IMG/VR virus record: IMGVR_UViG_3300033571_014797
Span: 1-64,000 of that record
From: a virus
Strand: one strand, 5' to 3'
DNA: 64,000 nt
Shown here: piece by piece, positions 1 to 64,000 of the stretch
How the letters are laid out: every line of letters starts with the position of its first letter
Numbering within the stretch: position 1 is the stretch's first letter
Notes under the pieces: generated by a model
Told to the model about the DNA's origin: nothing
Database searches by the model: none
Seen by the model: only the letters and a program-made list of their open reading frames with translations
Translations under genes and position numbers: made by a program

Positions 1-8
1 GATATAAT

Positions 9-581
9 TTAGCCCCGGTTTGCAGATACTTTTACACCGCTTTTAAACTGCTTGTTATAATATTTTCTGCGTTCTTCAGGACTCATTGTAGAAACATCAT
101 CTGGATTAGTAACTGGGCCAGTGGCTGCTGTCACACTTACTCTTGGCTTTGGAGGTTTGGGTGTAGCTGGAATATATGTTTGTCCAGTCCCACTCATTGT
201 AGCCGTTGCTGAACCGCTGTACGACATTGGATTAGGTTGTGCTGCTTTTGGTGCAGTTGTTTTTACAGGTTTTCCAAAATTTACATTAACGTTACTGGGT
301 TTTAAAACGTTATAGGGATTAGTAGTATTGCTTTGATTGACATAATCTAATTGCTTTTGTGCCCAGTAACCGGGGTCTGGATTAATTGCTTGTTTATCGC
401 CGGTTGCTAATTTGCTTGGATCAATCTTGCCAGATTCAACATCTGCTTGTAGTTTACTAAGATATAGATCATCTTCTTGTCTATAATCACGTGATGTATC
501 ATATCTATTTCCAGATCTCGGTGAGAAAGCTCCTACCAACTGATCCCACCATCCTTCGGTAATATCTTTAATCTTCATCAC
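9..581 (-). CDS. putative capsid-targeted disordered protein
   Basis: 190 residues, not recognised as a named family. After an N-terminal segment (MKIKDITEG) the protein is rich in Pro, Thr, Gln and Asn and looks largely disordered (residues 20-190), with a Lys/Arg-rich tail. The N-terminus resembles T4 capsid-targeting peptides, which the prohead protease cuts after (L/I)-x-E; I-T-E is present at residues 7-9. It overlaps the upstream small gene by 14 bases, so the two are co-transcribed. Likely a minor internal head protein; the packaging role is inference. Two adjacent ATGs make the exact start uncertain by one codon. Confidence 0.6.
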   Translation of the reverse strand: MMKIKDITEGWWDQLVGAFSPRSGNRYDTSRDYRQEDDLYLSKLQADVESGKIDPSKLATGDKQAINPDPGYWAQKQLDYVNQSNTTNPYNVLKPSNVNVNFGKPVKTTAPKAAQPNPMSYSGSATATMSGTGQTYIPATPKPPKPRVSVTAATGPVTNPDDVSTMSPEERRKYYNKQFKSGVKVSANRG

Positions 582-816
582 GTATTCTCCTAAGACCCCG
601 AATAAATTTATTAGGATCTCTGCCTTTAATGCTGTTTATTAAACGTCTTTCCAATTCATCAGCATCTTCAGCATCATATGTTTCTCTTATTTGATGAACT
701 AAATTTATAGCACTGTTAATAATATGATTAGCACGACTTTCAATCACAAGATTTCTATCATGGGTAGGAACCATCGAACTAATTTCATCTAATATACTAC
801 GAGTCTGTTTACGCAA
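568..816 (-). CDS. small hypothetical protein
   Basis: 82 residues, charged and probably helical; no family recognised. The start is a TTG at 816, supported by a GAGGAT Shine-Dalgarno sequence a few bases upstream. A late-promoter-like AATAAATA box lies about 17-24 bases upstream (833-840). Its 3' end overlaps the downstream disordered protein gene by 14 bases, so the pair forms a late two-gene operon. Function unknown. Confidence 0.6.
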   Translation of the reverse strand: MRKQTRSILDEISSMVPTHDRNLVIESRANHIINSAINLVHQIRETYDAEDADELERRLINSIKGRDPNKFIRGLRRIRDED

Positions 817-832
817 GATTTATCCTCAAATA

Positions 833-840
833 TATTTATT
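833..840 (-). promoter_or_regulatory. late promoter box AATAAATA
   Basis: On the minus strand the sequence reads CAATAAATATA, matching the T4-type late promoter core (TATAAATA) with one change. The same string CAATAAATATA precedes the virion gene starting at 40992. It is followed by GAGGAT and the TTG start at 816. Confidence 0.5.
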
Positions 841-868
841 GTATTCTATTACTAAAAAAAGATAATAT

Positions 869-1753
869 ATGTATATGAACTGCTATATTACTTTAAGTGA
901 TCCTAATAATCAAATCAAAAAATTTACACTAAAATTCAATCTATTTCCAATAGAAATAGCTTATCGTTGGCGAGATTTAGTGTTAAAAGCACAAAGTTTG
1001 GGTTATAAAATTGACAATCCTAATAGGTTTTATGGTTTTAAAGAGAAATCTATAGATATAATTGATAGTATAAATCAAATAAATCAAACATGTGAAACTA
1101 TTAATAGCTATCAAAATATTATAAAAAGAAAATTAGAAGATATTAATGATCAAGATACATTAAATTATCTGCATCATATATTTGAAGAATATCATGGCCT
1201 ATTAGATCAACAAAAAAATAAATTTTGGATAGATGCACCAGTTACAGTTAAACAAGCATTAGCTAATTTAAACATTCAGGTACATAGGTTAGAATCATTA
1301 CAACGTAAAAATATGCCTAGATTTGTTGTTACATATTTTGGTTTACCAAAAGATCAACAATTAAAATTAGAAGATTTTAACTATATGACTAATCATTATC
1401 AATTTGGTGGTTTATATTTAAATTATGTTGAGATTGGCAAAACACTCGAAGATTTAATGAAAGACGATGATCAATATATCAGCGTCGATGCTTTTAAACC
1501 GTGGAAACATTTTTCTGCTGATTTTAAAGTAATGTTAGCAAATAGTAATACAATTGAAGCTCGAGTTGAAAAACAACAATGTAGAAATTATTTTAATACA
1601 CATCGAGAGTTTTTTGAATCATTGGGATATAAAGAGTTTGATCCTAGATTAAGACCTGGAAACATACAAATTGGTCAAATGGAATATATCAACGAAAAAA
1701 TATTAGAACAAATTACCAATCATCAATTAATAGAATCTGTAGATTTTGATTAA
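869..1753 (+). CDS. hypothetical protein, member of a three-copy phage family
   Basis: 294 residues, Asn/Ile/Lys rich, no recognised domain. It shares order and short motifs with two minus-strand genes at 24059-24826 and 35172-36335: a central segment with a GK-T-L-like motif (residues about 190-200) followed by acidic residues, then an aromatic/Gly segment, then an R-P-G/R-G-D-like motif and a hydrophobic I-x-x-G/I-G-x end. This is a paralogous family by eye, not by alignment. It converges on the gp41 helicase gene, overlapping its 3' end by 4 bases. ATG at 875 is an alternative start. Function unknown. Confidence 0.7.
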   Translation: MYMNCYITLSDPNNQIKKFTLKFNLFPIEIAYRWRDLVLKAQSLGYKIDNPNRFYGFKEKSIDIIDSINQINQTCETINSYQNIIKRKLEDINDQDTLNYLHHIFEEYHGLLDQQKNKFWIDAPVTVKQALANLNIQVHRLESLQRKNMPRFVVTYFGLPKDQQLKLEDFNYMTNHYQFGGLYLNYVEIGKTLEDLMKDDDQYISVDAFKPWKHFSADFKVMLANSNTIEARVEKQQCRNYFNTHREFFESLGYKEFDPRLRPGNIQIGQMEYINEKILEQITNHQLIESVDFD

Positions 1754-3153
1754 GATGTTGATTTAATATTTGCTAACATTTGTTTTAGTTTGCTGCTTTG
1801 TATATCAGGATTAATTTTAGCTTGAGCAGGAATTGAGACTGATGCATCACTTAACTGACTTTTAGCTTTAATATTGTCAAAAATTGCACTGTTATTTCTT
1901 TTCTTAAAATCTTTGTTTCCTTCATCTTCAGGAGCATCCATAATACGCAATGTATCAACATTAAAGTCTAGATCCACTTTCTGACCAACACCGCTTGAAC
2001 TTCGAGTTTTCATACACTGCAACTGATATCTACCGTGCTCGCGCATTGCACGACTTGTAAAGATACCAAACAAGTTGTCTGCTGTATTGATCTTACTGAT
2101 ACCACCAGAGATATGACTGTGATCAAATTCGACTTCTTCAACTGCGGCACGATTTAACTGACTAGCAGTTACTAATAGAATTTGTAATTCTTTTGCTAAG
2201 TTACGAACTTCTTCTGCTACATATTTGTCCTTTACGAACAAGTCACTGGGACTGACTTTAGCACTGACTGGCATTAACAGATCGAGATAATCAATCATAA
2301 TAAAATCAATTTTACGACTTGTTTTAATCTGAAGCTCTTTAAGATAAGCACGAATATCGTTTACATTACTTTGAGCTGGCATGTACTTGATCTGCAAGTT
2401 GCCAGAACGCTTGTGCATCATTCGCACTTTCATATCAACATTATCAATATCCTTAAAGATATCTTTACTACCAATGTTTGCAAGCATACTGTCAACACGC
2501 ATACTAGTCAGTTCTTCACTAAGTTCTAATGTAATATAAACACCATTGAGCCCTAACAACATCCAATTGACAGCAATATTCTGCATGAATAAAGATTTAC
2601 CACTACCGGATCCGCCAGCAAAAATATTGAGTTCGCCTTTGTTGAATCCGCCGTATAACAATCTATCTAATGTAGACCAGCCTGTACTTACTTGTCCGTT
2701 GTTTTCTTTAATTTTCAATAATCGAGCTTTTGGATCAGCAAAGTAATCTGTACCCATATCTTTAGTTAAACTAATTTGTACAGCATCTTTAATTAACTTT
2801 TCAACTGGATCGTACTCACCCTTTTCCAATAAGTCTGCCGCTTTAAGAATTGCACGTTCTAATTCTTTTTGTCTAGTAAACCCTTCAAATTCTTCAAGAA
2901 ACCAATTGTAATGATCTTCATTAAGTCCCGGAGCAGGTTGTAAATCACTTCTGCAAACAGCATTGATTTGCTCAAAAGTAGGCATTGTGTTGTGTCGCTC
3001 ACAATGTTCTTTCATAAACTCTGCTGCCAAACGTAAACTAGGATCAAAATTTTCAATATTATAGATATTTTGAACACGTACAAAACTCTGAGGGTCTTGT
3101 AGCATCATTTCTAAAAATAATTTTTGGATATTAGCTTTATAAGATTTAGACAT
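1750..3153 (-). CDS. gp41: replicative DNA helicase, DnaB/T4 gp41 type
   Basis: 467 residues, close to T4 gp41 (475). The N-terminal helical domain (1-140) precedes a RecA/DnaB-type ATPase core. The Walker A motif GGSGSGKS is at residues 180-187, and a Walker B-like run (FIMIDYLDLL) follows about 110 residues later, with the family's SQLNR and SGGI motifs further on. Such hexameric 5'-3' helicases unwind the fork and bind the primase; the gp61-type primase lies just beyond the radical SAM gene at 4310-5326, also on the minus strand. The C-terminal 60 residues are low complexity and may bind partners. A divergent promoter region lies upstream. Confidence 0.95.
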   Translation of the reverse strand: MSKSYKANIQKLFLEMMLQDPQSFVRVQNIYNIENFDPSLRLAAEFMKEHCERHNTMPTFEQINAVCRSDLQPAPGLNEDHYNWFLEEFEGFTRQKELERAILKAADLLEKGEYDPVEKLIKDAVQISLTKDMGTDYFADPKARLLKIKENNGQVSTGWSTLDRLLYGGFNKGELNIFAGGSGSGKSLFMQNIAVNWMLLGLNGVYITLELSEELTSMRVDSMLANIGSKDIFKDIDNVDMKVRMMHKRSGNLQIKYMPAQSNVNDIRAYLKELQIKTSRKIDFIMIDYLDLLMPVSAKVSPSDLFVKDKYVAEEVRNLAKELQILLVTASQLNRAAVEEVEFDHSHISGGISKINTADNLFGIFTSRAMREHGRYQLQCMKTRSSSGVGQKVDLDFNVDTLRIMDAPEDEGNKDFKKRNNSAIFDNIKAKSQLSDASVSIPAQAKINPDIQSSKLKQMLANIKSTS

Positions 3154-3160
3154 TATCTGT

Positions 3161-3205
3161 ATAATAACTTATTCAATTGTATTTGTCATTATCTATTCAT
3201 ATAAT
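3161..3205. promoter_or_regulatory. divergent promoter region
   Basis: Plus strand: TTGTAT (3177-3182), 17-base spacer, TATAAT (3200-3205), then only 9 bases to the ATG at 3215, so the radical SAM mRNA would be nearly leaderless. Minus strand: ATGACA (3184-3189), 17-base spacer, TATTAT (3161-3166), in front of the helicase gene at 3153. Confidence 0.5.
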
Positions 3206-3214
3206 AAGTATCAC

Positions 3215-4339
3215 ATGTTTAAATCAATCGAACCCGCATTTGCACCTGAGCATCGACCAAGCTTTCTATTAGATTGGGAAGTTACATTACGATGTAATTT
3301 AGATTGTAGCTATTGCAATGAATGGGGACATGATAATAAAACTGCTCATCCAGAATTAGACCGTTGCAAGAAAACAATCGATTTTATGTTTGAATACGTA
3401 GATTTGTATATGCAACATAAAGCCAAATGGACCAAAAGTGTAGTGTTAAACATTTATGGCGGAGAAAGTTTATTTCATCCCGATATTGAAGAAATATATA
3501 AACTGCTAACATTAAAATATAAAGAAAATTATGCAGACAAGTGGCCGCTAACAGTAAACACAACAACCAACTTAGTAGCTGGAAAAAACCTATTAAGTAA
3601 ATTATTGCCCTATATCGATAATTGGGTTGTGAGCTATCACACTGAAGCAAACGAAAAACAAAAAAAGCAAGTTAAAGATAATTTACTTTTTTTGAAATCA
3701 AAAAACGCCAACATTAAAGTTACTGTATTAATGAATCCTTCAAAATTTGAAGATGCTATTACTATGATAGATTTTTGTGAAGAAAATAAAATAAATTATC
3801 TTCCAAGACAATTAGATCAACTGGAAGGCAGCGATCGTTTCAATTACAATAAAGATCAAATAAATTGGTTTAACAATTTTTATAAAAGTAAAACTTATAA
3901 AACAGAAGCATTACATATTGAAGAAAATGATAACACTGATTTAAGCCAAGAAGGTCGTGCTTGTTGCGGCGGGCGCCAGTTTTGTTCTAATAAAAATTAT
4001 AAACAAAGAGAATTCTTTATTTCCAATCGATTTACAGATTGGAGTTGCAGTGTAAATTGGTTCTTTCTTTATATTAAACAACAGACAGGTAACATTTATA
4101 ATAACAAAGACTGTCGGATGAGATTTGACAATACAGAAGGACCAATTGGTACTATAGATCAAGCTGATAAATTAATTGCGGATTTAAAACATTGGTTAGA
4201 AACTAATTCTATGCCAGTTATTAAATGTGCAAAATCATCGTGTTGGTGTGGAATGTGTGCTCCAAAAGCAGAAAATATTGAAACTTTTCACGAAATAATT
4301 CCTAAATATCTAGTTGGTAATCCATTTGCGACTACGTAG
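3215..4339 (+). CDS. radical SAM protein with C-terminal cysteine-rich (SPASM-like) region
   Basis: 374 residues. The [4Fe-4S]/SAM-binding motif CxxxCxxC is at C27, C31, C34, followed by a GGE-like segment (YGGES) for SAM binding. The last third has many cysteines (ACCGG, C-S-V, CAKSSCWCGMC), consistent with auxiliary Fe-S clusters of SPASM/twitch type. Such enzymes modify peptides or small substrates by radical chemistry; no substrate can be read from context. It sits between helicase and primase but on the opposite strand, and its 3' end overlaps the primase 3' end by 30 bases. One of four radical SAM genes here. Confidence 0.9.
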   Translation: MFKSIEPAFAPEHRPSFLLDWEVTLRCNLDCSYCNEWGHDNKTAHPELDRCKKTIDFMFEYVDLYMQHKAKWTKSVVLNIYGGESLFHPDIEEIYKLLTLKYKENYADKWPLTVNTTTNLVAGKNLLSKLLPYIDNWVVSYHTEANEKQKKQVKDNLLFLKSKNANIKVTVLMNPSKFEDAITMIDFCEENKINYLPRQLDQLEGSDRFNYNKDQINWFNNFYKSKTYKTEALHIEENDNTDLSQEGRACCGGRQFCSNKNYKQREFFISNRFTDWSCSVNWFFLYIKQQTGNIYNNKDCRMRFDNTEGPIGTIDQADKLIADLKHWLETNSMPVIKCAKSSCWCGMCAPKAENIETFHEIIPKYLVGNPFATT

Positions 4340-5326
4340 TTGTATTTTTAAATTACTAGTTTCAACCGAATCTAATATACTGCGCATAGTAAACAACTGT
4401 CCGTAACGTTGAACTGCGTCAGCGCAATCTTTAATATCTTCTTCCCAATTTGGAAATGCAACGTTCCAACCATACTCCATTGCATCTTTTATTAGATTCA
4501 TGCCAGGCTTGTCTCTGTCAGGAATAACAATAACTTCGCGATTCAAACTGTCGATAACTAATGCTTGTTGTTCGCTACACTCATTATTGGTAACACTAAG
4601 CCCGTCAATGGCTACAGCATCTAATATACCTTCAACTACCAAACAGAATTTTGCAGAAGACTGCTGTCGATCATAATTGAATACAAAGTGTGGAGGATGT
4701 TCTGTGTAATACTTGCGTTTACCAGGTACAATTAATCTACCAGTATAGCCCATTGGTTGATTAAGAAATGTGAATGGAATTAATACACGGTTATACATTG
4801 GAGATTCTCGATCATTGTGCCAATAAAACTGATCCAATCTATCACTAAACCCGCGACTGTCTAAATAAGCTATCACAGTTTCGATTTGCTGTTGATCTTC
4901 TACACTAACACCTTCTTTAATAAACCAATCGAGTATATTATGTCCAGGGCAGTGTTCTTTTGATTCATATTTGGGAAGTTCTTTAACAGCTTCCTTTTGA
5001 ATATCTAAACTAACATCTAAGTTACTGAGGGCAAATAAACTAAGTCGACGAATGTCATCTTCACTGACGCCCAGCCATCCCAATAGCTTACGCATTTTGA
5101 GATTTAATCGACGACCTGGTTGCCATCCAGCAGTAAACCCGCAATTAAAACAATGATAGCTGGCACCGCCATCGCTAGCTATCATTCCGCCCCTACCTCG
5201 AGTATCAGTACTTTGACCGTTATGTTGACAACAAACAGCATTACTGCTGATCCAACCGCTTTGAGTTTGTTTGGTTTTACGACCATTTACCCAAGCTGAT
5301 AGAATTTCTTGTTGCAATTCAGACAT
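4310..5326 (-). CDS. gp61: DNA primase, T4 gp61 type
   Basis: 338 residues, matching T4 gp61 (342). The N-terminal zinc-binding domain has CC...CxxC (residues about 31-65). The TOPRIM core shows the catalytic glutamate in VVEGILDAVA (about 235-245) and the metal-binding V-I-P-D-R-D-K-P-G segment (about 277-285). It makes RNA primers for lagging-strand synthesis together with the gp41 helicase. TATAAT is seen just before the start, so the mRNA leader is short. Convergent overlap of 30 bases with the radical SAM gene. Confidence 0.93.
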   Translation of the reverse strand: MSELQQEILSAWVNGRKTKQTQSGWISSNAVCCQHNGQSTDTRGRGGMIASDGGASYHCFNCGFTAGWQPGRRLNLKMRKLLGWLGVSEDDIRRLSLFALSNLDVSLDIQKEAVKELPKYESKEHCPGHNILDWFIKEGVSVEDQQQIETVIAYLDSRGFSDRLDQFYWHNDRESPMYNRVLIPFTFLNQPMGYTGRLIVPGKRKYYTEHPPHFVFNYDRQQSSAKFCLVVEGILDAVAIDGLSVTNNECSEQQALVIDSLNREVIVIPDRDKPGMNLIKDAMEYGWNVAFPNWEEDIKDCADAVQRYGQLFTMRSILDSVETSNLKIQLRSRKWITN

Positions 5327-5345
5327 ATTTTATTATAGCATAAAA

Positions 5346-6164
5346 TTAAGGTCTGTAAAGAATTTTATCCAGTGTGCCAGATTCAGTAGTTATTTTAAAT
5401 CGAATAAATCCAATTTTTCCACTAAAGTTATCAAATATACACCCAGTGTAGTCAATGAACTGCCTGTCTGTTATATTAAACCAATCATCTGGATAACTGG
5501 TCATAAGTGAACTCATGCTTCCTTGTATTTCAACTGTTCCAGTAAAGTTGTTAGCATAATATTGAACAGTTTGTAAGACAGATCTTGCTTTTACTCTACT
5601 TAATACATTTAACACATTTGAATAAGAAACTTCATCAATTGAATATCCAGCAAAATTTGGATTATTGTTATAAAATGGGCCAATATCAGGTGTTAAACTA
5701 GCAACAAATTTAGGATAAACACCATCATCTACTCTTGCTATCCCTTGTGCATTATAATTGTCGTCAGCATACACAATACGATCTTCATTTTCGCCTGTAA
5801 TTAATTTAATACTGTAGTAATAACTACCAGCTGCAACATCATTTAATTCTCTATCATTTAATACAAGAAACGCCATTCCTTTTTTGTCAGTATAAACTGA
5901 CACTGCTCTAGTAAAAACTAGTTCAGAATTAGTACTGTCTATTAGATTGAACACAATTGTAGTATCCAACAAACTTTGTAATTTTTGATCTTGATTTTTG
6001 AAAAGCAGCTTGATTTTGTTATCAATGCCTTTAATTATTTGTAATGGCTTTGCATACACTAGCTGATTCTCCCCACGAACAAACGGGTCCAAATTAATTA
6101 CCAGGTCCATTGTTTGGTTATATAAATATCCTGAGATTGATTGCACTTTGAACCCCCGTCTCAC
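5346..6164 (-). CDS. putative virion structural protein, baseplate-upper-protein-like N-terminus
   Basis: 272 residues if the GTG at 6164 is used; an internal ATG at 6110 gives 254. GTG is favoured because a late box CATAAATA (6169-6176) lies 4 bases upstream, as for other late genes here. The first 140 residues look like an all-beta domain (VINLDPFVRG, NKIKLLF) reminiscent of BppU-type tail/baseplate proteins with Ig-like folds. The rest is beta-rich with aromatic residues. Family assignment is tentative; a structural role is inferred from the late box and composition. Confidence 0.6.
   Translation of the reverse strand: MRRGFKVQSISGYLYNQTMDLVINLDPFVRGENQLVYAKPLQIIKGIDNKIKLLFKNQDQKLQSLLDTTIVFNLIDSTNSELVFTRAVSVYTDKKGMAFLVLNDRELNDVAAGSYYYSIKLITGENEDRIVYADDNYNAQGIARVDDGVYPKFVASLTPDIGPFYNNNPNFAGYSIDEVSYSNVLNVLSRVKARSVLQTVQYYANNFTGTVEIQGSMSSLMTSYPDDWFNITDRQFIDYTGCIFDNFSGKIGFIRFKITTESGTLDKILYRP
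6121..6128 (+). promoter_or_regulatory. late promoter box TATAAATA
   Basis: Exact T4 late promoter core on the plus strand, 45 bases upstream of the ATG at 6174. It lies inside the N-terminal codons of the divergent minus-strand gene if that gene starts at 6164. Confidence 0.5.
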
Positions 6165-6168
6165 GAAA

Positions 6169-6176
6169 TATTTATG
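6169..6176 (-). promoter_or_regulatory. late promoter box CATAAATA, leaderless arrangement
   Basis: Minus strand reads CATAAATATTTC followed directly by GTG at 6164. A start about 5-6 bases after the box would place the mRNA 5' end at the start codon. The box overlaps the ATG (6174) of the divergent plus-strand gene. Confidence 0.5.
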
Positions 6177-6548
6177 TCATTAAGTTTGGAACAATTGTTA
6201 GAAAAATATCCCTTCCTCAGCTTCATAAAATACACTCATAGCGACTACGTTGGCGTCATACAGAATCATGATGGTGATATTGTTAGCATGTATGCTTTTA
6301 ATAAATTAAGAACAGAAGATCATAAATTAAGATTTTTAGAACAAGCAGATATATGGTGGTGGGAAAGCAATAGATTAATTCCTATTAATATATTTTTAAA
6401 AGATTCTTGGAATGATTTTCGTTATAGTATGGTAACATTAAATGTTAAAGACATTAAAGAACAACAAGGTCATGTTGTTAGTCTCAGCAACTTAGCTAAT
6501 AAAAGAACTAAACGTAGGGTAGTACAATTAGTTCGAAAGTTGAGTTAA
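6174..6548 (+). CDS. conserved T4-like phage protein of unknown function
   Basis: 124 residues from the ATG at 6174; the longer TTG-initiated frame is not needed. A W-W-W-E-S-N-R segment followed by P-I-N-I-F-L is a pattern I associate with a conserved small protein of aquatic T4-like phages. The C-terminus is strongly basic (KRTKRRVVQLVRK), suggesting nucleic acid contact. It is divergent from the structural-protein gene at 5346 and its 3' end overlaps the DnaE-like gene by 21 bases, convergently. Function unknown. Confidence 0.7.
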   Translation: MSLSLEQLLEKYPFLSFIKYTHSDYVGVIQNHDGDIVSMYAFNKLRTEDHKLRFLEQADIWWWESNRLIPINIFLKDSWNDFRYSMVTLNVKDIKEQQGHVVSLSNLANKRTKRRVVQLVRKLS

Positions 6549-7109
6549 TAGATTCATATGTAAAACAACTAAATGTGCATAAGCAACACTATGTGATTTC
6601 TTAAAACTATAAACATCTTCAGTCTTATCCCAAATGCTTTCTCCAACTTCCTTCCAAGATTTACCGACAAGGTGTCTCTTGCCAGGACGAATCAGTGCAA
6701 TAAACATAGCCATTCGAGCAATTGAATTTACAGGTTCAGGCATTTTCTTTAACAAATCATAATGATTGCCAATGTGAATCACTTGTTCTACAAACTCGCG
6801 ATGATCTAACATTTCCCATAATGGTTCTGTAGCAATTAATTGATTAAGATGTGCTTCATCTTTTACCATACCATATACATGAACATTTAACAAGTCTAAT
6901 TTAATATAGCCCATTTCTTCTGCTGTTTGATAATCAATATTGGCAATATTTGTAAATGGATCTTGAGGAATAGGATTAACATATACACCTGTATTATGTT
7001 TAATCCATTCATTATTGCGATTAATAGCAGCTGGAATATGTGCAATATGTTTAAGAACTAGCTCCCTATCAGCAAAGTCAATGTCAATATCTGCGCTAAA
7101 TTTCTTCAC
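6528..7109 (-). CDS. miniature DnaE-like (DNA polymerase III alpha-related) protein
   Basis: 193 residues against about 1,150 for cellular DnaE. In the right order it has counterparts of several DnaE palm/finger motifs: S-A-D-I-D-I-D-F near residue 5 (compare PDxDxDF with two catalytic Asp), H-N-T-G-V near 38 (compare HACGVV), G-Y-I-K-L-D-L-L near 67-74 (compare GLVKFDFLG with the third Asp), L-I-R-P-G near 140 (compare RPGP) and F-K-K-S-H-S-V-A-Y-A near 170 (compare FNKSHAAAYA). PHP, OB and tau-binding parts are absent. It is the last gene of the UvsW operon. Catalytic competence is unknown. Confidence 0.65.
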   Translation of the reverse strand: MKKFSADIDIDFADRELVLKHIAHIPAAINRNNEWIKHNTGVYVNPIPQDPFTNIANIDYQTAEEMGYIKLDLLNVHVYGMVKDEAHLNQLIATEPLWEMLDHREFVEQVIHIGNHYDLLKKMPEPVNSIARMAMFIALIRPGKRHLVGKSWKEVGESIWDKTEDVYSFKKSHSVAYAHLVVLHMNLLTQLSN

Positions 7110-7402
7110 TGTGATTCTTTCTTAATTAAATCAAACAAGTCTTCAGCATATTCATATTCATAATTATTTTCAGGAAAATGCGTTTTAATTCGTTGTCTAA
7201 CATATATGGTTCGCCACCAAACGAATTTAGATACTTCCCAATATGTACGATTTGGTGCATCATCTGTTGGTACTTTAATTATAATTTTTGTAGGAAACCA
7301 ACAGAACTTAGCCTGCCAAGGTGACCATGTTTCTTTATAACCGCCGTAGTTCACTTTAATATTACCTTTTTGATCAATATACCAATCTTTGCCATGAATC
7401 AT
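7106..7402 (-). CDS. hypothetical protein
   Basis: 98 residues, tryptophan and tyrosine rich (SPWQAKFCWFP, SKFVWWRTIYVRQR), no recognised family. Start and stop codons overlap the neighbouring genes by 4 bases on each side, so it is translationally coupled in the UvsW replication/recombination operon. It directly precedes the DnaE-like gene and may be its partner; that is inference only. Confidence 0.65.
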   Translation of the reverse strand: MIHGKDWYIDQKGNIKVNYGGYKETWSPWQAKFCWFPTKIIIKVPTDDAPNRTYWEVSKFVWWRTIYVRQRIKTHFPENNYEYEYAEDLFDLIKKESQ

Positions 7403-8127
7403 AAGCCTGCTTCTCGAAGAATATATTTTGCTAATTCAGCATCTGCAACATAATCTTTAAGCTTTTTCTGCCAAATATCAGCATCAATATATGCCCATAT
7501 TAAATGTATTTGTTCTTCATTTAGTTGGGCCAAAGCATTATTGCCACTGTCACAACAGTAAAGACACCAGCCAGTGATGCGCCCGTTTCTAATATCAGCG
7601 ACGAGTCTGTTAGATGAAATATTTTTGAAATAATCATTAAAATTTGCTCCTGATGAATCTGCCCATTCTTGCATGTGTTCAATTGCTCTTGCAAGTGCAT
7701 CTTCAGCAGCTTCAGTCATTAGCAACTGCAACAAATATTTATCGTAAATTTGTTCCCTGCACCAATGATCTAATTTAAAATTATTCTTTAACACAAAGTC
7801 AATAAACTTGCTGGCGTTGATAGCACGAATATTATGACAGTATCTACCAAACTTTACAAATGCACCATAAAACTGACTTTTGCAAAAGTCATCATAGGTC
7901 TTTAGTTTAGCACTACCTTGACTGAGCTCATAAAATCTAATCCAAGCTTGATAACCTAAACTAACTCCTACATCTGTTTTCTGTTGAGCTCTGCGTTTTG
8001 GCTCGCATTGGTGCGCAGTTAAAGTACTTTCTTTAATAAAGCCTTTACTGCAATATTGGCATTTATGTTCGCCTTCTTTTGCATTAGCTACTGCTTCAGC
8101 AATTAAGTTCGACATGTCTTGTTTCAT
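7399..8127 (-). CDS. conserved phage protein with N-terminal C2H2-like zinc finger
   Basis: 242 residues. A single finger-like motif, CQYC...H-Q-C, occupies residues about 22-41. The rest is an alpha-helical domain (about 55-240) with no named family I can assign. Proteins of this layout occur in replication regions of aquatic T4-like phages. It overlaps the endonuclease VII gene by 32 bases and the next gene by 4. A DNA-binding role in recombination or replication is plausible from the finger and the context, not shown. Confidence 0.7.
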   Translation of the reverse strand: MKQDMSNLIAEAVANAKEGEHKCQYCSKGFIKESTLTAHQCEPKRRAQQKTDVGVSLGYQAWIRFYELSQGSAKLKTYDDFCKSQFYGAFVKFGRYCHNIRAINASKFIDFVLKNNFKLDHWCREQIYDKYLLQLLMTEAAEDALARAIEHMQEWADSSGANFNDYFKNISSNRLVADIRNGRITGWCLYCCDSGNNALAQLNEEQIHLIWAYIDADIWQKKLKDYVADAELAKYILREAGL

Positions 8128-8527
8128 TAGCTTTCTCTAAGTATGCAATAGCTGCTCTAAGTAAATCAATATTATCTTTGAAATTGCCCAATGCTCTATT
8201 GCATGAATGACATAACCATCCTCGAAACTCTCCTGTTTCATGATTATGATCTAAACACCATGTTCCTACTTTTTTGCCACCCTCGCCCATACATTCTTCT
8301 TCAGTTCGTTGACATATTTCACAACAATGATTGTAAGGAGGAACTAAAGTTTTAAATTGATTGCGTTGTCTAACTTGTGCTTTTTCACAATCCTTGCATT
8401 TAGAACGTAAATGTTTAGCACCTGAATTATTGCCGTAGCAGCTTAATGCTTTGTCAATCCCGCATTGATTGCAAACCTTAGTTTCTAATTCTAATCCATC
8501 AAATAAATCATATATGGTTGATGTCAT
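8096..8527 (-). CDS. gp49: recombination endonuclease VII (Holliday junction resolvase, T4 gp49 type)
   Basis: 143 residues (T4 endonuclease VII is 157). Two CxxC pairs for a structural zinc are seen (CNQCG, CKDCE), then a second CxxC (CEICQ) and the endonuclease VII signature C-L-D-H-N-H-E-T-G-x-F-R-G-x-L-C-x-x-C-N, with the catalytic His and Asn, at residues about 92-110. The enzyme cleaves branched DNA before packaging. The C-terminal swap helix of T4 seems shortened. Overlaps both neighbours (4 and 32 bases). Confidence 0.92.
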   Translation of the reverse strand: MTSTIYDLFDGLELETKVCNQCGIDKALSCYGNNSGAKHLRSKCKDCEKAQVRQRNQFKTLVPPYNHCCEICQRTEEECMGEGGKKVGTWCLDHNHETGEFRGWLCHSCNRALGNFKDNIDLLRAAIAYLEKANETRHVELNC

Positions 8528-8787
8528 AATGATGTTTCAGTCCAGCTTGGTGCAAATACATTAGTGGACTGTTGCTTACTGAGTTCATGTACTACTCGAA
8601 CTTGATGTAATGCATCTTGAACACTGGGATGATTATTTTTCATAATCTCTTTCCATTCACGCCACCATATCATAAACTCATGCATTTCATAACCTGCACT
8701 AACTTTAATCTCTTGCCCACCATATACTTCTTGAACGCTTGTGGTAAACCATCCAGGTTGATCAGTCATAAAATTTTTAATCGCCAT
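8524..8787 (-). CDS. hypothetical protein
   Basis: 87 residues; not recognised. Tryptophan-rich centre (FMIWWREWKEIMKNN) suggests a small helical protein. Coupled to endonuclease VII by a 4-base overlap and to the clamp loader gene by an 11-base overlap. Function unknown. Confidence 0.6.
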   Translation of the reverse strand: MAIKNFMTDQPGWFTTSVQEVYGGQEIKVSAGYEMHEFMIWWREWKEIMKNNHPSVQDALHQVRVVHELSKQQSTNVFAPSWTETSL

Positions 8788-9280
8788 TGTCTTTGCCTTT
8801 CACTGCATCTTTGATCTTTTTATCATCCCACCCTAAATTCTTTAACTGCTCAGTTAATTCTGCATCTGATGTTATGTTACTCAGTAGTTCTGCTTCTTCA
8901 AAACTAATATGAGGGTGCAGACTTAAAAACAATTCTGCACGTTTATTTTTTGAAGTTTTTTTCTTAAATGCAATCCATTCATGTTTATTAACTCGAGCAC
9001 CCGGACTAATGGTTGTTAGTAGTTGCCATTGTAGTTTTGGGTGTTGATTTAGCAACCAAAAATTTCTATTCACACGTTGATTAGCAACTTGAACATAAAA
9101 ACTTGCTAGCTCATCATTGCTAACACTGCTATGCCCGCTCATTGATACTGCACTTGCCCAACGCAGCAATATAAATGTGCTAAATTTTTTTCGTTCTTCT
9201 GGTGTCAGTTCATCATAAAAATTTCTATTTTTGAGATCCAATTGCCGCATCTCATTGTTGATGTTAAGTTTGTCTGACAT
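8777..9280 (-). CDS. gp62: DNA polymerase clamp loader small subunit, gp62-like
   Basis: 167 residues. The pattern FYDELTPEERKKF, then LRWASAV, then H-P-K-L-Q-W-Q-L-L near the middle, then KHEWI-x-x-KK and the C-terminal L-G-W-D-D-K-K-I-K is that of the small clamp loader subunit annotated in aquatic T4-like phages. With gp44 it loads the gp45 sliding clamp; neither gp44 nor gp45 is in this window. Sits in the UvsW operon. TATTAT is seen upstream but a good -35 at correct spacing is not. Confidence 0.75.
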   Translation of the reverse strand: MSDKLNINNEMRQLDLKNRNFYDELTPEERKKFSTFILLRWASAVSMSGHSSVSNDELASFYVQVANQRVNRNFWLLNQHPKLQWQLLTTISPGARVNKHEWIAFKKKTSKNKRAELFLSLHPHISFEEAELLSNITSDAELTEQLKNLGWDDKKIKDAVKGKDNGD

Positions 9281-9291
9281 ACTTTAACTTA

Positions 9292-9792
9292 CTATAATAT
9301 TTTTTGAATGTCAATACATTCACTAGCACGACTAATATCTTTAACAAAATACGCACATACAGGATTTGGTCCAGCACTAATTGGTACACATAATAGTTGG
9401 CCGTTTCTTAATTTAGGGAAGAACCATTTTACATCTTGATAGACATCTACAATTTCTATGGGATAAAATTGTGCTCTGAAACTTTTAAGTGGATTAAATG
9501 TAAATGCTTCAAATCCTCTGTCATTCAGCTTAGTAAGTGGTAATGCTTCTAAATCACCTATTTCTGCTTCGCCAATTAATATTCGCCAATTGTAAGGCAT
9601 TTTAATTGTGTGTGGTCCAATCTTTAAAACAAGTGCAGGATCATTAAATGATTCAAGAAACACTAACGGTAAAAAGAAATAATCAGGTTCGGCTGGATTT
9701 GAATTATCTAATACACAGAAACGTAAGTCAGTTACTTCATCTGGTAATTGTGTCATTTCAAATACTGTATTATCAACTGTTAAAATTCTCAT
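9292..9792 (-). CDS. conserved phage protein downstream of UvsW
   Basis: 166 residues, no catalytic motif visible. Segments such as VFLESFNDPALVLKIGPH, a T-x-L-N-D-R-x-F-x-A-F-x-F-N-P stretch and DVKWFFPKL-x-x-G are those of a protein conserved next to uvsW in cyanophages and pelagiphages. ATGA overlap with the uvsW stop indicates translational coupling. Role unknown; context suggests replication or recombination. Confidence 0.75.
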   Translation of the reverse strand: MRILTVDNTVFEMTQLPDEVTDLRFCVLDNSNPAEPDYFFLPLVFLESFNDPALVLKIGPHTIKMPYNWRILIGEAEIGDLEALPLTKLNDRGFEAFTFNPLKSFRAQFYPIEIVDVYQDVKWFFPKLRNGQLLCVPISAGPNPVCAYFVKDISRASECIDIQKIL

Positions 9793-11240
9793 TTATAATT
9801 AACCTTTTCAATAGTAAATGGGTAATTGGCCTCCTTATAGAATTGCTTACGTTTTGTTAAATGACGCTTTGCAAATTTGCAATTACCTGTTATGTCCCAA
9901 ATTTGAACATGATCTTTATCTTGTGCTTTACGAATTCCACGACCGATAGACTGAATGACACGCACAAAAGACTTACCAGGCTCAATAAGAACAAGATTAA
10001 AAATCCTGGGAATATTAATACCCACAGCAGCAACGCCATAGGTGGCAATGATTGTCTTGTCCATGGTGTCGGCAACTTCGTCATAATGTTCCTTTCTATT
10101 CACAGATTTCATATCGCCATTAATGAATACACTATTAGGAATTCGAGTAGCAAGTTCTTCACCTGACTCAATACGATCTACTAGAATTAATGTATTGCCT
10201 GATTTAATGATTTCACTAGTAAGTTTGGCAATATAGTCCAACCTATCCTTGTTGGTAGTAAGGTATTTAAGTTCCTTTTGATAGTCAGTAAAGTCTGCGT
10301 GTTCTTCAGTTTGAATAACATTCACGTGACATTGTGCTAACACTCCCTTGTCTTGTAATTCGCTAGCACTAAGCCTACTAATAACTTCACCAATGGAAAC
10401 TTTAAGGCTGACAAATTCAAACTGTTCTTTTGGAACTGTACCAGTTAGGCCCCAACGTATTGGAATATGTCCCATATATTCTGTTAGTAGACTTTTAAGA
10501 ACATCTGCTTTAGCCATATGTACTTCATCAACAATTACCGCAACAACGTCTTCAATGAAATCTGCCATTGTAAGACCTGTTTCTTTTTCTTTTTTAAGAA
10601 TGTTGTTTAGGCTTTGCCAAGTACAAATTGTATGTGTACGCCCATAATCTTTTTGATCGCCAAAATATACACCAACATCTAATCCCATATTAACATAATC
10701 GGCGTGTGTTTGTCTTACTAGATCCTTATTAGGAACAATAACAATGGTTCGCCCATATGTTTCACATTTTTGACTTAATGCAGCAGTCATTATTGTCTTG
10801 CCTGCACCTGTCGCTACTTCTTGTAAGCATTGCAGATTTGAAAGAAAATCGTTGATTATTTCAACTTGATAATCTCGCAATTCAATAGGTTGTCCTTCTG
10901 CTGGATGCCCCACTGGCCATTTAATATGACTATAACTGTTTTCATTTACTGTTTCAAAATTAAATTGAATTGTGGATGTTCTTTGATCTTCAAGATCGAT
11001 ATTGTAATTACGTTCAGTTAACCACTCGATAATTTCAGGTAACAAGTTAACATATGTAGAGCCGCTTAGTTGAAAATAAGCAACTTTGCCATCCCACCGT
11101 CCTAATCTAACTGCTGGAAGATAACGTGCATAAGGCACTTCATATTTGAATTTAGACACCAGTCTTCTTCGAGTATCTGGATCCAAACCTTCAATTTTAC
11201 AGTTTACTTCATCATAAATTACAAGCTTACAATTTGCCAT
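9789..11240 (-). CDS. uvsW: UvsW-type recombination/repair DNA helicase
   Basis: 483 residues from the ATG at 11240. A longer frame to 11276 exists but would run through the promoter. SF2 helicase motifs are present: RDYQ Q-motif, TGAGKT (Walker A), VDEVH (DExH), LTGT, and the C-terminal QSIGRGIRK motif VI. The N-terminal 100 residues match the UvsW DNA-binding region. In T4, UvsW unwinds D-loops and R-loops and switches replication from origin to recombination mode. The upstream -10 is 7 bases from the ATG, so the message is nearly leaderless. Confidence 0.93.
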   Translation of the reverse strand: MANCKLVIYDEVNCKIEGLDPDTRRRLVSKFKYEVPYARYLPAVRLGRWDGKVAYFQLSGSTYVNLLPEIIEWLTERNYNIDLEDQRTSTIQFNFETVNENSYSHIKWPVGHPAEGQPIELRDYQVEIINDFLSNLQCLQEVATGAGKTIMTAALSQKCETYGRTIVIVPNKDLVRQTHADYVNMGLDVGVYFGDQKDYGRTHTICTWQSLNNILKKEKETGLTMADFIEDVVAVIVDEVHMAKADVLKSLLTEYMGHIPIRWGLTGTVPKEQFEFVSLKVSIGEVISRLSASELQDKGVLAQCHVNVIQTEEHADFTDYQKELKYLTTNKDRLDYIAKLTSEIIKSGNTLILVDRIESGEELATRIPNSVFINGDMKSVNRKEHYDEVADTMDKTIIATYGVAAVGINIPRIFNLVLIEPGKSFVRVIQSIGRGIRKAQDKDHVQIWDITGNCKFAKRHLTKRKQFYKEANYPFTIEKVNYK

Positions 11241-11247
11241 TGTAACT

Positions 11248-11276
11248 AATTTAGTATAGATAGTTATCAATGTCAA
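11248..11276 (-). promoter_or_regulatory. sigma-70-like promoter for the UvsW operon
   Basis: TTGACA (11276-11271), 17-base spacer, TAAATT (11253-11248) on the minus strand, with the uvsW ATG 7 bases downstream. Confidence 0.55.
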
Positions 11277-11281
11277 TAACG

Positions 11282-11315
11282 AAAAAAGGCAACAAGCATT
11301 ATTACTTGTTGCCTT
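11282..11315 (-). terminator. intrinsic terminator
   Basis: Perfect 11-bp stem AAGGCAACAAG/CTTGTTGCCTT with an 8-base loop and a T-rich tail on the minus strand. It ends the early operon (13592 to 11340), just before the UvsW promoter. Confidence 0.85.
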
Positions 11316-11339
11316 CTAAAATTACAAATTTGAAATATA

Positions 11340-11648
11340 TCAATTATCTTTTTCTAAAAAAGCCTTTGTAATAGTTTGCATATCTTTTTCATTACTAATT
11401 CTACAGTCAGTAAACGAATCAGATTTAATTATGAAAGCAACCAATTCAGCTGAAGTAACTGGTTGACCAGTTACTTTATTATCAACTTCTAATGCTTCAT
11501 TTTTCATCAACCAATTGACAGCATGATACATGCCTACTGCATAACCTCCTTTGCTGCCCTGACTAAAACCTAGCCTATACTGAAACACAGTGTTGAAAAT
11601 AAACAACACAAACAATGTACCCAAGAGGGTGTAATCAAACGTTGTCAT
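11340..11648 (-). CDS. small membrane-anchored hypothetical protein
   Basis: 102 residues with one hydrophobic segment at residues 6-24 (LLGTLFVLFIFNTVF), then a Gly-rich stretch and a soluble C-terminal part. No family recognised. It is the last gene of the early operon, followed by a strong terminator. An inner-membrane location is inferred from the single hydrophobic helix. Confidence 0.65.
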   Translation of the reverse strand: MTTFDYTLLGTLFVLFIFNTVFQYRLGFSQGSKGGYAVGMYHAVNWLMKNEALEVDNKVTGQPVTSAELVAFIIKSDSFTDCRISNEKDMQTITKAFLEKDN

Positions 11649-11667
11649 ACTTACATCTCCAATTTAT

Positions 11668-11913
11668 TTAACAACGGATACCAATACCTTCTAGCATCTT
11701 AATTGCTTCACGATTGGCACTGTCGTCAACTAGCGTTTCTAGTAGATCCATAGCCATAAGTTCATTGTCAATGACTTCTGTATCACGAGCATTAAAATTA
11801 TTCAAATCGTTCCAAAGATTTTCAAAGCTAACATCATCCCAGTTATAGTTGATGTAATACTTCTTACCATCCCATTGCCATTGCCGATCAGTAGCCATAC
11901 GCTTCTTTTTCAT
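11668..11913 (-). CDS. hypothetical protein
   Basis: 81 residues starting at the ATG at 11913, chosen because GGAG lies 8 bases upstream; a longer frame from 11937 lacks such a site. Aromatic N-terminus (RQWQWDGKKYYINYNW) and acidic C-terminal half. Start lies beside the stop of the upstream 41-residue gene. Unknown function. Confidence 0.65.
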   Translation of the reverse strand: MKKKRMATDRQWQWDGKKYYINYNWDDVSFENLWNDLNNFNARDTEVIDNELMAMDLLETLVDDSANREAIKMLEGIGIRC

Positions 11914-11914
11914 T

Positions 11915-12040
11915 TTACTTTCTCCAATTATTTGCAAGGGTTTCGATTAGAAGAAAAATAATATAACCTATAGCGAACCAAAAGAATACTGCAATTGGAA
12001 GTAGAATCCCAAAAGTTAAAACATCATGCATTGTAATCAT
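11915..12040 (-). CDS. 41-residue transmembrane microprotein
   Basis: Too short for usual ORF cut-offs. ATG at 12040 is preceded by AGGAG about 9 bases upstream. Most of the protein is hydrophobic (residues 7-34: V-L-T-F-G-I-L-L-P-I-A-V-F-F-W-F...), consistent with a single membrane helix, with a short basic tail. It is coupled by ATGA overlap to the gene upstream and abuts the next start. A possible early membrane effector such as a host-takeover or lysis-timing factor; function unknown. Confidence 0.6.
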   Translation of the reverse strand: MITMHDVLTFGILLPIAVFFWFAIGYIIFLLIETLANNWRK

Positions 12041-12177
12041 GCTGCTATCTCCTCATCATACAGACGTTTAGCATCGTCTAATAGCTTTACTGTATCAATA
12101 ACAATGAAGCTAGTACCGCGCCAATAGCCAATAAGCCAGGCATTAAGTTGAGTATCATATCGCTTGATCAATCTCAT
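12037..12177 (-). CDS. 46-residue hypothetical protein
   Basis: ATG at 12177 preceded by CAGGAG with 5-7 base spacing; stop overlaps the next start as ATGA. The product has a basic N-terminus (MRLIKRYD), a central hydrophobic patch (WLIGYWRGTSFIVI) and an acidic tail. Continuous reading frame, good ribosome site and tight coupling on both sides support a real gene. No homologue recognised. Confidence 0.6.
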   Translation of the reverse strand: MRLIKRYDTQLNAWLIGYWRGTSFIVIDTVKLLDDAKRLYDEEIAA

Positions 12178-12192
12178 TTTAGTCTCCTGTTA

Positions 12193-12567
12193 TTAGTTTC
12201 TGAAGTCTATCTGCGGAATGATCGCAGCAGGTTTGAACGTCACACGATAATGGTATACGTTCACCGGAGCAGCATCCATCTGCTCGGAGAAATACGTCAC
12301 GTTATCGCTAAGTCCGAGGAAGTGCTTTTTGTATTGCGAAGCTCCAGTTTTACAAGTAACTGCTAACTTCTTATCAGTCTGCTGCTGTGAGCACAGTCCT
12401 TCAATCTTAAGAATATAGTCGTTCGTGATACCATTATAGAACACAATACGGCGCATGATCTCAAAATTGTCAGCAGCCTTCGAAAGGTTTCCTGATGCAA
12501 TCTCTGCATCACTACACCCAGCGAGACCCAATCCCAGAACAGCCACAGCGAAAAGATTCTTATTCAT
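12193..12567 (-). CDS. putative lipoprotein, phage-associated
   Basis: 124 residues from the ATG at 12567, chosen for the GAGGAG site upstream. Signal peptide with lipobox L-G-L-A-G-C at about residues 12-17, so the mature protein would be lipid-anchored at Cys17, probably in the outer membrane. The rest (SKAADNFEI-x-R-R-I-V-F-Y-N-G-I-T, C-K-T-G, KKHFLGLSDNVTYF) matches a lipoprotein family common in phages of Gram-negative bacteria, predicted to be a beta-sandwich. A role in superinfection exclusion is possible but unproven. Early operon member. Confidence 0.8.
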   Translation of the reverse strand: MNKNLFAVAVLGLGLAGCSDAEIASGNLSKAADNFEIMRRIVFYNGITNDYILKIEGLCSQQQTDKKLAVTCKTGASQYKKHFLGLSDNVTYFSEQMDAAPVNVYHYRVTFKPAAIIPQIDFRN

Positions 12568-12578
12568 TTTGGCACTCC

Positions 12579-13592
12579 TCAAAAAGCGTTTTTCATCAGC
12601 GTAACTTCAGCGGTACGCTTCCAGTTCATCGGCATAGTCTTACGCAGATCAGCCAGCTTGACCGCACAACGCAAGCTCATTTCACGCAAACGAGTCTGAT
12701 TAGAGATCATAAACTCCAGGATCTCGTCACTTTCGCCGTTCTCAAAACGATAGTCTTTGAACAGCTCACCGCTCAAAGCAATCTGTTTGATGCGCAGATA
12801 CTTGTCACGCATAGTATTCATCGTAAGATCGATATAGTGGCTACGCGACTCAAGCGCACTCAAATGATCCTTAAGCTTCTGACTGCGGATCGTTTCAAAT
12901 TTGATATTCGTAATAAAGATTGCAGCACCTTTGAAGTCAAACTTGTTAGGAATGCCTTCACGCTGGAGAAGCTTGCTGTCACTGTTCCAGTGAATAGTAC
13001 GCTTCTTGTTAGTGTCCAACGCTGCCTTGAGAATGTTCAGCGACAGCTCGTCCATGAGGATCGAATCGCAGTCGTCGAACACAAGCACGTCGCCTTCGCG
13101 GCTGTATTCATACAGCTTGGCATAGAGACCCAATGCAGTGGTCGCACCCTTGACCACTTCGAATCGAATGTCTCCTTGCATTAGGTTAAACAAATTAGCT
13201 TCTTCTAGCTTCTTGACTACACCGTAGCTCTTACCAACGCCTGGCGGACCAACAACAATCATTGAACGCACAACACCTTCAACAACTGCCTGCGTCATTG
13301 AGTCCATAATATCAAATCGCTCACCAATGCGAGCCATTACTTCTTCGTCAGTTTCTTCTTTCTTGGGTTGCGTAGGCACTGCTGCAATCTCAGTGGTTCC
13401 GCCTACAATCTCAAAATCTGCTGTACTATCAACAAGCACACGAATGCGATCACGACCAGGTATAACCTCGCTTGCATCCACTGTAAGGAACGAACCCTTG
13501 TTGCCTTCAGTTAAACCCTTAACGAGGGGAAACACTGTATTCTCAATAGGCGCATTACGATAAGAGCCCTTTTTAATAAGCACATTAGCCAT
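12579..13592 (-). CDS. AAA+ ATPase
   Basis: 337 residues from the ATG at 13592 (GAGG upstream); the frame extends four codons further. Walker A GPPGVGKS near residue 120 and Walker B V-L-V-F-D-D-C-D-S near 170, followed by a sensor-like I-F-I-T-N segment. The first 100 residues form a separate N-terminal domain. It is not the gp44 clamp loader, judging by length and missing arginine-finger motif. Similar single-subunit AAA proteins are frequent in phages and their role is unknown. First gene of the early operon to 11340; GC-richer than the late genes. Confidence 0.85.
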   Translation of the reverse strand: MANVLIKKGSYRNAPIENTVFPLVKGLTEGNKGSFLTVDASEVIPGRDRIRVLVDSTADFEIVGGTTEIAAVPTQPKKEETDEEVMARIGERFDIMDSMTQAVVEGVVRSMIVVGPPGVGKSYGVVKKLEEANLFNLMQGDIRFEVVKGATTALGLYAKLYEYSREGDVLVFDDCDSILMDELSLNILKAALDTNKKRTIHWNSDSKLLQREGIPNKFDFKGAAIFITNIKFETIRSQKLKDHLSALESRSHYIDLTMNTMRDKYLRIKQIALSGELFKDYRFENGESDEILEFMISNQTRLREMSLRCAVKLADLRKTMPMNWKRTAEVTLMKNAF

Positions 13593-13623
13593 TTGGAACC
13601 TCATTGCATTGGAGTATGTTTAT

Positions 13624-13651
13624 ATATTAGCATAGCCTGCTGGTAAGTCAA
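13624..13651 (-). promoter_or_regulatory. early sigma-70-like promoter
   Basis: TTGACT (13651-13646), 16-base spacer, TAATAT (13629-13624) on the minus strand, driving the AAA ATPase operon. The -35 overlaps the stop codon of the upstream gene. Confidence 0.7.
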
Positions 13652-13878
13652 CATGCTTTTTGAAAAAAAGCATCTACTAGATCCTTAAGATCTTCGTCCA
13701 ACATACAATAAGCAGCTGGATCGTTTACTGCATCCACAAAGTCTTCAAAATCCAACTCATCAAGTTCGATTGCAAGCAGATTCAGAAACTGTTCGCGTTC
13801 ACTCATTTTGGACTTCAAAAAATCCACGTAGATAACATTGTCCAAAAAGTTGTCAACTTCATGCTTTTCAAACGTCAT
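13648..13878 (-). CDS. acidic small protein
   Basis: 76 residues from the ATG at 13878, which has AAGGAG in front; a longer frame to 13896 lacks a site. Strongly acidic (E-L-D-E-L-D-F-E-D-F), possibly a DNA-mimic or inhibitor, but no family recognised. Its last codons form a hairpin (ATGCTTTTT/AAAAAGCAT) before the next promoter, which may end transcription. Second gene behind the GIY-YIG gene. Confidence 0.6.
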   Translation of the reverse strand: MTFEKHEVDNFLDNVIYVDFLKSKMSEREQFLNLLAIELDELDFEDFVDAVNDPAAYCMLDEDLKDLVDAFFQKAC

Positions 13879-13895
13879 GTCATTCTCCTTTGACA

Positions 13896-14222
13896 TTATG
13901 CGCCACGCTTGTCAGAGTTGAGCACCGGCTTCATTTTGCGGATGAGCTCGCGCTCGTAATTATGTGCTTCGGTCTTGCCACGCACAGTAGCGAGAACAGA
14001 GAACTCAAGGTCCTCCTTGCAGTCCAACTTGCGAAGCTCTTTGCAAAGCAACCAGTTGAGACCTTCGGTTTGAGCGCGATAGAAATGCTTGGCGATACGA
14101 CTACGCACACTCTTGAGTACAGTACTCTGCGTCTTAGCAGTGACCCCAATGTAGAGCTTACGCCCTACGGAGATCTGGTACACAATGTGGGTTCGATCAG
14201 TGCGCTTCTTTCTCTGCATCAT
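13896..14222 (-). CDS. GIY-YIG family nuclease
   Basis: 108 residues. N-terminal HIVYQISVGRKLYIGVT corresponds to the GIY...YIG strands; the conserved Arg (RSRIAKH, about residue 42), Glu (N-Y-E-R-E-L-I) and Asn near the C-terminus follow in family order. Such stand-alone domains cut DNA and can act as homing nucleases or in host DNA breakdown. The early promoter -10 is 6 bases from the start codon, implying a leaderless message. Starts at 14222 or 14219. Confidence 0.8.
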   Translation of the reverse strand: MMQRKKRTDRTHIVYQISVGRKLYIGVTAKTQSTVLKSVRSRIAKHFYRAQTEGLNWLLCKELRKLDCKEDLEFSVLATVRGKTEAHNYERELIRKMKPVLNSDKRGA

Positions 14223-14228
14223 ACTACT

Positions 14229-14256
14229 ATAATATGCTCAAAATAGGATACGTCAA
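14229..14256 (-). promoter_or_regulatory. early promoter, cassette copy 1
   Basis: TTGACG (14256-14251), 16-base spacer, TATTAT (14234-14229). From spacer to beyond the -10 it is nearly identical to the plus-strand promoter at 53058 (shared ATCCTATTTTGAGCATATTA). Confidence 0.8.
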
Positions 14257-14266
14257 CCTGAATTTT

Positions 14267-14285
14267 TGTAACATTTTGTGTTACA
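14267..14285. promoter_or_regulatory. palindromic operator candidate TGTAAC-N7-GTTACA
   Basis: 19-bp perfect inverted repeat with 7-base centre, 10 bases upstream of the -35 box at 14251-14256. An identical half-site arrangement with the same spacing occurs at 52997-53015, again 9-10 bases upstream of an early promoter. Likely binding site of a dimeric regulator; the flanking A/T runs extend the stem so an RNA hairpin is an alternative. Confidence 0.55.
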
Positions 14286-14302
14286 AAAAATTTCAATGAA
14301 AA

Positions 14303-14334
14303 CAAGGGGTTAGCGAGTAGGTACTAACCCCTTG
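14303..14334 (-). terminator. intrinsic terminator
   Basis: Perfect 11-bp stem CAAGGGGTTAG/CTAACCCCTTG with a 10-base loop, followed on the minus strand by TTTT. Ends the gene at 14341-14634. Its left arm and loop (AACAAGGGGTTAGCGAGT) also occur within the arfA-like gene at 52816-52935. Confidence 0.75.
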
Positions 14335-14340
14335 AAATTG

Positions 14341-14634
14341 TTAAATTTTTAGCAAGCGTTTTGCACGTTTGAACTCAAAAGTAGCAGCTTGCAAGTCAAA
14401 ATTTGGATGTTTGTACATATAGTCACGCTTACGCTCGGCAATTTGCATTGCAGCTAGCAATACATACCTTTCCTCACGAGTTACATTTGTAAGCAATTTG
14501 GACATCTCTGTAAGATCTAAGCTATACTCTATCCATTTTTCTGTTGCTTTTATTTTGCTATACAGACTCTTTCCCTCATATTTAGGGCTATGCTTTGGGT
14601 ATTTGGACGCAAACATAGCAGCAGAATTAAACAT
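14341..14634 (-). CDS. hypothetical protein
   Basis: 97 residues, helical and basic, no family recognised. Monocistronic: early promoter at 14663-14690, GGAG-like site (CGGAGATG) before the ATG, and terminator 14303-14334 directly behind. The isolated early transcription unit suggests a host-takeover function, which is inference. Confidence 0.6.
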   Translation of the reverse strand: MFNSAAMFASKYPKHSPKYEGKSLYSKIKATEKWIEYSLDLTEMSKLLTNVTREERYVLLAAMQIAERKRDYMYKHPNFDLQAATFEFKRAKRLLKI

Positions 14635-14662
14635 GTTGCATCTCCGTTAGCATGGAACATAG

Positions 14663-14690
14663 ATAATAGCACATATTAGCCCCTCGTCAA
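14663..14690 (-). promoter_or_regulatory. early sigma-70-like promoter
   Basis: TTGACG (14690-14685), 16-base spacer, TATTAT (14668-14663) on the minus strand. Same spacing and boxes as the other early promoters. Confidence 0.75.
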
Positions 14691-14691
14691 C

Positions 14692-14699
14692 CATAAATA
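14692..14699 (+). promoter_or_regulatory. late promoter box CATAAATA
   Basis: Plus strand, 22 bases before the SprT-like ATG at 14722, adjacent to the -35 of the divergent early promoter. Confidence 0.55.
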
Positions 14700-14721
14700 A
14701 TTGAGCAAAAAGGGTCAAACT

Positions 14722-15150
14722 ATGAAAAAATTGACCAATACTCAAAGAAGATTAATGTCGCACAAAGCGATGGCGTTATTTCGTGCTCATCTTTTCAAAA
14801 GAAATAAACGACTTGATTCATCAATTACAGTTGAAATTAAATTTGTAAAATTGGATGATGCTTGGGGTGTATGTGATAATCACGATGTTGGAATTAAACC
14901 AAAAGAATTTACCATTTATATCAATCGTGATTTAAAGTTGGAAAAAGACGTTATTACAACAGTAGCACACGAAATGGTTCATGTTTGGCAGTATGCAACT
15001 GGTAAATTTAGAGACTATGCTGGGCCTGCACATAGATATGAAGATTACATATATGATGCAAATATGGCTTACAGAGATATGCCCTGGGAGATTGAAGCTA
15101 GAAAATTTGAAAAGATTTTGTATAAATTGTGGGCGAAAAACAATACATAA
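14722..15150 (+). CDS. SprT-like zinc metallopeptidase
   Basis: 142 residues from the ATG at 14722, which has AAAAGGG upstream; a TTG frame from 14701 would include that site and is rejected. The metal-binding motif HEMVHVWQ (H-E-x-x-H) is at about residue 83, with conserved PWEIEA near the C-terminus, as in SprT/Spartan-type domains. Spartan proteases digest DNA-protein crosslinks; the role in phages is not established. Late box upstream. Confidence 0.85.
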   Translation: MKKLTNTQRRLMSHKAMALFRAHLFKRNKRLDSSITVEIKFVKLDDAWGVCDNHDVGIKPKEFTIYINRDLKLEKDVITTVAHEMVHVWQYATGKFRDYAGPAHRYEDYIYDANMAYRDMPWEIEARKFEKILYKLWAKNNT

Positions 15151-15242
15151 ATCTTATAAAGAACTATATAGTTTTAACGCTAAAGAAAATTTTGACTGTT
15201 AACGCTTTAACTGATAAACATCCGGTACAGTGAAGGAACAGT

Positions 15243-15971
15243 TTAAACTTCGCCCATCCAAAATACCAATGTAAGCCTACTGAAATCAAAAAAACTATCT
15301 ACAGGATGGTAAGCAGTATGAAAATAATTTGAAGGGAAGATTATTAACCTATTGCTTACCATCTCTGCATAGTCTGTCATTTGCCAAACTTTTCCTTCAG
15401 TATCATTGTTCCAATAATCAACTCCATTATGATGTAAGTTAGGTTTTTCTAATAATAACTCGCCCAACATGTTACTGTTACTTTCAAATTGAGTTGTTGG
15501 TTTGTATTTAAAAAATGCAGTGCCTCCACTACATTGATTGGGTTGATTTAGAAACAACAAACAAGTAAAAGATTGCTTTTCTGTTGTTTGATCAGTATGC
15601 ACTATATTAAAATCGTTTTTACGTTTAGCTATTTGCTGAAACACATTTACTTCTATAGAACCAAATAATAAATCAGTTTCCTTATTAAAATAATGTTTAA
15701 TAGATTCATATGCTAGTTCTAACAGTTGATTACTAGCGATAACAGGATATCTCAGTCTACCTTCTTTATAATCAATAAAATTGCGACTATTAGCTGTATT
15801 TTTCCAATCAGCTGCCGGGGAAGTAGACATAATATCGTATAATTTGTTATAGTCTTGAAGTACATTATCAACAGTAAGTAGTGTCATATTACTTTCAGCG
15901 CATTGACGACTTTGAACTGTTATTTCAGTGTTGATGTTTAATAAATTTTGCAATCTGAATATTTGATTCAT
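15243..15971 (-). CDS. 2OG-Fe(II) oxygenase-like protein (DUF6445-type)
   Basis: 242 residues. The double-stranded beta-helix metal triad is visible: H-T-D (about residue 123), a distal His in N-Y-F-H-T-A-Y (about 217), and Arg in FSRLTLVFW (about 233) for 2-oxoglutarate. The layout (FTCLLFLNQP, C-S-G-G-T-A-F-F) matches prolyl-hydroxylase-like DUF6445 proteins. The substrate, protein or sugar, is unknown. Divergent from the late tail-fibre module; the two could be functionally linked if it hydroxylates a fibre. Confidence 0.75.
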   Translation of the reverse strand: MNQIFRLQNLLNINTEITVQSRQCAESNMTLLTVDNVLQDYNKLYDIMSTSPAADWKNTANSRNFIDYKEGRLRYPVIASNQLLELAYESIKHYFNKETDLLFGSIEVNVFQQIAKRKNDFNIVHTDQTTEKQSFTCLLFLNQPNQCSGGTAFFKYKPTTQFESNSNMLGELLLEKPNLHHNGVDYWNNDTEGKVWQMTDYAEMVSNRLIIFPSNYFHTAYHPVDSFFDFSRLTLVFWMGEV

Positions 15972-16003
15972 ACTTTATATTATATGTTCTAGATTTCAAA
16001 TCT

Positions 16004-16011
16004 CATAAATA
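16004..16011 (+). promoter_or_regulatory. late promoter box CATAAATA
   Basis: Located 22 bases before the ATG at 16034, with CAGGA as ribosome site between. Drives the tail-fibre module 16034-17890. Confidence 0.65.
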
Positions 16012-16033
16012 TAAGAACAAATCAGGATTTATT

Positions 16034-16831
16034 ATGACTATAAAACCCAGTGGTTCATCTCTTACACTTACTGAAATTGACAATGAATTTGGTTTAGGAA
16101 CTTCGTTAGGAGTGATGAGAGGTGTTACTTGGTATCTAGATAATGTAACAACTACAGGAACCTTTGCATCTAGCAACTTAAAGTTTAGTGATTTTTATAG
16201 TAAAAAATCTGGAGATCCTGCTGGTTCTGGTACTACTACTTACTCCACACCTGGCAGTTTTACTTTTACTGTTCCACTGTTTAGAACTAACATTGTGATT
16301 GATGCGTGGGGAGCAGGCGGAGCACAGTTAGCAGATGGCGGAGATACTTCTGCAACAGCCACTGGATTAAATCTTAATGCTGGTGGCGGCAAAGGGGGCG
16401 GCGGCGGTGGCAGACGTACTACTAGCCCAGGAGGAATTGGAGGTACTGCTACAGGTGGAGATATCAATGAGCCGGGTGAAGCAGGCGGCACTGGAGGCAC
16501 TAACCGGGGCGGCAATGCAGGCGGCCAAGCATACGGCGGCGGCACTGGCGGATCTGCAGGAGCTGATAATGGAGCTTGCGGAAATAATCCAGGAGGAAAT
16601 GGCACTAGTCCTGGTGGTGGCGCAGGCGGCGACAGAGGTGTAGATTGCAGTAAAAACCCTGGCTGGAGCTATGCTGGCGGAGGAGGAGGCGGGGGCTTCG
16701 TAAGAAAAACATTAGCCTCAGGTGTATTAAGTGCTGGCTCATCGGTGTCAGTAACTGTAGGGGCAGGATGTCCAGATAGCGGTCAAGGCGGCAGTAGCGG
16801 TAACGGACAAGTAAAGATTACATGGAGCTAA
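16034..16831 (+). CDS. glycine-rich tail fibre/tip protein
   Basis: 265 residues. N-terminal 55 residues (SLTLTEIDNEFGLGTSLGV...L-K-F-S-D-F-Y) are the repeat seen in many aquatic phage tail proteins and likely attach to the fibre. Residues 75-265 are a glycine-rich domain with poly-Gly runs, framed by a beta segment (FTFTVP) and a C-terminal GQVKITW strand. Glycine-rich tips of this kind (as in the gp38-type adhesins of some T4 relatives) bind the host receptor. Likely a receptor-recognition protein. The domain is built of short Gly-rich units that can recombine easily. Confidence 0.75.
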   Translation: MTIKPSGSSLTLTEIDNEFGLGTSLGVMRGVTWYLDNVTTTGTFASSNLKFSDFYSKKSGDPAGSGTTTYSTPGSFTFTVPLFRTNIVIDAWGAGGAQLADGGDTSATATGLNLNAGGGKGGGGGGRRTTSPGGIGGTATGGDINEPGEAGGTGGTNRGGNAGGQAYGGGTGGSAGADNGACGNNPGGNGTSPGGGAGGDRGVDCSKNPGWSYAGGGGGGGFVRKTLASGVLSAGSSVSVTVGAGCPDSGQGGSSGNGQVKITWS

Positions 16832-16832
16832 A

Positions 16833-17366
16833 ATGTTTTTTAAAAAATTTGAAAATAGCGAACCAGTTGGAGATTTAATTAAAGAACAGAATCTGCGTCA
16901 TGTATTATTTGATGTTGATTTTGATAAGAATCCACCGGCAGCATTTTGGGAGACAAAAGGATACTGTGTAGTAATTGTAACCGATAAACCGGTAACAACT
17001 CCTTATCAAGTGGCAGTTGAAAACTTAACTAAAAACGAAGATAACACTTGGCAGCAGAATTGGCAAATAGTAGATGTATCAGAAAATGAAAGACAAAGAA
17101 TTTTTGATGAACAACTTAAAAAGGTAAAAGATCATCAAAAAGAATTGCTAGACAATTATGCTGCTCAATTAGCTGATCCAGACGAAACTCCAACTGAATT
17201 AATGGTTATTCAGCATTGGATTGATGCTACAAATGCTATGGATCTGTCAGACCCGTTTAACGTAAAATGGCCAGATCTAGACACTGTTGCACCTAAAATG
17301 AATGACTTATTAATTGTAGAACGACAAATTCCAGAATCAAATTTAACGACTGTAAGGACAATATAA
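16833..17366 (+). CDS. putative tail fibre assembly/chaperone protein
   Basis: 177 residues. N-terminal beta part followed by a typical chaperone-like segment: W-x-Q-N-W-Q-I-V-D-V-S-E-N-E-R-Q-R-I then a long charged helix (residues 85-130). This layout is common in phage tail assembly chaperones encoded behind fibre genes. It starts 1 base after the glycine-rich fibre gene and its stop overlaps the next start (TAATG), so the three are one late operon. Confidence 0.6.
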   Translation: MFFKKFENSEPVGDLIKEQNLRHVLFDVDFDKNPPAAFWETKGYCVVIVTDKPVTTPYQVAVENLTKNEDNTWQQNWQIVDVSENERQRIFDEQLKKVKDHQKELLDNYAAQLADPDETPTELMVIQHWIDATNAMDLSDPFNVKWPDLDTVAPKMNDLLIVERQIPESNLTTVRTI

Positions 17367-17890
17367 TGGCAATCAGTTACGGCGGCAGCAACGCCTTCAA
17401 AAATAATAATATCAATGTCCATACAACAATATACGGGCAAGCGGGTGATTCATCTACTAGAATTTTGAAAAATCCAGGCTTAACGGCTGAAGACTATGCT
17501 CGTCGACACTATGTTGTTAGCGGAGGTTTTAAAGCAAGTTATCCAAATAGCAATGTTATGGACGAAACTGGCATGGTAGGTACAGTATGGCCGTTCAATG
17601 AGTACAAAGAAGTTGAATCTTTTATTATTACTGCGTTGGAAGACAATTCATCATATCATTGTATAACACCAGTTGGTCCATATCATGTTGAACATGAAAA
17701 ATATAATCTAAAAGCTGGTGAAACTTTTAATGTTTATAAAGGTAATATCTACTTGTCAACAGCAGATTTCACAGTTAATGGATATGTTCACACAGCAGGA
17801 GCAGTGCTAGGTTGCGAAAATAATGACGCAACCATAACAATGAATGCCGACGGGCTAATTACACGTTTTTGGGCTGTTTGCGATCTTTAA
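17366..17890 (+). CDS. putative tail/virion-associated protein
   Basis: 174 residues, no recognised family. Beta-rich with many aromatic residues. Position as third gene of the late tail-fibre operon (TAATG overlap with the gene upstream) supports a virion or fibre-associated role. It converges on the glycosyltransferase-like gene with a 4-base overlap. A cupin-like sensor (H-C-I-T-P, H-V-E-H) can be imagined near residues 108-122 but is not convincing. Confidence 0.55.
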   Translation: MAISYGGSNAFKNNNINVHTTIYGQAGDSSTRILKNPGLTAEDYARRHYVVSGGFKASYPNSNVMDETGMVGTVWPFNEYKEVESFIITALEDNSSYHCITPVGPYHVEHEKYNLKAGETFNVYKGNIYLSTADFTVNGYVHTAGAVLGCENNDATITMNADGLITRFWAVCDL

Positions 17891-18576
17891 TCAGTTCGAT
17901 AAAGTTCACTGGGATATGGTTTAGTGTAATGATCGCCGCCTATTTCAAAACTACGAGCTATTTCAAAAGCATTCGGCTCGCCGCTACCAATCCAAGCTTC
18001 ATGATCAAATCGCCAATGTCCGTGGCCTTTAAATTGTGTAGCATTATGTGAAATTAGTTTATGTGGATGTATTAGTGGAACTAATTTTGCAATATATTCA
18101 CTTCTTGCCCACCAAAAATTACTGGAGTGATGAGGCCAGGGCTCAGATTCCCAGTTTGGACCTGAAGTATCATGTGTTTGTAGAGCTTTAACATTATCAC
18201 TCCAGCGTTCTATTACACACCAATTAAGCCAAGATTTCCAATCTTCAACATTAGGATTGCCCCAACGAGTAAGGCCTTTAAGATGTATATAACATATATC
18301 AAATGGTTCTGCTGCTTCTTTTGCAACTTTTTGCATGTATGTTAAACCAGGATATTCAAATAAAGCAGCACTTTCGCTTACCATTTGTAGTCTAACGTTT
18401 TCTCTTTTATTATTCAGTAAGGTTTGAAAAGTTCGCTGTCTGCCATTGCCTAATAGAATAATTTCATCAGCAGCATCTAGTAATTTACTAGATTCCATAC
18501 ATTCCCATTGTTGCTTAAAAACTTTATCCCAGTTAGCTAGTTCGTTGATATTCCAAAATACTTTGATTTTTCTCAT
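17887..18576 (-). CDS. putative glycosyltransferase-like protein
   Basis: 229 residues from the ATG at 18576, preferred over the 18621 frame because GAGAAA lies upstream. Features recalling small glycosyltransferases: an F-D-I-C-Y-I-H-L-K-G-L-T segment, a W-x-x-W-C-V-I-E-R-W block, and the H-H-S-S-N-F-W-W-A-R-S-x-Y-I motif (about residues 145-158) seen in sugar-transfer proteins of polysaccharide loci and large viruses. No classical DxD is evident. Likely part of the surface-modification island 17.9-22.3 kb. Family call moderate. Confidence 0.55.
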   Translation of the reverse strand: MRKIKVFWNINELANWDKVFKQQWECMESSKLLDAADEIILLGNGRQRTFQTLLNNKRENVRLQMVSESAALFEYPGLTYMQKVAKEAAEPFDICYIHLKGLTRWGNPNVEDWKSWLNWCVIERWSDNVKALQTHDTSGPNWESEPWPHHSSNFWWARSEYIAKLVPLIHPHKLISHNATQFKGHGHWRFDHEAWIGSGEPNAFEIARSFEIGGDHYTKPYPSELYRTD

Positions 18577-18599
18577 ATGTTTCTCTTTGTTAATGTACA

Positions 18600-18666
18600 A
18601 GCAGGGAGCTATTGGTCGCAACCTTTAGCGGGGTCATTTTGTTTATTGAATCCCGCTTGTAAACTT
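18600..18666 (-). other. leader between the glycosyltransferase-like gene and tRNA-Ala
   Basis: About 65 bases with imperfect inverted ends (AAGCAGGG near 18599 and CCCGCTT near 18652-18658). Together with the tRNA-Ala just upstream it could be a processed leader. No gene seen. Confidence 0.25.
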
Positions 18667-18740
18667 TGGTGGAGAATAAGAGAGTCGAACTCTTGACTGA
18701 AGCTTGCAAAGCTACCGTTATCCCGTTTAACTAATTCCCC
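18667..18740 (-). tRNA. tRNA-Ala(TGC)
   Basis: Minus strand, 74 nt including encoded CCA. Acceptor GGGGAAT/ATTCTCC, anticodon loop TTTGCAA (TGC), T-loop TTCGACT. One T-T mismatch in the anticodon stem. This tRNA is isolated from the main cluster at 55-61 kb, and a second Ala(TGC) gene exists at 56899. Confidence 0.9.
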
Positions 18741-18754
18741 GTTTTTATTATATA

Positions 18755-19045
18755 TCATTTAGGAGTAGTACCTTCAATAATGTTAGATGTCCTGCGTTCT
18801 TCTATACGATCTATTAGATCGTCATAAAATCCTAATTCTTCCGCTATTTGTAATGTATTATTGTCGCGTTCTTGTCTTATAATAGAAAGCACAGTTCTTA
18901 GTTCTTTATCAATAAGTTCCATATTTCTAAATGCATAAAATTCTTTCATTAATCTAACCATGTTTCGAACAACATAAATTAGACATCCTAACATACCGAT
19001 GTTTATCAGCAGCAACCACATATCCATTACTGTAATAAATTTCAT
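18755..19045 (-). CDS. small membrane protein with coiled cytoplasmic part
   Basis: 96 residues. One transmembrane segment at residues 8-27 (W-L-L-L-I-N-I-G-M-L-G-C-L-I-Y-V-V), then a charged helical domain. No family recognised. It follows the 74-residue gene with 1 base between, under the early promoter 19293-19320, and is read into tRNA-Ala downstream. Possibly an early membrane effector. Confidence 0.6.
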   Translation of the reverse strand: MKFITVMDMWLLLINIGMLGCLIYVVRNMVRLMKEFYAFRNMELIDKELRTVLSIIRQERDNNTLQIAEELGFYDDLIDRIEERRTSNIIEGTTPK

Positions 19046-19046
19046 T

Positions 19047-19271
19047 TTAATTTTCCATAAAATAAGTTTTACGTACAGGCGAATAATCTTTTATAGCTTC
19101 CTGAACAGCTTTATTAAAATGTTCTCTCATTTTTTCTTTAGCTGGTTCGACTCGTTCTGTTAAAATTTTATTCATTAAGTTAACATTGCTGTATTTTTCT
19201 TCTTGCCACATGTCATCTCTAGCATCAACAAAGTCTTCCAGTGCTTGTAAAAAATTATTAAAATGATCCAT
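19047..19271 (-). CDS. small hypothetical protein
   Basis: 74 residues, charged and helical, no domain recognised. First gene behind a strong sigma-70-like promoter; AAGGAT lies before the ATG. Function unknown. Confidence 0.6.
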   Translation of the reverse strand: MDHFNNFLQALEDFVDARDDMWQEEKYSNVNLMNKILTERVEPAKEKMREHFNKAVQEAIKDYSPVRKTYFMEN

Positions 19272-19292
19272 TGTGCATCCTTTGTTAATTTA

Positions 19293-19320
19293 ATTATAAC
19301 ATTTTATGATTTACAGTCAA
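19293..19320 (-). promoter_or_regulatory. early sigma-70-like promoter
   Basis: TTGACT (19320-19315), 16-base spacer, TATAAT (19298-19293), minus strand. The -35 merges with the T-tract of the terminator at 19320-19350, so termination and re-initiation are packed together. Confidence 0.8.
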
Positions 19321-19350
19321 AAAAAAGGTGTAGTTACCTACACCTTTTTC
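19320..19350 (-). terminator. intrinsic terminator of the outer-membrane protein gene
   Basis: Stem AGGTGTAG/CTACACCT with a 4-base loop and 8 Ts on the minus strand, 20 bases after the stop codon at 19370. A-run on the other side makes it potentially bidirectional. Confidence 0.85.
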
Positions 19351-19369
19351 TATTAAATTCTAAGTAATA

Positions 19370-19954
19370 TTAGAACTTGTAGTTAGCACCAAATGTTGCA
19401 ACGTTGTTGTTGCTAAACTTTGTACCACTAACAGCATCAATCCAGCGATAACGAGCATCAAGCTCTACACTGTTTGTGATGTTGTAACGTACACCTGCGC
19501 CAACGTTGTAAAGAGCTTTTGCATCGTCAGTCCATGATGATGCGCCTTTACCCCAAGCATTGAATCCAGCACCAACACCTGCTAGTGCATATGGAGTGAA
19601 TGATGTACCTGGAATACCAAACTGTAGAATTGCATTAGCAAATGCTGTTTGGCCTGTTTGAGTAGTTGTTGGTGTTTGCTTTGTTGTGTAATCAAAAGTG
19701 GCTTCTGTACGTACATAACGATTCCACTCGTAACCTGCCACACCACCAAAAGTGAATGGGCTTGTGCTCCAAGTGTAATCAGCTACTTGGCCGAAATTCT
19801 GACCAACATATCCGCCTACATAAACACCATTCAATCCAAACACACTTGTTGAAACTGCTGGAGCAGATGCTGCCTTCTTGGAAGGTAAATCAGCAGCGGT
19901 AGCGACTGATAGGCCTGCCACTAGGGCAAACAATGCTATAATAAGTTTCTTCAT
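19370..19954 (-). CDS. outer-membrane beta-barrel protein (Omp25/Lom-like)
   Basis: 194 residues. Signal peptide at 1-20 with cleavage after A-T-A-A, then a linker D-L-P-S-K-K-A, a style frequent in alphaproteobacterial Omp25/Omp31 proteins. The rest has about eight alternating amphipathic strands with Gly/aromatic pattern (G-V-Y-V-G-G-Y-V-G-Q-N-F-G, GVGAGFN, VGAGVRYNI, LDARYRWID) and ends with a terminal Phe (GANYKF), the outer-membrane insertion signal. Phage Lom-type barrels alter the surface of the infected cell. Has its own promoter and terminator. Probable host acquisition. Confidence 0.85.
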   Translation of the reverse strand: MKKLIIALFALVAGLSVATAADLPSKKAASAPAVSTSVFGLNGVYVGGYVGQNFGQVADYTWSTSPFTFGGVAGYEWNRYVRTEATFDYTTKQTPTTTQTGQTAFANAILQFGIPGTSFTPYALAGVGAGFNAWGKGASSWTDDAKALYNVGAGVRYNITNSVELDARYRWIDAVSGTKFSNNNVATFGANYKF

Positions 19955-19978
19955 TTTTATTTCCTTTTTGTTAAAACA

Positions 19979-19996
19979 CTGAATTTAAAAATTCAG
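19979..19996. promoter_or_regulatory. leader palindrome of the outer-membrane protein gene
   Basis: CTGAATTT-N2-AAATTCAG, 25 bases before the start codon within the 110-base leader. Could be a regulatory hairpin or operator. Confidence 0.35.
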
Positions 19997-20065
19997 CTAG
20001 GTTGTTAAAATATACTAGCTTGTGATCATAATTGAAATGCACAAACAACCGTATATTATTTATCT

Positions 20066-20094
20066 ATAATAAACTTAAACTTAGTAAAAATCAA
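20066..20094 (-). promoter_or_regulatory. sigma-70-like promoter of the outer-membrane protein gene
   Basis: TTGATT (20094-20089), 17-base spacer, TATTAT (20071-20066) on the minus strand. Confidence 0.65.
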
Positions 20095-20097
20095 GAA

Positions 20098-20841
20098 TTA
20101 TAAAGCTACTATATATTGTGATCGATCTAGCCATTCTACTACAAGTTGTGTCTCATTAAAATTTCCCGTGCCATATATACTTTCTTCTAAACATAAAGGC
20201 AATAATTTTAAGTCAATCATCTCATACCAGTTCATATTAGGCTTGGGTTTTCTATTTGATTTATAGACTGCTGCATGAATCCAGCCACGATCTTTATCAA
20301 TTTTAAAGTGTCCATCTTTACAGTCAAAACCACACGCTATCAACATCATCATTAAACTGCCTAAACTAAAGTTAAAATAAGCCGCATTTTGATGGAAGAT
20401 TTCTGCGGTCATATTGTCTTTAATATTAACACAACTAAAGTTATAAGGCACAGCAATAACTAACATTCCATCTAAAGTTAATATATCATGCCAGTGCATT
20501 AAAGTATGCATTGGACTTATACTATATTGTAGACTATTATGTGACCAAATTAAATTTTGACTGTTGGGATTTATACCAGTATCGCTATAGTCGCGTTTAA
20601 TATAAGTTATGTTAGGGTCTTTAGGTAGACCTACGTCAGGCAAATTTATATCTACTGCTGTTACTTTAAGATTTCGAGGAGAATCATCTTCGGTTCTTTT
20701 TAATCTAGCCCACCAAGCAGCATCTAAGCCAGGATTACAACCCATATCAGTTACAGATTTAATGTTGTTCATAAAATCTTGATACCTGTTTAATATATCT
20801 AATGTTTCTAGGCTGTGATTATATGATTCTAAACTGTCCAT
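20098..20841 (-). CDS. class I SAM-dependent methyltransferase-like protein
   Basis: 247 residues. A motif I-like loop (S-V-T-D-M-G-C-N-P-G, about residues 30-39), an acidic strand 2 (V-T-A-V-D-I-N), and later post-motifs (LIWSHNSLQYS, G-M-L-V-I-A-V-P) give a class I Rossmann methyltransferase pattern. No substrate domain is recognised. It abuts the second methyltransferase gene (0-1 base apart), so they are one unit, facing an epimerase gene. Probably sugar or surface-polymer modification. Confidence 0.7.
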   Translation of the reverse strand: MDSLESYNHSLETLDILNRYQDFMNNIKSVTDMGCNPGLDAAWWARLKRTEDDSPRNLKVTAVDINLPDVGLPKDPNITYIKRDYSDTGINPNSQNLIWSHNSLQYSISPMHTLMHWHDILTLDGMLVIAVPYNFSCVNIKDNMTAEIFHQNAAYFNFSLGSLMMMLIACGFDCKDGHFKIDKDRGWIHAAVYKSNRKPKPNMNWYEMIDLKLLPLCLEESIYGTGNFNETQLVVEWLDRSQYIVAL

Positions 20842-21483
20842 TTATTCTTTCCACCAATTTAATTTTAGTATGCTATTGTCGCCATATTTCATACCGTTTG
20901 TATAATTGTTTATTTTATCTAATATTCTATTTGGATATAAATCTATATGATTAATATCTTTTATGAATACACTAACAAAATCTTTCCAAATATCATCATC
21001 TTTATCGCCTACAAATGACTCCAGCAGATGACATTTATTAAAACCATATATCCTTGCCCATTCAGCTAAAGCCATACCCGCATCAGGATAAAATCTCCAA
21101 CAATCAACAGGCCATCGATGAAACTCTCCGTTACTGGGAGCTTGCATGTAAAACAAGCCACTTGGTTTCAAAACTCTTATAGCCTCAACAAAGTTCATCC
21201 AAAACAAACTAGAATGTTCAAAACAACTGCTACTGATTATAACGTCTACGGTATTATCTTCTATGGGAAGTTTATAAGGATGATCGACAATGTGATCAAC
21301 GCCAGGTCCCGATACAAAATCATATCCAGTATAGGTAGCAGTATCTGGTTTAAGATTTCTAATAGACCCTTGTACATCTTGACTGCCAACTTCTACTATG
21401 TTTAAATTGTCGGCTGTAATGTAAGTTTCGAAAAATAATCGAGCATGATTCATTGCGCTTTTATGCATAGAAATATATATCAT
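20842..21483 (-). CDS. class I SAM-dependent methyltransferase
   Basis: 213 residues. Motif I N-I-V-E-V-G-S-Q-D (about 27-35), a Y-T-G-Y-D strand, S-S-S-C-F-E-H-S (motif IV) and V-L-K-P-S-G-L-F-Y (motif V) identify a Methyltransf_11-type fold. The closing segment with P-V-D-C-W-R-F-Y-P-D is typical of methyltransferases in polysaccharide loci. First gene of the two-gene unit; the divergent epimerase starts 33 bases away. Confidence 0.8.
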   Translation of the reverse strand: MIYISMHKSAMNHARLFFETYITADNLNIVEVGSQDVQGSIRNLKPDTATYTGYDFVSGPGVDHIVDHPYKLPIEDNTVDVIISSSCFEHSSLFWMNFVEAIRVLKPSGLFYMQAPSNGEFHRWPVDCWRFYPDAGMALAEWARIYGFNKCHLLESFVGDKDDDIWKDFVSVFIKDINHIDLYPNRILDKINNYTNGMKYGDNSILKLNWWKE

Positions 21484-21516
21484 TAATTTTATAGCTCGAA
21501 ATTAATTTTATTAAGT

Positions 21517-22341
21517 ATGATTATGAAAATTGTGATTACCGGTTCAAATGGATTTATTGGCAGTTACTTAACTGCATATTTTAAAGAATATGGACACAGA
21601 GTATTTGAATGCAATCGATCTACTTTAGATCTATTAGACACAAATGCTGTTGATAATTTTTTTAAAAAAGAGACTTTTGATATTGTTATACACACGGCAT
21701 TGAGCGGTAGAGAAAATTTATATGAATTAAAACAGTCGTTTAATCACGAAATTATTAAAAATAATTTAAAAATATGGGACAACTTAGTAAAAAATAGACA
21801 CAGGTTTAAAAGATTAATTAATTTTGGGTCAGGTCATGAGTTTGATATCGATAACGATATCAATTACGCTGAGGAAAAAGACATCTTTACTGTAGATGAA
21901 CCAAAGTTTACTTACGGATGGGTTAAGAACTTTATTGCTAGAGACATCCCTCAATATGAAGAATTTTATAATTTAAGACTATTTGGCGTATTTCATTATA
22001 CGGAAAGTCCAAAAAGATTTTTTAGAAAAATTCAAACAAGAGCCAAACAAGATTTTCATATTGAAAATGATAAGTTTTTTGATTTTATAAACTTAGAAGA
22101 TATTATTCCTATGATTGATATCATAATGAATGGACAAGCGAAACATCGCGATATTAACATGGTATATAATGAAAAATTTAAATTAAGTGATCATGCTAGA
22201 TTATTCAACGACATCACTATGAGTCAATCTAATATTATTATAGATAATATAAGTGATAAAAATTATACAGGTGATAGCAGTCGTTTTTATAGTTACAATA
22301 CGCCTAAGCTAGGAATAGAGTTGGGATTTCTTAGATACTGA
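21517..22341 (+). CDS. NAD(P)-dependent sugar epimerase/dehydratase
   Basis: 274 residues. Rossmann start M-K-I-V-I-T-G-S-N-G-F-I-G-S (GxxGxxG) and the catalytic Y-x-x-x-K (Y-G-W-V-K, about residue 138) define an extended short-chain dehydrogenase. Such enzymes make nucleotide sugars. With the adjacent methyltransferases and the nearby glycosyltransferase-like gene this suggests capsule/LPS or virion sugar modification. ATG at 21523 is an equally good start. Its 3' end overlaps the convergent gene at 22331 by 11 bases. Confidence 0.88.
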   Translation: MIMKIVITGSNGFIGSYLTAYFKEYGHRVFECNRSTLDLLDTNAVDNFFKKETFDIVIHTALSGRENLYELKQSFNHEIIKNNLKIWDNLVKNRHRFKRLINFGSGHEFDIDNDINYAEEKDIFTVDEPKFTYGWVKNFIARDIPQYEEFYNLRLFGVFHYTESPKRFFRKIQTRAKQDFHIENDKFFDFINLEDIIPMIDIIMNGQAKHRDINMVYNEKFKLSDHARLFNDITMSQSNIIIDNISDKNYTGDSSRFYSYNTPKLGIELGFLRY

Positions 22342-22786
22342 AGTCTTCCATTCCTGCAACTTTAAGCTTTACTAGGTTACTCAATTGCCATTGTTTACTG
22401 TCAATGCCTTTCATTATGCCCAACCATTTATTTCGTAATAACGCAACTTCATTTATAATTGTTTCATAATCTACAACTTCTTGTTCGCCTTCAACGTATT
22501 TTTCTGCGTCGCGACTACTAAGTGCGCGAGCATAATGCTCGAGATATTTTTGAAAGTGTTTACGTCTAATAACACGAACTTGAATATTTAAATAATTTAA
22601 TACTGCTTCAATTTCCTGTAATTGATTAAAACGATGTTCAGTTATGCCTGGCAACATACTGATAGATTTTTCTACATTACCTTTTATAGTAATATCATAC
22701 TTGGCCTGCGCCAATTCATTTTCATAATATGCAATGAATTCTGGCACAGAACCAAGATCAGATACTACTTTTGAATACCACATCAA
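22331..22786 (-). CDS. conserved T4-like recombination-region protein (possibly UvsY-like)
   Basis: 151 residues, mostly helical. The blocks LPGITEHRFNQLQEIEAVL, KYLEHYARALSSRDAEKY and V-K-L-K-V-A-G-M-E-D are those of a protein conserved downstream of uvsX in aquatic T4-like phages. The position is suggestive of the recombination mediator UvsY, which loads UvsX on gp32-coated DNA, but I cannot confirm the family by sequence. Coupled by a 4-base overlap to the gene upstream. Confidence 0.7.
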   Translation of the reverse strand: MMWYSKVVSDLGSVPEFIAYYENELAQAKYDITIKGNVEKSISMLPGITEHRFNQLQEIEAVLNYLNIQVRVIRRKHFQKYLEHYARALSSRDAEKYVEGEQEVVDYETIINEVALLRNKWLGIMKGIDSKQWQLSNLVKLKVAGMEDFSI

Positions 22787-22995
22787 TCTTCTTCATCAGT
22801 TTGTTCAAATTCAATATGTTCTTTAATGGCACTAAGCATAGCTTTATCAACTGCTAGATCTTGAAGATCACTGTCATCTATTCCTAAATCAATTAATTCA
22901 TTGATGATGTGATCTGCTGCTGCTTGACGATCTTTACTTGGAATATATTCTTTGACAGTTTGCCACATAGCAATAAGATATTCTGTATCACTCAT
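22783..22995 (-). CDS. small conserved acidic protein
   Basis: 70 residues: T-E-Y-L-I-A-M-W-Q-T-V-K-x-Y-I-P-x-K-D-R-Q-A-A-A-D at the N-terminus and an acidic tail. This short protein is recurrent in aquatic T4-like phages next to uvsX. It overlaps uvsX by 8 bases and the next gene by 4. Function unknown. Confidence 0.7.
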   Translation of the reverse strand: MSDTEYLIAMWQTVKEYIPSKDRQAAADHIINELIDLGIDDSDLQDLAVDKAMLSAIKEHIEFEQTDEED

Positions 22996-24049
22996 TTTCT
23001 ACTACTTCCTCATTTTCAACATTAATGTTAGAAGTATTATCTTCCTTCCATTCATTAATGATTGTCATTAATTTATCATCTGTCCAACCTTTTCTAAATT
23101 CCTTTATAATTTCCCCCGTAACAGAACTTGTATAAACTAGTTTGTTACCATCTTTTTGAAGAATACCTTTTGCTTCGAACATGTCAAGCAATCCACTAGT
23201 AGGGCTCATCCCAGTTTCGTATGGAATTTCAACTTGTACTGATTCAAATGGTTTTGCATAACGTGTTTTCATAACCTTACAAGCACTACGAATACCATGT
23301 ACTTGACTAGTCTTGTTGCCATCAGCATCAGTCTTTAACTTTAACTTACGCATAGCTACCACAATACTACTTGCATAGATAAATCCCTGTCCGCCACTGA
23401 TCTTGTCATCAGGATCGAACATGTCTTGACTAGCATATGTATGATTTGTACAAACCATACCAACATTCATACTACCAAACATATTAACACAATTACGAAC
23501 AAGTGCTGTTAATGCTTTGGGCTTGCGTCCCATGTCTCCCTTCATTTCACCAGCTTCAAACTGGTTAACGTCAGTGGGCGTTAGCAACATACCTAAACTG
23601 TCGATTACAAAAAGTACCTTGGGACGTTCTGTTGCATCTAATCCTTTATATGACTTCATAAATTCACTGATTGTCTTAGCAACATCATCAATCATTGCCA
23701 TGTTTAGTTTTAAAAGTTTATCTTCGCTAGTATCTACGCCCAGGGCATGTAGCCAAGATTCGTCTAGCGCATTTTCGCTATCAATAAGCACAACATAAAT
23801 GCCCTGCTCCTGCGCATGTCTAATAATATTACCTGAACAAATATATGATTTACCAGCGCCTGATTCGCCAGCAAATACTGTTACTTTGCCAAGTGGAATA
23901 CCTTTATGAAAGTCTCCACTAATAAGATAATTTAATGTATAATTTCCAGTCGAGATCCAATCGGTTGGATCATTAAATCCAAAACTAAGGCCATCAATGC
24001 TCTTAGTAAGATCTTTACGAAATTTAGAAATATCAAAAGGTTTTGCCAT
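22988..24049 (-). CDS. uvsX: RecA-like recombinase UvsX
   Basis: 353 residues. Walker A GESGAGKS at 61-68, Walker B-like V-L-F-V-I-D-S-L-G (about 150), the RecA Q/N switch (V-C-T-N-H-T-Y) and the glycine-rich loop 2 (K-I-S-G-G-Q-G) follow. It catalyses strand exchange in recombination-dependent replication. The C-terminus is acidic. AAGGA ribosome site before the ATG. First of a three-gene overlapping unit. Confidence 0.95.
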   Translation of the reverse strand: MAKPFDISKFRKDLTKSIDGLSFGFNDPTDWISTGNYTLNYLISGDFHKGIPLGKVTVFAGESGAGKSYICSGNIIRHAQEQGIYVVLIDSENALDESWLHALGVDTSEDKLLKLNMAMIDDVAKTISEFMKSYKGLDATERPKVLFVIDSLGMLLTPTDVNQFEAGEMKGDMGRKPKALTALVRNCVNMFGSMNVGMVCTNHTYASQDMFDPDDKISGGQGFIYASSIVVAMRKLKLKTDADGNKTSQVHGIRSACKVMKTRYAKPFESVQVEIPYETGMSPTSGLLDMFEAKGILQKDGNKLVYTSSVTGEIIKEFRKGWTDDKLMTIINEWKEDNTSNINVENEEVVENE

Positions 24050-24058
24050 GTTTTTTCC

Positions 24059-24826
24059 TTACTTTGTAAATATAACATCGTTGCCAATTAAGGCAAAATT
24101 TTTCATAAACAGTGTTCTGTATTCAGTTAAATTCTCTTGTAAATTTTCAAAATTAGCTATTAAAAGTTCATTTGGTCTGGGTACGCAATTCATTTCTTTA
24201 CACCAATTGACATATTCAACAGGTGGTTCTTGCGTATAGGTTCGATTCAAATTAACTAAAAGTTGATTTGAAAATTGTTGATAATCATTCGTATCGCTAG
24301 AATGTACGTTATTATCAAAAAATTCCCATTTATTATAAGTGCTTCGTCCCAGCAAATCATAACGTAAGATAATATTTGATTTTCCAAAGATAGGTTTTAT
24401 ATTGCGTGGACTTTCGGTAAACAATGCAGTTTTACTAGTAACTCTTACTATCCACGCAGATTCTAGATCATGTAATATTTTATTAATACTATCTATGGAA
24501 AATTTAATACTTCGATCATTTAATTTGTCTGCGGGTATTAAATTCATTTGATGCATCTGCACCCAGGTTTTATGTAATTTATTGAGTTCAAATTGATTTA
24601 CAGGGTTAAAATTATTAGCAATGTCTACTAACGGATCAATAAAATCAATCCCTTGAGTTTGTAAATCTATTAATATATTTTTTAAAGTTTCCATTTGTGA
24701 AAGTTTATGTAATTGAGAACTTCCCCAAATATGATTAGAATGTTGTTCTAACCAAAATTCAGTTAGCTCATTATCAATTGCAACACAGTTGATAAAATCA
24801 CCTGTTCTTTTCCAAACTAATTTCAT
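24059..24826 (-). CDS. hypothetical protein, member of a three-copy phage family
   Basis: 255 residues, no recognised domain. It shares the ordered motifs of the genes at 869-1753 and 35172-36335: a coiled N-terminal half, a central I-L-R-Y-D-L-L-G-R-S-T-Y-N then acidic residues, an N-x-x-Y-x-x-x-x-x-P segment and a final P-R-P-N-E-L-L-I-A-N-F motif. It lies between gp32 and uvsX, so may be expressed with them, although the terminator at 24848 separates it from gp32. Function unknown. Confidence 0.65.
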   Translation of the reverse strand: MKLVWKRTGDFINCVAIDNELTEFWLEQHSNHIWGSSQLHKLSQMETLKNILIDLQTQGIDFIDPLVDIANNFNPVNQFELNKLHKTWVQMHQMNLIPADKLNDRSIKFSIDSINKILHDLESAWIVRVTSKTALFTESPRNIKPIFGKSNIILRYDLLGRSTYNKWEFFDNNVHSSDTNDYQQFSNQLLVNLNRTYTQEPPVEYVNWCKEMNCVPRPNELLIANFENLQENLTEYRTLFMKNFALIGNDVIFTK

Positions 24827-24847
24827 TTAAAAATCCAAAAGAAGAAT

Positions 24848-24877
24848 AGGTGAGGCAATTTAAATATCGCCTCACCT
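24848..24877 (-). terminator. intrinsic terminator of gp32
   Basis: Stem AGGTGAGGC/GCCTCACCT, 12-base loop, T-rich tail on the minus strand; 9 bases after the gp32 stop. Confidence 0.8.
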
Positions 24878-24885
24878 TTATATAA

Positions 24886-25884
24886 TTAAGACTTGCGATT
24901 ACGAATCATTGCAAGAATTTCTTCTGCACGAGGATTCGCTGCCTTAGCTGTTTCTGTAACAACAGGGGCGCTAGCAGCAGGCTCATTATCCTCCCACGGA
25001 GCAGTCTCCACTTTAGGAGCGGCTGCAACAGGTGCTGGACGAGCAACAGTTGTCGGGGCTGGCGTAGAAACATCTTCCGCATCTGGATTGCTTCCTATAC
25101 CTGCCGGCTTGTAATACTGACTCCAACGATCAGGATCATATGTTTGCCCATCAACTGATGCTTCAAACATTTCCTTAATAATACGGAGTTCAGTCTCTCC
25201 TGGCTTCTTTGGTAAGAAGTCTTTCAGGTTAAACAAGCCATATGTGTCGATTGCTGCACGTTCAGCGGCTGTAAGTGCAGACTCTTTGCGAGCCCACTTG
25301 CTAGTGCTGTAATCTGCATACTGACCTTTAGTAGTCTTGGTAATGGAGAAATCCAAGCCACGATCATAATCAGTAGGCAGTTCTTCAACCTCAGTGTCCT
25401 TTAACACTGCGGTAATCACAGGGTAGATGCTGGGGGACACTACAAACCTGCGAATTGGATTTTCAGGAACATTATCTTCGTTCATTGGAGATTCACGAAC
25501 AAAGCCCTGAAATAGATAGCTGCGCTTCTTCCAATACTTACGTCCCATGTCTTCAAGGCTCTTGTCCTTAAACCATGTACGTACTTCAGTTAGAATCGGA
25601 CAAGTTTCATTATACATTTCCATACATGGTACTTGTACAATAACTGGCTTGCTGCCAGGCTGTCCCTTAACGCCGCTAAATGGGAGACGAATCATTGCTC
25701 GTTCTACCCAGAAAAACATGTTTGAATTATCACCGTCGGGAAGAAAGCGGACTCTTGATGTTGTGCCTTCTGGAATGTTCCAGTGAGGGAAGACTGAGTT
25801 GTCTCTATTTCCGCTTGAGGAATTGCCGCTGCTGCGGTTTTCCATCTCTTGTAGTTTTGCTCTAATTTCTGCCAATGAAGCCAT
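24886..25884 (-). CDS. gp32: single-stranded DNA-binding protein gp32
   Basis: 332 residues (T4 gp32 301). The N-terminal basic segment for cooperative binding is followed by the OB-fold core beginning V-F-P-H-W-N-I-P-E-G and a zinc-site-like C-x5-C region (about 85-95). The C-terminal 80 residues are Pro/Ala rich and acidic, the tail that contacts UvsX, UvsY and polymerase. Own late-type promoter box at 25948 and own terminator. Confidence 0.93.
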   Translation of the reverse strand: MASLAEIRAKLQEMENRSSGNSSSGNRDNSVFPHWNIPEGTTSRVRFLPDGDNSNMFFWVERAMIRLPFSGVKGQPGSKPVIVQVPCMEMYNETCPILTEVRTWFKDKSLEDMGRKYWKKRSYLFQGFVRESPMNEDNVPENPIRRFVVSPSIYPVITAVLKDTEVEELPTDYDRGLDFSITKTTKGQYADYSTSKWARKESALTAAERAAIDTYGLFNLKDFLPKKPGETELRIIKEMFEASVDGQTYDPDRWSQYYKPAGIGSNPDAEDVSTPAPTTVARPAPVAAAPKVETAPWEDNEPAASAPVVTETAKAANPRAEEILAMIRNRKS

Positions 25885-25947
25885 TTTAGTTTTCCTTTCT
25901 TTTGCCTAAATGTGCCATGAAAGACAACCGCTGTTGCCTTACATGTT

Positions 25948-25955
25948 TATTTATA
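25948..25955 (-). promoter_or_regulatory. late promoter box TATAAATA for gp32
   Basis: Exact core on the minus strand, 64 bases before the gp32 ATG. Leaves a leader of about 58 bases; T4 gp32 is autoregulated through its leader, so a similar mechanism is possible. Confidence 0.6.
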
Positions 25956-25984
25956 CAACAAATATAACATAAGGGCAAATATAG

Positions 25985-25992
25985 AATAAATA
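25985..25992 (+). promoter_or_regulatory. late promoter box AATAAATA
   Basis: Plus strand, 27 bases before the radical SAM ATG at 26020, with AAAGAAA as weak ribosome site between. Confidence 0.4.
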
Positions 25993-26019
25993 TTTTTTTT
26001 AACAAATCGAAAGAAATTT

Positions 26020-27369
26020 ATGGCTTATAATCTAGAAAGTTTTTGTCCTGAACCTTGGTCTCAAATTGAAATTAGTTTATCAGGAGATTACAAAATTTGT
26101 TGCCTTGCTCATTTCTCACAAGATTTTGGAATGGCAATGGACAAAAACGGAAATATAATGAATGTTTTAACGCACTCTTTTCAAGAAGCATTAAACAGTG
26201 AAACACACAAAGAACAACGATTAGATTATAGCAATAATGTTAAACCTCAAAGATGTAGAAATTGTTATGATTCAGAAGATAGTACACGTCGTCCTGAAAA
26301 ACCAGGCGGAATTAGTAAACGACAACGACTGTTAACTGAAACTGCAATTGAAATTCCAGAATATGTAACTATAGATACAGTTGATCAATTTACACAACCC
26401 GACGGCTCTGTTAATTCAAAAATTGTTAATTTACATTTGAGATTTGGAAATTTATGCAATTATAAATGCTTGATGTGTAGTCCTAATAGTAGTAATCTTT
26501 GGTATGATGATTGGGTAGCTATACAAAAACCCGGCATTAAAAAGAATGTGTTTAGCATGGGATATAAAAAATATGCTATTACTAAAGACGAACATGATCG
26601 AAGCAGAATGGATTTTCCTGCTTGGTGGGAAACAGATATTTGGTGGGAACGTTTTACTGAAATTATGCCCCAGTTACGTTACATATATTTTACTGGAGGC
26701 GAACCATTCTTAGTGCCTGCTTTAGGTAAATGTTTAGATATGTTAATTGAAGCAGACTTAGCTAAAGATATTACGTTAAGATTTGATACTAATTTGTCAG
26801 TGTTTAATAATAAAATTATATCAAGACTTGAAAAATTTAAAAAGATTATAATGTGCGTGAGTATTGACGAAACTGGCGAACGATACAATTTAGTACGTAA
26901 TGGCGGTGACTGGGATAATTTTATAAAGAATTTAAAAATTCTTAAATCTACTGATATGCATATCGAATATATTTCTGCTAGTATCGGTATAGCTACATTA
27001 TATGTTATTCCTAGAGTTTGTGAAGTCAGTAACGAATATAAAGTTAGAGCATTTTTTAGATTTTTAGAAGGACCTAAATGGCTAGATATTAGATATTTGC
27101 CTACTAGTGCTAAACAAGAAATAATTGAAAAATATCAAGAATTAGAAAAAAATAACACTAATCCCAATCATACTTTTTGGTATAAAAGCGTTTACAAATT
27201 GTTGAACAAATATATGGACGAATCTTTTACAAATTACGAGCACTTAAATGAATTTGTTAGAGTTATGGATATTCTAGATTCAACACGCAATTTAAATTGG
27301 CGCGAAACTTTGCCCGACACTTATGATCTACTAAAACGTCATTGCGGAAGTAAACTCATTAAACTATAA
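26020..27369 (+). CDS. radical SAM protein, twitch-domain type
   Basis: 449 residues. An N-terminal cysteine region (C9, C27-C28, C79, C82) precedes the CxxxCxxC cluster at C146, C150, C153, then Y-F-T-G-G-E-P for SAM binding. This inverted order (SPASM-like cysteines first) is that of twitch-domain radical SAM proteins common in aquatic phages. No further SPASM cysteines at the C-terminus. Substrate unknown. Single plus-strand gene between gp32 and the virion block, ended by a bidirectional terminator. Confidence 0.9.
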   Translation: MAYNLESFCPEPWSQIEISLSGDYKICCLAHFSQDFGMAMDKNGNIMNVLTHSFQEALNSETHKEQRLDYSNNVKPQRCRNCYDSEDSTRRPEKPGGISKRQRLLTETAIEIPEYVTIDTVDQFTQPDGSVNSKIVNLHLRFGNLCNYKCLMCSPNSSNLWYDDWVAIQKPGIKKNVFSMGYKKYAITKDEHDRSRMDFPAWWETDIWWERFTEIMPQLRYIYFTGGEPFLVPALGKCLDMLIEADLAKDITLRFDTNLSVFNNKIISRLEKFKKIIMCVSIDETGERYNLVRNGGDWDNFIKNLKILKSTDMHIEYISASIGIATLYVIPRVCEVSNEYKVRAFFRFLEGPKWLDIRYLPTSAKQEIIEKYQELEKNNTNPNHTFWYKSVYKLLNKYMDESFTNYEHLNEFVRVMDILDSTRNLNWRETLPDTYDLLKRHCGSKLIKL

Positions 27370-27373
27370 AAAA

Positions 27374-27399
27374 ACAGCAAGTAATTTCTTACTTGCTGT
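27374..27399. terminator. bidirectional intrinsic terminator
   Basis: Perfect 11-bp stem ACAGCAAGTAA/TTACTTGCTGT with 4-base loop, T-run on the plus side and A-run on the minus side. Serves the convergent radical SAM and Pro-rich genes. Confidence 0.88.
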
Positions 27400-27423
27400 C
27401 TTTTACTTAACATTTATTTTTTA

Positions 27424-28872
27424 TTAACGTAATCCAGCCATTTTTAATATCTGAGCTAACTGCTCAGCTGCTTCGCCTTCTGCTGAAACAGTTAGAGTTT
27501 TATTACCGGATTTTGAATCAAAATTCGAAGTAATGTTGACACTAGCTTCCTGTTCATCATGATGTGACATTGCATCGTCATGTGGCATCATATCACCACA
27601 CTCTTCAATTTCAGCATCTACTTCTTCTTCAATTTCCTCACCGTCATTTATCATATCTTCAAGTTCTTTAATAACTTGATGTGGGAAAATTGATGGTCGT
27701 GCATCAGCAAAATCAGTACCTACAGCCTTACTTCCCAAACTAGCATCATTACCAGGAGCTTTAACTTCTGGCTCTGGTTTAGTAAATGATCCTGTAGGAG
27801 GACTTACAGGTTGATCAGTTGGTTGAAATGTTCTATTATTCCAGGGATTTGCAGGTTTAGCAGGTGTAGCAGGTTGCTGCTGTAGTTGTCTTTCTAATCC
27901 AGATCCTGGAGGAATATTTCCCGGGACATTTCTAAATCCGCTATTTGGTGTAGATGGCGGAGCAGCAGGCAATGGCGGAAGTGGCTGTGCTTTTGGAGGA
28001 GTATTTCTGCTTTGATCTGGATCTGTAAACATCTCAGGTTGTCTAGTAATAGGCGCTGCTTGCGGAGGAGTATCTGATGGTGCTGCTGATGTACTAGGAG
28101 CAGGCTCTACCTTAGGCGCAGGAGCAGGAGCAGTTGGTTTAGTTAAATCAAAATTTCCTGGAAACTTAGGCGCAGGGGTACTCATTCCAGGTGGCATCTG
28201 ATATCTTTGTACAGGAGCAGTAGATCCTGGAGGACTTAGATCAGCAGCTTGAGGTCCTTCTGGTTCATACGGCTTTTTAGGATCAGGTTCACCAACTGGA
28301 CTAGTTTGATATGGAATTGGACTTGGGCCTTCTCTATCAAAAGTTGACTGTGGCCCGGTCTTCCCTTTAGGTGCAGCGCCTTTAGTGCCGCCTGCACCTT
28401 GTTGTGGTTGTAGTGGTCGAACTTGTGGCTTTTCGCCTGCTATTTGTGTACCATATTGACGACCTTGCCAACTGAATGTAGAATCTCCGCGTTCTCTAGC
28501 AGCTCTAAATTCATCGCGGAAACTGCCTGCTTCTGGACTTGCTTTGGGATATACTGGATAATCGCCGCCTTGTGTTCTTTGTACTCTTGTTGGAGGTGTA
28601 CCGCCTGCTGGAGCAGAGGCTCGAGGGGCTGCTGGAGCAGCTTGTGCATCTCTCATACGCTTGTCAGAAGCAAAAAAGTTTGCTGCGGTGTCATCATCTG
28701 AACCGCCTCTAGCAAATCCATATGGGCTATTGTTATTAGTACTAAAGCTTCCGTAATTATTTGGATCAGGATTAGCTGGTGCAGCAGCTTTCTTTTTAGG
28801 AGCTTCTGATAATCCAGCTAGTCTTCTGATATCACTAATATCTTCAATTAATTCTTTTTTGCCATTGGCCAT
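27424..28872 (-). CDS. proline-rich virion protein with terminal LAG motifs
   Basis: 482 residues. N-terminal helix I-S-D-I-R-R-L-A-G-L-S and C-terminal I-L-K-M-A-G-L-R flank about 380 residues of Pro/Ala/Thr-rich disordered sequence, then an acidic stretch (E-E-I-E-E-E-V-D-A-E-I-E-E). The LAG-type ends recur in the three genes upstream and at 38316 and 39751, so it probably docks to a common head or scaffold component. GGAG precedes the ATG at 28872 and a late box lies at 28894. Virion role inferred. Confidence 0.7.
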   Translation of the reverse strand: MANGKKELIEDISDIRRLAGLSEAPKKKAAAPANPDPNNYGSFSTNNNSPYGFARGGSDDDTAANFFASDKRMRDAQAAPAAPRASAPAGGTPPTRVQRTQGGDYPVYPKASPEAGSFRDEFRAARERGDSTFSWQGRQYGTQIAGEKPQVRPLQPQQGAGGTKGAAPKGKTGPQSTFDREGPSPIPYQTSPVGEPDPKKPYEPEGPQAADLSPPGSTAPVQRYQMPPGMSTPAPKFPGNFDLTKPTAPAPAPKVEPAPSTSAAPSDTPPQAAPITRQPEMFTDPDQSRNTPPKAQPLPPLPAAPPSTPNSGFRNVPGNIPPGSGLERQLQQQPATPAKPANPWNNRTFQPTDQPVSPPTGSFTKPEPEVKAPGNDASLGSKAVGTDFADARPSIFPHQVIKELEDMINDGEEIEEEVDAEIEECGDMMPHDDAMSHHDEQEASVNITSNFDSKSGNKTLTVSAEGEAAEQLAQILKMAGLR

Positions 28873-28893
28873 GTTCTTATCTCCGCGATAATT

Positions 28894-28901
28894 TATTTAT
28901 T
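28894..28901 (-). promoter_or_regulatory. late promoter box AATAAATA
   Basis: Minus strand, 21 bases before the ATG at 28872, within the last codons of the gene upstream. Confidence 0.45.
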
Positions 28902-31080
28902 TCAATCCTGCTAGGGTTAACATTCTGTTAATGCTTTCAGTTGCTTTGTCATCTTTTGGTACCGATGTTGATACTGTATCAGAGGATGTCGATGCAGCAT
29001 TAGCAGGGGTTGGCGAATCTGTTCCGTCTCTTTCAGCTGCTTTGTCATCGGGTTTAATATTAGGTCTAATTGTTAATTCACGCGGCGAAATACTGTCTGG
29101 AGGAAGAACTTCTACATCAACAGTATCAGGTTTAAACACATTAGTTTTAGCTTTAGCTGCATCTGCTGGAGACATTTGCACAGTTGCTTTTTGACCTTTA
29201 GAAACTATGTCAGCATTAGCATCATTAGGTGCTTGTATAGAACCTGGCGTTCCTGTTATATCTTTAGGTGGTTCAATTTTTGGATCATCAGGGAAAGGAG
29301 TTCCTTGTGCTGCACGTTGTCTAGCAGCCCAACTTGGGTCGCCCGATATAGGAGCAGCCATTGTCTTAGGTGTAATTGGAACATATTTCTTGCCAGCGGA
29401 ACTTCCGCCTCCTTGTTGTCCGCTTGCACCAGCTGTTCCTTGTGCTCCAGCGCTTGCGCCTGATCCAGGACTTCCAGACCCTGCATTTGGCGTTCCTTTT
29501 GAGGCTTGTCCTTTGGGTGCTGCGGCGACGCCTGCTGCGGAGGTAGACGATCCAGGCATTGGACCAAATATTCTCTCTACCTCTTCCGGACTTATTAACA
29601 TTACTTCCACACCACGGGTAGTGTCTACTTCGGGTGGTTCTGTTTTTTGAGGTAACAAAATATCTTTTGCTATACTTGTAGGAGCGTCTGCAGGAGCAGG
29701 AGGCTGAGCAGGTTCAGCAGTTGTAGGCACACCTGTTCTCGGTGCTGTTGCAGGAGCAGATGCAATTGGCTCATCTTTTTTATCGCTTGGAGGTTCAACA
29801 CTAAATGTACTAGGTTCTGTTGTTGTAATTACTTTTGGCGTTTGTGAAGCAGCATTAGCAGTTGGTATTGGCTTTTCAGGTGCTTTTACTACAGGTATAT
29901 CTGTAGCAACAGGTTCCTGACTTGGACTAAGTGCTTGTGGTTCTTTTGGTTCCGGTGCTAGTTTTTTAATCGTCTTAATTGGTTTAGTGTCGGTTGGCAC
30001 GTTAATCGTAGTTTGTGCAGGTTCTGGTGCTGTAATTGTCTGAGGAGCAAGCTGTTTAATAGGTTTTCTAACAGCAGGTGTTGGTACAGCAGGCTCTTCT
30101 GGCGGGATCAATATATCCTTTGCTATGCTTTTAATTGGCTTAGGTACAGGAGGAGTCTGTGTTACAGGTTTTGGCTCTTCAGGTGGAGTTAAAGTTTTAA
30201 TTGGCTTAGGTACAGGAGGAGTCTGTGTTACAGGTTTTGGCTCTTCAGGTGGAGTTAAAGTTTTAATAGCTTTTGGGGTTTTAGGTTGTTGCTGTAACTG
30301 TCTTAATCTTTCTTGTTCTCTAGCCCAAGATGGATTTACATAACCTGGAATATCGTCCCATTCCTGCTCAGGCGGAGTAACATCGACTTCAGGTTCAACT
30401 CTTTGTCTTCTGCCTTTTTTACCCCGTTGAGGCCTTTCTACAGGCTCGGGCTCGTCGTCTGGTTCGTAACTAGGAGTAGTGTAAACAGGATAGTCTCTAC
30501 TATAACCTGGGCTTGTGCTGTATGTTCCTACGTCGGGGCTTGTTCCATATGTGCCTGTACCAGAACCATAACCGGTACTAGGATAACCTCCAGATCCTAC
30601 TCCAGGAATACGTTGTATAGTACCATATCCTGAACCTGCACCTGTGCCAAATTGTCCGTTACCTGATCCTGGCACAGTTCCGTAACCTTGTCCAGTTCCT
30701 GTTTGCCCTCTGCCAGTTCCGTAAGTTCCTGTGCCAGCACCAGCACCTGTTCCAACCTGACCGCGACCAGTTCCAATTGTACCTGAACCTGGTCCCGTGC
30801 CATATGTTCCTGCACCAGTTCCGGTTCCTGGACCAACACCTGTGCCTCGTCCAGGACCTATACCATCATCATCGTCGCCGCCAAAATCACGTCTAATACC
30901 TTGTCCTACTGCCCTAGATCTTTTTTCATCACTATAATCATATCTATGAGTACGTACAGTACCGTCTGGTAACTTTTCCTGCCAAGTTCTAGCTTGTTCT
31001 ACTAATAATTGTTTCTCAGTTGATACTTTTTCTTTAGCTATACCTGATAATTCTTTAAGTCTATTAATATCTTCTGACAT
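28897..31080 (-). CDS. large Pro/Gly-rich repetitive virion protein with terminal LAG motifs
   Basis: 727 residues. N-terminal I-N-R-L-K-E-L-S-G-I and C-terminal I-N-R-M-L-T-L-A-G-L-K are near-mirror copies of a short helix. Between them: Gly/Thr/Tyr repeats (G-T-G-x-G-T, residues 75-200), a 22-residue tandem repeat with PPEEPKPV, and further Pro/Ala-rich blocks. A disordered, fibrous or scaffold-like virion protein is likely. Start overlaps the stop of the 825-residue gene (TAATG). No enzyme motif. Confidence 0.7.
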   Translation of the reverse strand: MSEDINRLKELSGIAKEKVSTEKQLLVEQARTWQEKLPDGTVRTHRYDYSDEKRSRAVGQGIRRDFGGDDDDGIGPGRGTGVGPGTGTGAGTYGTGPGSGTIGTGRGQVGTGAGAGTGTYGTGRGQTGTGQGYGTVPGSGNGQFGTGAGSGYGTIQRIPGVGSGGYPSTGYGSGTGTYGTSPDVGTYSTSPGYSRDYPVYTTPSYEPDDEPEPVERPQRGKKGRRQRVEPEVDVTPPEQEWDDIPGYVNPSWAREQERLRQLQQQPKTPKAIKTLTPPEEPKPVTQTPPVPKPIKTLTPPEEPKPVTQTPPVPKPIKSIAKDILIPPEEPAVPTPAVRKPIKQLAPQTITAPEPAQTTINVPTDTKPIKTIKKLAPEPKEPQALSPSQEPVATDIPVVKAPEKPIPTANAASQTPKVITTTEPSTFSVEPPSDKKDEPIASAPATAPRTGVPTTAEPAQPPAPADAPTSIAKDILLPQKTEPPEVDTTRGVEVMLISPEEVERIFGPMPGSSTSAAGVAAAPKGQASKGTPNAGSGSPGSGASAGAQGTAGASGQQGGGSSAGKKYVPITPKTMAAPISGDPSWAARQRAAQGTPFPDDPKIEPPKDITGTPGSIQAPNDANADIVSKGQKATVQMSPADAAKAKTNVFKPDTVDVEVLPPDSISPRELTIRPNIKPDDKAAERDGTDSPTPANAASTSSDTVSTSVPKDDKATESINRMLTLAGLK
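30129..30260. repeat. 66-bp tandem direct repeat (2 copies)
   Basis: Two identical 66-bp units (30129-30194 and 30195-30260) encoding a 22-residue Pro-rich unit in frame. Identity at DNA level implies recent duplication. Confidence 0.9.
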
Positions 31081-33557
31081 TATTGTTTTCCAATTCCAGC
31101 TAAAGCTTTAAGTAAATCAATTGATTCTCTTTTTTGTTGATCAATTGGAGTAGGATCAAAAATTGTTTTTGGACTTATATCAAATGTAGCTTTTGTAGGG
31201 GTAGACAAATCGGGTTTTTGTTGACTAATTGGCGTATCTGCAGGAATACTAACTGCTTGTCTAAGCCTTAAATCTTTAGCTTTTTCTGGGCTCATTTCGC
31301 TATCGCTAGGACTAGCTAATTGATCTGACGGTGTCATTAATGCCAATGGAAGTGCTAGTTTTGGAGCGATAGTTTTAATAGCTTGACCAATTAAACTACC
31401 AGGGGAACCTGCTTTAATCTTATCATCTGGACTTACTTTAATTTCAGGACTTGCACTGGGTGCGTTTGGTCCTTGCATACCTTTAATTTGATCGTAAGGA
31501 ACTTTTAATTCAGGAGCACTCGAAGTACCCGTAAAAGTTCTAGAGGGTGGTTCCAATTTAGGTGCAGGTTGAAATCCTTTATCAGGCAATTGAGTAAATT
31601 TGCCTGTGTCGGGACTAAAAGAATATCTTGGTTTGTTAATAGATACTTCAGGAGCACTCGAAGTACCCGTAAAAGTTCTAGAGGGTGGTTCCAATTTAGG
31701 TGCTGATCTTCTTGGCATAAAATCATCTAGAGAAGCAGCCTGTGGCATTGTAGGGTTAGCTTCTTCTAACTCAGACTTTTTTTTTACGCCCGATAACCAC
31801 AACATAGTGTCTAACGCTTCGTTAGTTGTTCTACTTGCAACACGCTCACTAATACGATCCATAGCTGATTCTGGCGGATCTTTTGTAAATCCAGGATCAT
31901 CATCTTCTAAATCATCAGTTGAATCCTCAACACTTTCATCAGGTTGATCAATCATACGAGTTAATGCATCTTTATCTGCTTGGCTTGGTCCAGGACTTCC
32001 AGGCAATGGATCTGTATTAACTGGCTCGTTGGAAGGAGTTTGAGGTTTAAATGCGCCAACCCCCAACTTTTGCTGAAGCCTTTCGACTGCTGATAAAGGA
32101 GGAAGCGGATTGCGAGGATCTTGTACAATTACTGGGCCATCTTCTTCCATTTCATATTCTTCTTCGCCAATGCTATCTACATAATTTTCAAATTCCATTG
32201 ACTCATCTTTTACTTTACCGTACAAGTCTTTACGCTTACCAAAAGAACTTACACGAACTTCTTTACCGTATTCTGCGTTGCTAGCAATTTGGCGAAGATC
32301 ATCTTGATAACGTTTAGCCAATTGTAAAGCTATTTGCATATCTTCGCGACTTGCTTTGCCATCTTCTATGTCTTGCCCAATTTGACTAGACCAGTTTGCA
32401 ATATCGCTATCATCCATGCTAATTCTATCAGCAATTGTACCTAATACCCGACGCAATAATGCACGACCGTCTGCATACTTACTGCTAGCAATTAATCTAT
32501 CTTCTGATGGATCATCTTTAAGAACTAGTCTCCATGATGGATCGCTTAATTTCTGAGCCACAGTGCCCGCTGATTCCTTAAGGTTTTCCATAATATTTCC
32601 CTTATATTGTTTGTAAGCCTTAGCGGCACTATTGATCCAATTATCTAAATTCTCATTGTAAACTTGTTGTACAAACATAGGTCTAATGTCATCAACATCA
32701 TCTTGTTCAGCTAAGATTTTACCTAAATCTTCTAAGTTTTCATCAAATCTGCTATTGTTAGCTAATCTAAACAAACTGCGTTTAATACTTTCTTTAATAG
32801 CGTGTGCAGCAACAATTACTTGCCCTGCGTCTTCGCTTTCAAATGTCTTGCGACGTGTAGCACTAGCAAAACGACGTAAATTGGCCATTTCGTTTACAGC
32901 ATTGCTAATAAGTCTGCCATTATTGTCATATGGATTTCCGCCTCTACCAACATGATTGGCCATTGCCTTAGCAGCCATTACGCTCTTAAAAGGCAGTAAG
33001 AATCTTTCTCCTGATTCATTTACTAAGAATATACGATCAACTCGTAACAATCTATTATTTGGATTCTCATCCATTCTTTCGCTGTGAATAACATGAACTT
33101 TTACGTTACCTACATCGCCTTCGCTAACAGTTCCGCGACGTGCCCAAAGCACACGACTTTCGCCAATTTGGCTTTTTTCTTTATTTTGATTTGACACGAA
33201 TTGTAAATCCTTATGGCTGAGTACATCCTTAGAGATGTCACGTATTTCTAATCCCATCATATGACCTTTAGCAAACTTTCTAATTTCTTGTAAAAATTTA
33301 TACCAGTTTTGTTTTTCTGCTCTATCCATGTATTCAGTGATATCTTTAGAAAAATAAACTTTCAAATTTTGATTATCAATTAAACTTGCAGTAATATTAC
33401 CAAATTTAACTTCATCCTCTTCGTAGTCAAAGTTAAAGAATCTTCCGTCTTCAGGATTAGATGTGGTATTACCGTCTTGATCACCCATAGTAATGCGAGG
33501 GAATCTATTACGTAGTTTAAAAAATAAATCGTTTGCTGCTTGTTCTATGCCTGACAT
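31080..33557 (-). CDS. conserved large virion-associated protein
   Basis: 825 residues. The first 330 residues form a conserved domain starting M-S-G-I-E-Q-A-A-N-D-L-F-F-K-L-R-x-R-F-P, typical of aquatic T4-like phages, of unknown function. The middle is helical and charged; from about 500 on it is Pro/Ser-rich and disordered, with a 19-residue duplication and an internal M-L-W-L-S-G-V and terminal L-L-K-A-L-A-G-I motif. A CTAAATA late box stands 5 bases before the ATG. Followed in operon by the two Pro-rich genes. Confidence 0.75.
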   Translation of the reverse strand: MSGIEQAANDLFFKLRNRFPRITMGDQDGNTTSNPEDGRFFNFDYEEDEVKFGNITASLIDNQNLKVYFSKDITEYMDRAEKQNWYKFLQEIRKFAKGHMMGLEIRDISKDVLSHKDLQFVSNQNKEKSQIGESRVLWARRGTVSEGDVGNVKVHVIHSERMDENPNNRLLRVDRIFLVNESGERFLLPFKSVMAAKAMANHVGRGGNPYDNNGRLISNAVNEMANLRRFASATRRKTFESEDAGQVIVAAHAIKESIKRSLFRLANNSRFDENLEDLGKILAEQDDVDDIRPMFVQQVYNENLDNWINSAAKAYKQYKGNIMENLKESAGTVAQKLSDPSWRLVLKDDPSEDRLIASSKYADGRALLRRVLGTIADRISMDDSDIANWSSQIGQDIEDGKASREDMQIALQLAKRYQDDLRQIASNAEYGKEVRVSSFGKRKDLYGKVKDESMEFENYVDSIGEEEYEMEEDGPVIVQDPRNPLPPLSAVERLQQKLGVGAFKPQTPSNEPVNTDPLPGSPGPSQADKDALTRMIDQPDESVEDSTDDLEDDDPGFTKDPPESAMDRISERVASRTTNEALDTMLWLSGVKKKSELEEANPTMPQAASLDDFMPRRSAPKLEPPSRTFTGTSSAPEVSINKPRYSFSPDTGKFTQLPDKGFQPAPKLEPPSRTFTGTSSAPELKVPYDQIKGMQGPNAPSASPEIKVSPDDKIKAGSPGSLIGQAIKTIAPKLALPLALMTPSDQLASPSDSEMSPEKAKDLRLRQAVSIPADTPISQQKPDLSTPTKATFDISPKTIFDPTPIDQQKRESIDLLKALAGIGKQ
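31509..31565. repeat. 57-bp direct repeat, copy 1
   Basis: Identical to 31647-31703. Both encode the same Pro/Thr-rich segment (KLEPPSRTFTGTSSAPE) of the 825-residue protein. Confidence 0.9.
31647..31703. repeat. 57-bp direct repeat, copy 2
   Basis: Second identical copy, offset 138 bp (46 codons) from copy 1, so the frame is kept. Confidence 0.9.
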
Positions 33558-33562
33558 AATGA

Positions 33563-33570
33563 TATTTAGC
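33563..33570 (-). promoter_or_regulatory. late promoter box GCTAAATA, leaderless arrangement
   Basis: Minus strand reads GCTAAATATCATT then ATG at 33557: only 5 bases between box and start codon. Confidence 0.55.
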
Positions 33571-33596
33571 TGATTTCAGCAAATGATTGATAATAG

Positions 33597-35162
33597 TTAA
33601 ATGACAATAAATGGCATAGGTTCTATTACATCTTCTAATTCATCGCGTAAATTTTCGCTTATTTCTTGATCATAATTTCTTAATTGCAATGCCATTCTTA
33701 TGACTAACAGTGTAGCCATGACTAGATCATCTGTTTCGCCTATTTTAGCTTTATATGTATTTCCTGAGGCAACAAAGTTTTTTAATTCGCTAATTAAAAT
33801 CTTACTATTAACTTTCATACGATCGGTTTCGATCCATAATTTTATTTTTGCGCAGGCTGAGATTTTAGCTCTATGACTAGTATTAAAACCTTTTCGATAC
33901 CGTCTATTAGAACTTTTAGTTTGCCCCATTGGTTCGCTTAGAAACTGACCTGGTATATGTTCTTCACCAATATCATATATTGCGTTTAGTGCTGCTTCGC
34001 CAATGGTATTATTCTCTACGCTATAATAAATCAGTGTGGGATCATCTATTTCTTCAACAAGATATTTGCAAATTTCACTCATTATTGCTACTTGTCTTTG
34101 AATAATAGTTAAATTGTGCTGCCATTCTGCAACTTGATTCATTGTTGTTAAATCCCAAACTTGAATAGCAGCAGGATCTCCTCCTGTACCTAAACTAGGA
34201 TCTAACGCTACTGCATAAGTGTGATTTTTAACTGGTTTTGCATACCATCTAACTTGTCCTTGTTTTTCAAAAGGATTAATGCCTTCTAATATTGCTAATT
34301 TACTTGGAGCAATAAGTGTTTCATCAAATATAATAAACTTACATTCGTGTTCACGTTTAAATCTATCTTCCCCAATACTGCTACGTTCTTGATCAGCCCA
34401 CTCTTTAGTTCTTTCAGGATGTCGATCCCATGGAAACATGATTGGAGCAAATCCGTTCTTACCAACTTTAGTTTCATTACCATATTCATCAAATTTATGA
34501 TTAGCAATTTTCCAAATTTCAGCAAACTGATCTTCATCGCTATTGGGAGTACTTGTAACAATAGCTTTACCGCCTGTTGATAGTGTTGGGCTAATAGAGG
34601 TCCAAAATTCTTTGGCAATAGTAGGTCGAACGAATGCAAACTCGTCACAATATAATAATGAAATTGCCATACCACGACCAGTAGTTTCTGTAGTTGTTGC
34701 ACTTACAATACGACTGCCGTTATCAAATTCTATACTACCTTTATTATAACTAGTTACACCACAACGAATAAAGTCAGGAACATTTTCATAAGCATAACGA
34801 ATACGTTGCATAATTTCTTGGGCGCCGGTATATTTGTGAGCTGCAACAAGAATAGTGCTGTCAGGCACAAACATAGCAAACCAAAGTAAGTAACCAGCAG
34901 CACATGTAGTTTTTCCCATTTGCCGTCCCAGCATATTAATGCTAAAACGATTGCTGTGATAATTGTTTACTAATTCAATTTGATAATCAAATGGTACAAA
35001 CTTTATTCTTCCACGTAATGGGTGTTGTATATAGAAATAATTTTCTAAAAAATGCATTGGTCCAAAATCTGGGTCAGCACATTTTTCAAGTTCTAAAACT
35101 TCATCGATGGTATAGGGAATTTTTAAAAAAGGTTTTTTAGTTAATGTATCAATATTAGGCAT
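33597..35162 (-). CDS. gp17: terminase large subunit, gp17
   Basis: 521 residues from the ATG at 35162. ATPase domain with Walker A-like M-L-G-R-Q-M-G-K-T-T (about 77-86) and Walker B L-L-Y-C-D-E-F (about 185), plus coupling motif T-S-T-P-N. RNase H-like nuclease domain begins at V-A-L-D-P-S-L-G-T-G-G-D (about 325) with further acidic residues (Y-Y-S-V-E-N; E-T-D-D). It cuts concatemers and pumps DNA. The small subunit gp16 lies about 6 kb away, unlike T4 where 16 and 17 adjoin. Confidence 0.95.
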   Translation of the reverse strand: MPNIDTLTKKPFLKIPYTIDEVLELEKCADPDFGPMHFLENYFYIQHPLRGRIKFVPFDYQIELVNNYHSNRFSINMLGRQMGKTTCAAGYLLWFAMFVPDSTILVAAHKYTGAQEIMQRIRYAYENVPDFIRCGVTSYNKGSIEFDNGSRIVSATTTETTGRGMAISLLYCDEFAFVRPTIAKEFWTSISPTLSTGGKAIVTSTPNSDEDQFAEIWKIANHKFDEYGNETKVGKNGFAPIMFPWDRHPERTKEWADQERSSIGEDRFKREHECKFIIFDETLIAPSKLAILEGINPFEKQGQVRWYAKPVKNHTYAVALDPSLGTGGDPAAIQVWDLTTMNQVAEWQHNLTIIQRQVAIMSEICKYLVEEIDDPTLIYYSVENNTIGEAALNAIYDIGEEHIPGQFLSEPMGQTKSSNRRYRKGFNTSHRAKISACAKIKLWIETDRMKVNSKILISELKNFVASGNTYKAKIGETDDLVMATLLVIRMALQLRNYDQEISENLRDELEDVIEPMPFIVI

Positions 35163-35171
35163 TGTCAATAC

Positions 35172-36335
35172 TTATAAAATTTGTTGCTTTGTTAATTGCT
35201 GTGAGAAATTTATTTTAATATTACTTATAGCACCGAGTCCTATTGTTTTCAAACAATTTGGCATAGTATTAGACCATAGTCGCCAATTTTTTAGTTCTTG
35301 TGTTCTTATTTCTCGCTCTGCAGGAGAAAAAACATGTCTGTGGTTAATAGATTCTATTTTAATATTAGCCCATTTTTCTAAATAGTTTATGAATTCTTGT
35401 TTAGTTAAATTAATTAATGTCTTATTTCTATGATTTATAATTAAATTGATAATTTTACCGACAGGAAAATCTCCTCTAATTCTTTTGCTATCTTTGCTTA
35501 CACCGTATTGTAGTAACCATTGATCAAAATCATTACTTTGATATATTTCTTTAAAAGTATTATCAAACAGTATAACAAAACCACCATAATAACCGCTGTG
35601 GCCAGTGGTATCAAAATAATTTGGATCATCATCATTTTGATACGATCTTAATATTGTTTTCCCTAAAATTTCTTCTGCTAAAATAACATCACAATCATGA
35701 TCAAAACTATGTAAATTTAAATCATCTATGTTTTCAAAATCAACCCATTTATTAAAACGATCTGTTGAGGTTTGTAAATGTAAATTATCAACTGTGCCTG
35801 GTCTTATAGTTAAAGTTTTTGCTATAGGTTTTTCTTTCTGCACTGTACACCAATGTTCTAGAAAATGAACTTGATGGTTTAAATTTTGAATTAATTCATA
35901 AAATCTTTCTTCAAAAGAAGGATGAAATTTTACTGTTGCTTTATCTCTAACATTAAATTTTTTAAATGCCTGCAATGTAGTGAAATATCTATGTATTCGA
36001 TTACACCAACTATGTTCAAAGTTAAAAGATTCTGGTTCGCTTTGTATTGGCCAAGCAACTCCATTCTCGTTCAATTCTTGAATAGTATTCAATATACTTT
36101 TATATGCAGATTCGATCGTTTGATAATGTTTCTCATCGTTGGCCTTTTGATTTTGAAACTCAGTTAAATTGATTTGAAATTGATAAACTGGTTCGTTATA
36201 TAAATTCTTTACATGATTATACCAACGATCAATTACTGTATTTTTTAAACAATCAATTGTTATCTCGCAATCGATTTCGTTAAAAACTGTAAAATTTATC
36301 TTTATTAAATTTTGTTTTTGAACTTGAAATAACAT
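35172..36335 (-). CDS. hypothetical protein, largest member of a three-copy phage family
   Basis: 387 residues, no recognised domain. Relatives by ordered motifs are at 869-1753 and 24059-24826. Visible motifs: H-D-C-D-V-I-L-A-E-E-I-L-G-K-T-I, then D-D-D-P-N-Y-F-D, then a Gly/Tyr turn (S-G-Y-Y-G-G), then I-R-G-D-F-P-V-G-K-I. The GK-T/I segment is not a convincing P-loop. Located directly upstream of terminase; function unknown. Confidence 0.7.
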   Translation of the reverse strand: MLFQVQKQNLIKINFTVFNEIDCEITIDCLKNTVIDRWYNHVKNLYNEPVYQFQINLTEFQNQKANDEKHYQTIESAYKSILNTIQELNENGVAWPIQSEPESFNFEHSWCNRIHRYFTTLQAFKKFNVRDKATVKFHPSFEERFYELIQNLNHQVHFLEHWCTVQKEKPIAKTLTIRPGTVDNLHLQTSTDRFNKWVDFENIDDLNLHSFDHDCDVILAEEILGKTILRSYQNDDDPNYFDTTGHSGYYGGFVILFDNTFKEIYQSNDFDQWLLQYGVSKDSKRIRGDFPVGKIINLIINHRNKTLINLTKQEFINYLEKWANIKIESINHRHVFSPAEREIRTQELKNWRLWSNTMPNCLKTIGLGAISNIKINFSQQLTKQQIL

Positions 36336-36339
36336 AACA

Positions 36340-36588
36340 TTAGTTATCTAATATAATTTTGGCATTTATATATCTAGTTTTTTGATAGGAATCAAGATAA
36401 CTCAGATTTATTGTTTGAATTGGTGCTTCAATGTTGTGTTTCCAATGCCAAAGGAATTTATGTATTTTTGGAAATTCTGGAACTAAATCCTCTGTTTGCC
36501 ATAGAAACTCTTGAATTAAGTTTCTGTGGTCTGGCATATAGTAATAAATTTGCAAGGTAGCTATTCGCCAATCACTCCAACGAAGCAT
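36340..36588 (-). CDS. small hypothetical protein
   Basis: 82 residues from the ATG at 36588; the long upstream extension to 36774 runs antisense through the HNH gene and is rejected. Aromatic and basic, no family recognised. A late ACTAAATA box is 5 bases before the ATG. Followed by the three-copy-family gene after 4 bases. Confidence 0.55.
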   Translation of the reverse strand: MLRWSDWRIATLQIYYYMPDHRNLIQEFLWQTEDLVPEFPKIHKFLWHWKHNIEAPIQTINLSYLDSYQKTRYINAKIILDN

Positions 36589-36593
36589 AAAAA

Positions 36594-36601
36594 TATTTAG
36601 T
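36594..36601 (-). promoter_or_regulatory. late promoter box ACTAAATA, leaderless arrangement
   Basis: Minus strand ACTAAATATTTTT then ATG at 36588. It touches the -35 of the divergent early promoter at 36601. Confidence 0.5.
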
Positions 36602-36628
36602 TGACATTTTGAAAAAGCAATATACAAT
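36601..36628 (+). promoter_or_regulatory. sigma-70-like promoter for the HNH gene
   Basis: TTGACA (36601-36606), 16-base spacer, TACAAT (36623-36628), 37 bases before the ATG at 36665. Confidence 0.65.
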
Positions 36629-36664
36629 ATAAAAGTATAATTTTTTGTTCGGTAAATAAAAAAG

Positions 36665-37174
36665 ATGTCAGCAACATTAATTCTTAATGCTAACTGGCAA
36701 CCACTTTCCTGGTTACCCCTTAGCGTCATAGATTGGCAGCAAGCAATTAAGCTCCAATATATGGATAAAATCAAAGTTATTGAATACTACGATGATTGGG
36801 AAGTTCATAGTCAAAAGCTTACCCTTAAGGTACCTGCTTTGGCTGTTACTAAAGATTATCATGCTTTTAAACGTGGTGTTCGTTTTAGTCGAGCTAACTT
36901 ATACCTACGTGACTTGTTTCAATGTCAATATTGTGCTGACACATTTGATCATCACGAATTAACTATTGATCATGTAATACCACGTGCTAAAGGTGGTCGA
37001 ACTAATTGGGAAAACTGTGTAAGTGCTTGTGTTCCTTGCAATCAAAAGAAAAAAGATAATTATCAAAAACCTATTAGGGAAACCTTTAAACCAGATTATT
37101 GGCAATTAAGTGCTAGACGAAAGGATCATTGCTATGATGTTCGTCATCCTAGTTGGAAACCTTATCTAGAATAG
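36665..37174 (+). CDS. HNH endonuclease
   Basis: 169 residues. C-terminal HNH domain: CQYC, then L-T-I-D-H-V-I-P-R-A-K-G-G with the first His, N-W-E-N, and CVPCNQKK zinc pair (about residues 90-140). The N-terminal part (V-I-D-W-Q-Q-A-I, F-K-R-G-V-R-F-S-R-A-N) matches a phage family of restriction-like HNH proteins. Lone plus-strand gene with its own early promoter inside a minus-strand late block, as expected of a mobile or late-acquired nuclease. Confidence 0.88.
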   Translation: MSATLILNANWQPLSWLPLSVIDWQQAIKLQYMDKIKVIEYYDDWEVHSQKLTLKVPALAVTKDYHAFKRGVRFSRANLYLRDLFQCQYCADTFDHHELTIDHVIPRAKGGRTNWENCVSACVPCNQKKKDNYQKPIRETFKPDYWQLSARRKDHCYDVRHPSWKPYLE

Positions 37175-37175
37175 A

Positions 37176-37538
37176 TTATCGTGGACGGCGAGTTGGAGTG
37201 AATTTAGCTATAGGACTAACAGCATTTCCGCCGTCCTCTTCTTTTTTGCCTTTGCGACTTACAAAAGTTGACTTGTAGCCCATCATACGATTTGCTTTGT
37301 CAATAATAGCTTGTTCTTCTTCTGCGTAAGGCGTCAACCAATAATTATTAGCTATTGGTCCAAAAGGAGACATTGTTTCATCGTGATCTGGAGCGCGGGC
37401 CATAGCAACACCGTGCCTATACATATAGTATGTTCTGTCTGCATCGGGTATTGTTTGTGCTGTAGGAAACGGTAAAGGATGATAATTTTCGCCGCTTACG
37501 TCTCTTTGCTGTTCAGCAATAAACTCTTTTGCTCTCAT
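37176..37538 (-). CDS. putative capsid-targeted internal protein (paralogue A)
   Basis: 120 residues. N-terminal MRAKEFIAE closely resembles the T4 capsid-targeting peptide of internal proteins (which end F-I-A-E before cleavage). The body is paralogous to 38513-38863: Y-Y-M-Y-R, A-P-D-H-D, S-P-F-G-P-I-A, T-P-Y-A-E-E-E-Q-A-I-I and a Lys-rich tail ending S-P-I-A-K. Probably cut by the prohead protease and packaged with DNA. Late block. Confidence 0.65.
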   Translation of the reverse strand: MRAKEFIAEQQRDVSGENYHPLPFPTAQTIPDADRTYYMYRHGVAMARAPDHDETMSPFGPIANNYWLTPYAEEEQAIIDKANRMMGYKSTFVSRKGKKEEDGGNAVSPIAKFTPTRRPR

Positions 37539-37542
37539 AAAA

Positions 37543-38319
37543 TTATTTACCTAGTCCAAACAACTTTTTTAATTTACTTAAGAAAGTAATTTTTTCAACT
37601 TGGCTTGTTTGTACAACTGCTGTAACAGATACAGGTTTAGTTTTTGGGATATAAGCAATTAGACCAGTTTCGAAATTTCCACGTTTTTCAGTGTACAAAG
37701 GTGTTGATCCTTGTGCTGCTGCCATTCTATTGCCCTCATTAGTTACGGGAAAAGTTAATACACTAAAGAAATCTTTCATACCCCATTCTGGATGAATTTT
37801 AGCACCCATATCTGCTAGTTGTTCTTTATATAAATCCATTTTATTAATTTGTAATTCAACATATCCTTCAATTACTACTCCTGGCATTTTAGCAATGCTA
37901 ACCCAATTGCGTTGGCCGCCTGCTGTTTGACTGCTTCCACTTATAATTGGTTTGTCTAATACAAACAGCAAAGTGTAATAAATTGCTTTAGCGACACCTT
38001 GATTTCTATATTCAGGTTCAGTAGTAATTCTACTAACATATACGCTGTTTGGGACCATTCCTCTTGACATAAGATCTGCTGCCCCTACTACTTCATCATT
38101 TTCATTTATAACAAAGAAGCTTTGATAGATCCAACTTTTTTCTATTAGAGCGTATCTAAATTTAGAATTAGGAATTGGTTTGGCTTTTTGCAAAATTTCT
38201 TCATTACTAGTATTGATATAATCCGAATCATTTTTATCTTTATTAGGATCTTTAAAATCAAGACTCCTAGCTTTACGAGCATCTATAGGGCCAAGATCTT
38301 CAATTTCACGAAGTCTCAC
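37543..38319 (-). CDS. GNAT-like acetyltransferase domain protein
   Basis: 258 residues. The segment S-R-I-T-T-E-P-E-Y-R-N-Q-G-V-A-K-A-I-Y (about 93-111) is the acetyl-CoA-binding R-x-x-G-x-A motif of GNAT folds, followed by Q-T-A-G-G-Q-R-N-W. Residues 1-8 (MRLREIED) may be a capsid-targeting peptide (I-E-D rather than I-x-E, so doubtful). Neighbours on both sides are putative internal head proteins. Target unknown. Confidence 0.65.
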   Translation of the reverse strand: MRLREIEDLGPIDARKARSLDFKDPNKDKNDSDYINTSNEEILQKAKPIPNSKFRYALIEKSWIYQSFFVINENDEVVGAADLMSRGMVPNSVYVSRITTEPEYRNQGVAKAIYYTLLFVLDKPIISGSSQTAGGQRNWVSIAKMPGVVIEGYVELQINKMDLYKEQLADMGAKIHPEWGMKDFFSVLTFPVTNEGNRMAAAQGSTPLYTEKRGNFETGLIAYIPKTKPVSVTAVVQTSQVEKITFLSKLKKLFGLGK

Positions 38320-38516
38320 TTTTTGCGTCCTCTAAATGCTATTGGCATTTCGCCAGTTAATAATGGTTTACTAAACCAAAGTTTAAACCATTCTTCTGTG
38401 CCAGGTTGAATATTCCTCTCACGTTCTATTTGTTTAAAATTAGTAGCTTGTTTACTAGTTTCTTCGCCATAACTAGTTTTAATACCGGCTAGAGCTTTTA
38501 GCTCGGCTATATTCAT
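38316..38516 (-). CDS. small conserved protein with N-terminal LAG motif
   Basis: 66 residues. Starts M-N-I-A-E-L-K-A-L-A-G-I, the shared LAG docking motif. The C-terminal part P-G-T-E-E-W-F-K-L-W-F-S-K-P-L-L-T-G-E is a conserved motif in aquatic T4-like phages. Overlaps the neighbours by 4 bases on both sides. Virion or scaffold role inferred. Confidence 0.6.
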   Translation of the reverse strand: MNIAELKALAGIKTSYGEETSKQATNFKQIERERNIQPGTEEWFKLWFSKPLLTGEMPIAFRGRKK

Positions 38517-38863
38517 TTTTGTTTTCCGCTATTTTGTGGAACCGGGCTTATTTTATTAGTGCTATCATGTTCTTTACTTTTACCTTTAGTAAAGTACATG
38601 TGTTTTTTACCCATTTTCTTTAAACTGCGCAACAGCATAGCTTCTTCTTCAGGTGTATATGCTAATGCAAACGGACTTACATTAAAATGTTTATGTCTAG
38701 CAGGAACATCTCTATCGGGGTCTCCTGCAACTACACTCATGAATCTATAATATTCATAGTAACCATCCATATCACTTAAAAGCATACTGGGATTTAGAGC
38801 ACTGATGTGTAAATCGTTTGATTTAGAAACTTTCATTTCACTAACAAATTCTTTAGCTCTCAT
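38513..38863 (-). CDS. putative capsid-targeted internal protein (paralogue B)
   Basis: 116 residues, paralogous to 37176-37538. N-terminal MRAKEFVSE matches the capsid-targeting pattern with V-S-E as cleavage site. Body: Y-Y-E-Y-Y-R, D-P-D-R-D, S-P-F-A-L-A-Y-T-P-E-E-E-A-M, Lys-rich tail with S-P-V-P. Duplication separated by the GNAT and 66-residue genes suggests an ancient cassette duplication. Confidence 0.65.
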   Translation of the reverse strand: MRAKEFVSEMKVSKSNDLHISALNPSMLLSDMDGYYEYYRFMSVVAGDPDRDVPARHKHFNVSPFALAYTPEEEAMLLRSLKKMGKKHMYFTKGKSKEHDSTNKISPVPQNSGKQK

Positions 38864-38864
38864 A

Positions 38865-39740
38865 TTACTTGCCTTTAAGAATTTTACTTACCGGTTTGTT
38901 ACTCCACATGCGACATGACCAGTAACCTGCTGAGGTTCTATCTTTTTTACTTGAGCAGTTATGTCTAGCACGAAAATTTTTACGACGAGCAGGATTATCT
39001 CTTTTAATACTCATCTTTTTATCACCAAAGTTTACTTTTTTAATATTACCGGTTTTTGGATCACGAACGTAAACTTTATATTTCTTCACATCGCCTGCTG
39101 AAGGCTTACCTAGGCTAACTTCTCTTCCTTGATATTTTGCTTCTTCTACAGATTCAGTTGATTTAATTTTTTTATTAATTTGATCTTTAATTTTTAATTG
39201 TGCTGCGGCAGCTTGAATTTCTTCTGGTTTTGCTCTGTAAGGACTTACATTTAAATAACCAATTTCTCTAAATGCGTCTGCTAAAATATTTTCCAAACCT
39301 TCTGGGTTTTCTAAATAATAAAGATTATAAGCTACTTTAACAACATCGCCATCGTCATGTACTTCATGCCCGATATAGTACCCATCTCCAATACTATCGC
39401 GGTCAACATTAATACCGGCTTCTCTAGCACGATGTAATAATGCTTTAGCTTCAGTAGTCATGGTATACCCGCACTCATCACAGCGCATCTTAGTTTCGCC
39501 CAAATTGTACAGAGTGCCCATGCCGCACTCTGTACATATTTCTGATTCTATAACTAGATTGGCTTCAACAAGCATCGCCCAAGCAGCTTCATCCATTTCT
39601 ACAGTATAACTATCTTCTGTATGTTCGACTATTTCGCATTCAATACTTAGACTTTCGTTGATTTGAAAATCAAAATCATCGCCAGTTACGGGAGCAGATA
39701 ACATGCGCTCTGTGTCTAAAACATACTTGCGAAATTCCAT
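38865..39740 (-). CDS. zinc-ribbon protein with conserved phage C-terminal motif
   Basis: 291 residues. CTECG...CDECG zinc ribbon at about 71-92. The C-terminal third V-K-K-Y-K-V-Y-V-R-D-P-K-T-G-N-I-K-K, N-F-G-D-K-K-M, then R-D-N-P-A-R-R-K-N-F-R-A-R-H-N-C is a motif found in several virion-region proteins of aquatic T4-like phages, probably nucleic acid or capsid binding. Lies in the prohead gene block between paralogue B and the scaffold-like gene. Function unknown. Confidence 0.7.
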   Translation of the reverse strand: MEFRKYVLDTERMLSAPVTGDDFDFQINESLSIECEIVEHTEDSYTVEMDEAAWAMLVEANLVIESEICTECGMGTLYNLGETKMRCDECGYTMTTEAKALLHRAREAGINVDRDSIGDGYYIGHEVHDDGDVVKVAYNLYYLENPEGLENILADAFREIGYLNVSPYRAKPEEIQAAAAQLKIKDQINKKIKSTESVEEAKYQGREVSLGKPSAGDVKKYKVYVRDPKTGNIKKVNFGDKKMSIKRDNPARRKNFRARHNCSSKKDRTSAGYWSCRMWSNKPVSKILKGK

Positions 39741-39750
39741 TGTACAATCC

Positions 39751-40401
39751 TTAGTATGAAGTAGCTGTTTGCATTGGATTATCGCCAGGAGCTACACGTG
39801 GTGCAGTCATCTTAGCTCTAGATAAATCGTTGCCAGATGGAATAGCAGTTTCTGAGTCATAAACTACAGGCTCAGGTGTTGTGCTAGCATCGTATGCGCC
39901 ATCCATCATTGGTTCATTAGACATATCAGGCGCACTTCTATCTAAAATTGCAGCTAAACTTGGAACTGGTCCTGTAGATGGCATACCCATTGGGGCAGAA
40001 ACTGGAGCAGGCTCTGGAGCCATAGAAGGTGCATCAGCACCTTTTACTGTCTTTGCACCAATCATACCAGCTAGTTTAAGAATTTCAGCAAGCACCGCAT
40101 CGCTACCACTTAGAGTAATTTGTACGTCTTCGTCAACTTTTTTGCCAAAATATTTTTCTTGTTTAGCACTCATGCCTTTTTTATCATCATCTTTGTCATC
40201 ACCGTCGTCTTTTTCTTTAGCGGCTTTTGACATAGGCTCTTCTTTATTGCCATCTTTGTCTAAATCTAAGAAATCTGGCTTTTTATCTTCAGCTACTGGT
40301 TTAGCAGTCATTGCTTCAGCAGCAGCAATTGCACGACCAATTTCTTCAGGACTGCGATCTGCAATCTCTCTTAGTCTTTGTAATACATCAATCATATGCA
40401 T
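39751..40401 (-). CDS. putative scaffold/prohead core-like protein with EF-hand-like loop
   Basis: 216 residues. Residues about 45-56 D-L-D-K-D-G-N-K-E-E-P-M form a calcium-loop-like motif, preceded by a helical N-terminus and followed by an acidic/Lys-rich linker. A LAG motif (L-A-E-I-L-K-L-A-G-M, about 107-116) is internal. C-terminus is Pro/Ala/Met rich. The position next to terminase and prohead genes suggests a head scaffold or internal protein. Inference from context. Confidence 0.6.
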   Translation of the reverse strand: MHMIDVLQRLREIADRSPEEIGRAIAAAEAMTAKPVAEDKKPDFLDLDKDGNKEEPMSKAAKEKDDGDDKDDDKKGMSAKQEKYFGKKVDEDVQITLSGSDAVLAEILKLAGMIGAKTVKGADAPSMAPEPAPVSAPMGMPSTGPVPSLAAILDRSAPDMSNEPMMDGAYDASTTPEPVVYDSETAIPSGNDLSRAKMTAPRVAPGDNPMQTATSY

Positions 40402-40413
40402 GGGTTAGTTTCC

Positions 40414-40992
40414 TTATTTTTTCATAGGGTTAGGTATTTTGTTTTGTTTTGTTCCAATAGGACTTGTTTTGCCCTGTGGCAAATCATTTGTTGTTGAAGC
40501 CTTAGAAGTTTTTGTAGCAGAATACTCGTACTGATATTTTCTTGATTCTTTATCAGCAATAGCTTGTTCTAAATCTGCTAAAACTTGAGGATATGTACTG
40601 TTTGGTAAATCCTTATCTAAAATAGCTTTACCTTCGCCTGCTTCACTTGCTATTGGGCTAATAATAACTTCTTGGTTTGGTGTTGTTACCATGGCCATAC
40701 TTGCAGGAATACCAATTTCGTTAAAAACTGCTGATAATTGCTGCGGAGTACAAGGATAATTTGTTACGATGTCAATAATATGAATTTCAGGATTTTCTAG
40801 ATGGTCAAATCCATATGCTTTTTGTGTGATAGGTAAACGCTTTGGTTCACTTACATCTTCAACACCGTATTTTTCTAATGCATGTTCTAACTTGCTGATT
40901 AATCTGTTGTCACAGTCGCAAGCAAGTCTTACTCGAAACATATACTGTTTCGCACTTTCAGTAAGAAATTCTGTAAAAGATTTCATTTTCAA
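40414..40992 (-). CDS. conserved capsid-targeted virion protein
   Basis: 192 residues. N-terminal MKSFTEFLTE-S is a textbook capsid-targeting peptide with L-T-E as protease site. The conserved domain (residues 17-105) Y-M-F-R-V-R-L-A-C-D-C-D ... L-E-H-A-L-E-K-Y-G-V ... I-I-D-I-V-T-N-Y-P-C-T looks like a ferredoxin-like fold known from aquatic T4-like phages. The tail is Lys/Thr-rich. AGAGGT ribosome site and a late AATAAATA box precede the ATG. Confidence 0.75.
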   Translation of the reverse strand: MKMKSFTEFLTESAKQYMFRVRLACDCDNRLISKLEHALEKYGVEDVSEPKRLPITQKAYGFDHLENPEIHIIDIVTNYPCTPQQLSAVFNEIGIPASMAMVTTPNQEVIISPIASEAGEGKAILDKDLPNSTYPQVLADLEQAIADKESRKYQYEYSATKTSKASTTNDLPQGKTSPIGTKQNKIPNPMKK

Positions 40993-41007
40993 AATACCTC
41001 TATAGTA

Positions 41008-41015
41008 TATTTATT
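41008..41015 (-). promoter_or_regulatory. late promoter box AATAAATA
   Basis: Minus strand ACAATAAATATACTATAGAGGT before the ATG at 40992; overlaps the stop region of gp16. Confidence 0.55.
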
Positions 41016-41445
41016 GTTGCCTAAAGTTTTTCATCAATTCATTTCTATCCCAAACTTTAGCTTCAACATCAACTGTATTGTCGTCAGTTTTCTTATCAGC
41101 TTGCTGTTTCATTAAACGAATTTTAAGTTCTGTTTCTTTAAGTTTCTTTTGTGCTTTTCCTAATTTTGCTGTTACCGCATGACCTAACATCTTACTAGCA
41201 CTATCAAATATTGGCGCACTAAAACGAGGCTCAACATTCATTCCTAAACTCATTAAATTATCAAAACTTTCCATTGCTTTAGTAGTAAGTTGATCTAATT
41301 CGTTATCGGTGATGTTATCGGGTTCAACAGGCAAAGTAGCTTCAATATCATTAGCTACAGTTAAAGCATTTTTTATTTCCTCTTTAGAAATATCATTTGA
41401 TGATACTTCAGGAAGATCAAATAATTCTTCAAGTTTCTTATTCAT
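41011..41445 (-). CDS. gp16: terminase small subunit, gp16-like
   Basis: 144 residues (T4 gp16 164). Begins L-E-E-L-F-D-L-P-E-V, has the central helical region S-A-P-I-F-D-S-A-S-K-M-L-G-H-A-V-T-A-K and a long coiled-coil (about 90-115), the oligomerisation architecture of gp16. It recognises and presents DNA to gp17. Unlike T4 it is not next to the large subunit but next to gp4. Confidence 0.78.
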   Translation of the reverse strand: MNKKLEELFDLPEVSSNDISKEEIKNALTVANDIEATLPVEPDNITDNELDQLTTKAMESFDNLMSLGMNVEPRFSAPIFDSASKMLGHAVTAKLGKAQKKLKETELKIRLMKQQADKKTDDNTVDVEAKVWDRNELMKNFRQQ

Positions 41446-41453
41446 AATATTAC

Positions 41454-41906
41454 TTATTTGACTTTGAATTTACGAATTTTTTTAGGATTGTGGAACATTT
41501 CTGCTTCAGTAATAATTCTAAAATTAATACCGTTAGCTGCACACCAGGCCTTTGCTGCTGCCCATTTGTGAGCATTTAAAATTGCCATTGCTTGACTACG
41601 CTGACTCTTTCCTACTGTTTCTAATACTTCGCCACTGGGTTTGATTTCAACTAACTCGGCTTTTTGTTTTCCATTTTTATCTTGATAAACTACAAAAAAG
41701 TCTGGAACATATATTGTGTTTTTATTTGTAAATGGATTATGATAAGGAATATGAATACTTTCGCTTGCCCAATTAATAACATTAGGATGATTATCGCAAA
41801 ATGTCATAAACGCCCATTCCCAACTGCTACGATAAGTTGGATCTCTTTTACCAGCATACTTTTTAGGATTTTTTAGGGAAAACTTACCTTGAGAATATTT
41901 GCTCAT
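41454..41906 (-). CDS. gp4: head completion protein gp4 (TnsA-like fold)
   Basis: 150 residues (T4 gp4 150). Start taken at the ATG at 41906; a TTG frame from 41930 precedes it and AAGGA lies upstream of the ATG. Family pattern: Q-G-K-F-x-x-K-N-P-K-K-Y, Y-R-S-S-W-E-W, V-P-D-F-F-V-V-Y and V-E-I-K-P, in which E, D and E-x-K are the nuclease-type metal residues. gp4 closes packaged heads. ATGA overlap with the upstream gene. Confidence 0.92.
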   Translation of the reverse strand: MSKYSQGKFSLKNPKKYAGKRDPTYRSSWEWAFMTFCDNHPNVINWASESIHIPYHNPFTNKNTIYVPDFFVVYQDKNGKQKAELVEIKPSGEVLETVGKSQRSQAMAILNAHKWAAAKAWCAANGINFRIITEAEMFHNPKKIRKFKVK

Positions 41907-42259
41907 GGCAATAAATTCCTTTGCACCCAAAAATTAGTTGTAACATTGTTATTAAAACCAATCTTGCTTGTTGCTGGTCTTAAACTATTAAAAAAAGCAA
42001 TTAATAAAGTTTTTAATTCACTTGTATTCGCTGCTTTAGTAAATTCATTTAAGATTTTTAAAGGGTCTAACTTATTTTCATAAGTTAATGATATAACACT
42101 TTCTGTTAATTGCTTTGCTGCACTAGTGCTATCTGTTTTAGATCTAAAAAATGCCAGAAGTTGTTCATAAACTTCTGGATCAATGTTTACAGAAGGAGTA
42201 ACGGTACTGTTAAACAGCAATTGCGAATTTGTTAATGATCCTGGTAAATTTGTAGCCAT
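41903..42259 (-). CDS. conserved small virion/neck-region protein
   Basis: 118 residues. Pattern L-T-N-S-Q-L-L-F, V-N-I-D-P-E-V-Y-E-Q-L-L-A-F-F, L-I-A-F-F-N-S-L-R-P-A-T-S-K-I-G belongs to a protein found between tail tube and gp4 in aquatic T4-like phages. Function not known; probably structural. A weak TGTAAATA box lies 4 bases before the ATG. Confidence 0.7.
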   Translation of the reverse strand: MATNLPGSLTNSQLLFNSTVTPSVNIDPEVYEQLLAFFRSKTDSTSAAKQLTESVISLTYENKLDPLKILNEFTKAANTSELKTLLIAFFNSLRPATSKIGFNNNVTTNFWVQRNLLP

Positions 42260-42274
42260 ACTGTATTTACAACT

Positions 42275-43819
42275 TTAATTACCATTGATAGAAGAGTAAT
42301 TTGCCAAGTAATCTTCTGCTACTGCATTAATATCTGTACCGGGTGCTAATTTAATACTAGAAATAAACTGTTGTACTGATCTAATAGAATCTTTATCATA
42401 ACCTTTTTCAGACAATGATTGTTCTAAATTTTGACCATTATACACTGCTTGAGTTAAGTTATTATTTGCATCAGTTAAAGAAGAAATAGGCATTGGTGGG
42501 GGATGACCGTAATCACTTGCTACTACCATAGAATTTGGATTTTTAAGATATTGCTCTGCTATTTCTTGATAATTTGGGCCAGGCGGGGAATTACCATTTT
42601 CGTCAGGAGGTAATGCAGCACCAAATGCTCCAGTCCCTTGACTCATAATATAATAATCTGCTGCGGTAATTTGACTAGGTGTATAACCTTTTTGTAATAA
42701 AGCATTTTGCCAACTTGAAGTAGGATATAATGTTTGTCTTTGTGCAGGAGTTAAAATTACATCTCCATCACTTAAACATACTGCTGGTTTAATACAATTA
42801 ACTGCACCATAATCTACATTCACATCGCGTTTAGTATTAATTGTTGGAAATATATAGCCACTTCTATTTGGCAAATCATAAGTGTTTTGCAAAGCTACAG
42901 CAAGTTGATTATTACTAATTATTGCACTAGCAGTTGAAACATTTCTATTATAATCCAATGTTTGTGATAAACGATTTGGATTATTACTGTAAGTTTTTTT
43001 ACTTTTTACACCATTTGCTGTAGACTTGTTAAACAATTGTCCTGTTGAAAAATTAACTTGAAGACCAGCAACTCCACTAGTTAACGGACTCATAGTAACA
43101 TCATAAGTTTCTGGCGCATCTTGTCCAAACCCTTCAATTCCAAATACTGAATCTATATTATCATCATACGTAACGCCAGTATAGCGAACAGTCATATTAG
43201 CTTCAACTGTGCCTGTATTATCTGCATAATCTAACGTGTCGTGTGTAAAATTAGTTATGAGTGGATTATGAATAGTCATTTTTTGTGCATTAGAGCCATT
43301 CATACAATAAATGCTTATGCTATCTAGATAAGGACTTGTTGAACCAGTATCTAATCCCCATCTAGATTTCTGACGGGTATCATATTTGTCATCAACAATA
43401 TAATCAATATCATTATAGCTACCATCAGCATAATAGTAATTGTAATAACTTCTCCAAAAGTTTCTTAAACTTCCTATATTATCATCGTGAAATTTGATAT
43501 TGATTGGTGTATACTGAATACTTCTTTGCACTAAAACTTTTTTATTATATTGATTTAATTCTTGTACTTCCATTTGAAATCTTGGCATATCAATTGTTTT
43601 AACAAGATAACTTAATTCATTTGGCCCAACAGGAGCAGGAGCATCAGTAAATTGATCTGAGCTTGCGGCAGGATTTAAATTGAATGTTACGTAAAATAGA
43701 AATTTATATTTAGGTGCTCTAGCATAATCGTTTGTACGGAAAATCTGTGCGGCATGTTTATAATCCCGCACAGACTTATTACCTAACGAAAACCAAATCC
43801 CTTGGCCGCTTGTAGCCAT
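42275..43819 (-). CDS. gp19-like: tail tube-like protein with long C-terminal extension
   Basis: 514 residues. Residues 30-245 resemble the gp19/gp54 tube fold: A-P-K-Y-K-F-L-F-Y-V-T-F-N, L-V-K-T-I-D-M-P-R-F-Q, Y-T-P-I-N-I-K-F-H-D-D and S-I-Y-C-M-N-G. An extension of about 270 residues follows, with two copies of a helical unit (Q-K-G-Y-T-P-S-Q-I and E-K-G-Y-D-K-D-S-I-R). Probably a tube-terminal or baseplate tube-initiator protein (gp54-like role) rather than the main tube subunit. Starts 5 bases after gp19. Confidence 0.75.
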   Translation of the reverse strand: MATSGQGIWFSLGNKSVRDYKHAAQIFRTNDYARAPKYKFLFYVTFNLNPAASSDQFTDAPAPVGPNELSYLVKTIDMPRFQMEVQELNQYNKKVLVQRSIQYTPINIKFHDDNIGSLRNFWRSYYNYYYADGSYNDIDYIVDDKYDTRQKSRWGLDTGSTSPYLDSISIYCMNGSNAQKMTIHNPLITNFTHDTLDYADNTGTVEANMTVRYTGVTYDDNIDSVFGIEGFGQDAPETYDVTMSPLTSGVAGLQVNFSTGQLFNKSTANGVKSKKTYSNNPNRLSQTLDYNRNVSTASAIISNNQLAVALQNTYDLPNRSGYIFPTINTKRDVNVDYGAVNCIKPAVCLSDGDVILTPAQRQTLYPTSSWQNALLQKGYTPSQITAADYYIMSQGTGAFGAALPPDENGNSPPGPNYQEIAEQYLKNPNSMVVASDYGHPPPMPISSLTDANNNLTQAVYNGQNLEQSLSEKGYDKDSIRSVQQFISSIKLAPGTDINAVAEDYLANYSSINGN

Positions 43820-43824
43820 ATGCT

Positions 43825-44454
43825 TTATCCAGTTATAGAAAAGTTAGTACTTACTTGACCTTGTGCTCTAACGCTAGTACCAATACCAGATCCTACTGGT
43901 GTTTGTAAAGCATTATCATAACGAATTTGCATTTGAATTGTTGCATGTTCATTATCTTTATAATCAAAGTTATTGTAGTTTACTTCGCTAATAAAGCATC
44001 CATAAAGTTCCCAAGTTTCAAGAACATTTGGAGCAATATTTCCGTTGCCGCCGTCTAATACTTCAAACAGCACTTGGAACTTATAATCAATTCCTGATAC
44101 TGCACTTGCTTGTTCAGCAAAGTCAAACTGTTTCTGAACTTGTTCACCAATAAGAGCAGATACTCTACCGTTAACATCATCTCTAAAGTTAACTGTAACT
44201 GGTTGCCATTCTGGCTTGCCTTGTAGATACATCTTACTGTTATAAACATCGATTGTAATTGGATTAAAATTTAAAGTAGGTCTAGTGAAATCCATTACTT
44301 GTTTAGAAAGTTCTGAAGTAGGATTGGTTACTCCAAAATTAATAAATGATACCCTGAATCGATACTTTAGCTTGGGCATCAACAAGCCTTGAGCATTATT
44401 GCTCTGATCAGTATTTAAAGGTACTGTCATTTTTGTTAATGATGCAACTGCCAT
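43825..44454 (-). CDS. gp19: tail tube protein gp19
   Basis: 209 residues (T4 gp19 163). G-L-L-M-P-K-L-K-Y-R-F-R-V-S-F-I-N-F-G near the N-terminus, V-M-D-F-T-R-P-T-L-N, and W-E-L-Y-G-C-F-I are the T4-like tube signature. Polymerises to the inner tail tube. Late promoter TATAAATA and AGGAG site precede the ATG, giving strong late expression. Confidence 0.92.
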   Translation of the reverse strand: MAVASLTKMTVPLNTDQSNNAQGLLMPKLKYRFRVSFINFGVTNPTSELSKQVMDFTRPTLNFNPITIDVYNSKMYLQGKPEWQPVTVNFRDDVNGRVSALIGEQVQKQFDFAEQASAVSGIDYKFQVLFEVLDGGNGNIAPNVLETWELYGCFISEVNYNNFDYKDNEHATIQMQIRYDNALQTPVGSGIGTSVRAQGQVSTNFSITG

Positions 44455-44475
44455 CTGTTGTACTCCTGTTGTAAT

Positions 44476-44483
44476 TATTTATA
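44476..44483 (-). promoter_or_regulatory. late promoter box TATAAATA for gp19
   Basis: Exact core on the minus strand, 22 bases before the gp19 ATG with AGGAG in between; directly behind the gp18 terminator. Confidence 0.75.
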
Positions 44484-44518
44484 GTTCTTGATGACAATTT
44501 TTCCTGGGCACAAATCAT

Positions 44519-44545
44519 GAAAAGAGGCTCGTAAGAGCCTCTTTT
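44519..44545 (-). terminator. intrinsic terminator of gp18
   Basis: Stem AAAAGAGGCTC/GAGCCTCTTTT with GTAA loop; 8 bases after the gp18 stop. Confidence 0.85.
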
Positions 44546-44552
44546 ATTTTCT

Positions 44553-47500
44553 TTAACCTAGCGGTACAGCTGGAGCTAAGTTACCTGCTGCAATTTGACC
44601 AGTACCCTTAATTCTTACTGGAATGTAGATAAATTCTACAGCTTTAACTGGCTCGATAGCAACATCGATATGTAGTTCATTGCGATCAATAGTATCATTG
44701 GTATTGTTTGATCTGTCGCAAACTACTAAGTGATCATAAACACCTCTACGTGAAGTTACATCAATTAACAACTTATCAATTAATGATTTAGCAGTATCTC
44801 TTGTTAGCTTGTCATTTGGTTCAAATACCAATGGACGAACTAAAGTTTCAATCTGTCTACGTAGATAGCAAACTAATCTAGCAACATTAATTCTATCCAA
44901 TGCCGTAGCATCTGCTTGGCGTGTACGATTACCGTAATTAATGCGGCCTACACCTGGGAAGAATGAAATTGGATTAACTTGGTGTTGATATAACAAATCT
45001 CTTAGTTCTTGTGGAACCCCGGTTGGTACAAAGATGTTGTTATTTTGACGATTAATATAACCAATGCCCTTAACTGCATCCAATACACCTCTCTTGTTAC
45101 CAGCAGGTGCGAACCATAGTTCGCCAATCTGATCGCTGCGAATGAATGTACGAAGCATTACACTTGACATTGGAACAGCAATAGATCCCACACCGTCTAG
45201 CGAATCCATAATTGCAGTTCCTGGGTAGAAAACTGCGGTGTATGGATCACTTGTATTGAGCGCATCCTCACCTGTTAATCCAGTACCTAAACTATCTGTT
45301 AGATAGTTTTCAATGGTTGTTGTGTCAGTTGAAAGTCCCATTGGAACTTCACCAATAATAAATCCAGTATTCTTGCGATCATCGTTAAGAACTTTTAAGT
45401 TATCAAGCAATTCAGGATAACCTGGGCATACCAATAAGTTAAAGTCCTTGCCTTCTTCACGAAGTTCTGTGCTATTTGTCACTGCTTGTGCTAGTGCGCT
45501 TACAACAACATTTCTTACTGCTTGACGTCCAAAATATGGTACACCATTCCATTTTGCACCGCTATAAGATTGCCAAGTATCAGTTACAGCTGGAAGACTT
45601 AGTAGTGGGAAGTCATCTGCATTGAAATAATTCTTAACAAATTTTTTCACATTGTTACTGCTTCTGCGTGTATTGAACAACAAACAACCATTTGGATATA
45701 AATCTGGGTCAGGTGCATCTAGATCAACATAATCACTGGTTATTAAATCAGTAATCAATGGAATATCATCTAGATGAATATCTGAAGATCCGTCAGTGTC
45801 CCATCTAGCGTCCGCAAACAATATACCATCTTCTGTTGTTGAATCAGTAGTATCGAGTTGTACCCAAGTATCAGTACCGGTTACACTCTGCCAACGATAA
45901 ATTTTAGGATAGTTGTCATAATCACTAGTGTCGACCCACAAATCGCCGTATACTAAGGCATTACCTTGACTGTTAAGTGTAGGCTGACTAGCACTAATAA
46001 TTGGTCCATTAGGATCGGTTTGAGTTAAATTAAAGCCACGTGCATCAAGTGAAACATTAAGATAACCCTTCCATGTGTTGTTGTCATTAATCATAATGTC
46101 AACTTCTTGGCCACTGTAGAACCACAATGTACCATCTGTTGGAATAGCTGTAGGTTCACTTGCTTGTTGAATTATAGCAGGATTATAAGGTATAACCCAG
46201 TTACTTCCAGTTAGTGTACCATCATTATGCGGATCCTCAACGTTTATTAAGTTAGTAGTAATACCCATGTCAGCTAAAGGCGTACCATTAGTGTCATCTA
46301 AGAAAATTGTTCCGCCTGTTGTATGAGTAATTACAATTTTACCGTTTACAACATCAGCAGTTACTATTGGGTTTCCGTTTTGACTAATGTTTAATGCACT
46401 AATTGCTGCTGCAACACCTTCAACTGTGTTATTTGGACTTGCAGGTACTGTTACAGTATAAGTTGGGCTAGTACTCATTGATCCAATAAGTGTTGCTCTA
46501 ATTGTAAATGTTTCGGTCGCTACTAATGTTGGATTTACATTAGCTGCTGTAATAACTGTTGGGCCAGTTGTATATCTAGTATAAATTTGATATGAAACAT
46601 TACCACTGGCATCAGCATCATACTTTGTATACAATGTATCTTTTGCAATACCCAGGCCGCCTTTAGTAGGATCTAATGTATATAAAGCTTCAACATTGCC
46701 TGACAATAGTAAATTAGGAATTAAATCCCATGTATTAGTAACACTGTTTCTACGATAAGTTGTTAAATTAGCGCCATAATTATAATTGGTAGTTTTAATC
46801 CAAATACTACCAGTTGGTCTTGGCTCAGCATTGATGCTCTTCCAAGTTGGCACACTACTATGTTTGCTAAACTGTACGGCTGGTCCATAGAAAGTACCTT
46901 CTTCAATACCTAAATCGTCTAATACTGTGCCTGAAACTGCTTCAATGCTTACTGCACCATCTGTATTAGTACCATCGCTTTTTGAAGTTCTTTTAACGAA
47001 TAATGTAAATTTACCTGATAATTTAACTGCGCGAACACCAGTAATACCTGCGCCTGCATTTAATGCATTGATCTGCGCTGCTAATGCAGTGTCTGTTGTA
47101 GTAGCACCAATAGTAATAGTGGTATTGTTAATTTTAAATGCATCACCAGTGTTAAGTGTTGTTACGTTTGCATTAGTAGCAACTACTGGCGGCGCACATG
47201 TGTTTTCCCAATCAAGACTTCCTACAGGCACCCAATTATTCAAATAATTTTTTTCGTACATTGGATTACTGCTGACTGTGCCTACTATAGCAAACGATCC
47301 AACTGATCCATAAAGTGAAGTTGGAACATCATTAACATCTAGATAATCTGTATTTGTAACATAAGAAGGTTTAATTCTTGTAAATGCATTGTCAGCAAGG
47401 TTCCATCTGAAAACACCCCATGATGTTGTATTTGAATTCAACCATAATGTGCCACCAGCTGCATCTGCATTTGGTCTAACAGTTGTTGCTTCTAACTGAC

Positions 47501-47852
47501 TTAAATCAATATCAGCTCTCATGATATATGCACTGCTGATAATATCTAAACAGTTATGAGCTGCATGTAATCCATATTCGCCAAGCTCGCTTCCATAAAG
47601 TCTTGTTCCGCTAGCTGAAGTAGGAAAGTTTGGCATGCCATAATAGTTTACTAATTCTCTTTGACTACTAATATTGTAAATTTTACCTGCATTTGCTTTT
47701 GTTGTGCCAGGAGCAATATTTCCTGAAGCATTGGTCTTATCTTGTGCAGTTGCCATCAAGATAAAAGGCACTGTACCTACAGCAGTTGGAGCATAGTTGC
47801 TCTCATCAATTACTGTAATTTGTACGCCTGGTGAAACTAAACTGTTTGCCAT
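44553..47852 (-). CDS. gp18: contractile tail sheath protein gp18, greatly enlarged
   Basis: About 1,099 residues from the ATG at 47852 (T4 gp18 659). N-terminal S-P-G-V-Q-I-T-V-I-D-E-S (SPGVxxxxxD) and the C-terminal third with P-A-G-N-K-R-G, I-N-Y-G-N-R-T and the L-V-R-P-L-V-F-E-P-N-D region are standard sheath. Between about residues 130 and 680 lie insertions: at least four G-T/S/D-L/I-W modules and two flagellin-insertion-like segments (I-N-N-T-T-I-T-I-G; F-T-I-R-A-T-L). These are probably surface-exposed domains decorating the tail. Confidence 0.95.
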   Translation of the reverse strand: MANSLVSPGVQITVIDESNYAPTAVGTVPFILMATAQDKTNASGNIAPGTTKANAGKIYNISSQRELVNYYGMPNFPTSASGTRLYGSELGEYGLHAAHNCLDIISSAYIMRADIDLSQLEATTVRPNADAAGGTLWLNSNTTSWGVFRWNLADNAFTRIKPSYVTNTDYLDVNDVPTSLYGSVGSFAIVGTVSSNPMYEKNYLNNWVPVGSLDWENTCAPPVVATNANVTTLNTGDAFKINNTTITIGATTTDTALAAQINALNAGAGITGVRAVKLSGKFTLFVKRTSKSDGTNTDGAVSIEAVSGTVLDDLGIEEGTFYGPAVQFSKHSSVPTWKSINAEPRPTGSIWIKTTNYNYGANLTTYRRNSVTNTWDLIPNLLLSGNVEALYTLDPTKGGLGIAKDTLYTKYDADASGNVSYQIYTRYTTGPTVITAANVNPTLVATETFTIRATLIGSMSTSPTYTVTVPASPNNTVEGVAAAISALNISQNGNPIVTADVVNGKIVITHTTGGTIFLDDTNGTPLADMGITTNLINVEDPHNDGTLTGSNWVIPYNPAIIQQASEPTAIPTDGTLWFYSGQEVDIMINDNNTWKGYLNVSLDARGFNLTQTDPNGPIISASQPTLNSQGNALVYGDLWVDTSDYDNYPKIYRWQSVTGTDTWVQLDTTDSTTEDGILFADARWDTDGSSDIHLDDIPLITDLITSDYVDLDAPDPDLYPNGCLLFNTRRSSNNVKKFVKNYFNADDFPLLSLPAVTDTWQSYSGAKWNGVPYFGRQAVRNVVVSALAQAVTNSTELREEGKDFNLLVCPGYPELLDNLKVLNDDRKNTGFIIGEVPMGLSTDTTTIENYLTDSLGTGLTGEDALNTSDPYTAVFYPGTAIMDSLDGVGSIAVPMSSVMLRTFIRSDQIGELWFAPAGNKRGVLDAVKGIGYINRQNNNIFVPTGVPQELRDLLYQHQVNPISFFPGVGRINYGNRTRQADATALDRINVARLVCYLRRQIETLVRPLVFEPNDKLTRDTAKSLIDKLLIDVTSRRGVYDHLVVCDRSNNTNDTIDRNELHIDVAIEPVKAVEFIYIPVRIKGTGQIAAGNLAPAVPLG

Positions 47853-47881
47853 GATTATCATATCCTTTAGTAGGTTAGTAA

Positions 47882-47889
47882 TATTTAGC
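47882..47889 (-). promoter_or_regulatory. late promoter box GCTAAATA for gp18
   Basis: Minus strand GCTAAATATT, 29 bases before the ATG at 47852, with AAAGGAT between. Confidence 0.65.
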
Positions 47890-47923
47890 GGATATGGCTA
47901 AAACCAGGGCTTTAGATAGAGTT

Positions 47924-48535
47924 CTATTGGGATATTATAGCAGCAACATTAGATTTTAAATTGTCTAAAGTTCCATCATTATTAATAATATTATTTCTTT
48001 TTGCCAAACGCCAATCCCACTCGCTACGATGAACTGATGGATAATATATTCCCATATGCCTCGACAAATCGTCATAATCGTCAAAGTATATTTTATACCA
48101 GTCTGGCATAGGGGAACGTCGTACTTCCCATATCTGCCCGTTCTGTGACAATATAAGATCCACTTCGTTACAAAACCTTACATCACTAATAACATAATTT
48201 TTGCTAGAATCATTTAACTTTTTCAAAAGGCTATGAACCCAAATGTTTTTATGAAAATGATCACGCATTACATCAGTTCCAATATGCTGCAAGACCCATC
48301 GAGGAGTAACAGGATGTCCCATAACGTTTGACCAATAGTCATCCGTTAGTTCTCTCCACGTACGGCTTTCTTCGGTGTCGCCTTGAAGTAATTCTCTAGG
48401 CCAACCAAATATTGATGCTACAGCATCTTTAAGAGTATCTGCAAAACTAACTTTAGTGAATCCGTAATCTTCAACTAAGATACTGGCAACAGTGCTTTTG
48501 CCCGAGTTAATTAATCCAATAATTCCAACGATCAT
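47924..48535 (-). CDS. gp1: deoxynucleoside monophosphate kinase, gp1-like
   Basis: 203 residues (T4 gp1 241). P-loop G-L-I-N-S-G-K-S-T at residues 7-15, F-A-D-T-L-K acceptor region, G-T-D-V-M-R-D and V-I-S-D-V-R-F are the dNMP kinase family motifs. It phosphorylates dNMPs for DNA synthesis. It is unusual to find it between neck gp13 and sheath gp18. Preceded by ATTATAAC just upstream. Confidence 0.9.
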   Translation of the reverse strand: MIVGIIGLINSGKSTVASILVEDYGFTKVSFADTLKDAVASIFGWPRELLQGDTEESRTWRELTDDYWSNVMGHPVTPRWVLQHIGTDVMRDHFHKNIWVHSLLKKLNDSSKNYVISDVRFCNEVDLILSQNGQIWEVRRSPMPDWYKIYFDDYDDLSRHMGIYYPSVHRSEWDWRLAKRNNIINNDGTLDNLKSNVAAIISQ

Positions 48536-48562
48536 AAGATTATTATAACAAAAAAATGTCAG

Positions 48563-49315
48563 TTAGCCAATAACAAACCACGCAGGAGTTTCGCCTGCCA
48601 TGTAAGTTGTTATTTCAGCATCTAACTTTGCAATCTTTTCTTTGGCTTCAGTAATTAAAGCCCCGCCATTTAATTGTGTACCGCCTTGAGGGCCTGGTAA
48701 ACTAGCAAACTTACTACGAGCTTGACCTAAAGTGTACATGCAAAGTGCTAGTGTATATTCTTTGATCCATGGCTGACTATATGTGTCACTTAAAATTGTT
48801 AAGTCTGGTTTATAATTTTCAGTCCAAACTAAAATAGTTTCTTTATCTGCACGAGGACGACGCATGATTGTTAGCTGCTTAGTGACTGTGTTGAATTGGA
48901 AGTTTAAGAAACCACCAAACATTTTAGCAGCTTCTTTCAAGAACATACTATAGAATGCATAAGTAGCAAGACCTCCAACACGACCGCTTTGAATCATATA
49001 GAAGTTAACAAAGCCTGCTTCAAATGGTTCGTACTGACTGCTAGTACCACTGTTAGCACCAATATTTCTCTTAAAGCAATTACGTACTGAAATAACTTCT
49101 TTTGGAAGTGTATAAACATTTGTGTCTTTTTGCAACTCTAAAAAGCTATAACTTTCTTCAACGCTGTTGCTACTACGCTGCCTAAATCGAAGTAAAGCTT
49201 GGTTTAAAGAATTTTCATAATGTACAGGATCGAGTTCAATATCAATCATGCCATCACCTAAAGTGTAACGTACATAATCGTAAACTGAATTTTTAGCTTC
49301 TGCAAGTGTGGTCAT
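48563..49315 (-). CDS. gp13: neck protein gp13-like
   Basis: 250 residues. A-L-L-R-F-R-Q-R-S, N-V-Y-T-L-P-K-E-V-I-S-V-R, F-E-A-G-F, R-V-G-G-L-A-T-Y, and A-R-S-K-F-A-S-L-P-G-P-Q-G-G are the conserved blocks of gp13 in aquatic T4-like phages. With gp14 it forms the neck collar joining head and tail. Late AATAAATA box 7 bases before the ATG. Confidence 0.88.
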   Translation of the reverse strand: MTTLAEAKNSVYDYVRYTLGDGMIDIELDPVHYENSLNQALLRFRQRSSNSVEESYSFLELQKDTNVYTLPKEVISVRNCFKRNIGANSGTSSQYEPFEAGFVNFYMIQSGRVGGLATYAFYSMFLKEAAKMFGGFLNFQFNTVTKQLTIMRRPRADKETILVWTENYKPDLTILSDTYSQPWIKEYTLALCMYTLGQARSKFASLPGPQGGTQLNGGALITEAKEKIAKLDAEITTYMAGETPAWFVIG

Positions 49316-49322
49316 TGTTAAT

Positions 49323-49330
49323 TATTTATT
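49323..49330 (-). promoter_or_regulatory. late promoter box AATAAATA, nearly leaderless
   Basis: Minus strand CAATAAATAATTAACA then ATG at 49315. Confidence 0.45.
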
Positions 49331-49361
49331 GATTTTAAATTAGTTAAAACTTGTACTAAAT

Positions 49362-50378
49362 TCAAAACATTGACTTTTTTGGCTTACATTTACCGCATTG
49401 CACATCACACTGTTGAAGTCTGCCTTTGTCATATGAATTTATATTCCAAGATTCTTTAACTTTTTTCATCCATTTTAAACAAGTTTCTAAATCATACATA
49501 TGTAAATTATTATTTTCTAAGAGCGTAGCAATTGGTTTATTGATTTTAAAATAATCATAATTAGAAGGACTATGCCCTAACCAACAACAAGGGAATACTT
49601 CACCATTAGCACTGATATAAATTGTTTTTCTATCTAATGCTTTGCATTTTGGTTCAATTTCAGTTTCATATTTGTCTGGAAATGGTATTTTATTATTATA
49701 AAACAATTTTGTATTGTAAAATTCAAAAACTGTTTTATATTTCTTATCAACTTTACCAATGTCATGTGACCAATTACCCTGTCTATCAAATACAGGTCCA
49801 TCGTTTCTGCCCTCATCTAATAATCGAAATTCTTTAAATCCTAACTTTTCTGACAGCAATTGACACTCATCGACTTGATGTTTATTATGATCAAATAAAA
49901 TCATCTTCCAAATTGCATATCCGCCTGCTTCAATGAAGTATGCAGCATTTTGTAAAATTTTATGAAAGTTAGTATCTTGTCTATATAAATGATGTGTATC
50001 TTCTAATCCGTCCAGGCAAAACATCATTTCAACGTTTAAAGATGCTAGAGTTGTCCAGAAATTTTTATCTCTAGCACTGGAATTTGAACTAATCAATATT
50101 CGAAGTTTTGGATTACTAGATCTAAAATATTCAATAATTTTTAGAGATTCGTTATTCATAACAAAATCTCCAAAATTTCCGTTAATTAAAATTAATTTTA
50201 ATTGTTTAATAAAATCTATAGAGAATCTTTTGATAATTAAATTCAAAGATAAATCTGTTTCATCATACCCTAGATTTTTAGGATATCCGTGAAAATTTCT
50301 TGCACATAAAGGACAACGAGCATTGCATCTAGAACTTAATTCTAGATGCAATTCTTCAATTTTGCTTAATTCAAACAT
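49362..50378 (-). CDS. radical SAM/SPASM protein
   Basis: 338 residues. CxxxCxxC at C18, C22, C25 close to the N-terminus, then a TIM-barrel-like region. The SAM-binding GGE is replaced by N-G-N-F-G-D. SPASM cysteines at the C-terminus: C-K-A-L (about 248), E-V-F-P-C-C-W (about 265) and C-D-V-Q-C-G-K-C (near 325-332). Peptide-modifying enzymes have this layout. ATTAAATA box lies 6 bases before the ATG. Located between neck and early genes; substrate unknown. Confidence 0.9.
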   Translation of the reverse strand: MFELSKIEELHLELSSRCNARCPLCARNFHGYPKNLGYDETDLSLNLIIKRFSIDFIKQLKLILINGNFGDFVMNNESLKIIEYFRSSNPKLRILISSNSSARDKNFWTTLASLNVEMMFCLDGLEDTHHLYRQDTNFHKILQNAAYFIEAGGYAIWKMILFDHNKHQVDECQLLSEKLGFKEFRLLDEGRNDGPVFDRQGNWSHDIGKVDKKYKTVFEFYNTKLFYNNKIPFPDKYETEIEPKCKALDRKTIYISANGEVFPCCWLGHSPSNYDYFKINKPIATLLENNNLHMYDLETCLKWMKKVKESWNINSYDKGRLQQCDVQCGKCKPKKSMF

Positions 50379-50384
50379 TAAGCA

Positions 50385-50392
50385 TATTTAAT
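50385..50392 (-). promoter_or_regulatory. late promoter-like box ATTAAATA
   Basis: Minus strand ATTAAATATGCTTA then ATG at 50378; same variant as at 61145. Confidence 0.4.
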
Positions 50393-50396
50393 CTAT

Positions 50397-51599
50397 TCAT
50401 CTTGTAGCTTTTAGCAAGACCCAATCTGCACTAAGTCTACCATTGAGGTTAACAGGCACTGCCTTAATATCCTCAAGCCAAGTACGAAGTGCAACTTTAC
50501 CAGCAGCAGCAAATTGTTTGATTTGTTCTGGTGGCTTGCGAAGTGTTTTAGCTACACTTTGCTTTGCGTCAAACCCAACGATTGCGCTGCCTTTAATGCC
50601 CAACTGCCCGGCATCACTAGCAGCTACATACTTGCCCAACTTTCGAGTTTTAATATTATAAACCCAAAGCGTATTAGAGCCTAGTATGTCTACAGGATTA
50701 ATGCTAACAAGGTTAAGTTCTGTATTTTGCACACAGTACTTGACCTTCTTAACCATCTTTTCCTTACTCTGAGGCTTCTTAACACGAGCTTTACGCACTG
50801 CTTTCTTAACAGCACCATAAGTTTCAAGAGCAGTAGTCAACTTGTCGTAAAACTCAGCAATAAGTTTATGTTTCTCTTTGGTAATGTGCTGATAGCCTTC
50901 AACAAGTTGATCTTCCATATCAGTGCGATTTTTCTTTTTTCGCATTGCAATGGACTGCTCAATCTCTTCAATTCGAGGGGTGAACTCATCAGCTATTTGG
51001 TTAACAAATTGCTGAGGTACATTATGCTCACGCATCCAAGCTACCATGTCAGGCACCTCTTTGCCTGCACGATAGTCATCATACCACCCTTCAATCTCGC
51101 CAATAGTTTCGTTCAACTTCTCACGCATACGATCTTGAATAGTAAACTTAACAACTGTCTTGCCTTCAGTTGCCTTTTTAGCAGCAAGACGTTCTTGACC
51201 CAATGCCATAACTTCGGCAAATCGCTTGGTTAGGAACTCTCGAGTCTCATCACGCAGCGGAGCGCCATTCATCAGCATCTTGCAGCAAGCCGCAGCAGTG
51301 ATACCAGTACGCCAATCTTCAACTTCATTGAAGGCTGCAACGTCCTGTTTGGTCCACTTGAGATGCTGAGTTCCATACTGGCTAGCATATTTGATAAGGT
51401 CACCAGTAGTATAATGGTAATTGTAATAGTTGAGACCATCACGCCACGCTTTGGTCAACTTTTCTTCGTCCCAACTGTCAGAACCTACCCACTTGGGTTC
51501 AGGACCTGTGTACTTCTCATCCAGGAAGCGAGGGGTACGAGCTGCTGCCTTTTTCTTTGGCGCACCTTTGAGCAGAGACTTTTTTGCTAGTTTTGCCAT
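50397..51599 (-). CDS. large basic early protein of unknown function
   Basis: 400 residues. Lys/Ala-rich N-terminus (KKSLLKGAPKKKAAAR) suggests nucleic acid binding. A helical middle (W-D-E-E-K-L-T-K-A-W-R-D-G-L-N-Y-Y-N-Y-H-Y) and a C-terminal domain of about 130 residues (A-G-K-V-A-L-R-T-W-L-E-D) follow. No named family. It has its own early promoter (51620-51647), AGGAG site and higher GC than late genes. Similar proteins occur in aquatic T4-like phages; role unknown. Confidence 0.75.
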   Translation of the reverse strand: MAKLAKKSLLKGAPKKKAAARTPRFLDEKYTGPEPKWVGSDSWDEEKLTKAWRDGLNYYNYHYTTGDLIKYASQYGTQHLKWTKQDVAAFNEVEDWRTGITAAACCKMLMNGAPLRDETREFLTKRFAEVMALGQERLAAKKATEGKTVVKFTIQDRMREKLNETIGEIEGWYDDYRAGKEVPDMVAWMREHNVPQQFVNQIADEFTPRIEEIEQSIAMRKKKNRTDMEDQLVEGYQHITKEKHKLIAEFYDKLTTALETYGAVKKAVRKARVKKPQSKEKMVKKVKYCVQNTELNLVSINPVDILGSNTLWVYNIKTRKLGKYVAASDAGQLGIKGSAIVGFDAKQSVAKTLRKPPEQIKQFAAAGKVALRTWLEDIKAVPVNLNGRLSADWVLLKATR

Positions 51600-51619
51600 A
51601 ATGGTTCTCCTGTATGACT

Positions 51620-51647
51620 ACAATAGCACTATGTAGCCATTTGTCAA
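51620..51647 (-). promoter_or_regulatory. early sigma-70-like promoter
   Basis: TTGACA (51647-51642), 16-base spacer, TATTGT (51625-51620), minus strand, before the gene at 51599. Confidence 0.75.
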
Positions 51648-51650
51648 CTA

Positions 51651-51818
51651 TTATGAGAGTTTGCGAACACAACGGGTTGTTACCTTACGCCCATACACTC
51701 TTACAGCCTCATCTATTACAGTAATAGCAGCTTCGCAAGCCGCCTTGCTGCCATACTCCTGTTGAGAGATATTAACACCCATATAAACACTAGAAATTAC
51801 GATTAGAATGTATGACAT
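51651..51818 (-). CDS. 55-residue secreted or membrane microprotein
   Basis: ATG at 51818 overlaps the stop of the upstream gene (TAATG). Hydrophobic N-terminus (Y-I-L-I-V-I-S-S-V-Y-M-G-V) looks like a membrane anchor or signal peptide; the rest has three Cys-free helices and a basic C-terminus with one Cys. A longer frame to 51884 is antisense-free but overlaps the coupled gene and is rejected. Unknown function. Confidence 0.55.
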   Translation of the reverse strand: MSYILIVISSVYMGVNISQQEYGSKAACEAAITVIDEAVRVYGRKVTTRCVRKLS

Positions 51819-51979
51819 TAGCCTTGCACTCCGCAGGCAGCGTAGAAACGTTCGTAGTCGAACTTGGGATTGGCTTCCTGACAAGCCGCTGCCACAGCAA
51901 CCGCAGCATTGAGACGCACATGGGGGTCCAAGATCATGCGGATATGTTTAGCGAGGGTTTCGAAATGCTTCTTGCTCAT
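51818..51979 (-). CDS. 53-residue conserved phage protein
   Basis: M-S-K-K-H-F-E-T-L-A-K-H-I-R start and a C-terminal F-D-Y-E-R-F-Y-A-A-C-G-V motif, a pattern seen in many phage small proteins with conserved H-F and A-C-G. GGAGAC precedes the ATG. First gene behind the promoter at 52006-52033. Function unknown. Confidence 0.75.
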   Translation of the reverse strand: MSKKHFETLAKHIRMILDPHVRLNAAVAVAAACQEANPKFDYERFYAACGVQG

Positions 51980-52005
51980 TTGCTGTCTCCTTGCTCTGTA
52001 GTGTT

Positions 52006-52033
52006 ACTATAACACCTAGTTAATCTGCGTCAA
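52006..52033 (-). promoter_or_regulatory. early sigma-70-like promoter
   Basis: TTGACG (52033-52028), 16-base spacer, TATAGT (52011-52006), within the 3' end of the upstream gene. Confidence 0.65.
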
Positions 52034-52268
52034 CCGCGTCCATCTGTTCAATTGCATATTTGATCACTTTGATTGCAGCAAATGCATCGTCGTGATTAGC
52101 ATAGATTTCTTCTACACAGTATTCGGCAGTGATTATGATAACCTGTTTGAGGATCAAATCATTACGCTCGTCATCAGTCTTAGCATCGTTCCATTTGCGC
52201 CAGAGAATCATATCGTTCTGGATCCTACGGAATGCCTTTTCGCGGATGACCTTAGTATCGAATTCCAT
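52020..52268 (-). CDS. hypothetical early protein
   Basis: 82 residues, helical, acidic C-terminus (M-D-A-V-D-A-D). No family recognised. AGGAGA upstream of the ATG. Third in the early operon from 52763. Unknown function. Confidence 0.6.
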   Translation of the reverse strand: MEFDTKVIREKAFRRIQNDMILWRKWNDAKTDDERNDLILKQVIIITAEYCVEEIYANHDDAFAAIKVIKYAIEQMDAVDAD

Positions 52269-52281
52269 CTGCTATCTCCTA

Positions 52282-52509
52282 TTAAACAAAGTCAAAGGCG
52301 TATTCAGCGCCAACCTTGCTGACGACCACATGCTCCAACCCATGTTCTTGGGTAAGCGCATGAAAGATCTTGCGAGCTACATCTTCGTCACACTTTACAA
52401 ACAAAGTGCTGGAGAACCAGTTAGCAATCGCAGGCAGCATATAGCCTGTTGAAGGATTATACAAGCAACGATCAATCTGGGCCAAAACTTCAGTTTCAAA
52501 GCTAGACAT
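52282..52509 (-). CDS. hypothetical early protein
   Basis: 75 residues, no recognised domain. Mixed alpha/beta with one Cys pair (C at 15 and 40). GGAG precedes the ATG. Part of the early operon with the neighbouring genes. Confidence 0.6.
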   Translation of the reverse strand: MSSFETEVLAQIDRCLYNPSTGYMLPAIANWFSSTLFVKCDEDVARKIFHALTQEHGLEHVVVSKVGAEYAFDFV

Positions 52510-52514
52510 TTTGT

Positions 52515-52763
52515 TTACTCCTTGTCGCGGAACGTAACACGGAATTTCATCATATTCAAGTTCTGCTCAGTACCGCAGAGCTCTACCGTGCTAGTGTCCA
52601 TTGAACGATAATACTCAAGCATAATCCACGGAACCAACTCGCCAGCAGCGTTACGGGCAAGGCGTATGTTTTTAACTTCGCCCCGTACCGTACCAATCAT
52701 GCTTTCCCAACGCACCCGGTCACCAATCTTGAGACCTATTGCATTTACATTGCTGGGGATCAT
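52515..52763 (-). CDS. hypothetical early protein, SH3-like beta barrel possible
   Basis: 82 residues. G-L-K-I-G-D-R-V-R-W and repeated short beta segments (T-V-R-G-E-V-K-N-I, W-I-M-L-E-Y) look like a small beta barrel of SH3 or KOW style. GAGGAG lies before the ATG. First gene of the early operon driven by the promoter at 52792-52819. Confidence 0.6.
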   Translation of the reverse strand: MIPSNVNAIGLKIGDRVRWESMIGTVRGEVKNIRLARNAAGELVPWIMLEYYRSMDTSTVELCGTEQNLNMMKFRVTFRDKE

Positions 52764-52791
52764 TGCTTGCTCCTCATTGCCCTATATACAC

Positions 52792-52819
52792 ATAATAAGC
52801 CCAATATATAGGACGTCAA
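52792..52819 (-). promoter_or_regulatory. early sigma-70-like promoter
   Basis: TTGACG (52819-52814), 16-base spacer, TATTAT (52797-52792). The -35 overlaps the stop codon of the ArfA-like gene. Confidence 0.75.
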
Positions 52820-52935
52820 CCGTTTTTTGGGTGCTTTTCCTTGCGGACGTAAGCGCCCTTGCCCTTACGGGCTTTGAGAACCCGCTTGCGAAACAAGGGG
52901 TTAGCGAGTGCTTTAGCGTATGGATTTTTGGTCAT
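52816..52935 (-). CDS. arfA: 39-residue ArfA-like ribosome-rescue factor
   Basis: ATG at 52935 with AAAGGGG upstream. Residues 12-36 N-P-L-F-R-K-R-V ... K-G-K-G-A-Y-V-R-K-x-K-H align directly to the core of bacterial ArfA (D-P-L-F-R-Q-R-V ... K-G-K-G-S-Y-M-R-K-G-K-H). ArfA enters stalled ribosomes lacking a stop codon and recruits RF2. The phage form lacks the N-terminal extension and the hydrophobic C-terminal tail that destabilises full-length cellular ArfA, so it resembles the active truncated form. Own early promoter. Function is inferred from homology. Confidence 0.8.
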   Translation of the reverse strand: MTKNPYAKALANPLFRKRVLKARKGKGAYVRKEKHPKNG

Positions 52936-52959
52936 TTCTAGCCCCTTTCTCATAGTACC

Positions 52960-52987
52960 ATTATATAGCGATTTTGGGCCCAGTCAA
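52960..52987 (-). promoter_or_regulatory. early sigma-70-like promoter for the ArfA-like gene
   Basis: TTGACT (52987-52982), 16-base spacer, TATAAT (52965-52960), minus strand. Confidence 0.78.
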
Positions 52988-52996
52988 CCCCTAAAA

Positions 52997-53015
52997 TGTA
53001 ACAAAAACAGTTACA
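52997..53015. promoter_or_regulatory. palindromic operator candidate TGTAAC-N7-GTTACA
   Basis: Same half-sites and spacing as at 14267-14285, 9 bases upstream of the ArfA-like gene's -35. A degenerate copy (TGTAAT-N7-GTAACT, minus strand) follows at 53018-53036 toward the plus-strand promoter at 53058. Confidence 0.55.
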
Positions 53016-53057
53016 TAAGTTACTGAAATTATTACAATTTTTGAGCTAAAAATCTGG

Positions 53058-53085
53058 TTGACTGATCCTATTTTGAGCATATTAT
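53058..53085 (+). promoter_or_regulatory. early promoter, cassette copy 2
   Basis: TTGACT (53058-53063), 16-base spacer, TATTAT (53080-53085), followed by AGTGGTATAAGC. Near-identical to the minus-strand promoter at 14229-14256. Confidence 0.82.
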
Positions 53086-53110
53086 AGTGGTATAAGCAAA
53101 GGAGATGGAC

Positions 53111-53431
53111 ATGCTTAACAAGGCTTCAATTCTCTCGCTTTTGGAATCAAACGACCGTGCTATTGCTCGGGCGCTTGTGGTGCTGAATGAGCGCCAAACT
53201 GCGGACGAGCAGGTTACCGAACATACACGGCATCAAAATGGTCGTGGCTTCCGCCCCTGCCATGCTCGTATGGGCACGTCAATGGCCAAGTTCTTCCAGC
53301 GTAACGAGTACCTTACTGCCAAGCAGGTTGCTTACTGGCGTAAGCGGGACCGTGCTGGTAATATGCGGATTGGCATTTATTGGGCCCAGCTGATTGAAGC
53401 TGCTCAAGCTAAAGCTGCTAAGGCAGCTTAA
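53111..53431 (+). CDS. conserved small phage protein
   Basis: 106 residues from the ATG at 53111, which is properly spaced from AAAGGAG; the ATG at 53105 is too close. Pattern L-T-A-K-Q-V-A-Y-W-R-K and R-I-G-I-Y-W-x-Q-L near the C-terminus matches a widely distributed phage early protein of unknown function. Ala/Lys-rich end (AAKAA). First gene of the plus-strand early operon. Confidence 0.75.
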   Translation: MLNKASILSLLESNDRAIARALVVLNERQTADEQVTEHTRHQNGRGFRPCHARMGTSMAKFFQRNEYLTAKQVAYWRKRDRAGNMRIGIYWAQLIEAAQAKAAKAA

Positions 53432-53440
53432 CCAATTTGG

Positions 53441-53468
53441 TTGACAGTTTGGGTTTTGAACTTATTAT
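53441..53468 (+). promoter_or_regulatory. early sigma-70-like promoter
   Basis: TTGACA (53441-53446), 16-base spacer, TATTAT (53463-53468), then AGTGGTATAAGC as in the promoter at 53058. Confidence 0.8.
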
Positions 53469-53498
53469 AGTGGTATAAGCAGAAACTGGAGCAAACAA

Positions 53499-53675
53499 AT
53501 GCAGCGTAATGCTTGGACCTTCTCTCAATACATTGAAGAAATTGTTCTGCTCAGTGAAATTATAGAAATACCCGGAATGGCGGCCAAGCGGGTCGAGCTT
53601 ATCCGTGAGGTTTGGAAGAAGTACCCTACAGAATGTTATGACCTCGGCCTGCGGGATGGCCCTACAGAGGAGTAA
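53499..53675 (+). CDS. 58-residue hypothetical early protein
   Basis: ATG at 53499 behind CTGGAG. Helical N-terminal half (F-S-Q-Y-I-E-E-I-V-L-L-S-E-I) and acidic C-terminal end (D-G-P-T-E-E). Not recognised. Its stop region supplies the GAGGAG ribosome site of the next gene, showing coupling. Confidence 0.6.
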   Translation: MQRNAWTFSQYIEEIVLLSEIIEIPGMAAKRVELIREVWKKYPTECYDLGLRDGPTEE

Positions 53676-53679
53676 TTCC

Positions 53680-53817
53680 ATGTGGACAGTGACCTACACC
53701 TACTATAACAAATATCGCAACGAAAAGCAGTTTGCTAACGAAGTCAGCGCCAAAAAGTTCTTTTGGTTTATCCAGAAGCAGCGTGGTGTGACCAAGACTG
53801 AGATGAGATTTGCGTGA
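53680..53817 (+). CDS. 45-residue hypothetical early protein
   Basis: ATG at 53680, spaced 5 bases from GAGGAG; a longer frame from 53605 is out of register with this site and rejected. Aromatic, basic (W-T-V-T-Y-T-Y-Y-N-K-Y, K-K-F-F-W-F-I-Q-K). Stop overlaps the next start (TGATG). Function unknown. Confidence 0.6.
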   Translation: MWTVTYTYYNKYRNEKQFANEVSAKKFFWFIQKQRGVTKTEMRFA

Positions 53818-54152
53818 TGGAAAATATCCAACTTTACTACACGTCATGGTGTAATACTAAAGGCCATGACAAAGTCTGGGGCTACTTCTATCTAGGCGAA
53901 AGCAAACATGGACAATATGTAGGCGACTTGCCAATGTTCGTGTTCTATGGTGCTAGAGGTAAAAGCCTTCAGATTAAAGAACACGTTTATGGTCCTAAAC
54001 TTATATCTTTGAGACGTAGCAAAGAAAGCAAAGGTTACAAATCTGTTCCTACAGACGAGTTTTTGGACATTTGTCCAAACTTCTATCAAGAAGTTGACAA
54101 TAAACTGACTTTTGCTATACTGGGTGGAAACAAATACAAAGCAGCAAGTTAA
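53817..54152 (+). CDS. WGR-like domain protein
   Basis: 111 residues from the ATG at 53817. The pattern K-G-H-D-K-V-W-G-Y-F, a central F-Y-G-A-R-G-K-S-L and S-K-E-S-K-G-Y-K-S-V resembles WGR domains (W-G-R, then a K-x-x-K-G-Y end), which bind DNA ends in PARP-like proteins. Stand-alone phage forms have no known role. Overlaps the gene upstream. Confidence 0.6.
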   Translation: MENIQLYYTSWCNTKGHDKVWGYFYLGESKHGQYVGDLPMFVFYGARGKSLQIKEHVYGPKLISLRRSKESKGYKSVPTDEFLDICPNFYQEVDNKLTFAILGGNKYKAAS

Positions 54153-54164
54153 CAGGAGGTCAGC

Positions 54165-54593
54165 ATGGCATGGGATCAATATGAGGAAGTTTCAGTTGAT
54201 GAAATGAAAGGCCATGCTTTCTCTCGCATCGAAGTAGATGCAGATGACCGCAGTGTAACCTTCTATGGTATGAAGGACCAGCCTTTGTTCCGCATGGAGC
54301 ATATACAGGACTGTTGTGAGTCTGTGTATCTAGCCGAGGTGATCGGCAACTGGGACGACCTTATTGGCACTCCTGTATTTGTTGCTGAGTGTGTGAGCAA
54401 TCATGCAAAACCTCGTGATAATTTGACTATGGATGATGACAAATATTGGGAAGAAGTTGATAGCGAAACTTGGACCTTCTACAAGTTCTCTACCATCAAG
54501 GGTAGTGTGACCTTGCGTTGGTATGGTACTAGCAATGGCTACTATAGCGAAGGTGTATCAATTATTCCTTGGAGCGAAGACGAAGAGGCATAA
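54165..54593 (+). CDS. DUF7448-like phage protein
   Basis: 142 residues. The signature H-I-Q-D-C-C-E-S-V-Y near residue 45 followed by W-D-D-L-I-G-T-P-V and later W-T-F-Y-K-F-S-T-I-K-G belongs to a small beta-rich phage family (DUF7448). AGGAGG precedes the ATG. Function unknown. Early operon. Confidence 0.75.
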   Translation: MAWDQYEEVSVDEMKGHAFSRIEVDADDRSVTFYGMKDQPLFRMEHIQDCCESVYLAEVIGNWDDLIGTPVFVAECVSNHAKPRDNLTMDDDKYWEEVDSETWTFYKFSTIKGSVTLRWYGTSNGYYSEGVSIIPWSEDEEA

Positions 54594-54601
54594 ATTAATG
54601 T

Positions 54602-55066
54602 ATGACATATACCGAAACACAATCACGATCTATTGCAAAAACTCTAACTATTAGAGTTTGTTTTACATTAAGTCATATACTAAATGGCTTTATTGTTAGT
54701 GGAGTTTGGTTAACTGGAGTTGTTATTGCCAGTTGGGCAATTCTAATCAATGCTATTTTGCATTGGCTGCATGAACGTGCTTGGAACTGGGTACAATGGA
54801 ATCGTAAACCAGGTGATACAATTATGTTTGTTGATGGGCAACCACGTACTATCAGCAAGAGTGTTACTTGGCGAGCTTTAATTACTATCAACAACTTCAT
54901 GATTCCGTATCTAACAACTGGCTCATGGCAAACTGCTCTGGCGTTCTTAACTGTTGCAACATTATTAAACATTGTTGTTTATTATACACACGAACGAGTA
55001 TGGAATAAATTTTCTTGGGGCAGAAAATCTTTAGTTGACACAGAAGAAAACATCGTGTATAAATAA
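54602..55066 (+). CDS. DUF2061-repeat membrane protein
   Basis: 154 residues with a duplicated DUF2061 unit: S-I-A-K-T-L-T-I-R-V ... H-E-R-A-W-N-W-V-Q-W-N-R, then T-I-S-K-S-V-T-W-R-A ... H-E-R-V-W-N-K-F-S-W-G-R. Each unit carries two hydrophobic segments, four in all. Cellular DUF2061 proteins are predicted inner-membrane proteins of unknown role. Last gene of the early operon; no ribosome site is obvious. Confidence 0.85.
   Translation: MTYTETQSRSIAKTLTIRVCFTLSHILNGFIVSGVWLTGVVIASWAILINAILHWLHERAWNWVQWNRKPGDTIMFVDGQPRTISKSVTWRALITINNFMIPYLTTGSWQTALAFLTVATLLNIVVYYTHERVWNKFSWGRKSLVDTEENIVYK
55058..55065 (+). promoter_or_regulatory. late promoter box TATAAATA
   Basis: Exact core in the last codons of the DUF2061 gene, 30 bases before the small ORF at 55096 and reading into a terminator. 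Confidence 0.5.
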
Positions 55067-55095
55067 GAGACAATAAGGAAACAAGGTTCCAAAAA

Positions 55096-55173
55096 ATGTT
55101 CAAACGTATGCCCATTAATCATAACTTTACATGCTGGTATGAAGATGCCAAGCAAGGGGTTCTGACTATGTGA
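55096..55173 (+). CDS. 25-residue microprotein or leader peptide
   Basis: ATG at 55096 behind AAGG sites, between an exact late promoter box and a strong terminator. Reads M-F-K-R-M-P-I-N-H-N-F-T-C-W-Y-E-D and ends within the inverted repeat CATATGTtcACATATG. It may be a short late peptide or only a leader of a small RNA ended at 55229. Confidence 0.4.
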   Translation: MFKRMPINHNFTCWYEDAKQGVLTM

Positions 55174-55196
55174 CATATGTTCACATATGAGTTTGG

Positions 55197-55229
55197 AACC
55201 CCGAGATAGAAATATCCCGGGGTTTTTTT
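55197..55229 (+). terminator. strong intrinsic terminator
   Basis: Stem AACCCCG-AGAT/ATCCCGGGGTT-like with seven Ts. Separates the early plus operon from the tRNA cluster. Confidence 0.88.
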
Positions 55230-55237
55230 ATGACAGG

Positions 55238-55372
55238 CTGTTGCTCCCTCGGCATAAGAGCAACCCTCGACTAGTACGTGGCCATGAATTTGGCGTACAA
55301 GTGGTTTCAGCGAGGAAACAAGAAACAGTAATGTTTCTTCACGAGTGTACCACTAGTGTAGTCGCGAATACC
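55238..55372 (+). other. structured non-coding leader of the tRNA cluster
   Basis: No convincing ORF. Hairpins: GTTGCTC/GAGCAAC near 55242-55266 and a perfect 8-bp stem AAGAAACA-GTAA-TGTTTCTT at 55320-55339. Could be a small RNA or a processing leader. Confidence 0.35.
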
Positions 55373-55373
55373 T

Positions 55374-55440
55374 AGGTCGTTGATCTAAAGGATAGGATGC
55401 CTTCGCGTAGGCAATGCGGGTTCGAGTCCCGTACGACAGG
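55374..55440 (+). tRNA. degenerate tRNA-like sequence, anticodon unclear
   Basis: D-arm (TGATCTAAAGGATAGGAT) and T-arm (GCGGG TTCGAGT CCCGT) are good, but only 5 acceptor pairs (GTCGT/ACGAC) form. The anticodon stem TGCCT/AGGCA leaves a 6-base loop TCGCGT, so TCG or CGC cannot be chosen. No CCA. Confidence 0.5.
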
Positions 55441-55463
55441 TACACTTCTGAAGAAACTATTAT

Positions 55464-55540
55464 GGCTCCTAAGTCGAAATGGTTAAGACGCTGGCCTGTC
55501 ACGCCAGAGATAACGGGTTCGATCCCCGTAGGAGTCGCCA
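55464..55540 (+). tRNA. tRNA-Asp(GTC)
   Basis: Acceptor GGCTCCT/AGGAGTC, anticodon loop CTGTCAC, T-loop TTCGATC, encoded CCA. Confidence 0.93.
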
Positions 55541-55541
55541 C

Positions 55542-55617
55542 TCCAGGATAGTTCAGTCGGTAGAACATCAGACTCTGACTCTGAGTGTCGGTGGTTCGAA
55601 TCCATCTCCTGGATCCA
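55542..55617 (+). tRNA. tRNA-Gln(CTG)
   Basis: Acceptor TCCAGGA/TCCTGGA, anticodon stem TCAGA/TCTGA with loop CTCTGAC, T-loop TTCGAAT, encoded CCA; 76 nt. Confidence 0.9.
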
Positions 55618-55624
55618 AAAGTTT

Positions 55625-55701
55625 GGGGAAGTGCGCTGGAGAGGCTACAGCAGGGTCTGCAAAACCTTCGAATGTCGGTTCGAATCCGATCTTCCCCTCC
55701 A
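55625..55701 (+). tRNA. tRNA-Cys(GCA)
   Basis: Acceptor GGGGAAG/CTTCCCC, anticodon loop CTGCAAA, T-loop TTCGAAT, T discriminator, encoded CCA. Confidence 0.93.
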
Positions 55702-55708
55702 ATACAAT

Positions 55709-55784
55709 GGTCCGAATAACGGTTGGTTCCGTCACAAACAAGTCCAAATTATTTGGTCGGGGTTCGATTCCCTAAGGGCCGCCA
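55709..55784 (+). tRNA. degenerate tRNA-like sequence with possible TTA anticodon
   Basis: 76 nt, ending GCCA, with D-arm CGG-TTGGTT-CCG and T-loop TTCGATT. Acceptor GGTCC/GGGCC gives only 5 pairs; the best anticodon stem GTCCA/TGGTC leaves loop AATTATT, which lacks U33 and would present TTA (reading the stop UAA). Probably a decaying or unusual tRNA. Confidence 0.5.
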
Positions 55785-55790
55785 TTTAAT

Positions 55791-55866
55791 GCCGTCAGGG
55801 AGGTCTTGGCGATTTCACTGCTCTCATAAGGCAGCTAACTAGGTTCGATGCCTGGTGACGGCACCA
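55791..55866 (+). tRNA. tRNA-Met(CAT)
   Basis: Acceptor GCCGTCA/TGACGGC, anticodon loop CTCATAA, T-loop TTCGATG, encoded CCA. Elongator Met or Ile2 (lysidine) cannot be separated by eye. Confidence 0.9.
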
Positions 55867-55870
55867 ATAT

Positions 55871-55946
55871 CCTAACTTAGTGTTGTTGGTCAGCACGGCT
55901 GATTGTGGATCAGCAAGACTAGGTTCGAATCCTAGAGTTAGGACCA
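55871..55946 (+). tRNA. tRNA-His(GTG)
   Basis: Acceptor CCTAACT/AGTTAGG, anticodon stem GCTGA/TCAGC with loop TTGTGGA, encoded CCA. Position -1 is T, so the usual genomic G-1 is lacking. Confidence 0.9.
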
Positions 55947-55965
55947 TATAAAAAATATATACAGT

Positions 55966-56523
55966 ATGCAACTTTTAGAATTTATCGAAACAGTTAATTA
56001 TCCTAAAACAGACAAATATGATCTGGGTTACATACATGAATTTTATAACGACTTGTTTAGTCCTAGGCAACAAACTGTTAAAAATTTATTAGAGATAGGC
56101 ATGCAAAACGGTTATAGTATGAAACTATGGAGAGATTATTTTGTTAATGCTGACATATATGGGATAGATATTAACAAATGTGAATCATTAGCAAATCAAA
56201 GCCGAATACAACCTATATACAAAAGTGCCTATACTGATGAGGTAGTTGATAGTTTTGAAAAAAACTTTTTTGATGTCGTCATAGACGATGGCCCCCATAC
56301 ATTTCCTACTATGGAATTCTTTTGTAAAAATTATCTGCCTTTAGTAAAGCCAGGCGGCTTATTAATACTAGAAGATATTGTAGACATATCTTGGACTGAT
56401 AAATTTATGCAGATTTTTAATGGTTATGATGCTAAAGTCATACATATGGCAGGTTTAGCTAAAACAACTAAACTGCAACAAAAATGGGCGACGGGATTAG
56501 ATGTAATCGTAGTTCAAAAATAA
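55966..56523 (+). CDS. class I SAM-dependent methyltransferase
   Basis: 185 residues. Motif I L-L-E-I-G-M-Q-N-G-Y-S (about 42-52), Y-G-I-D-I-N strand 2, V-V-I-D-D-G-P-H motif IV and P-G-G-L-L-I-L-E-D motif V are those of Methyltransf_24/TylF-like O-methyltransferases. It lies between tRNA-His and tRNA-Tyr. Whether it modifies tRNA, sugar or a metabolite cannot be told; family tendency is small molecules or sugars. Confidence 0.82.
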   Translation: MQLLEFIETVNYPKTDKYDLGYIHEFYNDLFSPRQQTVKNLLEIGMQNGYSMKLWRDYFVNADIYGIDINKCESLANQSRIQPIYKSAYTDEVVDSFEKNFFDVVIDDGPHTFPTMEFFCKNYLPLVKPGGLLILEDIVDISWTDKFMQIFNGYDAKVIHMAGLAKTTKLQQKWATGLDVIVVQK

Positions 56524-56528
56524 AGTAA

Positions 56529-56616
56529 GGGAGAGCTGCTCTGACGGCGGAAGGGCACCGGACTGTAAATCCGGCACATAGAAACTCAGTTGGTTCGAAT
56601 CCAACCTCTCCCACCA
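56529..56616 (+). tRNA. tRNA-Tyr(GTA)
   Basis: Acceptor GGGAGAG/CTCTCCC, anticodon stem CCGGA/TCCGG with loop CTGTAAA, long variable arm as for bacterial class II Tyr tRNA, encoded CCA; 88 nt. Confidence 0.93.
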
Positions 56617-56625
56617 AATAATGTG

Positions 56626-56653
56626 TTGACACTTACCTTAAAGGTGTTAATGT
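56626..56653 (+). promoter_or_regulatory. sigma-70-like promoter before the structured RNA
   Basis: TTGACA (56626-56631), 16-base spacer, TAATGT (56648-56653). Same spacing as the early promoters. Would start transcription about 15 bases before the inverted-repeat element. Confidence 0.6.
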
Positions 56654-56672
56654 AAGCATGTAAGCAAAATAA

Positions 56673-56815
56673 AATGTTATTTGAAAACGTAGCAAACGGT
56701 TGTGTACCAGATACTGGCAGGGCAGACAGAGGTTGCTGTTGAAATATACAGTGTACGGGTGAAATCCTGGAGGCCATGAGGGATAAACAGGTTTGTTGCG
56801 TTTTCAAATAACATT
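56673..56815 (+). ncRNA. candidate structured RNA closed by a 25-bp inverted repeat
   Basis: Arms 56673-56697 and 56791-56815 pair over about 25 bp (AATGTTATTTGAAAACG and partner, two mismatches) enclosing 93 nt. Inside, CCAG-ATA-CTGG and other GC-rich short stems are visible. No credible ORF on the plus strand. It ends 1 base before tRNA-Lys, preceded by its own promoter. No known RNA family recognised. Confidence 0.55.
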
Positions 56816-56816
56816 T

Positions 56817-56892
56817 GGACCCTTAGCTCAGTTGGTAGAGCATCGGACTTTTAATCCGTTGGTCGCCGGTTCGAACCCGGCAGGGTCTACCA
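56817..56892 (+). tRNA. tRNA-Lys(TTT)
   Basis: Acceptor GGACCCT/AGGGTCT, anticodon loop CTTTTAA, T-loop TTCGAAC, encoded CCA. Confidence 0.93.
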
Positions 56893-56898
56893 AAGAAT

Positions 56899-56973
56899 GG
56901 GGACAGTAGTGGGTGTACGGATCTCCCTTGCACGGAGATTGTCTATAGGGTTCGATTCCCTGGGTCTCCACCA
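56899..56973 (+). tRNA. tRNA-Ala(TGC)
   Basis: Acceptor GGGGACA/GGTCTCC with one mismatch and one G-T, anticodon stem TCTCC/GGAGA with loop CTTGCAC, T-loop TTCGATT, encoded CCA. Second Ala(TGC) gene of the window. Confidence 0.85.
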
Positions 56974-56978
56974 TACAC

Positions 56979-56986
56979 TATAAATA
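56979..56986 (+). promoter_or_regulatory. late promoter box TATAAATA, leaderless arrangement
   Basis: CTATAAATATTACT then ATG at 56992: 5 bases between exact late core and start codon of the SOD gene. Confidence 0.65.
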
Positions 56987-56991
56987 TTACT

Positions 56992-57558
56992 ATGCAAGAC
57001 ATTCGTCATTTTATCGACATCTTAGAATCTAAAAATAGACCAAGCAAGTTATTTTTGGAGAAATTGCCTTACAAAGCATCAGAGCTCGCACCTGTGCTTA
57101 GTAAAGAAAATATAGATTATCATTACAACGTACTAAGCAATGGATATGTAAATCGATATAACGAAGGCGAAGGAGATCCAGATTTTAATTATGGCGGAGC
57201 TATGCTACACAATATATTTTGGCAGCAGTTGCAAGCACCAAAAGGATCAAATCGTCCTATAGGTATAGTGAAAGAACTAATAGAAGACAAATTTAAGTCA
57301 TATGATTCATTTGTTGAACAAATGATTACCAGTGCAATGTCTATACAAGGTTCTGGTTGGGTATATTTGTCTAAATCAGGTGACATAAAGACTATACCAA
57401 ATCAAAATTATAAAACAGATATACTGATGCCCTTAGACATGTGGGAGCATAGTTTTATGGATTATATTCCAGCTAAGGATGCTAAGAAAAAATACATTAC
57501 TGCTATGTTACGAATAGTCAATTGGGCAGTTATAAACGATAGACTCAATACAAAATAA
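56992..57558 (+). CDS. sod: iron/manganese superoxide dismutase with capsid-targeting-like N-terminus
   Basis: 188 residues. SOD motifs in order: L-P-Y-K-A-S-E-L-A-P-V-L (25-36), H44 in Y-H-Y-N-V-L, G-G-A-M-L-H-N-I-F-W with the second His (about 73), G-S-G-W (about 120) and D-M-W-E-H with the Asp/His ligands (about 148-152). The metal ligands are kept, so activity is plausible. The first 13 residues (M-Q-D-I-R-H-F-I-D-I-L-E-S) are extra and look like a prohead-targeting peptide with I-L-E cleavage site. Driven by a leaderless-type late promoter, unlike an early metabolic gene. Confidence 0.88.
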   Translation: MQDIRHFIDILESKNRPSKLFLEKLPYKASELAPVLSKENIDYHYNVLSNGYVNRYNEGEGDPDFNYGGAMLHNIFWQQLQAPKGSNRPIGIVKELIEDKFKSYDSFVEQMITSAMSIQGSGWVYLSKSGDIKTIPNQNYKTDILMPLDMWEHSFMDYIPAKDAKKKYITAMLRIVNWAVINDRLNTK

Positions 57559-57571
57559 ATTATCGTTGGAT

Positions 57572-57737
57572 CTAGTTACAGGCTTAGGGAAATACCCTTA
57601 CAAAAACCCTGTCGCAATACTAGACTGCACACGGAACAACACGTGAGTTCCAGCAAGTTTTTATCAGGGACGACGTAGGGTTAGATTACTCCCGCCCTTG
57701 GAAGGCGGGCAACCCGGGGCAGCGCCGGGGTTCCTGA
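57572..57737 (+). ncRNA. candidate multi-stem structured RNA
   Basis: Nested stems: CTAGT/ACTAG (57572-57576, 57619-57623), ACAGG/CCTGT (57578-57582, 57608-57612), AGGG/CCCT inside; then GGAAC/GTTCC (57633-57651). Next TCAGG/CCTGA (57664-57668, 57733-57737) encloses GGGTT/AACCC (57678-57682, 57711-57715) around CCCGCC/GGCGGG (57691-57709). AACCC can also pair with GGGTT at 57728-57732, giving two exclusive forms. No ORF. Much GC-richer than surroundings. Confidence 0.55.
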
Positions 57738-57746
57738 CCAATTAAT

Positions 57747-57820
57747 GCGAGTGTGATGTAATGGTAGCATTACGGTCTCCAAAACCGTCCGTTAGGGTTC
57801 AAATCCTTACACTCGTGCCA
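57747..57820 (+). tRNA. tRNA-Trp(CCA)
   Basis: Acceptor GCGAGTG/CACTCGT, anticodon loop CTCCAAA, T-loop TTCAAAT, encoded CCA. Confidence 0.93.
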
Positions 57821-57825
57821 AATTT

Positions 57826-57899
57826 GCTTCTGTAGCTCAAAGGTAGAGCACTCGACTGATAATCGAGAGACGTTGGATCGATACCATCTAGAAGCACCA
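57826..57899 (+). tRNA. tRNA-Ile(GAT)
   Basis: Acceptor GCTTCTG/TAGAAGC, anticodon stem TCGA/TCGA with loop CTGATAA, encoded CCA. T-loop is ATCGATA, with A where T54 is usual; shared with tRNA-Phe here. Confidence 0.9.
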
Positions 57900-57906
57900 A
57901 GTTTAT

Positions 57907-57984
57907 TCGCAGGTAGTCATCCAGGTGATGGCGCTCGGCTGTTAACCGAGATTGAGATTGGTTCGAGTCCAATCCTGCGAGCCA
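57907..57984 (+). tRNA. tRNA-Asn(GTT)
   Basis: Acceptor TCGCAGG/CCTGCGA, anticodon stem CTCGG/CCGAG with loop CTGTTAA, T-loop TTCGAGT, encoded CCA. Confidence 0.93.
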
Positions 57985-57990
57985 TTTTAC

Positions 57991-58065
57991 GGAGCGTTCG
58001 TCTATCGGCTAGGACGCTGGCCTTTCAAGCCGGCAAGAGGGGTTCGATTCCCCTACGCTCTACCA
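57991..58065 (+). tRNA. tRNA-Glu(TTC)
   Basis: Acceptor GGAGCGT/ACGCTCT, anticodon loop CTTTCAA, T-loop TTCGATT, encoded CCA. Confidence 0.93.
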
Positions 58066-58161
58066 AAGTTGCTGGACTACTATCCATTGGTTTCTAGATC
58101 TGATGGTGTGCTTACCAGTAGAGGATCCCGATCACCTCTATAAAAACGCGGATGAATTTAT

Positions 58162-58237
58162 GGACCGTTAGCTGAGTTGGTTTTAGCAGGAGACTCTTAA
58201 TCTCTAGACGGGGGTTCGAATCCCTCACGGTCTACCA
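58162..58237 (+). tRNA. tRNA-Lys(CTT)
   Basis: Acceptor GGACCGT/ACGGTCT, anticodon stem GGAGA/TCTCT with loop CTCTTAA, T-loop TTCGAAT, encoded CCA. Acceptor close to tRNA-Lys(TTT), suggesting duplication. The 96 bases before it (58066-58161) hold nothing I recognise. Confidence 0.9.
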
Positions 58238-58242
58238 TTAAA

Positions 58243-58270
58243 TTGCATTTTTAACAAAAGGATGTATACT
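58243..58270 (+). promoter_or_regulatory. possible sigma-70-like promoter
   Basis: TTGCAT (58243-58248), 16-base spacer, TATACT (58265-58270), 7 bases before the ATG at 58278; nearly leaderless. Confidence 0.45.
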
Positions 58271-58277
58271 ATAAAAT

Positions 58278-58736
58278 ATGAAAAAAATATTAGTTTTATT
58301 ATTTGCGCTATTGCCTAATATAGCCCAAGCTGATACTATTATTGGATTCAAAGGCAAAAATAACGCCTTTGATCATCAAGCATTTGAAAAATATGCAGCT
58401 AAACGAAAACTAACACCTGTAGTTTTAAGTGCATTTGATTCTAAAAATGCCATGCATATTATTCGTATTAATTCTACATATGAATTATATGGTTATAGTT
58501 TAGGCGCTGCTAGCGTTGCACAGACCATGCGATTAATAGAAAAAGAAAAATTACACATGCCTAGATACGTTATTACAGTTGGTGCATACAGAACAACCAA
58601 TGTTGATTTCAACAAATACAATGTTAAGTTTGACAATTATTTTGATGCAAGCGGAGCTGGTACAAAAAGTCCAGGAAAACATTTAGGTGTTAGTCATAGC
58701 GATATTATGAGATATGTAGTTGATACATTCTACTAG
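58278..58736 (+). CDS. secreted alpha/beta-hydrolase-like protein
   Basis: 152 residues. Signal peptide 1-18 (K-K-I-L-V-L-L-F-A-L-L-P-N-I-A-Q-A). A nucleophile elbow G-Y-S-L-G (G-x-S-x-G, about residues 72-76) and a C-terminal H in G-V-S-H-S-D suggest Ser and His of a hydrolase; the acid is unclear. Shorter than most hydrolases (about 130 mature residues). Periplasmic; could act on lipids or the envelope, but no lysis family is recognised. Confidence 0.65.
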   Translation: MKKILVLLFALLPNIAQADTIIGFKGKNNAFDHQAFEKYAAKRKLTPVVLSAFDSKNAMHIIRINSTYELYGYSLGAASVAQTMRLIEKEKLHMPRYVITVGAYRTTNVDFNKYNVKFDNYFDASGAGTKSPGKHLGVSHSDIMRYVVDTFY

Positions 58737-58744
58737 GAGATTAC

Positions 58745-58915
58745 ATGAGTAAAAGTAATAAACATGCAGGACAAATCAACATGCGTGGCAAGAAGTACAA
58801 GCTCATGCGATGTGGATGTTGTGAATGCATTGACTTTAGAGACAAGTTTACTGCAAAAGAACATGCAAAAGAAATTAAGGCCGCTTTGGTGAAGGAGGTA
58901 CTCACGTCTGCCTGA
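58745..58915 (+). CDS. 56-residue Cys-rich small protein overlapping tRNA-Phe
   Basis: ATG at 58745 behind TAGGAG. Basic N-terminus (M-S-K-S-N-K-H-A-G-Q), C-G-C-C-E-C cluster at residues 23-28 that could bind a metal, helical Lys/Ala-rich end. The last 11 codons and the stop lie inside the tRNA-Phe gene (58880-58955), so the message cannot be intact after tRNA processing. Real coding is likely given the site and composition; the tail may be chance. Confidence 0.6.
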   Translation: MSKSNKHAGQINMRGKKYKLMRCGCCECIDFRDKFTAKEHAKEIKAALVKEVLTSA

Positions 58916-58955
58916 AGAGCAGAAGAACCTGGATCGATACCGGGAGGCGGCACCA
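58880..58955 (+). tRNA. tRNA-Phe(GAA)
   Basis: Acceptor GCCGCTT/AGGCGGC, anticodon stem TCTGC/GCAGA with loop CTGAAGA, T-loop ATCGATA, encoded CCA. Its 5' half overlaps the small protein gene upstream by 36 nt. Confidence 0.9.
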
Positions 58956-58960
58956 TTAAT

Positions 58961-59037
58961 GCATCTGTAGCTCAATGGATTAGAGCAGCGGTCTTCGAAA
59001 CCGTAGGTTGGGAGTTCGAATCTCTCCAGGTGCACCA
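58961..59037 (+). tRNA. tRNA-Arg(TCG)
   Basis: Acceptor GCATCTG/CAGGTGC, anticodon stem CGGT/ACCG with loop CTTCGAA, T-loop TTCGAAT, encoded CCA. Confidence 0.93.
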
Positions 59038-59055
59038 ATTATAAGTAGTATCAAC

Positions 59056-59595
59056 ATGCTTTGTTATAAACCTTTAAAATATCAAAATCATCAATTGGTA
59101 AGTAAAAAACTTTATGATTTTACTGTTAATCAAACAAATGTTTTACAGAGAGCTATCTTTTGGAACAATATAGATTGTGATCAAGTGTTAGCAGCTATTC
59201 CTGAATTACAAGAAGTTCTAGATCAGTACCAGTTGAATAAGCCTTATCAAACTGCTTTGCTTTATAGTGGCACTATTCAAGGTAACATACATATCGACGG
59301 CGGCAAAGACGTTAGAATACTATGGCCAGTTTGCAATACTGAAGGATCGAAAACTAAATGGTTTGATGTCGATCCAGAATTTATTGTACCACAAAAACAA
59401 AAGAATGCAGGATGGATAGTAACTAAACAAGAAGGTCATCGAGTAATTGATGAATTAGAAATTACTGAACCAATATTCTTCAATTCGGGTATACCTCATG
59501 GTATCTATTGCAATCCTAAATATAATAGAAATCAACCGAGAATAACATTTGTTATGTTATTCTATCCAAGAATAAATTACTTGCTTGAAGAATAA
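59056..59595 (+). CDS. 2OG-Fe(II) oxygenase/cupin-like protein
   Basis: 179 residues from the ATG at 59056; a GTG frame from 59008 runs through tRNA-Arg and is rejected. H-I-D (about residue 79) followed by V-R-I-L-W-P-V-C-N, then P-H-G-I (about 153) and R-I-T-F-V fit the HxD...H plus Arg layout of 2-oxoglutarate oxygenases. The pattern is looser than in the gene at 15243. Substrate unknown; lies within the tRNA cluster. Confidence 0.6.
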   Translation: MLCYKPLKYQNHQLVSKKLYDFTVNQTNVLQRAIFWNNIDCDQVLAAIPELQEVLDQYQLNKPYQTALLYSGTIQGNIHIDGGKDVRILWPVCNTEGSKTKWFDVDPEFIVPQKQKNAGWIVTKQEGHRVIDELEITEPIFFNSGIPHGIYCNPKYNRNQPRITFVMLFYPRINYLLEE

Positions 59596-59624
59596 AAAGA
59601 ATATATAGTAGGTGAATGAAATAT

Positions 59625-59700
59625 GCGGGATTAGCTCAGTGGTAGTAGCGTCTGCTTTACACGCAGAATGTCGGGAGTTCGACCCTCTCATCCCGCACCA
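59625..59700 (+). tRNA. tRNA-Val(TAC)
   Basis: Acceptor GCGGGAT/ATCCCGC, anticodon stem TCTGC/GCAGA with loop TTTACAC, T-loop TTCGACC, encoded CCA. Confidence 0.93.
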
Positions 59701-59705
59701 TATAT

Positions 59706-59787
59706 GCCAAGGTGGCTCAGTGGCGACAGCACCGCTCTTGTAAGGCGGGATACAACACCGGGGGTTCGAGTCCCTCCCTTGGCACCA
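59706..59787 (+). tRNA. tRNA-Thr(TGT)
   Basis: Acceptor GCCAAGG/CCTTGGC, anticodon stem CCGCT/GGCGG with loop CTTGTAA, T-loop TTCGAGT, encoded CCA. Variable region is longer than usual for Thr (82 nt in total). Confidence 0.9.
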
Positions 59788-59831
59788 TACTTTGGTAATT
59801 AGTAATTTACTTTTTAATTGTAAGTTACGAA

Positions 59832-59839
59832 CATAAATA
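59832..59839 (+). promoter_or_regulatory. late promoter box CATAAATA, leaderless arrangement
   Basis: CATAAATACAAT then ATG at 59844: 4 bases between. Confidence 0.55.
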
Positions 59840-59843
59840 CAAT

Positions 59844-60557
59844 ATGAATTATCAACTACATTACGATAAACTAATAGATCGTGCAAAACATAGAGTCTTA
59901 GAAAGTTATTCAGAAAGACATCATATAATTCCGCGATGCATGGGCGGGTCTGATGACCTAGACAATCTAGTCAATTTAACTCCTGAAGAACATTATGTTG
60001 CACATCAATTATTAGTTAAAATATTTCCTAACAATGCTAAGTTAATCAATGCTGCTATAATGATGATCCCAAATCGACCTTCCAATAAATTGTATGGTTG
60101 GCTAAGAAAAAAATTTGCTGAAAATCAGAGCATAAATCAAACTGGATCAGGTAATTCTCAATACGGAACAAGATGGGTTCATAACATCGATTTAAAAGAA
60201 AGTAAAAAGATAAAAATTACAGACCCATTGCCTAATGGTTGGCTGGAAGGCCGTAAGATTAATTTTTATCTAAATATCGTAAATTGTAAAAACTGTAATA
60301 AACAGTTTGAACGAATTTCATTAGAAATATATTGTTCTGAAATTTGCAAGCGACACGATAGATCAGATGCAATTAAACTCATTGACATTAAATTAGATGA
60401 AATGCTTGAATACTATTCAAATGTAAGATCAATAGATAAAACATTAAAACATTTTGGAGTAAAAGGTTTATCTGACACTGGAAGAGCCGGTAATAGATAT
60501 TTTTCTAGCATACTTAAAGAAAAGAATATATACGTTAGACCAAGAACAAAAAAGTAA
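59844..60557 (+). CDS. HNH homing-type endonuclease
   Basis: 237 residues. HNH core E-R-H-H-I-I-P-R-C-M-G-G ... N-L-V-N-L-T-P-E-E-H-Y-V-A-H (about 25-55), typical of phage homing nucleases. A second CxxC...CxxxC zinc motif (C-K-N-C ... C-S-E-I-C) and a C-terminal helical region (about 170-230), perhaps a DNA-recognition arm, follow. Inserted between the two related tRNA-Thr genes, consistent with mobile behaviour. Confidence 0.88.
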   Translation: MNYQLHYDKLIDRAKHRVLESYSERHHIIPRCMGGSDDLDNLVNLTPEEHYVAHQLLVKIFPNNAKLINAAIMMIPNRPSNKLYGWLRKKFAENQSINQTGSGNSQYGTRWVHNIDLKESKKIKITDPLPNGWLEGRKINFYLNIVNCKNCNKQFERISLEIYCSEICKRHDRSDAIKLIDIKLDEMLEYYSNVRSIDKTLKHFGVKGLSDTGRAGNRYFSSILKEKNIYVRPRTKK

Positions 60558-60558
60558 G

Positions 60559-60639
60559 CCTGGGTGGCTCAGCGGCGACAGCAACGCTCTAGTAAGGCGT
60601 CATTACACAACGGGGGTTCGAGTCCCTCCCCAGGCACCA
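60559..60639 (+). tRNA. tRNA-Thr(AGT)
   Basis: Acceptor GCCTGGG/CCCAGGC, anticodon stem ACGCT/GGCGT with loop CTAGTAA, T-loop TTCGAGT, encoded CCA. Strongly similar to tRNA-Thr(TGT) at 59706, with the same long variable region: a duplicate. A34 is rare in bacterial Thr tRNAs. Confidence 0.85.
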
Positions 60640-60697
60640 TCCAACAATATCTCTTACGCTTAAAAGAAATTTGCGCACCAGAGAGGTCACTTATTTT

Positions 60698-60772
60698 TGC
60701 GGGGTAGAGCATTGGTAGCTCGCTAGCCTCATAAGCTAGAGGTAGGGTGTTCGATTCACTCCCCCGCAACCA
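60698..60772 (+). tRNA. initiator-like tRNA-Met(CAT)
   Basis: TGCGGGGTAGAGC...GCTC resembles bacterial initiator tRNA: D-stem GAGC/GCTC has the A11-U24 pair. Position 1-72 is T-A (weak pair instead of the C-A mismatch), and the anticodon stem CTAGC/GCTAG lacks the three G-C pairs of initiators. Loop CTCATAA, encoded CCA. Confidence 0.85.
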
Positions 60773-60773
60773 A

Positions 60774-61094
60774 TTATATTAGATGTGCTTTAAGAAGACT
60801 TTTTAAAATAGGGTCTTCGCCGTAGCGTAGAATAGCAAATTCTACATCTAAAATTAAATTTTTTAAACTAACGTCAAACCATTCGCCTGATGTTTTATAC
60901 AGTTTTAAGTGACGATGTATTACAGTTTCCAGCAGCTTAGTTTTGCATATTTCAGTTTCTTTGCTGTAGTGTAGCTTTAACGGAAACGGATGTCCGGTTT
61001 GCAAACTTTTTAATCTTTTTTCAGGATCGCGGCTAATGCCTACTTTATATGGTGGTTGATCGCTGCCAATAATGTATATGAAACTTGTGGTCAT
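60774..61094 (-). CDS. GIY-YIG nuclease, T5orf172/MUG113-like
   Basis: 106 residues from the ATG at 61094; a longer frame to 61133 lacks a start signal. F-I-Y-I-I-G ... Y-K-V-G-I-S-R-D-P-E-K-R-L (residues 5-30) gives the GIY and YIG strands with the following Arg; E in L-L-E-T-V-I-H-R-H-L and W-F-D-V match the family's late motifs. Minus strand at the edge of the tRNA cluster, late box before the start. Probably a homing or degradation nuclease. Confidence 0.85.
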   Translation of the reverse strand: MTTSFIYIIGSDQPPYKVGISRDPEKRLKSLQTGHPFPLKLHYSKETEICKTKLLETVIHRHLKLYKTSGEWFDVSLKNLILDVEFAILRYGEDPILKSLLKAHLI

Positions 61095-61102
61095 AATGGA
61101 TT

Positions 61103-61110
61103 TATTTATG
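61103..61110 (-). promoter_or_regulatory. late promoter box CATAAATA
   Basis: Minus strand CATAAATAAATCCATT then ATG at 61094: 8 bases between. Confidence 0.5.
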
Positions 61111-61144
61111 TACACCAGTAATTCAAAATTCAATAATTTTAACC

Positions 61145-61152
61145 ATTAAATA
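61145..61152 (+). promoter_or_regulatory. late promoter-like box ATTAAATA
   Basis: ATTAAATAAGTTT then ATG at 61158. Same variant as before the radical SAM gene at 50378. Would start the hydroxylase/radical SAM/PP-loop operon. Confidence 0.4.
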
Positions 61153-61157
61153 AGTTT

Positions 61158-61598
61158 ATGGAATACGCGATAATATTCATAGCATGGACGTTTGTTATCT
61201 ATTGGATGCATAGATTAGCACATATTATACCATGGATATCTAAAATTCACCATGACCATCATCGATATGTTATAAAAAATCACGTAACCTGGCACTGGTC
61301 AAATCTGTTTTTATATAACGATACATGGCTTAGTACTTTGGATTTATGGATAACAGAAGTTATTCCTACTTTAATTATGAGTTTCTTTTTTGGTTGGTGG
61401 TTGTTTATCGCATATTATTTGTGGGCTGCGTTTATTCAAGAGCGCATTGAACACAATGATAATTTTAATTTTTATCCATTAATAACCAGCGGACGTTGGC
61501 ATATGATACATCACAAAAATGCTCAATATAATTATGGGATTTTTATTCCCGTTTGGGACATTGTTTTTAAAACTAAAAAAGACATGGGTGCTGTATGA
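61158..61598 (+). CDS. fatty acid hydroxylase/sterol desaturase superfamily protein
   Basis: 146 residues. Three histidine boxes for the di-iron centre: H18-x-x-x-H22, H31-H-D-H-H35, and H115-M-I-H-H119, with H99 between. Hydrophobic segments at 3-17, 64-78 and 79-96 make it an integral membrane protein. It is about half the length of cellular members, a minimal core. It begins a three-gene operon; its TGA overlaps the radical SAM start (ATGA). The family hydroxylates lipids or carotenoids; the true substrate here is unknown. Confidence 0.88.
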   Translation: MEYAIIFIAWTFVIYWMHRLAHIIPWISKIHHDHHRYVIKNHVTWHWSNLFLYNDTWLSTLDLWITEVIPTLIMSFFFGWWLFIAYYLWAAFIQERIEHNDNFNFYPLITSGRWHMIHHKNAQYNYGIFIPVWDIVFKTKKDMGAV

Positions 61599-62572
61599 AA
61601 ACGCCAGTCAAAGTTGAGCAACCTTTTCCTATATTCCACATCTATTGGACGTTAACCGATTTTTGTAATTACAAATGCAATTACTGTGTGCCTAGATCAT
61701 ATGCAGGCGATTATCATTTTAATCGTAAACCAGGGTATCCTTCAGACGAACAAATTATACAGTTTTTAGATAATTTGGGTCCAATGCATGTTAAAGATAG
61801 ATTTTTATGTGTTAAAATAAGTGGTGGCGAACCAACCATACATCCAATGTTACCTTATATCATTAATCGATTAAAAGAATATAAACATAAAAATATTTGT
61901 ATTATTACAAACGGTTCTAGAAATGTAAAATATTGGCAATCAATATTGCCTATCGATGAAGTAATAATTAGCTTACATCCTGAATACGTGGATATGGAAA
62001 AAATAAATGAATTAAGTTGGGCCATAATTGATTCAAAAACAAAGCTTAATTATAATTTAGCTGTAGATCCCAAACATTGGGACGCAACTGTAAAAATGTA
62101 TGATAAGCTAGATGATAGATTAAAACATCTAGTAAAACCAAAAGTTTTATTTGAAAAAGACAATCCTCATCATCCCAACTATCATTATACAACAGAACAA
62201 TTGACTTGGATGAATAATATCATTAATCAATCTTCGTTTACTAAATCTCCGTTAACATCATCATTTCCTGGATTTTATCCAGCTAGTACATTGTATTTTG
62301 ATGATGGATCTCAGATTTCAACCAGTCAGTATGCTACAATTAGTCTTAATCAATGGCATAAGATGCGGGGGTGGGATTGTCATGTTGCCAGTCAAGCAAT
62401 CAAAGTTCAATATTCAGGAAAAGTATTCGCTGGTATTTGCATGGCTAAACAATTAGGTACTATAGACAATTTTAAATTGGATTATGAGCCACTAAGTTGT
62501 ACATTTACTACTTGTAAAGATTTACCGGACCTTGCGGTTTCAAAATATATACATGAAGAAAGATTACTGTGA
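61595..62572 (+). CDS. radical SAM protein in the hydroxylase/PP-loop operon
   Basis: 325 residues. CxxxCxxC at C24, C28, C31, then K-I-S-G-G-E-P for SAM binding and I-I-T-N-G-S strand. Late cysteines (W-D-C-H, I-C-M-A, L-S-C-T-F-T-T-C) could hold one auxiliary cluster. Overlaps both neighbours by 4 bases, so strictly coupled to the membrane hydroxylase and the PP-loop enzyme. Most likely acts on the same substrate. Confidence 0.9.
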   Translation: MKTPVKVEQPFPIFHIYWTLTDFCNYKCNYCVPRSYAGDYHFNRKPGYPSDEQIIQFLDNLGPMHVKDRFLCVKISGGEPTIHPMLPYIINRLKEYKHKNICIITNGSRNVKYWQSILPIDEVIISLHPEYVDMEKINELSWAIIDSKTKLNYNLAVDPKHWDATVKMYDKLDDRLKHLVKPKVLFEKDNPHHPNYHYTTEQLTWMNNIINQSSFTKSPLTSSFPGFYPASTLYFDDGSQISTSQYATISLNQWHKMRGWDCHVASQAIKVQYSGKVFAGICMAKQLGTIDNFKLDYEPLSCTFTTCKDLPDLAVSKYIHEERLL

Positions 62573-63390
62573 CTACCGAAAATAATTGGATTAAACATAA
62601 TTTATTTGATCGTTTACATGATCAATCTTTAGACTTATCGGTTGAATTAAATCCTAACCCCTTTGTGAAAATGAGCTTTCATGAAGCAGCTGATATAACT
62701 GCTCAACGCATATATGAGAAACATAAAAATATATTTCTAAGTTTTAGCGGCGGCGCTGATAGCGATTATGTGTTTCATGTTTTTCAACGTAATAATATCC
62801 CATTTAAACCCATACTAGTAAAAACTACCGGCAATGTTGTTGAATTAGGTTATGCATATCATACGTGCAAGAAGTTTAACATTGAACCTATTATAATAGA
62901 AGTTGATGATAAAAAATACTTAGACGTCTATTATAGAAACGTCATAGCAAAATTAAGCGGAATAGGAATTTGTGCAGTTCCTGGAGTTATTGCCTGCGAA
63001 TATGCTCGCGACAACAACGGTATTTTAGTTATTGGCGAACATATGATAGACCATGACGGCAATAACATATATGCAGGTGTAAACGAATGGGACTATTATA
63101 ATGAAGTTTTAGTTGGTGATGAGTTTAATATACCATTTTTTAATTATACAACAGATTTAACGTATGCAATGTGGAACAGTATATATTCAGAAGAAATTAG
63201 CGAGTGGAAATGGAAATTATATGGTTTAGATTATAGACCTGTTATTGAATACAGATTTGATTATAATTTTATCACATATAAGAAAAAAATGTTTATGCTG
63301 CGTCGATCTAACCCAAATCCTAAATTTGTCTTAGGTAGTAAAGAGGAAATGTTATCTCTATTAGACAATTTTGCGAATAAATATACTTAA
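62569..63390 (+). CDS. PP-loop ATP pyrophosphatase (adenine nucleotide alpha-hydrolase-like)
   Basis: 273 residues, GTG start overlapping the preceding TGA. The PP-loop S-F-S-G-G-A-D-S is at about 58-65, followed by an alternating Rossmann-like fold (P-I-L-V-K-T; I-I-I-E-V-D-D). Enzymes of this class adenylate a carboxylate or carbonyl (asparagine synthetase, QueC, tRNA thiolases, PAPS reductase). No zinc ribbon or glutaminase domain is visible. Probably activates a substrate with AMP in the same pathway as the two enzymes upstream. Confidence 0.85.
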   Translation: MTTENNWIKHNLFDRLHDQSLDLSVELNPNPFVKMSFHEAADITAQRIYEKHKNIFLSFSGGADSDYVFHVFQRNNIPFKPILVKTTGNVVELGYAYHTCKKFNIEPIIIEVDDKKYLDVYYRNVIAKLSGIGICAVPGVIACEYARDNNGILVIGEHMIDHDGNNIYAGVNEWDYYNEVLVGDEFNIPFFNYTTDLTYAMWNSIYSEEISEWKWKLYGLDYRPVIEYRFDYNFITYKKKMFMLRRSNPNPKFVLGSKEEMLSLLDNFANKYT

Positions 63391-63405
63391 TAAAAAGGAA
63401 ATACA

Positions 63406-63864
63406 ATGCCAATTTCTAGCCCTTTTACTGTTAGACAAATAGTAATTAAAAAACCAGGCGACAACTGGAATGGCATTTTTGTCGGCGATTTGAGGAAATC
63501 AGTGAGTTCTACTCCCGATCCTAGAGATCTTGAAGGCTCAGAAAACACATTTACATTAAACAAATTTAAAGAAGAATGGTCTAAACAATCAAAATTTAGT
63601 TGGTCTAGTTATAAATGGGATCGAGAATATGTTAGTGAAAATACACTAATATTTTATTTCTATTTTGATGATCAAACAACTGCGGTAGATTTTTATAATT
63701 GGCGCAATACTATTGTTAAACCTGTTCCTGATATCACTAAATTTAAACCTGAAGAAGGATTTGTTGACAAACTTGAAGATTTAGACCCAAGCAATAGACC
63801 TGCAAGATACTTGTTTGAGTGGGAAATAGTAGACAGCGCAGGAAATCCGGTTCCAACTAATTAA
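63406..63864 (+). CDS. hypothetical protein, first of a tandem paralogous pair
   Basis: 152 residues. AAAGGAA before the ATG. N-terminal F-T-V-R-Q-I-V-I-K-K, then N-W-N-G-I-F, then T-P-D-P-R-D-L-E-G; the next gene repeats this order. Beta-rich and aromatic, ending with E-W-E-I-V-D-S-A-G. Not recognised; could be a virion/tail protein. It follows the PP-loop gene by 15 bases, so may be in the same transcript. Confidence 0.6.
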   Translation: MPISSPFTVRQIVIKKPGDNWNGIFVGDLRKSVSSTPDPRDLEGSENTFTLNKFKEEWSKQSKFSWSSYKWDREYVSENTLIFYFYFDDQTTAVDFYNWRNTIVKPVPDITKFKPEEGFVDKLEDLDPSNRPARYLFEWEIVDSAGNPVPTN

Positions 63865-63875
63865 GGATAGCAATA

Positions 63876-64000
63876 ATGCCCTATAATTTTACTGTAAAGA
63901 AAATTTTTACCAAATATGATGACGACAATTGGAGCGGCCTTGCATTACGTAAATTTGGTAGAGTGGATACTACTCCTGATCCTAGAGACGAAGAAGGCAG
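63876..64000 (+). CDS. hypothetical protein, second tandem paralogue (cut by window end)
   Basis: Begins at the ATG at 63876 behind AAGGAT; 41 codons are visible. M-P-Y-N-F-T-V-K-K-I-F ... N-W-S-G-L-A ... T-T-P-D-P-R-D-E-E-G mirrors the N-terminus of the preceding protein, so the pair arose by tandem duplication. The rest lies outside the window. Confidence 0.7.
   Translation, partial: MPYNFTVKKIFTKYDDDNWSGLALRKFGRVDTTPDPRDEEG

Follow-up and report, generated by a model that had tools for sequence, protein, structure and literature searches.

The recurring unit among relatives of the locus described here is a pair of PP-loop genes that bracket an iron enzyme (PPL-A–iron enzyme–PPL-B), a pattern that is our main result and was absent from the sequence-only reading. 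The three catalytic genes on which that reading centred encode a membrane hydroxylase (FAH), a radical SAM enzyme (RSAM) and a PP-loop ATP pyrophosphatase (PPL-B). We propose, with a probability of roughly one half, that they form one variant of a modular cassette for biosynthesis or tailoring, sited in the tail-fibre (host-recognition) island of aquatic T4-like phages. The core of such a cassette would be at least one PP-loop synthetase of new families together with an exchangeable iron-dependent oxidising enzyme, which in this phage would be a minimal di-iron membrane hydroxylase. A radical SAM gene would have been added between the hydroxylase and the PP-loop gene with the 4-base overlaps kept, so that all three genes would be translated together. 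PPL-A to PPL-E, f31 and B12-rSAM are working labels, and for the last of these Pfam gave no confirmation of the B12 domain.

The window analysed comprises bases 1-64000 of a 66,144-bp IMG/VR virus record. Judged by its gene content, the virus is a T4-like myovirus, because the record encodes sheath, tail tube, terminase, UvsX, ssDNA-binding protein, DnaB-type helicase and head-tail connector genes. The tail sheath protein (44553-47861, 1102 aa) has a PHROG sheath-family match along its length, and is long relative to the T4 sheath. FAH (61158-61598, 146 aa, ATG start), RSAM (61595-62572, 325 aa, ATG start) and PPL-B (62569-63390, 273 aa, GTG start) all lie on the + strand, and consecutive genes share four bases from stop to start, as had been described: ATGA at 61595-61598 and GTGA at 62569-62572. 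These overlaps support the proposed co-translation of the three genes. Open reading frame starts were picked mechanically; the GTG start of PPL-B is backed by the aligned N-terminus MxTxNNW. Downstream of PPL-B is a small gene of the f47 family (63406-63864, + strand, no Pfam match), followed by a second copy that starts at 63876, and genes of this family also adjoin PP-loop genes in relatives. Past the end of the window, the record continues with a TctC-like gene (record 64299-65261, equivalent to L013:4299-5261) and the second PP-loop gene, PPL-A, which starts at record position 65258. The T4 late-promoter motif TATAAATA shows no enrichment, and FAH has none before it. Directly upstream of the cassette, 19 tRNA genes (55464-60772, including tRNA-Thr agt) form an array in which small ORFs and a gene for an HNH homing endonuclease (59844-60557) are interspersed.

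FAH matches PF04116 (FA_hydroxylase) over its whole length (E=1e-14, 55.5 bits; gathering cut-off 31), as do all 46 aligned viral members (E<=0.001). Its motifs (HX3H, HX2HH, EHN and HX2HH, all within 61158-61598 on the + strand) agree with the His boxes that define the superfamily (HX3-4H, HX2-3HH, HX2-3HH), and nine histidines (H18, H22, H31, H34, H35, H99, H115, H118 and H119) are invariant in 46 viral relatives. The Pfam match and these residues support the assignment of the 146-aa protein to the membrane di-iron fatty-acid-hydroxylase family. Enzymes of this family are integral membrane proteins that hydroxylate lipid-like molecules within the membrane, with O2 and a pair of iron atoms. 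FAH-family ORFs of more than 300 aa (L023, L028 and L031) were considered as fusions, and look over-extended when judged by eye. Two contigs of one Nitrososphaerales MAG (L171 and L172), on which FAH and PP-loop genes occur together, are probably viral DNA that was binned there in error.

For PPL-B, a search with the single sequence gave no significant Pfam match. From its sequence and predicted structure, PPL-B belongs to the PP-loop enzymes, in a family for which Pfam has no model, because the SGGxDS loop (S60-G-G-x-D64-S65) is invariant in 48 relatives, as are K214 and R223, the 48-member profile matches NAD synthetase (3p52) and TtuA (E ~1.6e-5), and the model (pLDDT 96.7) lies nearest to LarE, TtuA and NadE. 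The earlier class assignment of the 273-aa protein is thereby borne out. PP-loop enzymes adenylate an oxygen and then swap it for nitrogen or sulfur. Full-length matches to PPL-B are confined to uncharacterised proteins of uncultured phages. PPL-B was rejected as a QueC: the window protein has no significant match, only two of the 48 members match at E<=0.01, and the Zn-binding CxxC Cys cluster is absent from the alignment.

RSAM matches PF04055 (Radical_SAM; E=9e-13, 49.2 bits; cut-off 29.5) and carries a CX3CX2C motif (C24, C28, C31) and a C-terminal four-Cys motif (C262, C282, C302, C307). All seven Cys are invariant in 43 viral relatives, and with the Pfam match they uphold the radical SAM assignment of the 325-aa protein. 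By sequence, the four C-terminal Cys follow the arrangement known from enzymes that carry an auxiliary iron-sulfur cluster, and RSAM is a twitch-type radical SAM enzyme. Twitch enzymes take hydrogen from peptides, sugars or nucleotides. The predicted structure (pLDDT 88) has MoaA, BlsE, anSME and SkfB as its nearest folds. Assignments to individual NCBIfam equivalogs were rejected for MoaA (49.2 vs a cut-off of 284, although MoaA is the nearest fold), QueE (37.5 vs 206.1) and prokaryotic viperin (40.9 vs 180), and the best PADLOC viperin match spans only residues 16-109. Three further ORFs in the window have radical SAM-type Cys motifs (3215-4339, +; 26020-27369, +; 49362-50378, -), the last with distant relatives in Campylobacter phages. 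Campylobacter phage CP21 encodes distant radical SAM genes, and the stretch of it that was inspected lacks a cassette of this kind.

The catalytic His, Cys and PP-loop residues are therefore conserved among homologues of all three enzymes (46 FAH, 43 RSAM and 48 PPL-B). The gene neighbourhoods divide the trio: FAH and the PP-loop genes recur together, and RSAM is found apart from both. Alignment-guided scans of IMG/VR, from each of which the best 80 candidates were taken, gathered 102 FAH loci, or 89 distinct FAH genes after duplicate removal, with kinship among loci only partly removed from the counts. A PP-loop gene lies within 6 kb of 86 of the 89 distinct genes and is adjacent on the same strand in 54. 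The gene immediately downstream of FAH is PPL-B in 37 and PPL-D in 15 of the 102 loci. Most FAH–PPL-B junctions overlap; in the closest relatives the two genes overlap directly, and FAH adjoins PPL-B without RSAM in most of the nine first-round relatives. Since viral relatives have both genes overlapping and in the same order, the arrangement exceeds chance. The same PP-loop profiles gave no match in 80 phage loci chosen by a radical SAM motif. These profiles were built from the FAH and PPL-B loci themselves, and a generic PP-loop motif test was therefore added, which was positive in 94/102 FAH loci, 11/80 control phage loci (somewhat shorter, median 9.7 vs 12.4 kb) and 0/54 cellular FAH loci. 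FAH and PPL-B distances also correlate (r=0.64, 44 pairs). The suggested link between membrane oxidation and adenylation gains support from this conserved neighbourhood. On the other side of the balance, FAH is missing from 27 of 75 distinct PPL-B loci.

RSAM is distributed differently. Its family is very abundant in IMG/VR, and single-protein scans of that database returned no close relative. None was found in nine related viral records, a weak negative, as this whole-record search had no positive control. Among the best 80 RSAM relatives, none has a hydroxylase gene nearby and only two have a nearby PP-loop relative; among the matches listed, RSAM stands between FAH and PPL-B in the window only. 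The conserved unit is thus the hydroxylase (or another iron enzyme) with PP-loop enzymes, without RSAM, which occupies this slot in one instance and may be a short-lived insertion there. A second recurring radical SAM/PP-loop neighbourhood is seen in L286, L279, L262 and L297, where several radical SAM genes accompany PP-loop genes of another family (SGGADSALL, C-terminal CxxC).

The enzyme in the middle of the bracket is exchangeable. Counted over 80 distinct PPL-B genes, the nearest upstream neighbour is FAH for 37, PPL-A for 10 and a Rieske oxygenase for six, and more rarely a 2OG-like gene (two), a ~500-aa radical SAM protein (one) or RSAM (one, the window). Complete PPL-A–X–PPL-B brackets have FAH (25), nothing (10), a Rieske protein (5), FAH plus a 2OG-like gene (2) or the ~500-aa radical SAM protein (1) at X. 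The Rieske slot proteins match PF00355 and retain CxH, CxxH and D143/H146/H153, and active sites are conserved in both the Rieske and PPL-A families. The place of RSAM is taken in L026 and L027 by the 2OG-like gene, with a 4-nt overlap with FAH in both; its protein has an HxD...H...RK signature, as is usual for 2OG-Fe(II) oxygenases, and no Pfam match, so that the name is motif-based. These slot enzymes are unrelated; their common feature is iron-dependent C-H oxidation or radical chemistry. Brackets with a Rieske, 2OG-like or large radical SAM protein in the slot occur in L026, L027, L122, L132, L133, L138, L141 and L153, and several PP-loop families (A-E) recur in these loci.

Many FAH/PP-loop loci adjoin genes for Gly-rich fibres, with the cassettes close downstream. 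Relatives lie beside such fibre genes, some with f27 (thought to be a neck gene). This placement would fit the hypervariable host-recognition cluster of pelagimyophages, in which radical SAM cassettes lie between VrlC and gp14 (PMC7029224); the same paper reports a desaturase in the freshwater genomes. Searches for FAH, PPL-A, PPL-B and PPL-D among the cultured phages of INPHARED gave no match (E<=1e-5). Two sets of bacterial genomes, each from a single phylum (399 and 297 genomes), gave PPL-B matches only to short stretches around the PP-loop, and in the 399 genomes FAH gave weak matches, mostly inside longer ORFs. We found no account of the FAH/PP-loop unit in phages in the open-access literature searched. 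TctC-like periplasmic receptor genes accompany many cassettes, with entries at record 64299-65261, L017:9906-10802 (PF03401), L136:8181-9143 and L145:8874-10370, the L145 locus encoding a TctA permease (PF01970, E=5e-125); some phages may thus code for the greater part of a tripartite tricarboxylate transporter. TctA was previously noted in a SUP05 virus contig (PMC4164917). Near FAH in relatives are also an AMP-binding ligase (PF00501, L015:10036-11505) and a small acyl-carrier-protein-like protein (L007:6697-6951), which hint at carrier-bound acyl chemistry.

For the substrate, product, timing and purpose of the cassette, we infer the following scheme. The hydroxylase would insert oxygen into an unactivated C-H bond of a membrane-held substrate, most likely an acyl chain. 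The PP-loop enzyme would adenylate an oxygen of a carboxylate, amide or carbonyl group; displacement of AMP by a nitrogen or sulfur nucleophile would then give a C–N or C–S bond. The radical SAM enzyme might carry out an additional C-H modification. The product, possibly the lipid, quinone-like or peptide-derived molecule suggested previously, would alter the envelope of the infected cell or the virion surface. An acyl substrate is favoured because desaturase genes (PF00487) adjoin FAH in the PPL-D lineage, and weakened because Rieske proteins replace FAH in PPL-B brackets; a single lipid substrate is hard to reconcile with the exchange of a membrane hydroxylase for a soluble Rieske protein.

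The desaturases also speak for a different explanation, in which FAH and nearby desaturases alter the acyl chains of the host membrane during infection, while the PP-loop and radical SAM genes merely share the variable island with them and have no related function. PF00487 desaturases stand beside FAH in many loci, and acyl-CoA desaturases have been reported in phages (PMC7678222; PMC7029224). We consider this unlikely, as the FAH–PP-loop link is near universal, with overlapping genes, and the PPL-A/PPL-B lineage keeps the pair with no desaturase near FAH. The reading of the trio as a single dedicated pathway, with three required sequential steps on one lipid, quinone-like or peptide-derived molecule, draws on the 4-base overlaps, which make one translational unit, and on the intact active sites. 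It is decidedly unlikely given that, among the matches listed, other loci with FAH next to PPL-B have no radical SAM gene between them, that FAH and PPL-B overlap directly in the closest relatives, and that no FAH lies near the best 80 RSAM relatives.

A location close downstream of the fibre genes would also suit a cassette that modifies virion proteins (the Gly-rich tail fibres) post-translationally, with the PP-loop and slot enzymes as alternative side-chain tailors, and RSAM is nearest to MoaA and to SPASM/twitch enzymes, among which peptide substrates are common. Members of the FA_hydroxylase family are integral membrane proteins with lipid-like substrates, and this possibility is accordingly very unlikely. 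Finally, phages can encode QueE together with QueC, a radical SAM enzyme and a PP-loop enzyme respectively, which raises the question of 7-deazaguanine DNA or RNA base synthesis; RSAM has weak sub-threshold matches to QueE models, as do two of the 48 PPL-B members to QueC. With an RSAM score of 37.5 against the QueE cut-off of 206, no QueC Cys motif in PPL-B, and no joint conservation of RSAM with PPL-B, we regard this explanation as extremely improbable. The preferred reading, a modular cassette with an exchangeable iron enzyme, has to contend with the fact that proximity is not shared chemistry, and that hypervariable islands gather unrelated genes.

Auxiliary genes of phages are usually catalogued singly; here there is a fixed partnership between a PP-loop synthetase and a swappable iron oxidase, found in dozens of diverse uncultured phages, with overlapping genes, and in none of the cultured phage records searched. 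This partnership points to dedicated phage biosynthetic chemistry. It is possible, though short of an even chance, that these loci represent an unrecognised class of modular cassettes, in which virus-specific PP-loop synthetases and interchangeable iron enzymes (di-iron hydroxylase, Rieske oxygenase, 2OG-like oxygenase, radical SAM) make diversified molecules that alter the envelope or virion surface in host-recognition competition. The partnership offers a testable handle on the role of enzyme-rich tail-fibre islands in aquatic phages, and suggests that certain phage genes annotated as PAPS reductase or asparagine synthase may have another identity.

As to known systems, the loci may be comparable with the pelagimyophage host recognition cluster (PMC7029224), a hypervariable tail-fibre island of T4-like aquatic phages that contains radical SAM cassettes; the available sections of that account do not mention the FAH/PP-loop unit or the PP-loop/iron-enzyme brackets. 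PPL-B shares the SGGxDS loop and a Rossmann-like ATP domain with NadE, TtuA, LarE, GuaA and carbapenam synthetase, whereas its TM-scores with N-type ATP pyrophosphatase structures are only 0.26-0.48 among the matches listed, it has neither a glutaminase domain nor a CxxC metal motif, and its C-terminal half is its own, with the invariant K214 and R223. RSAM is similar to MoaA and SPASM-twitch enzymes in its CX3CX2C motif and four C-terminal auxiliary Cys, and differs in falling below the cut-offs of the NCBIfam models among the matches listed. It shares its Cys pattern with the large and abundant CNYKCxYCxP radical SAM family of aquatic phages, with identities of <=27% to the aligned viral relatives, and its context beside FAH and PPL-B is unusual. 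FAH is a typical member of the PF04116 superfamily in its score above the gathering cut-off, full His-box set and hydrophobic core, and is unlike it in having only ~146 aa and no extra domain. Its identity to the nearest cellular relatives, apart from the two contigs of one archaeal MAG, is <=34%, and unlike them it is constantly paired with PP-loop genes.
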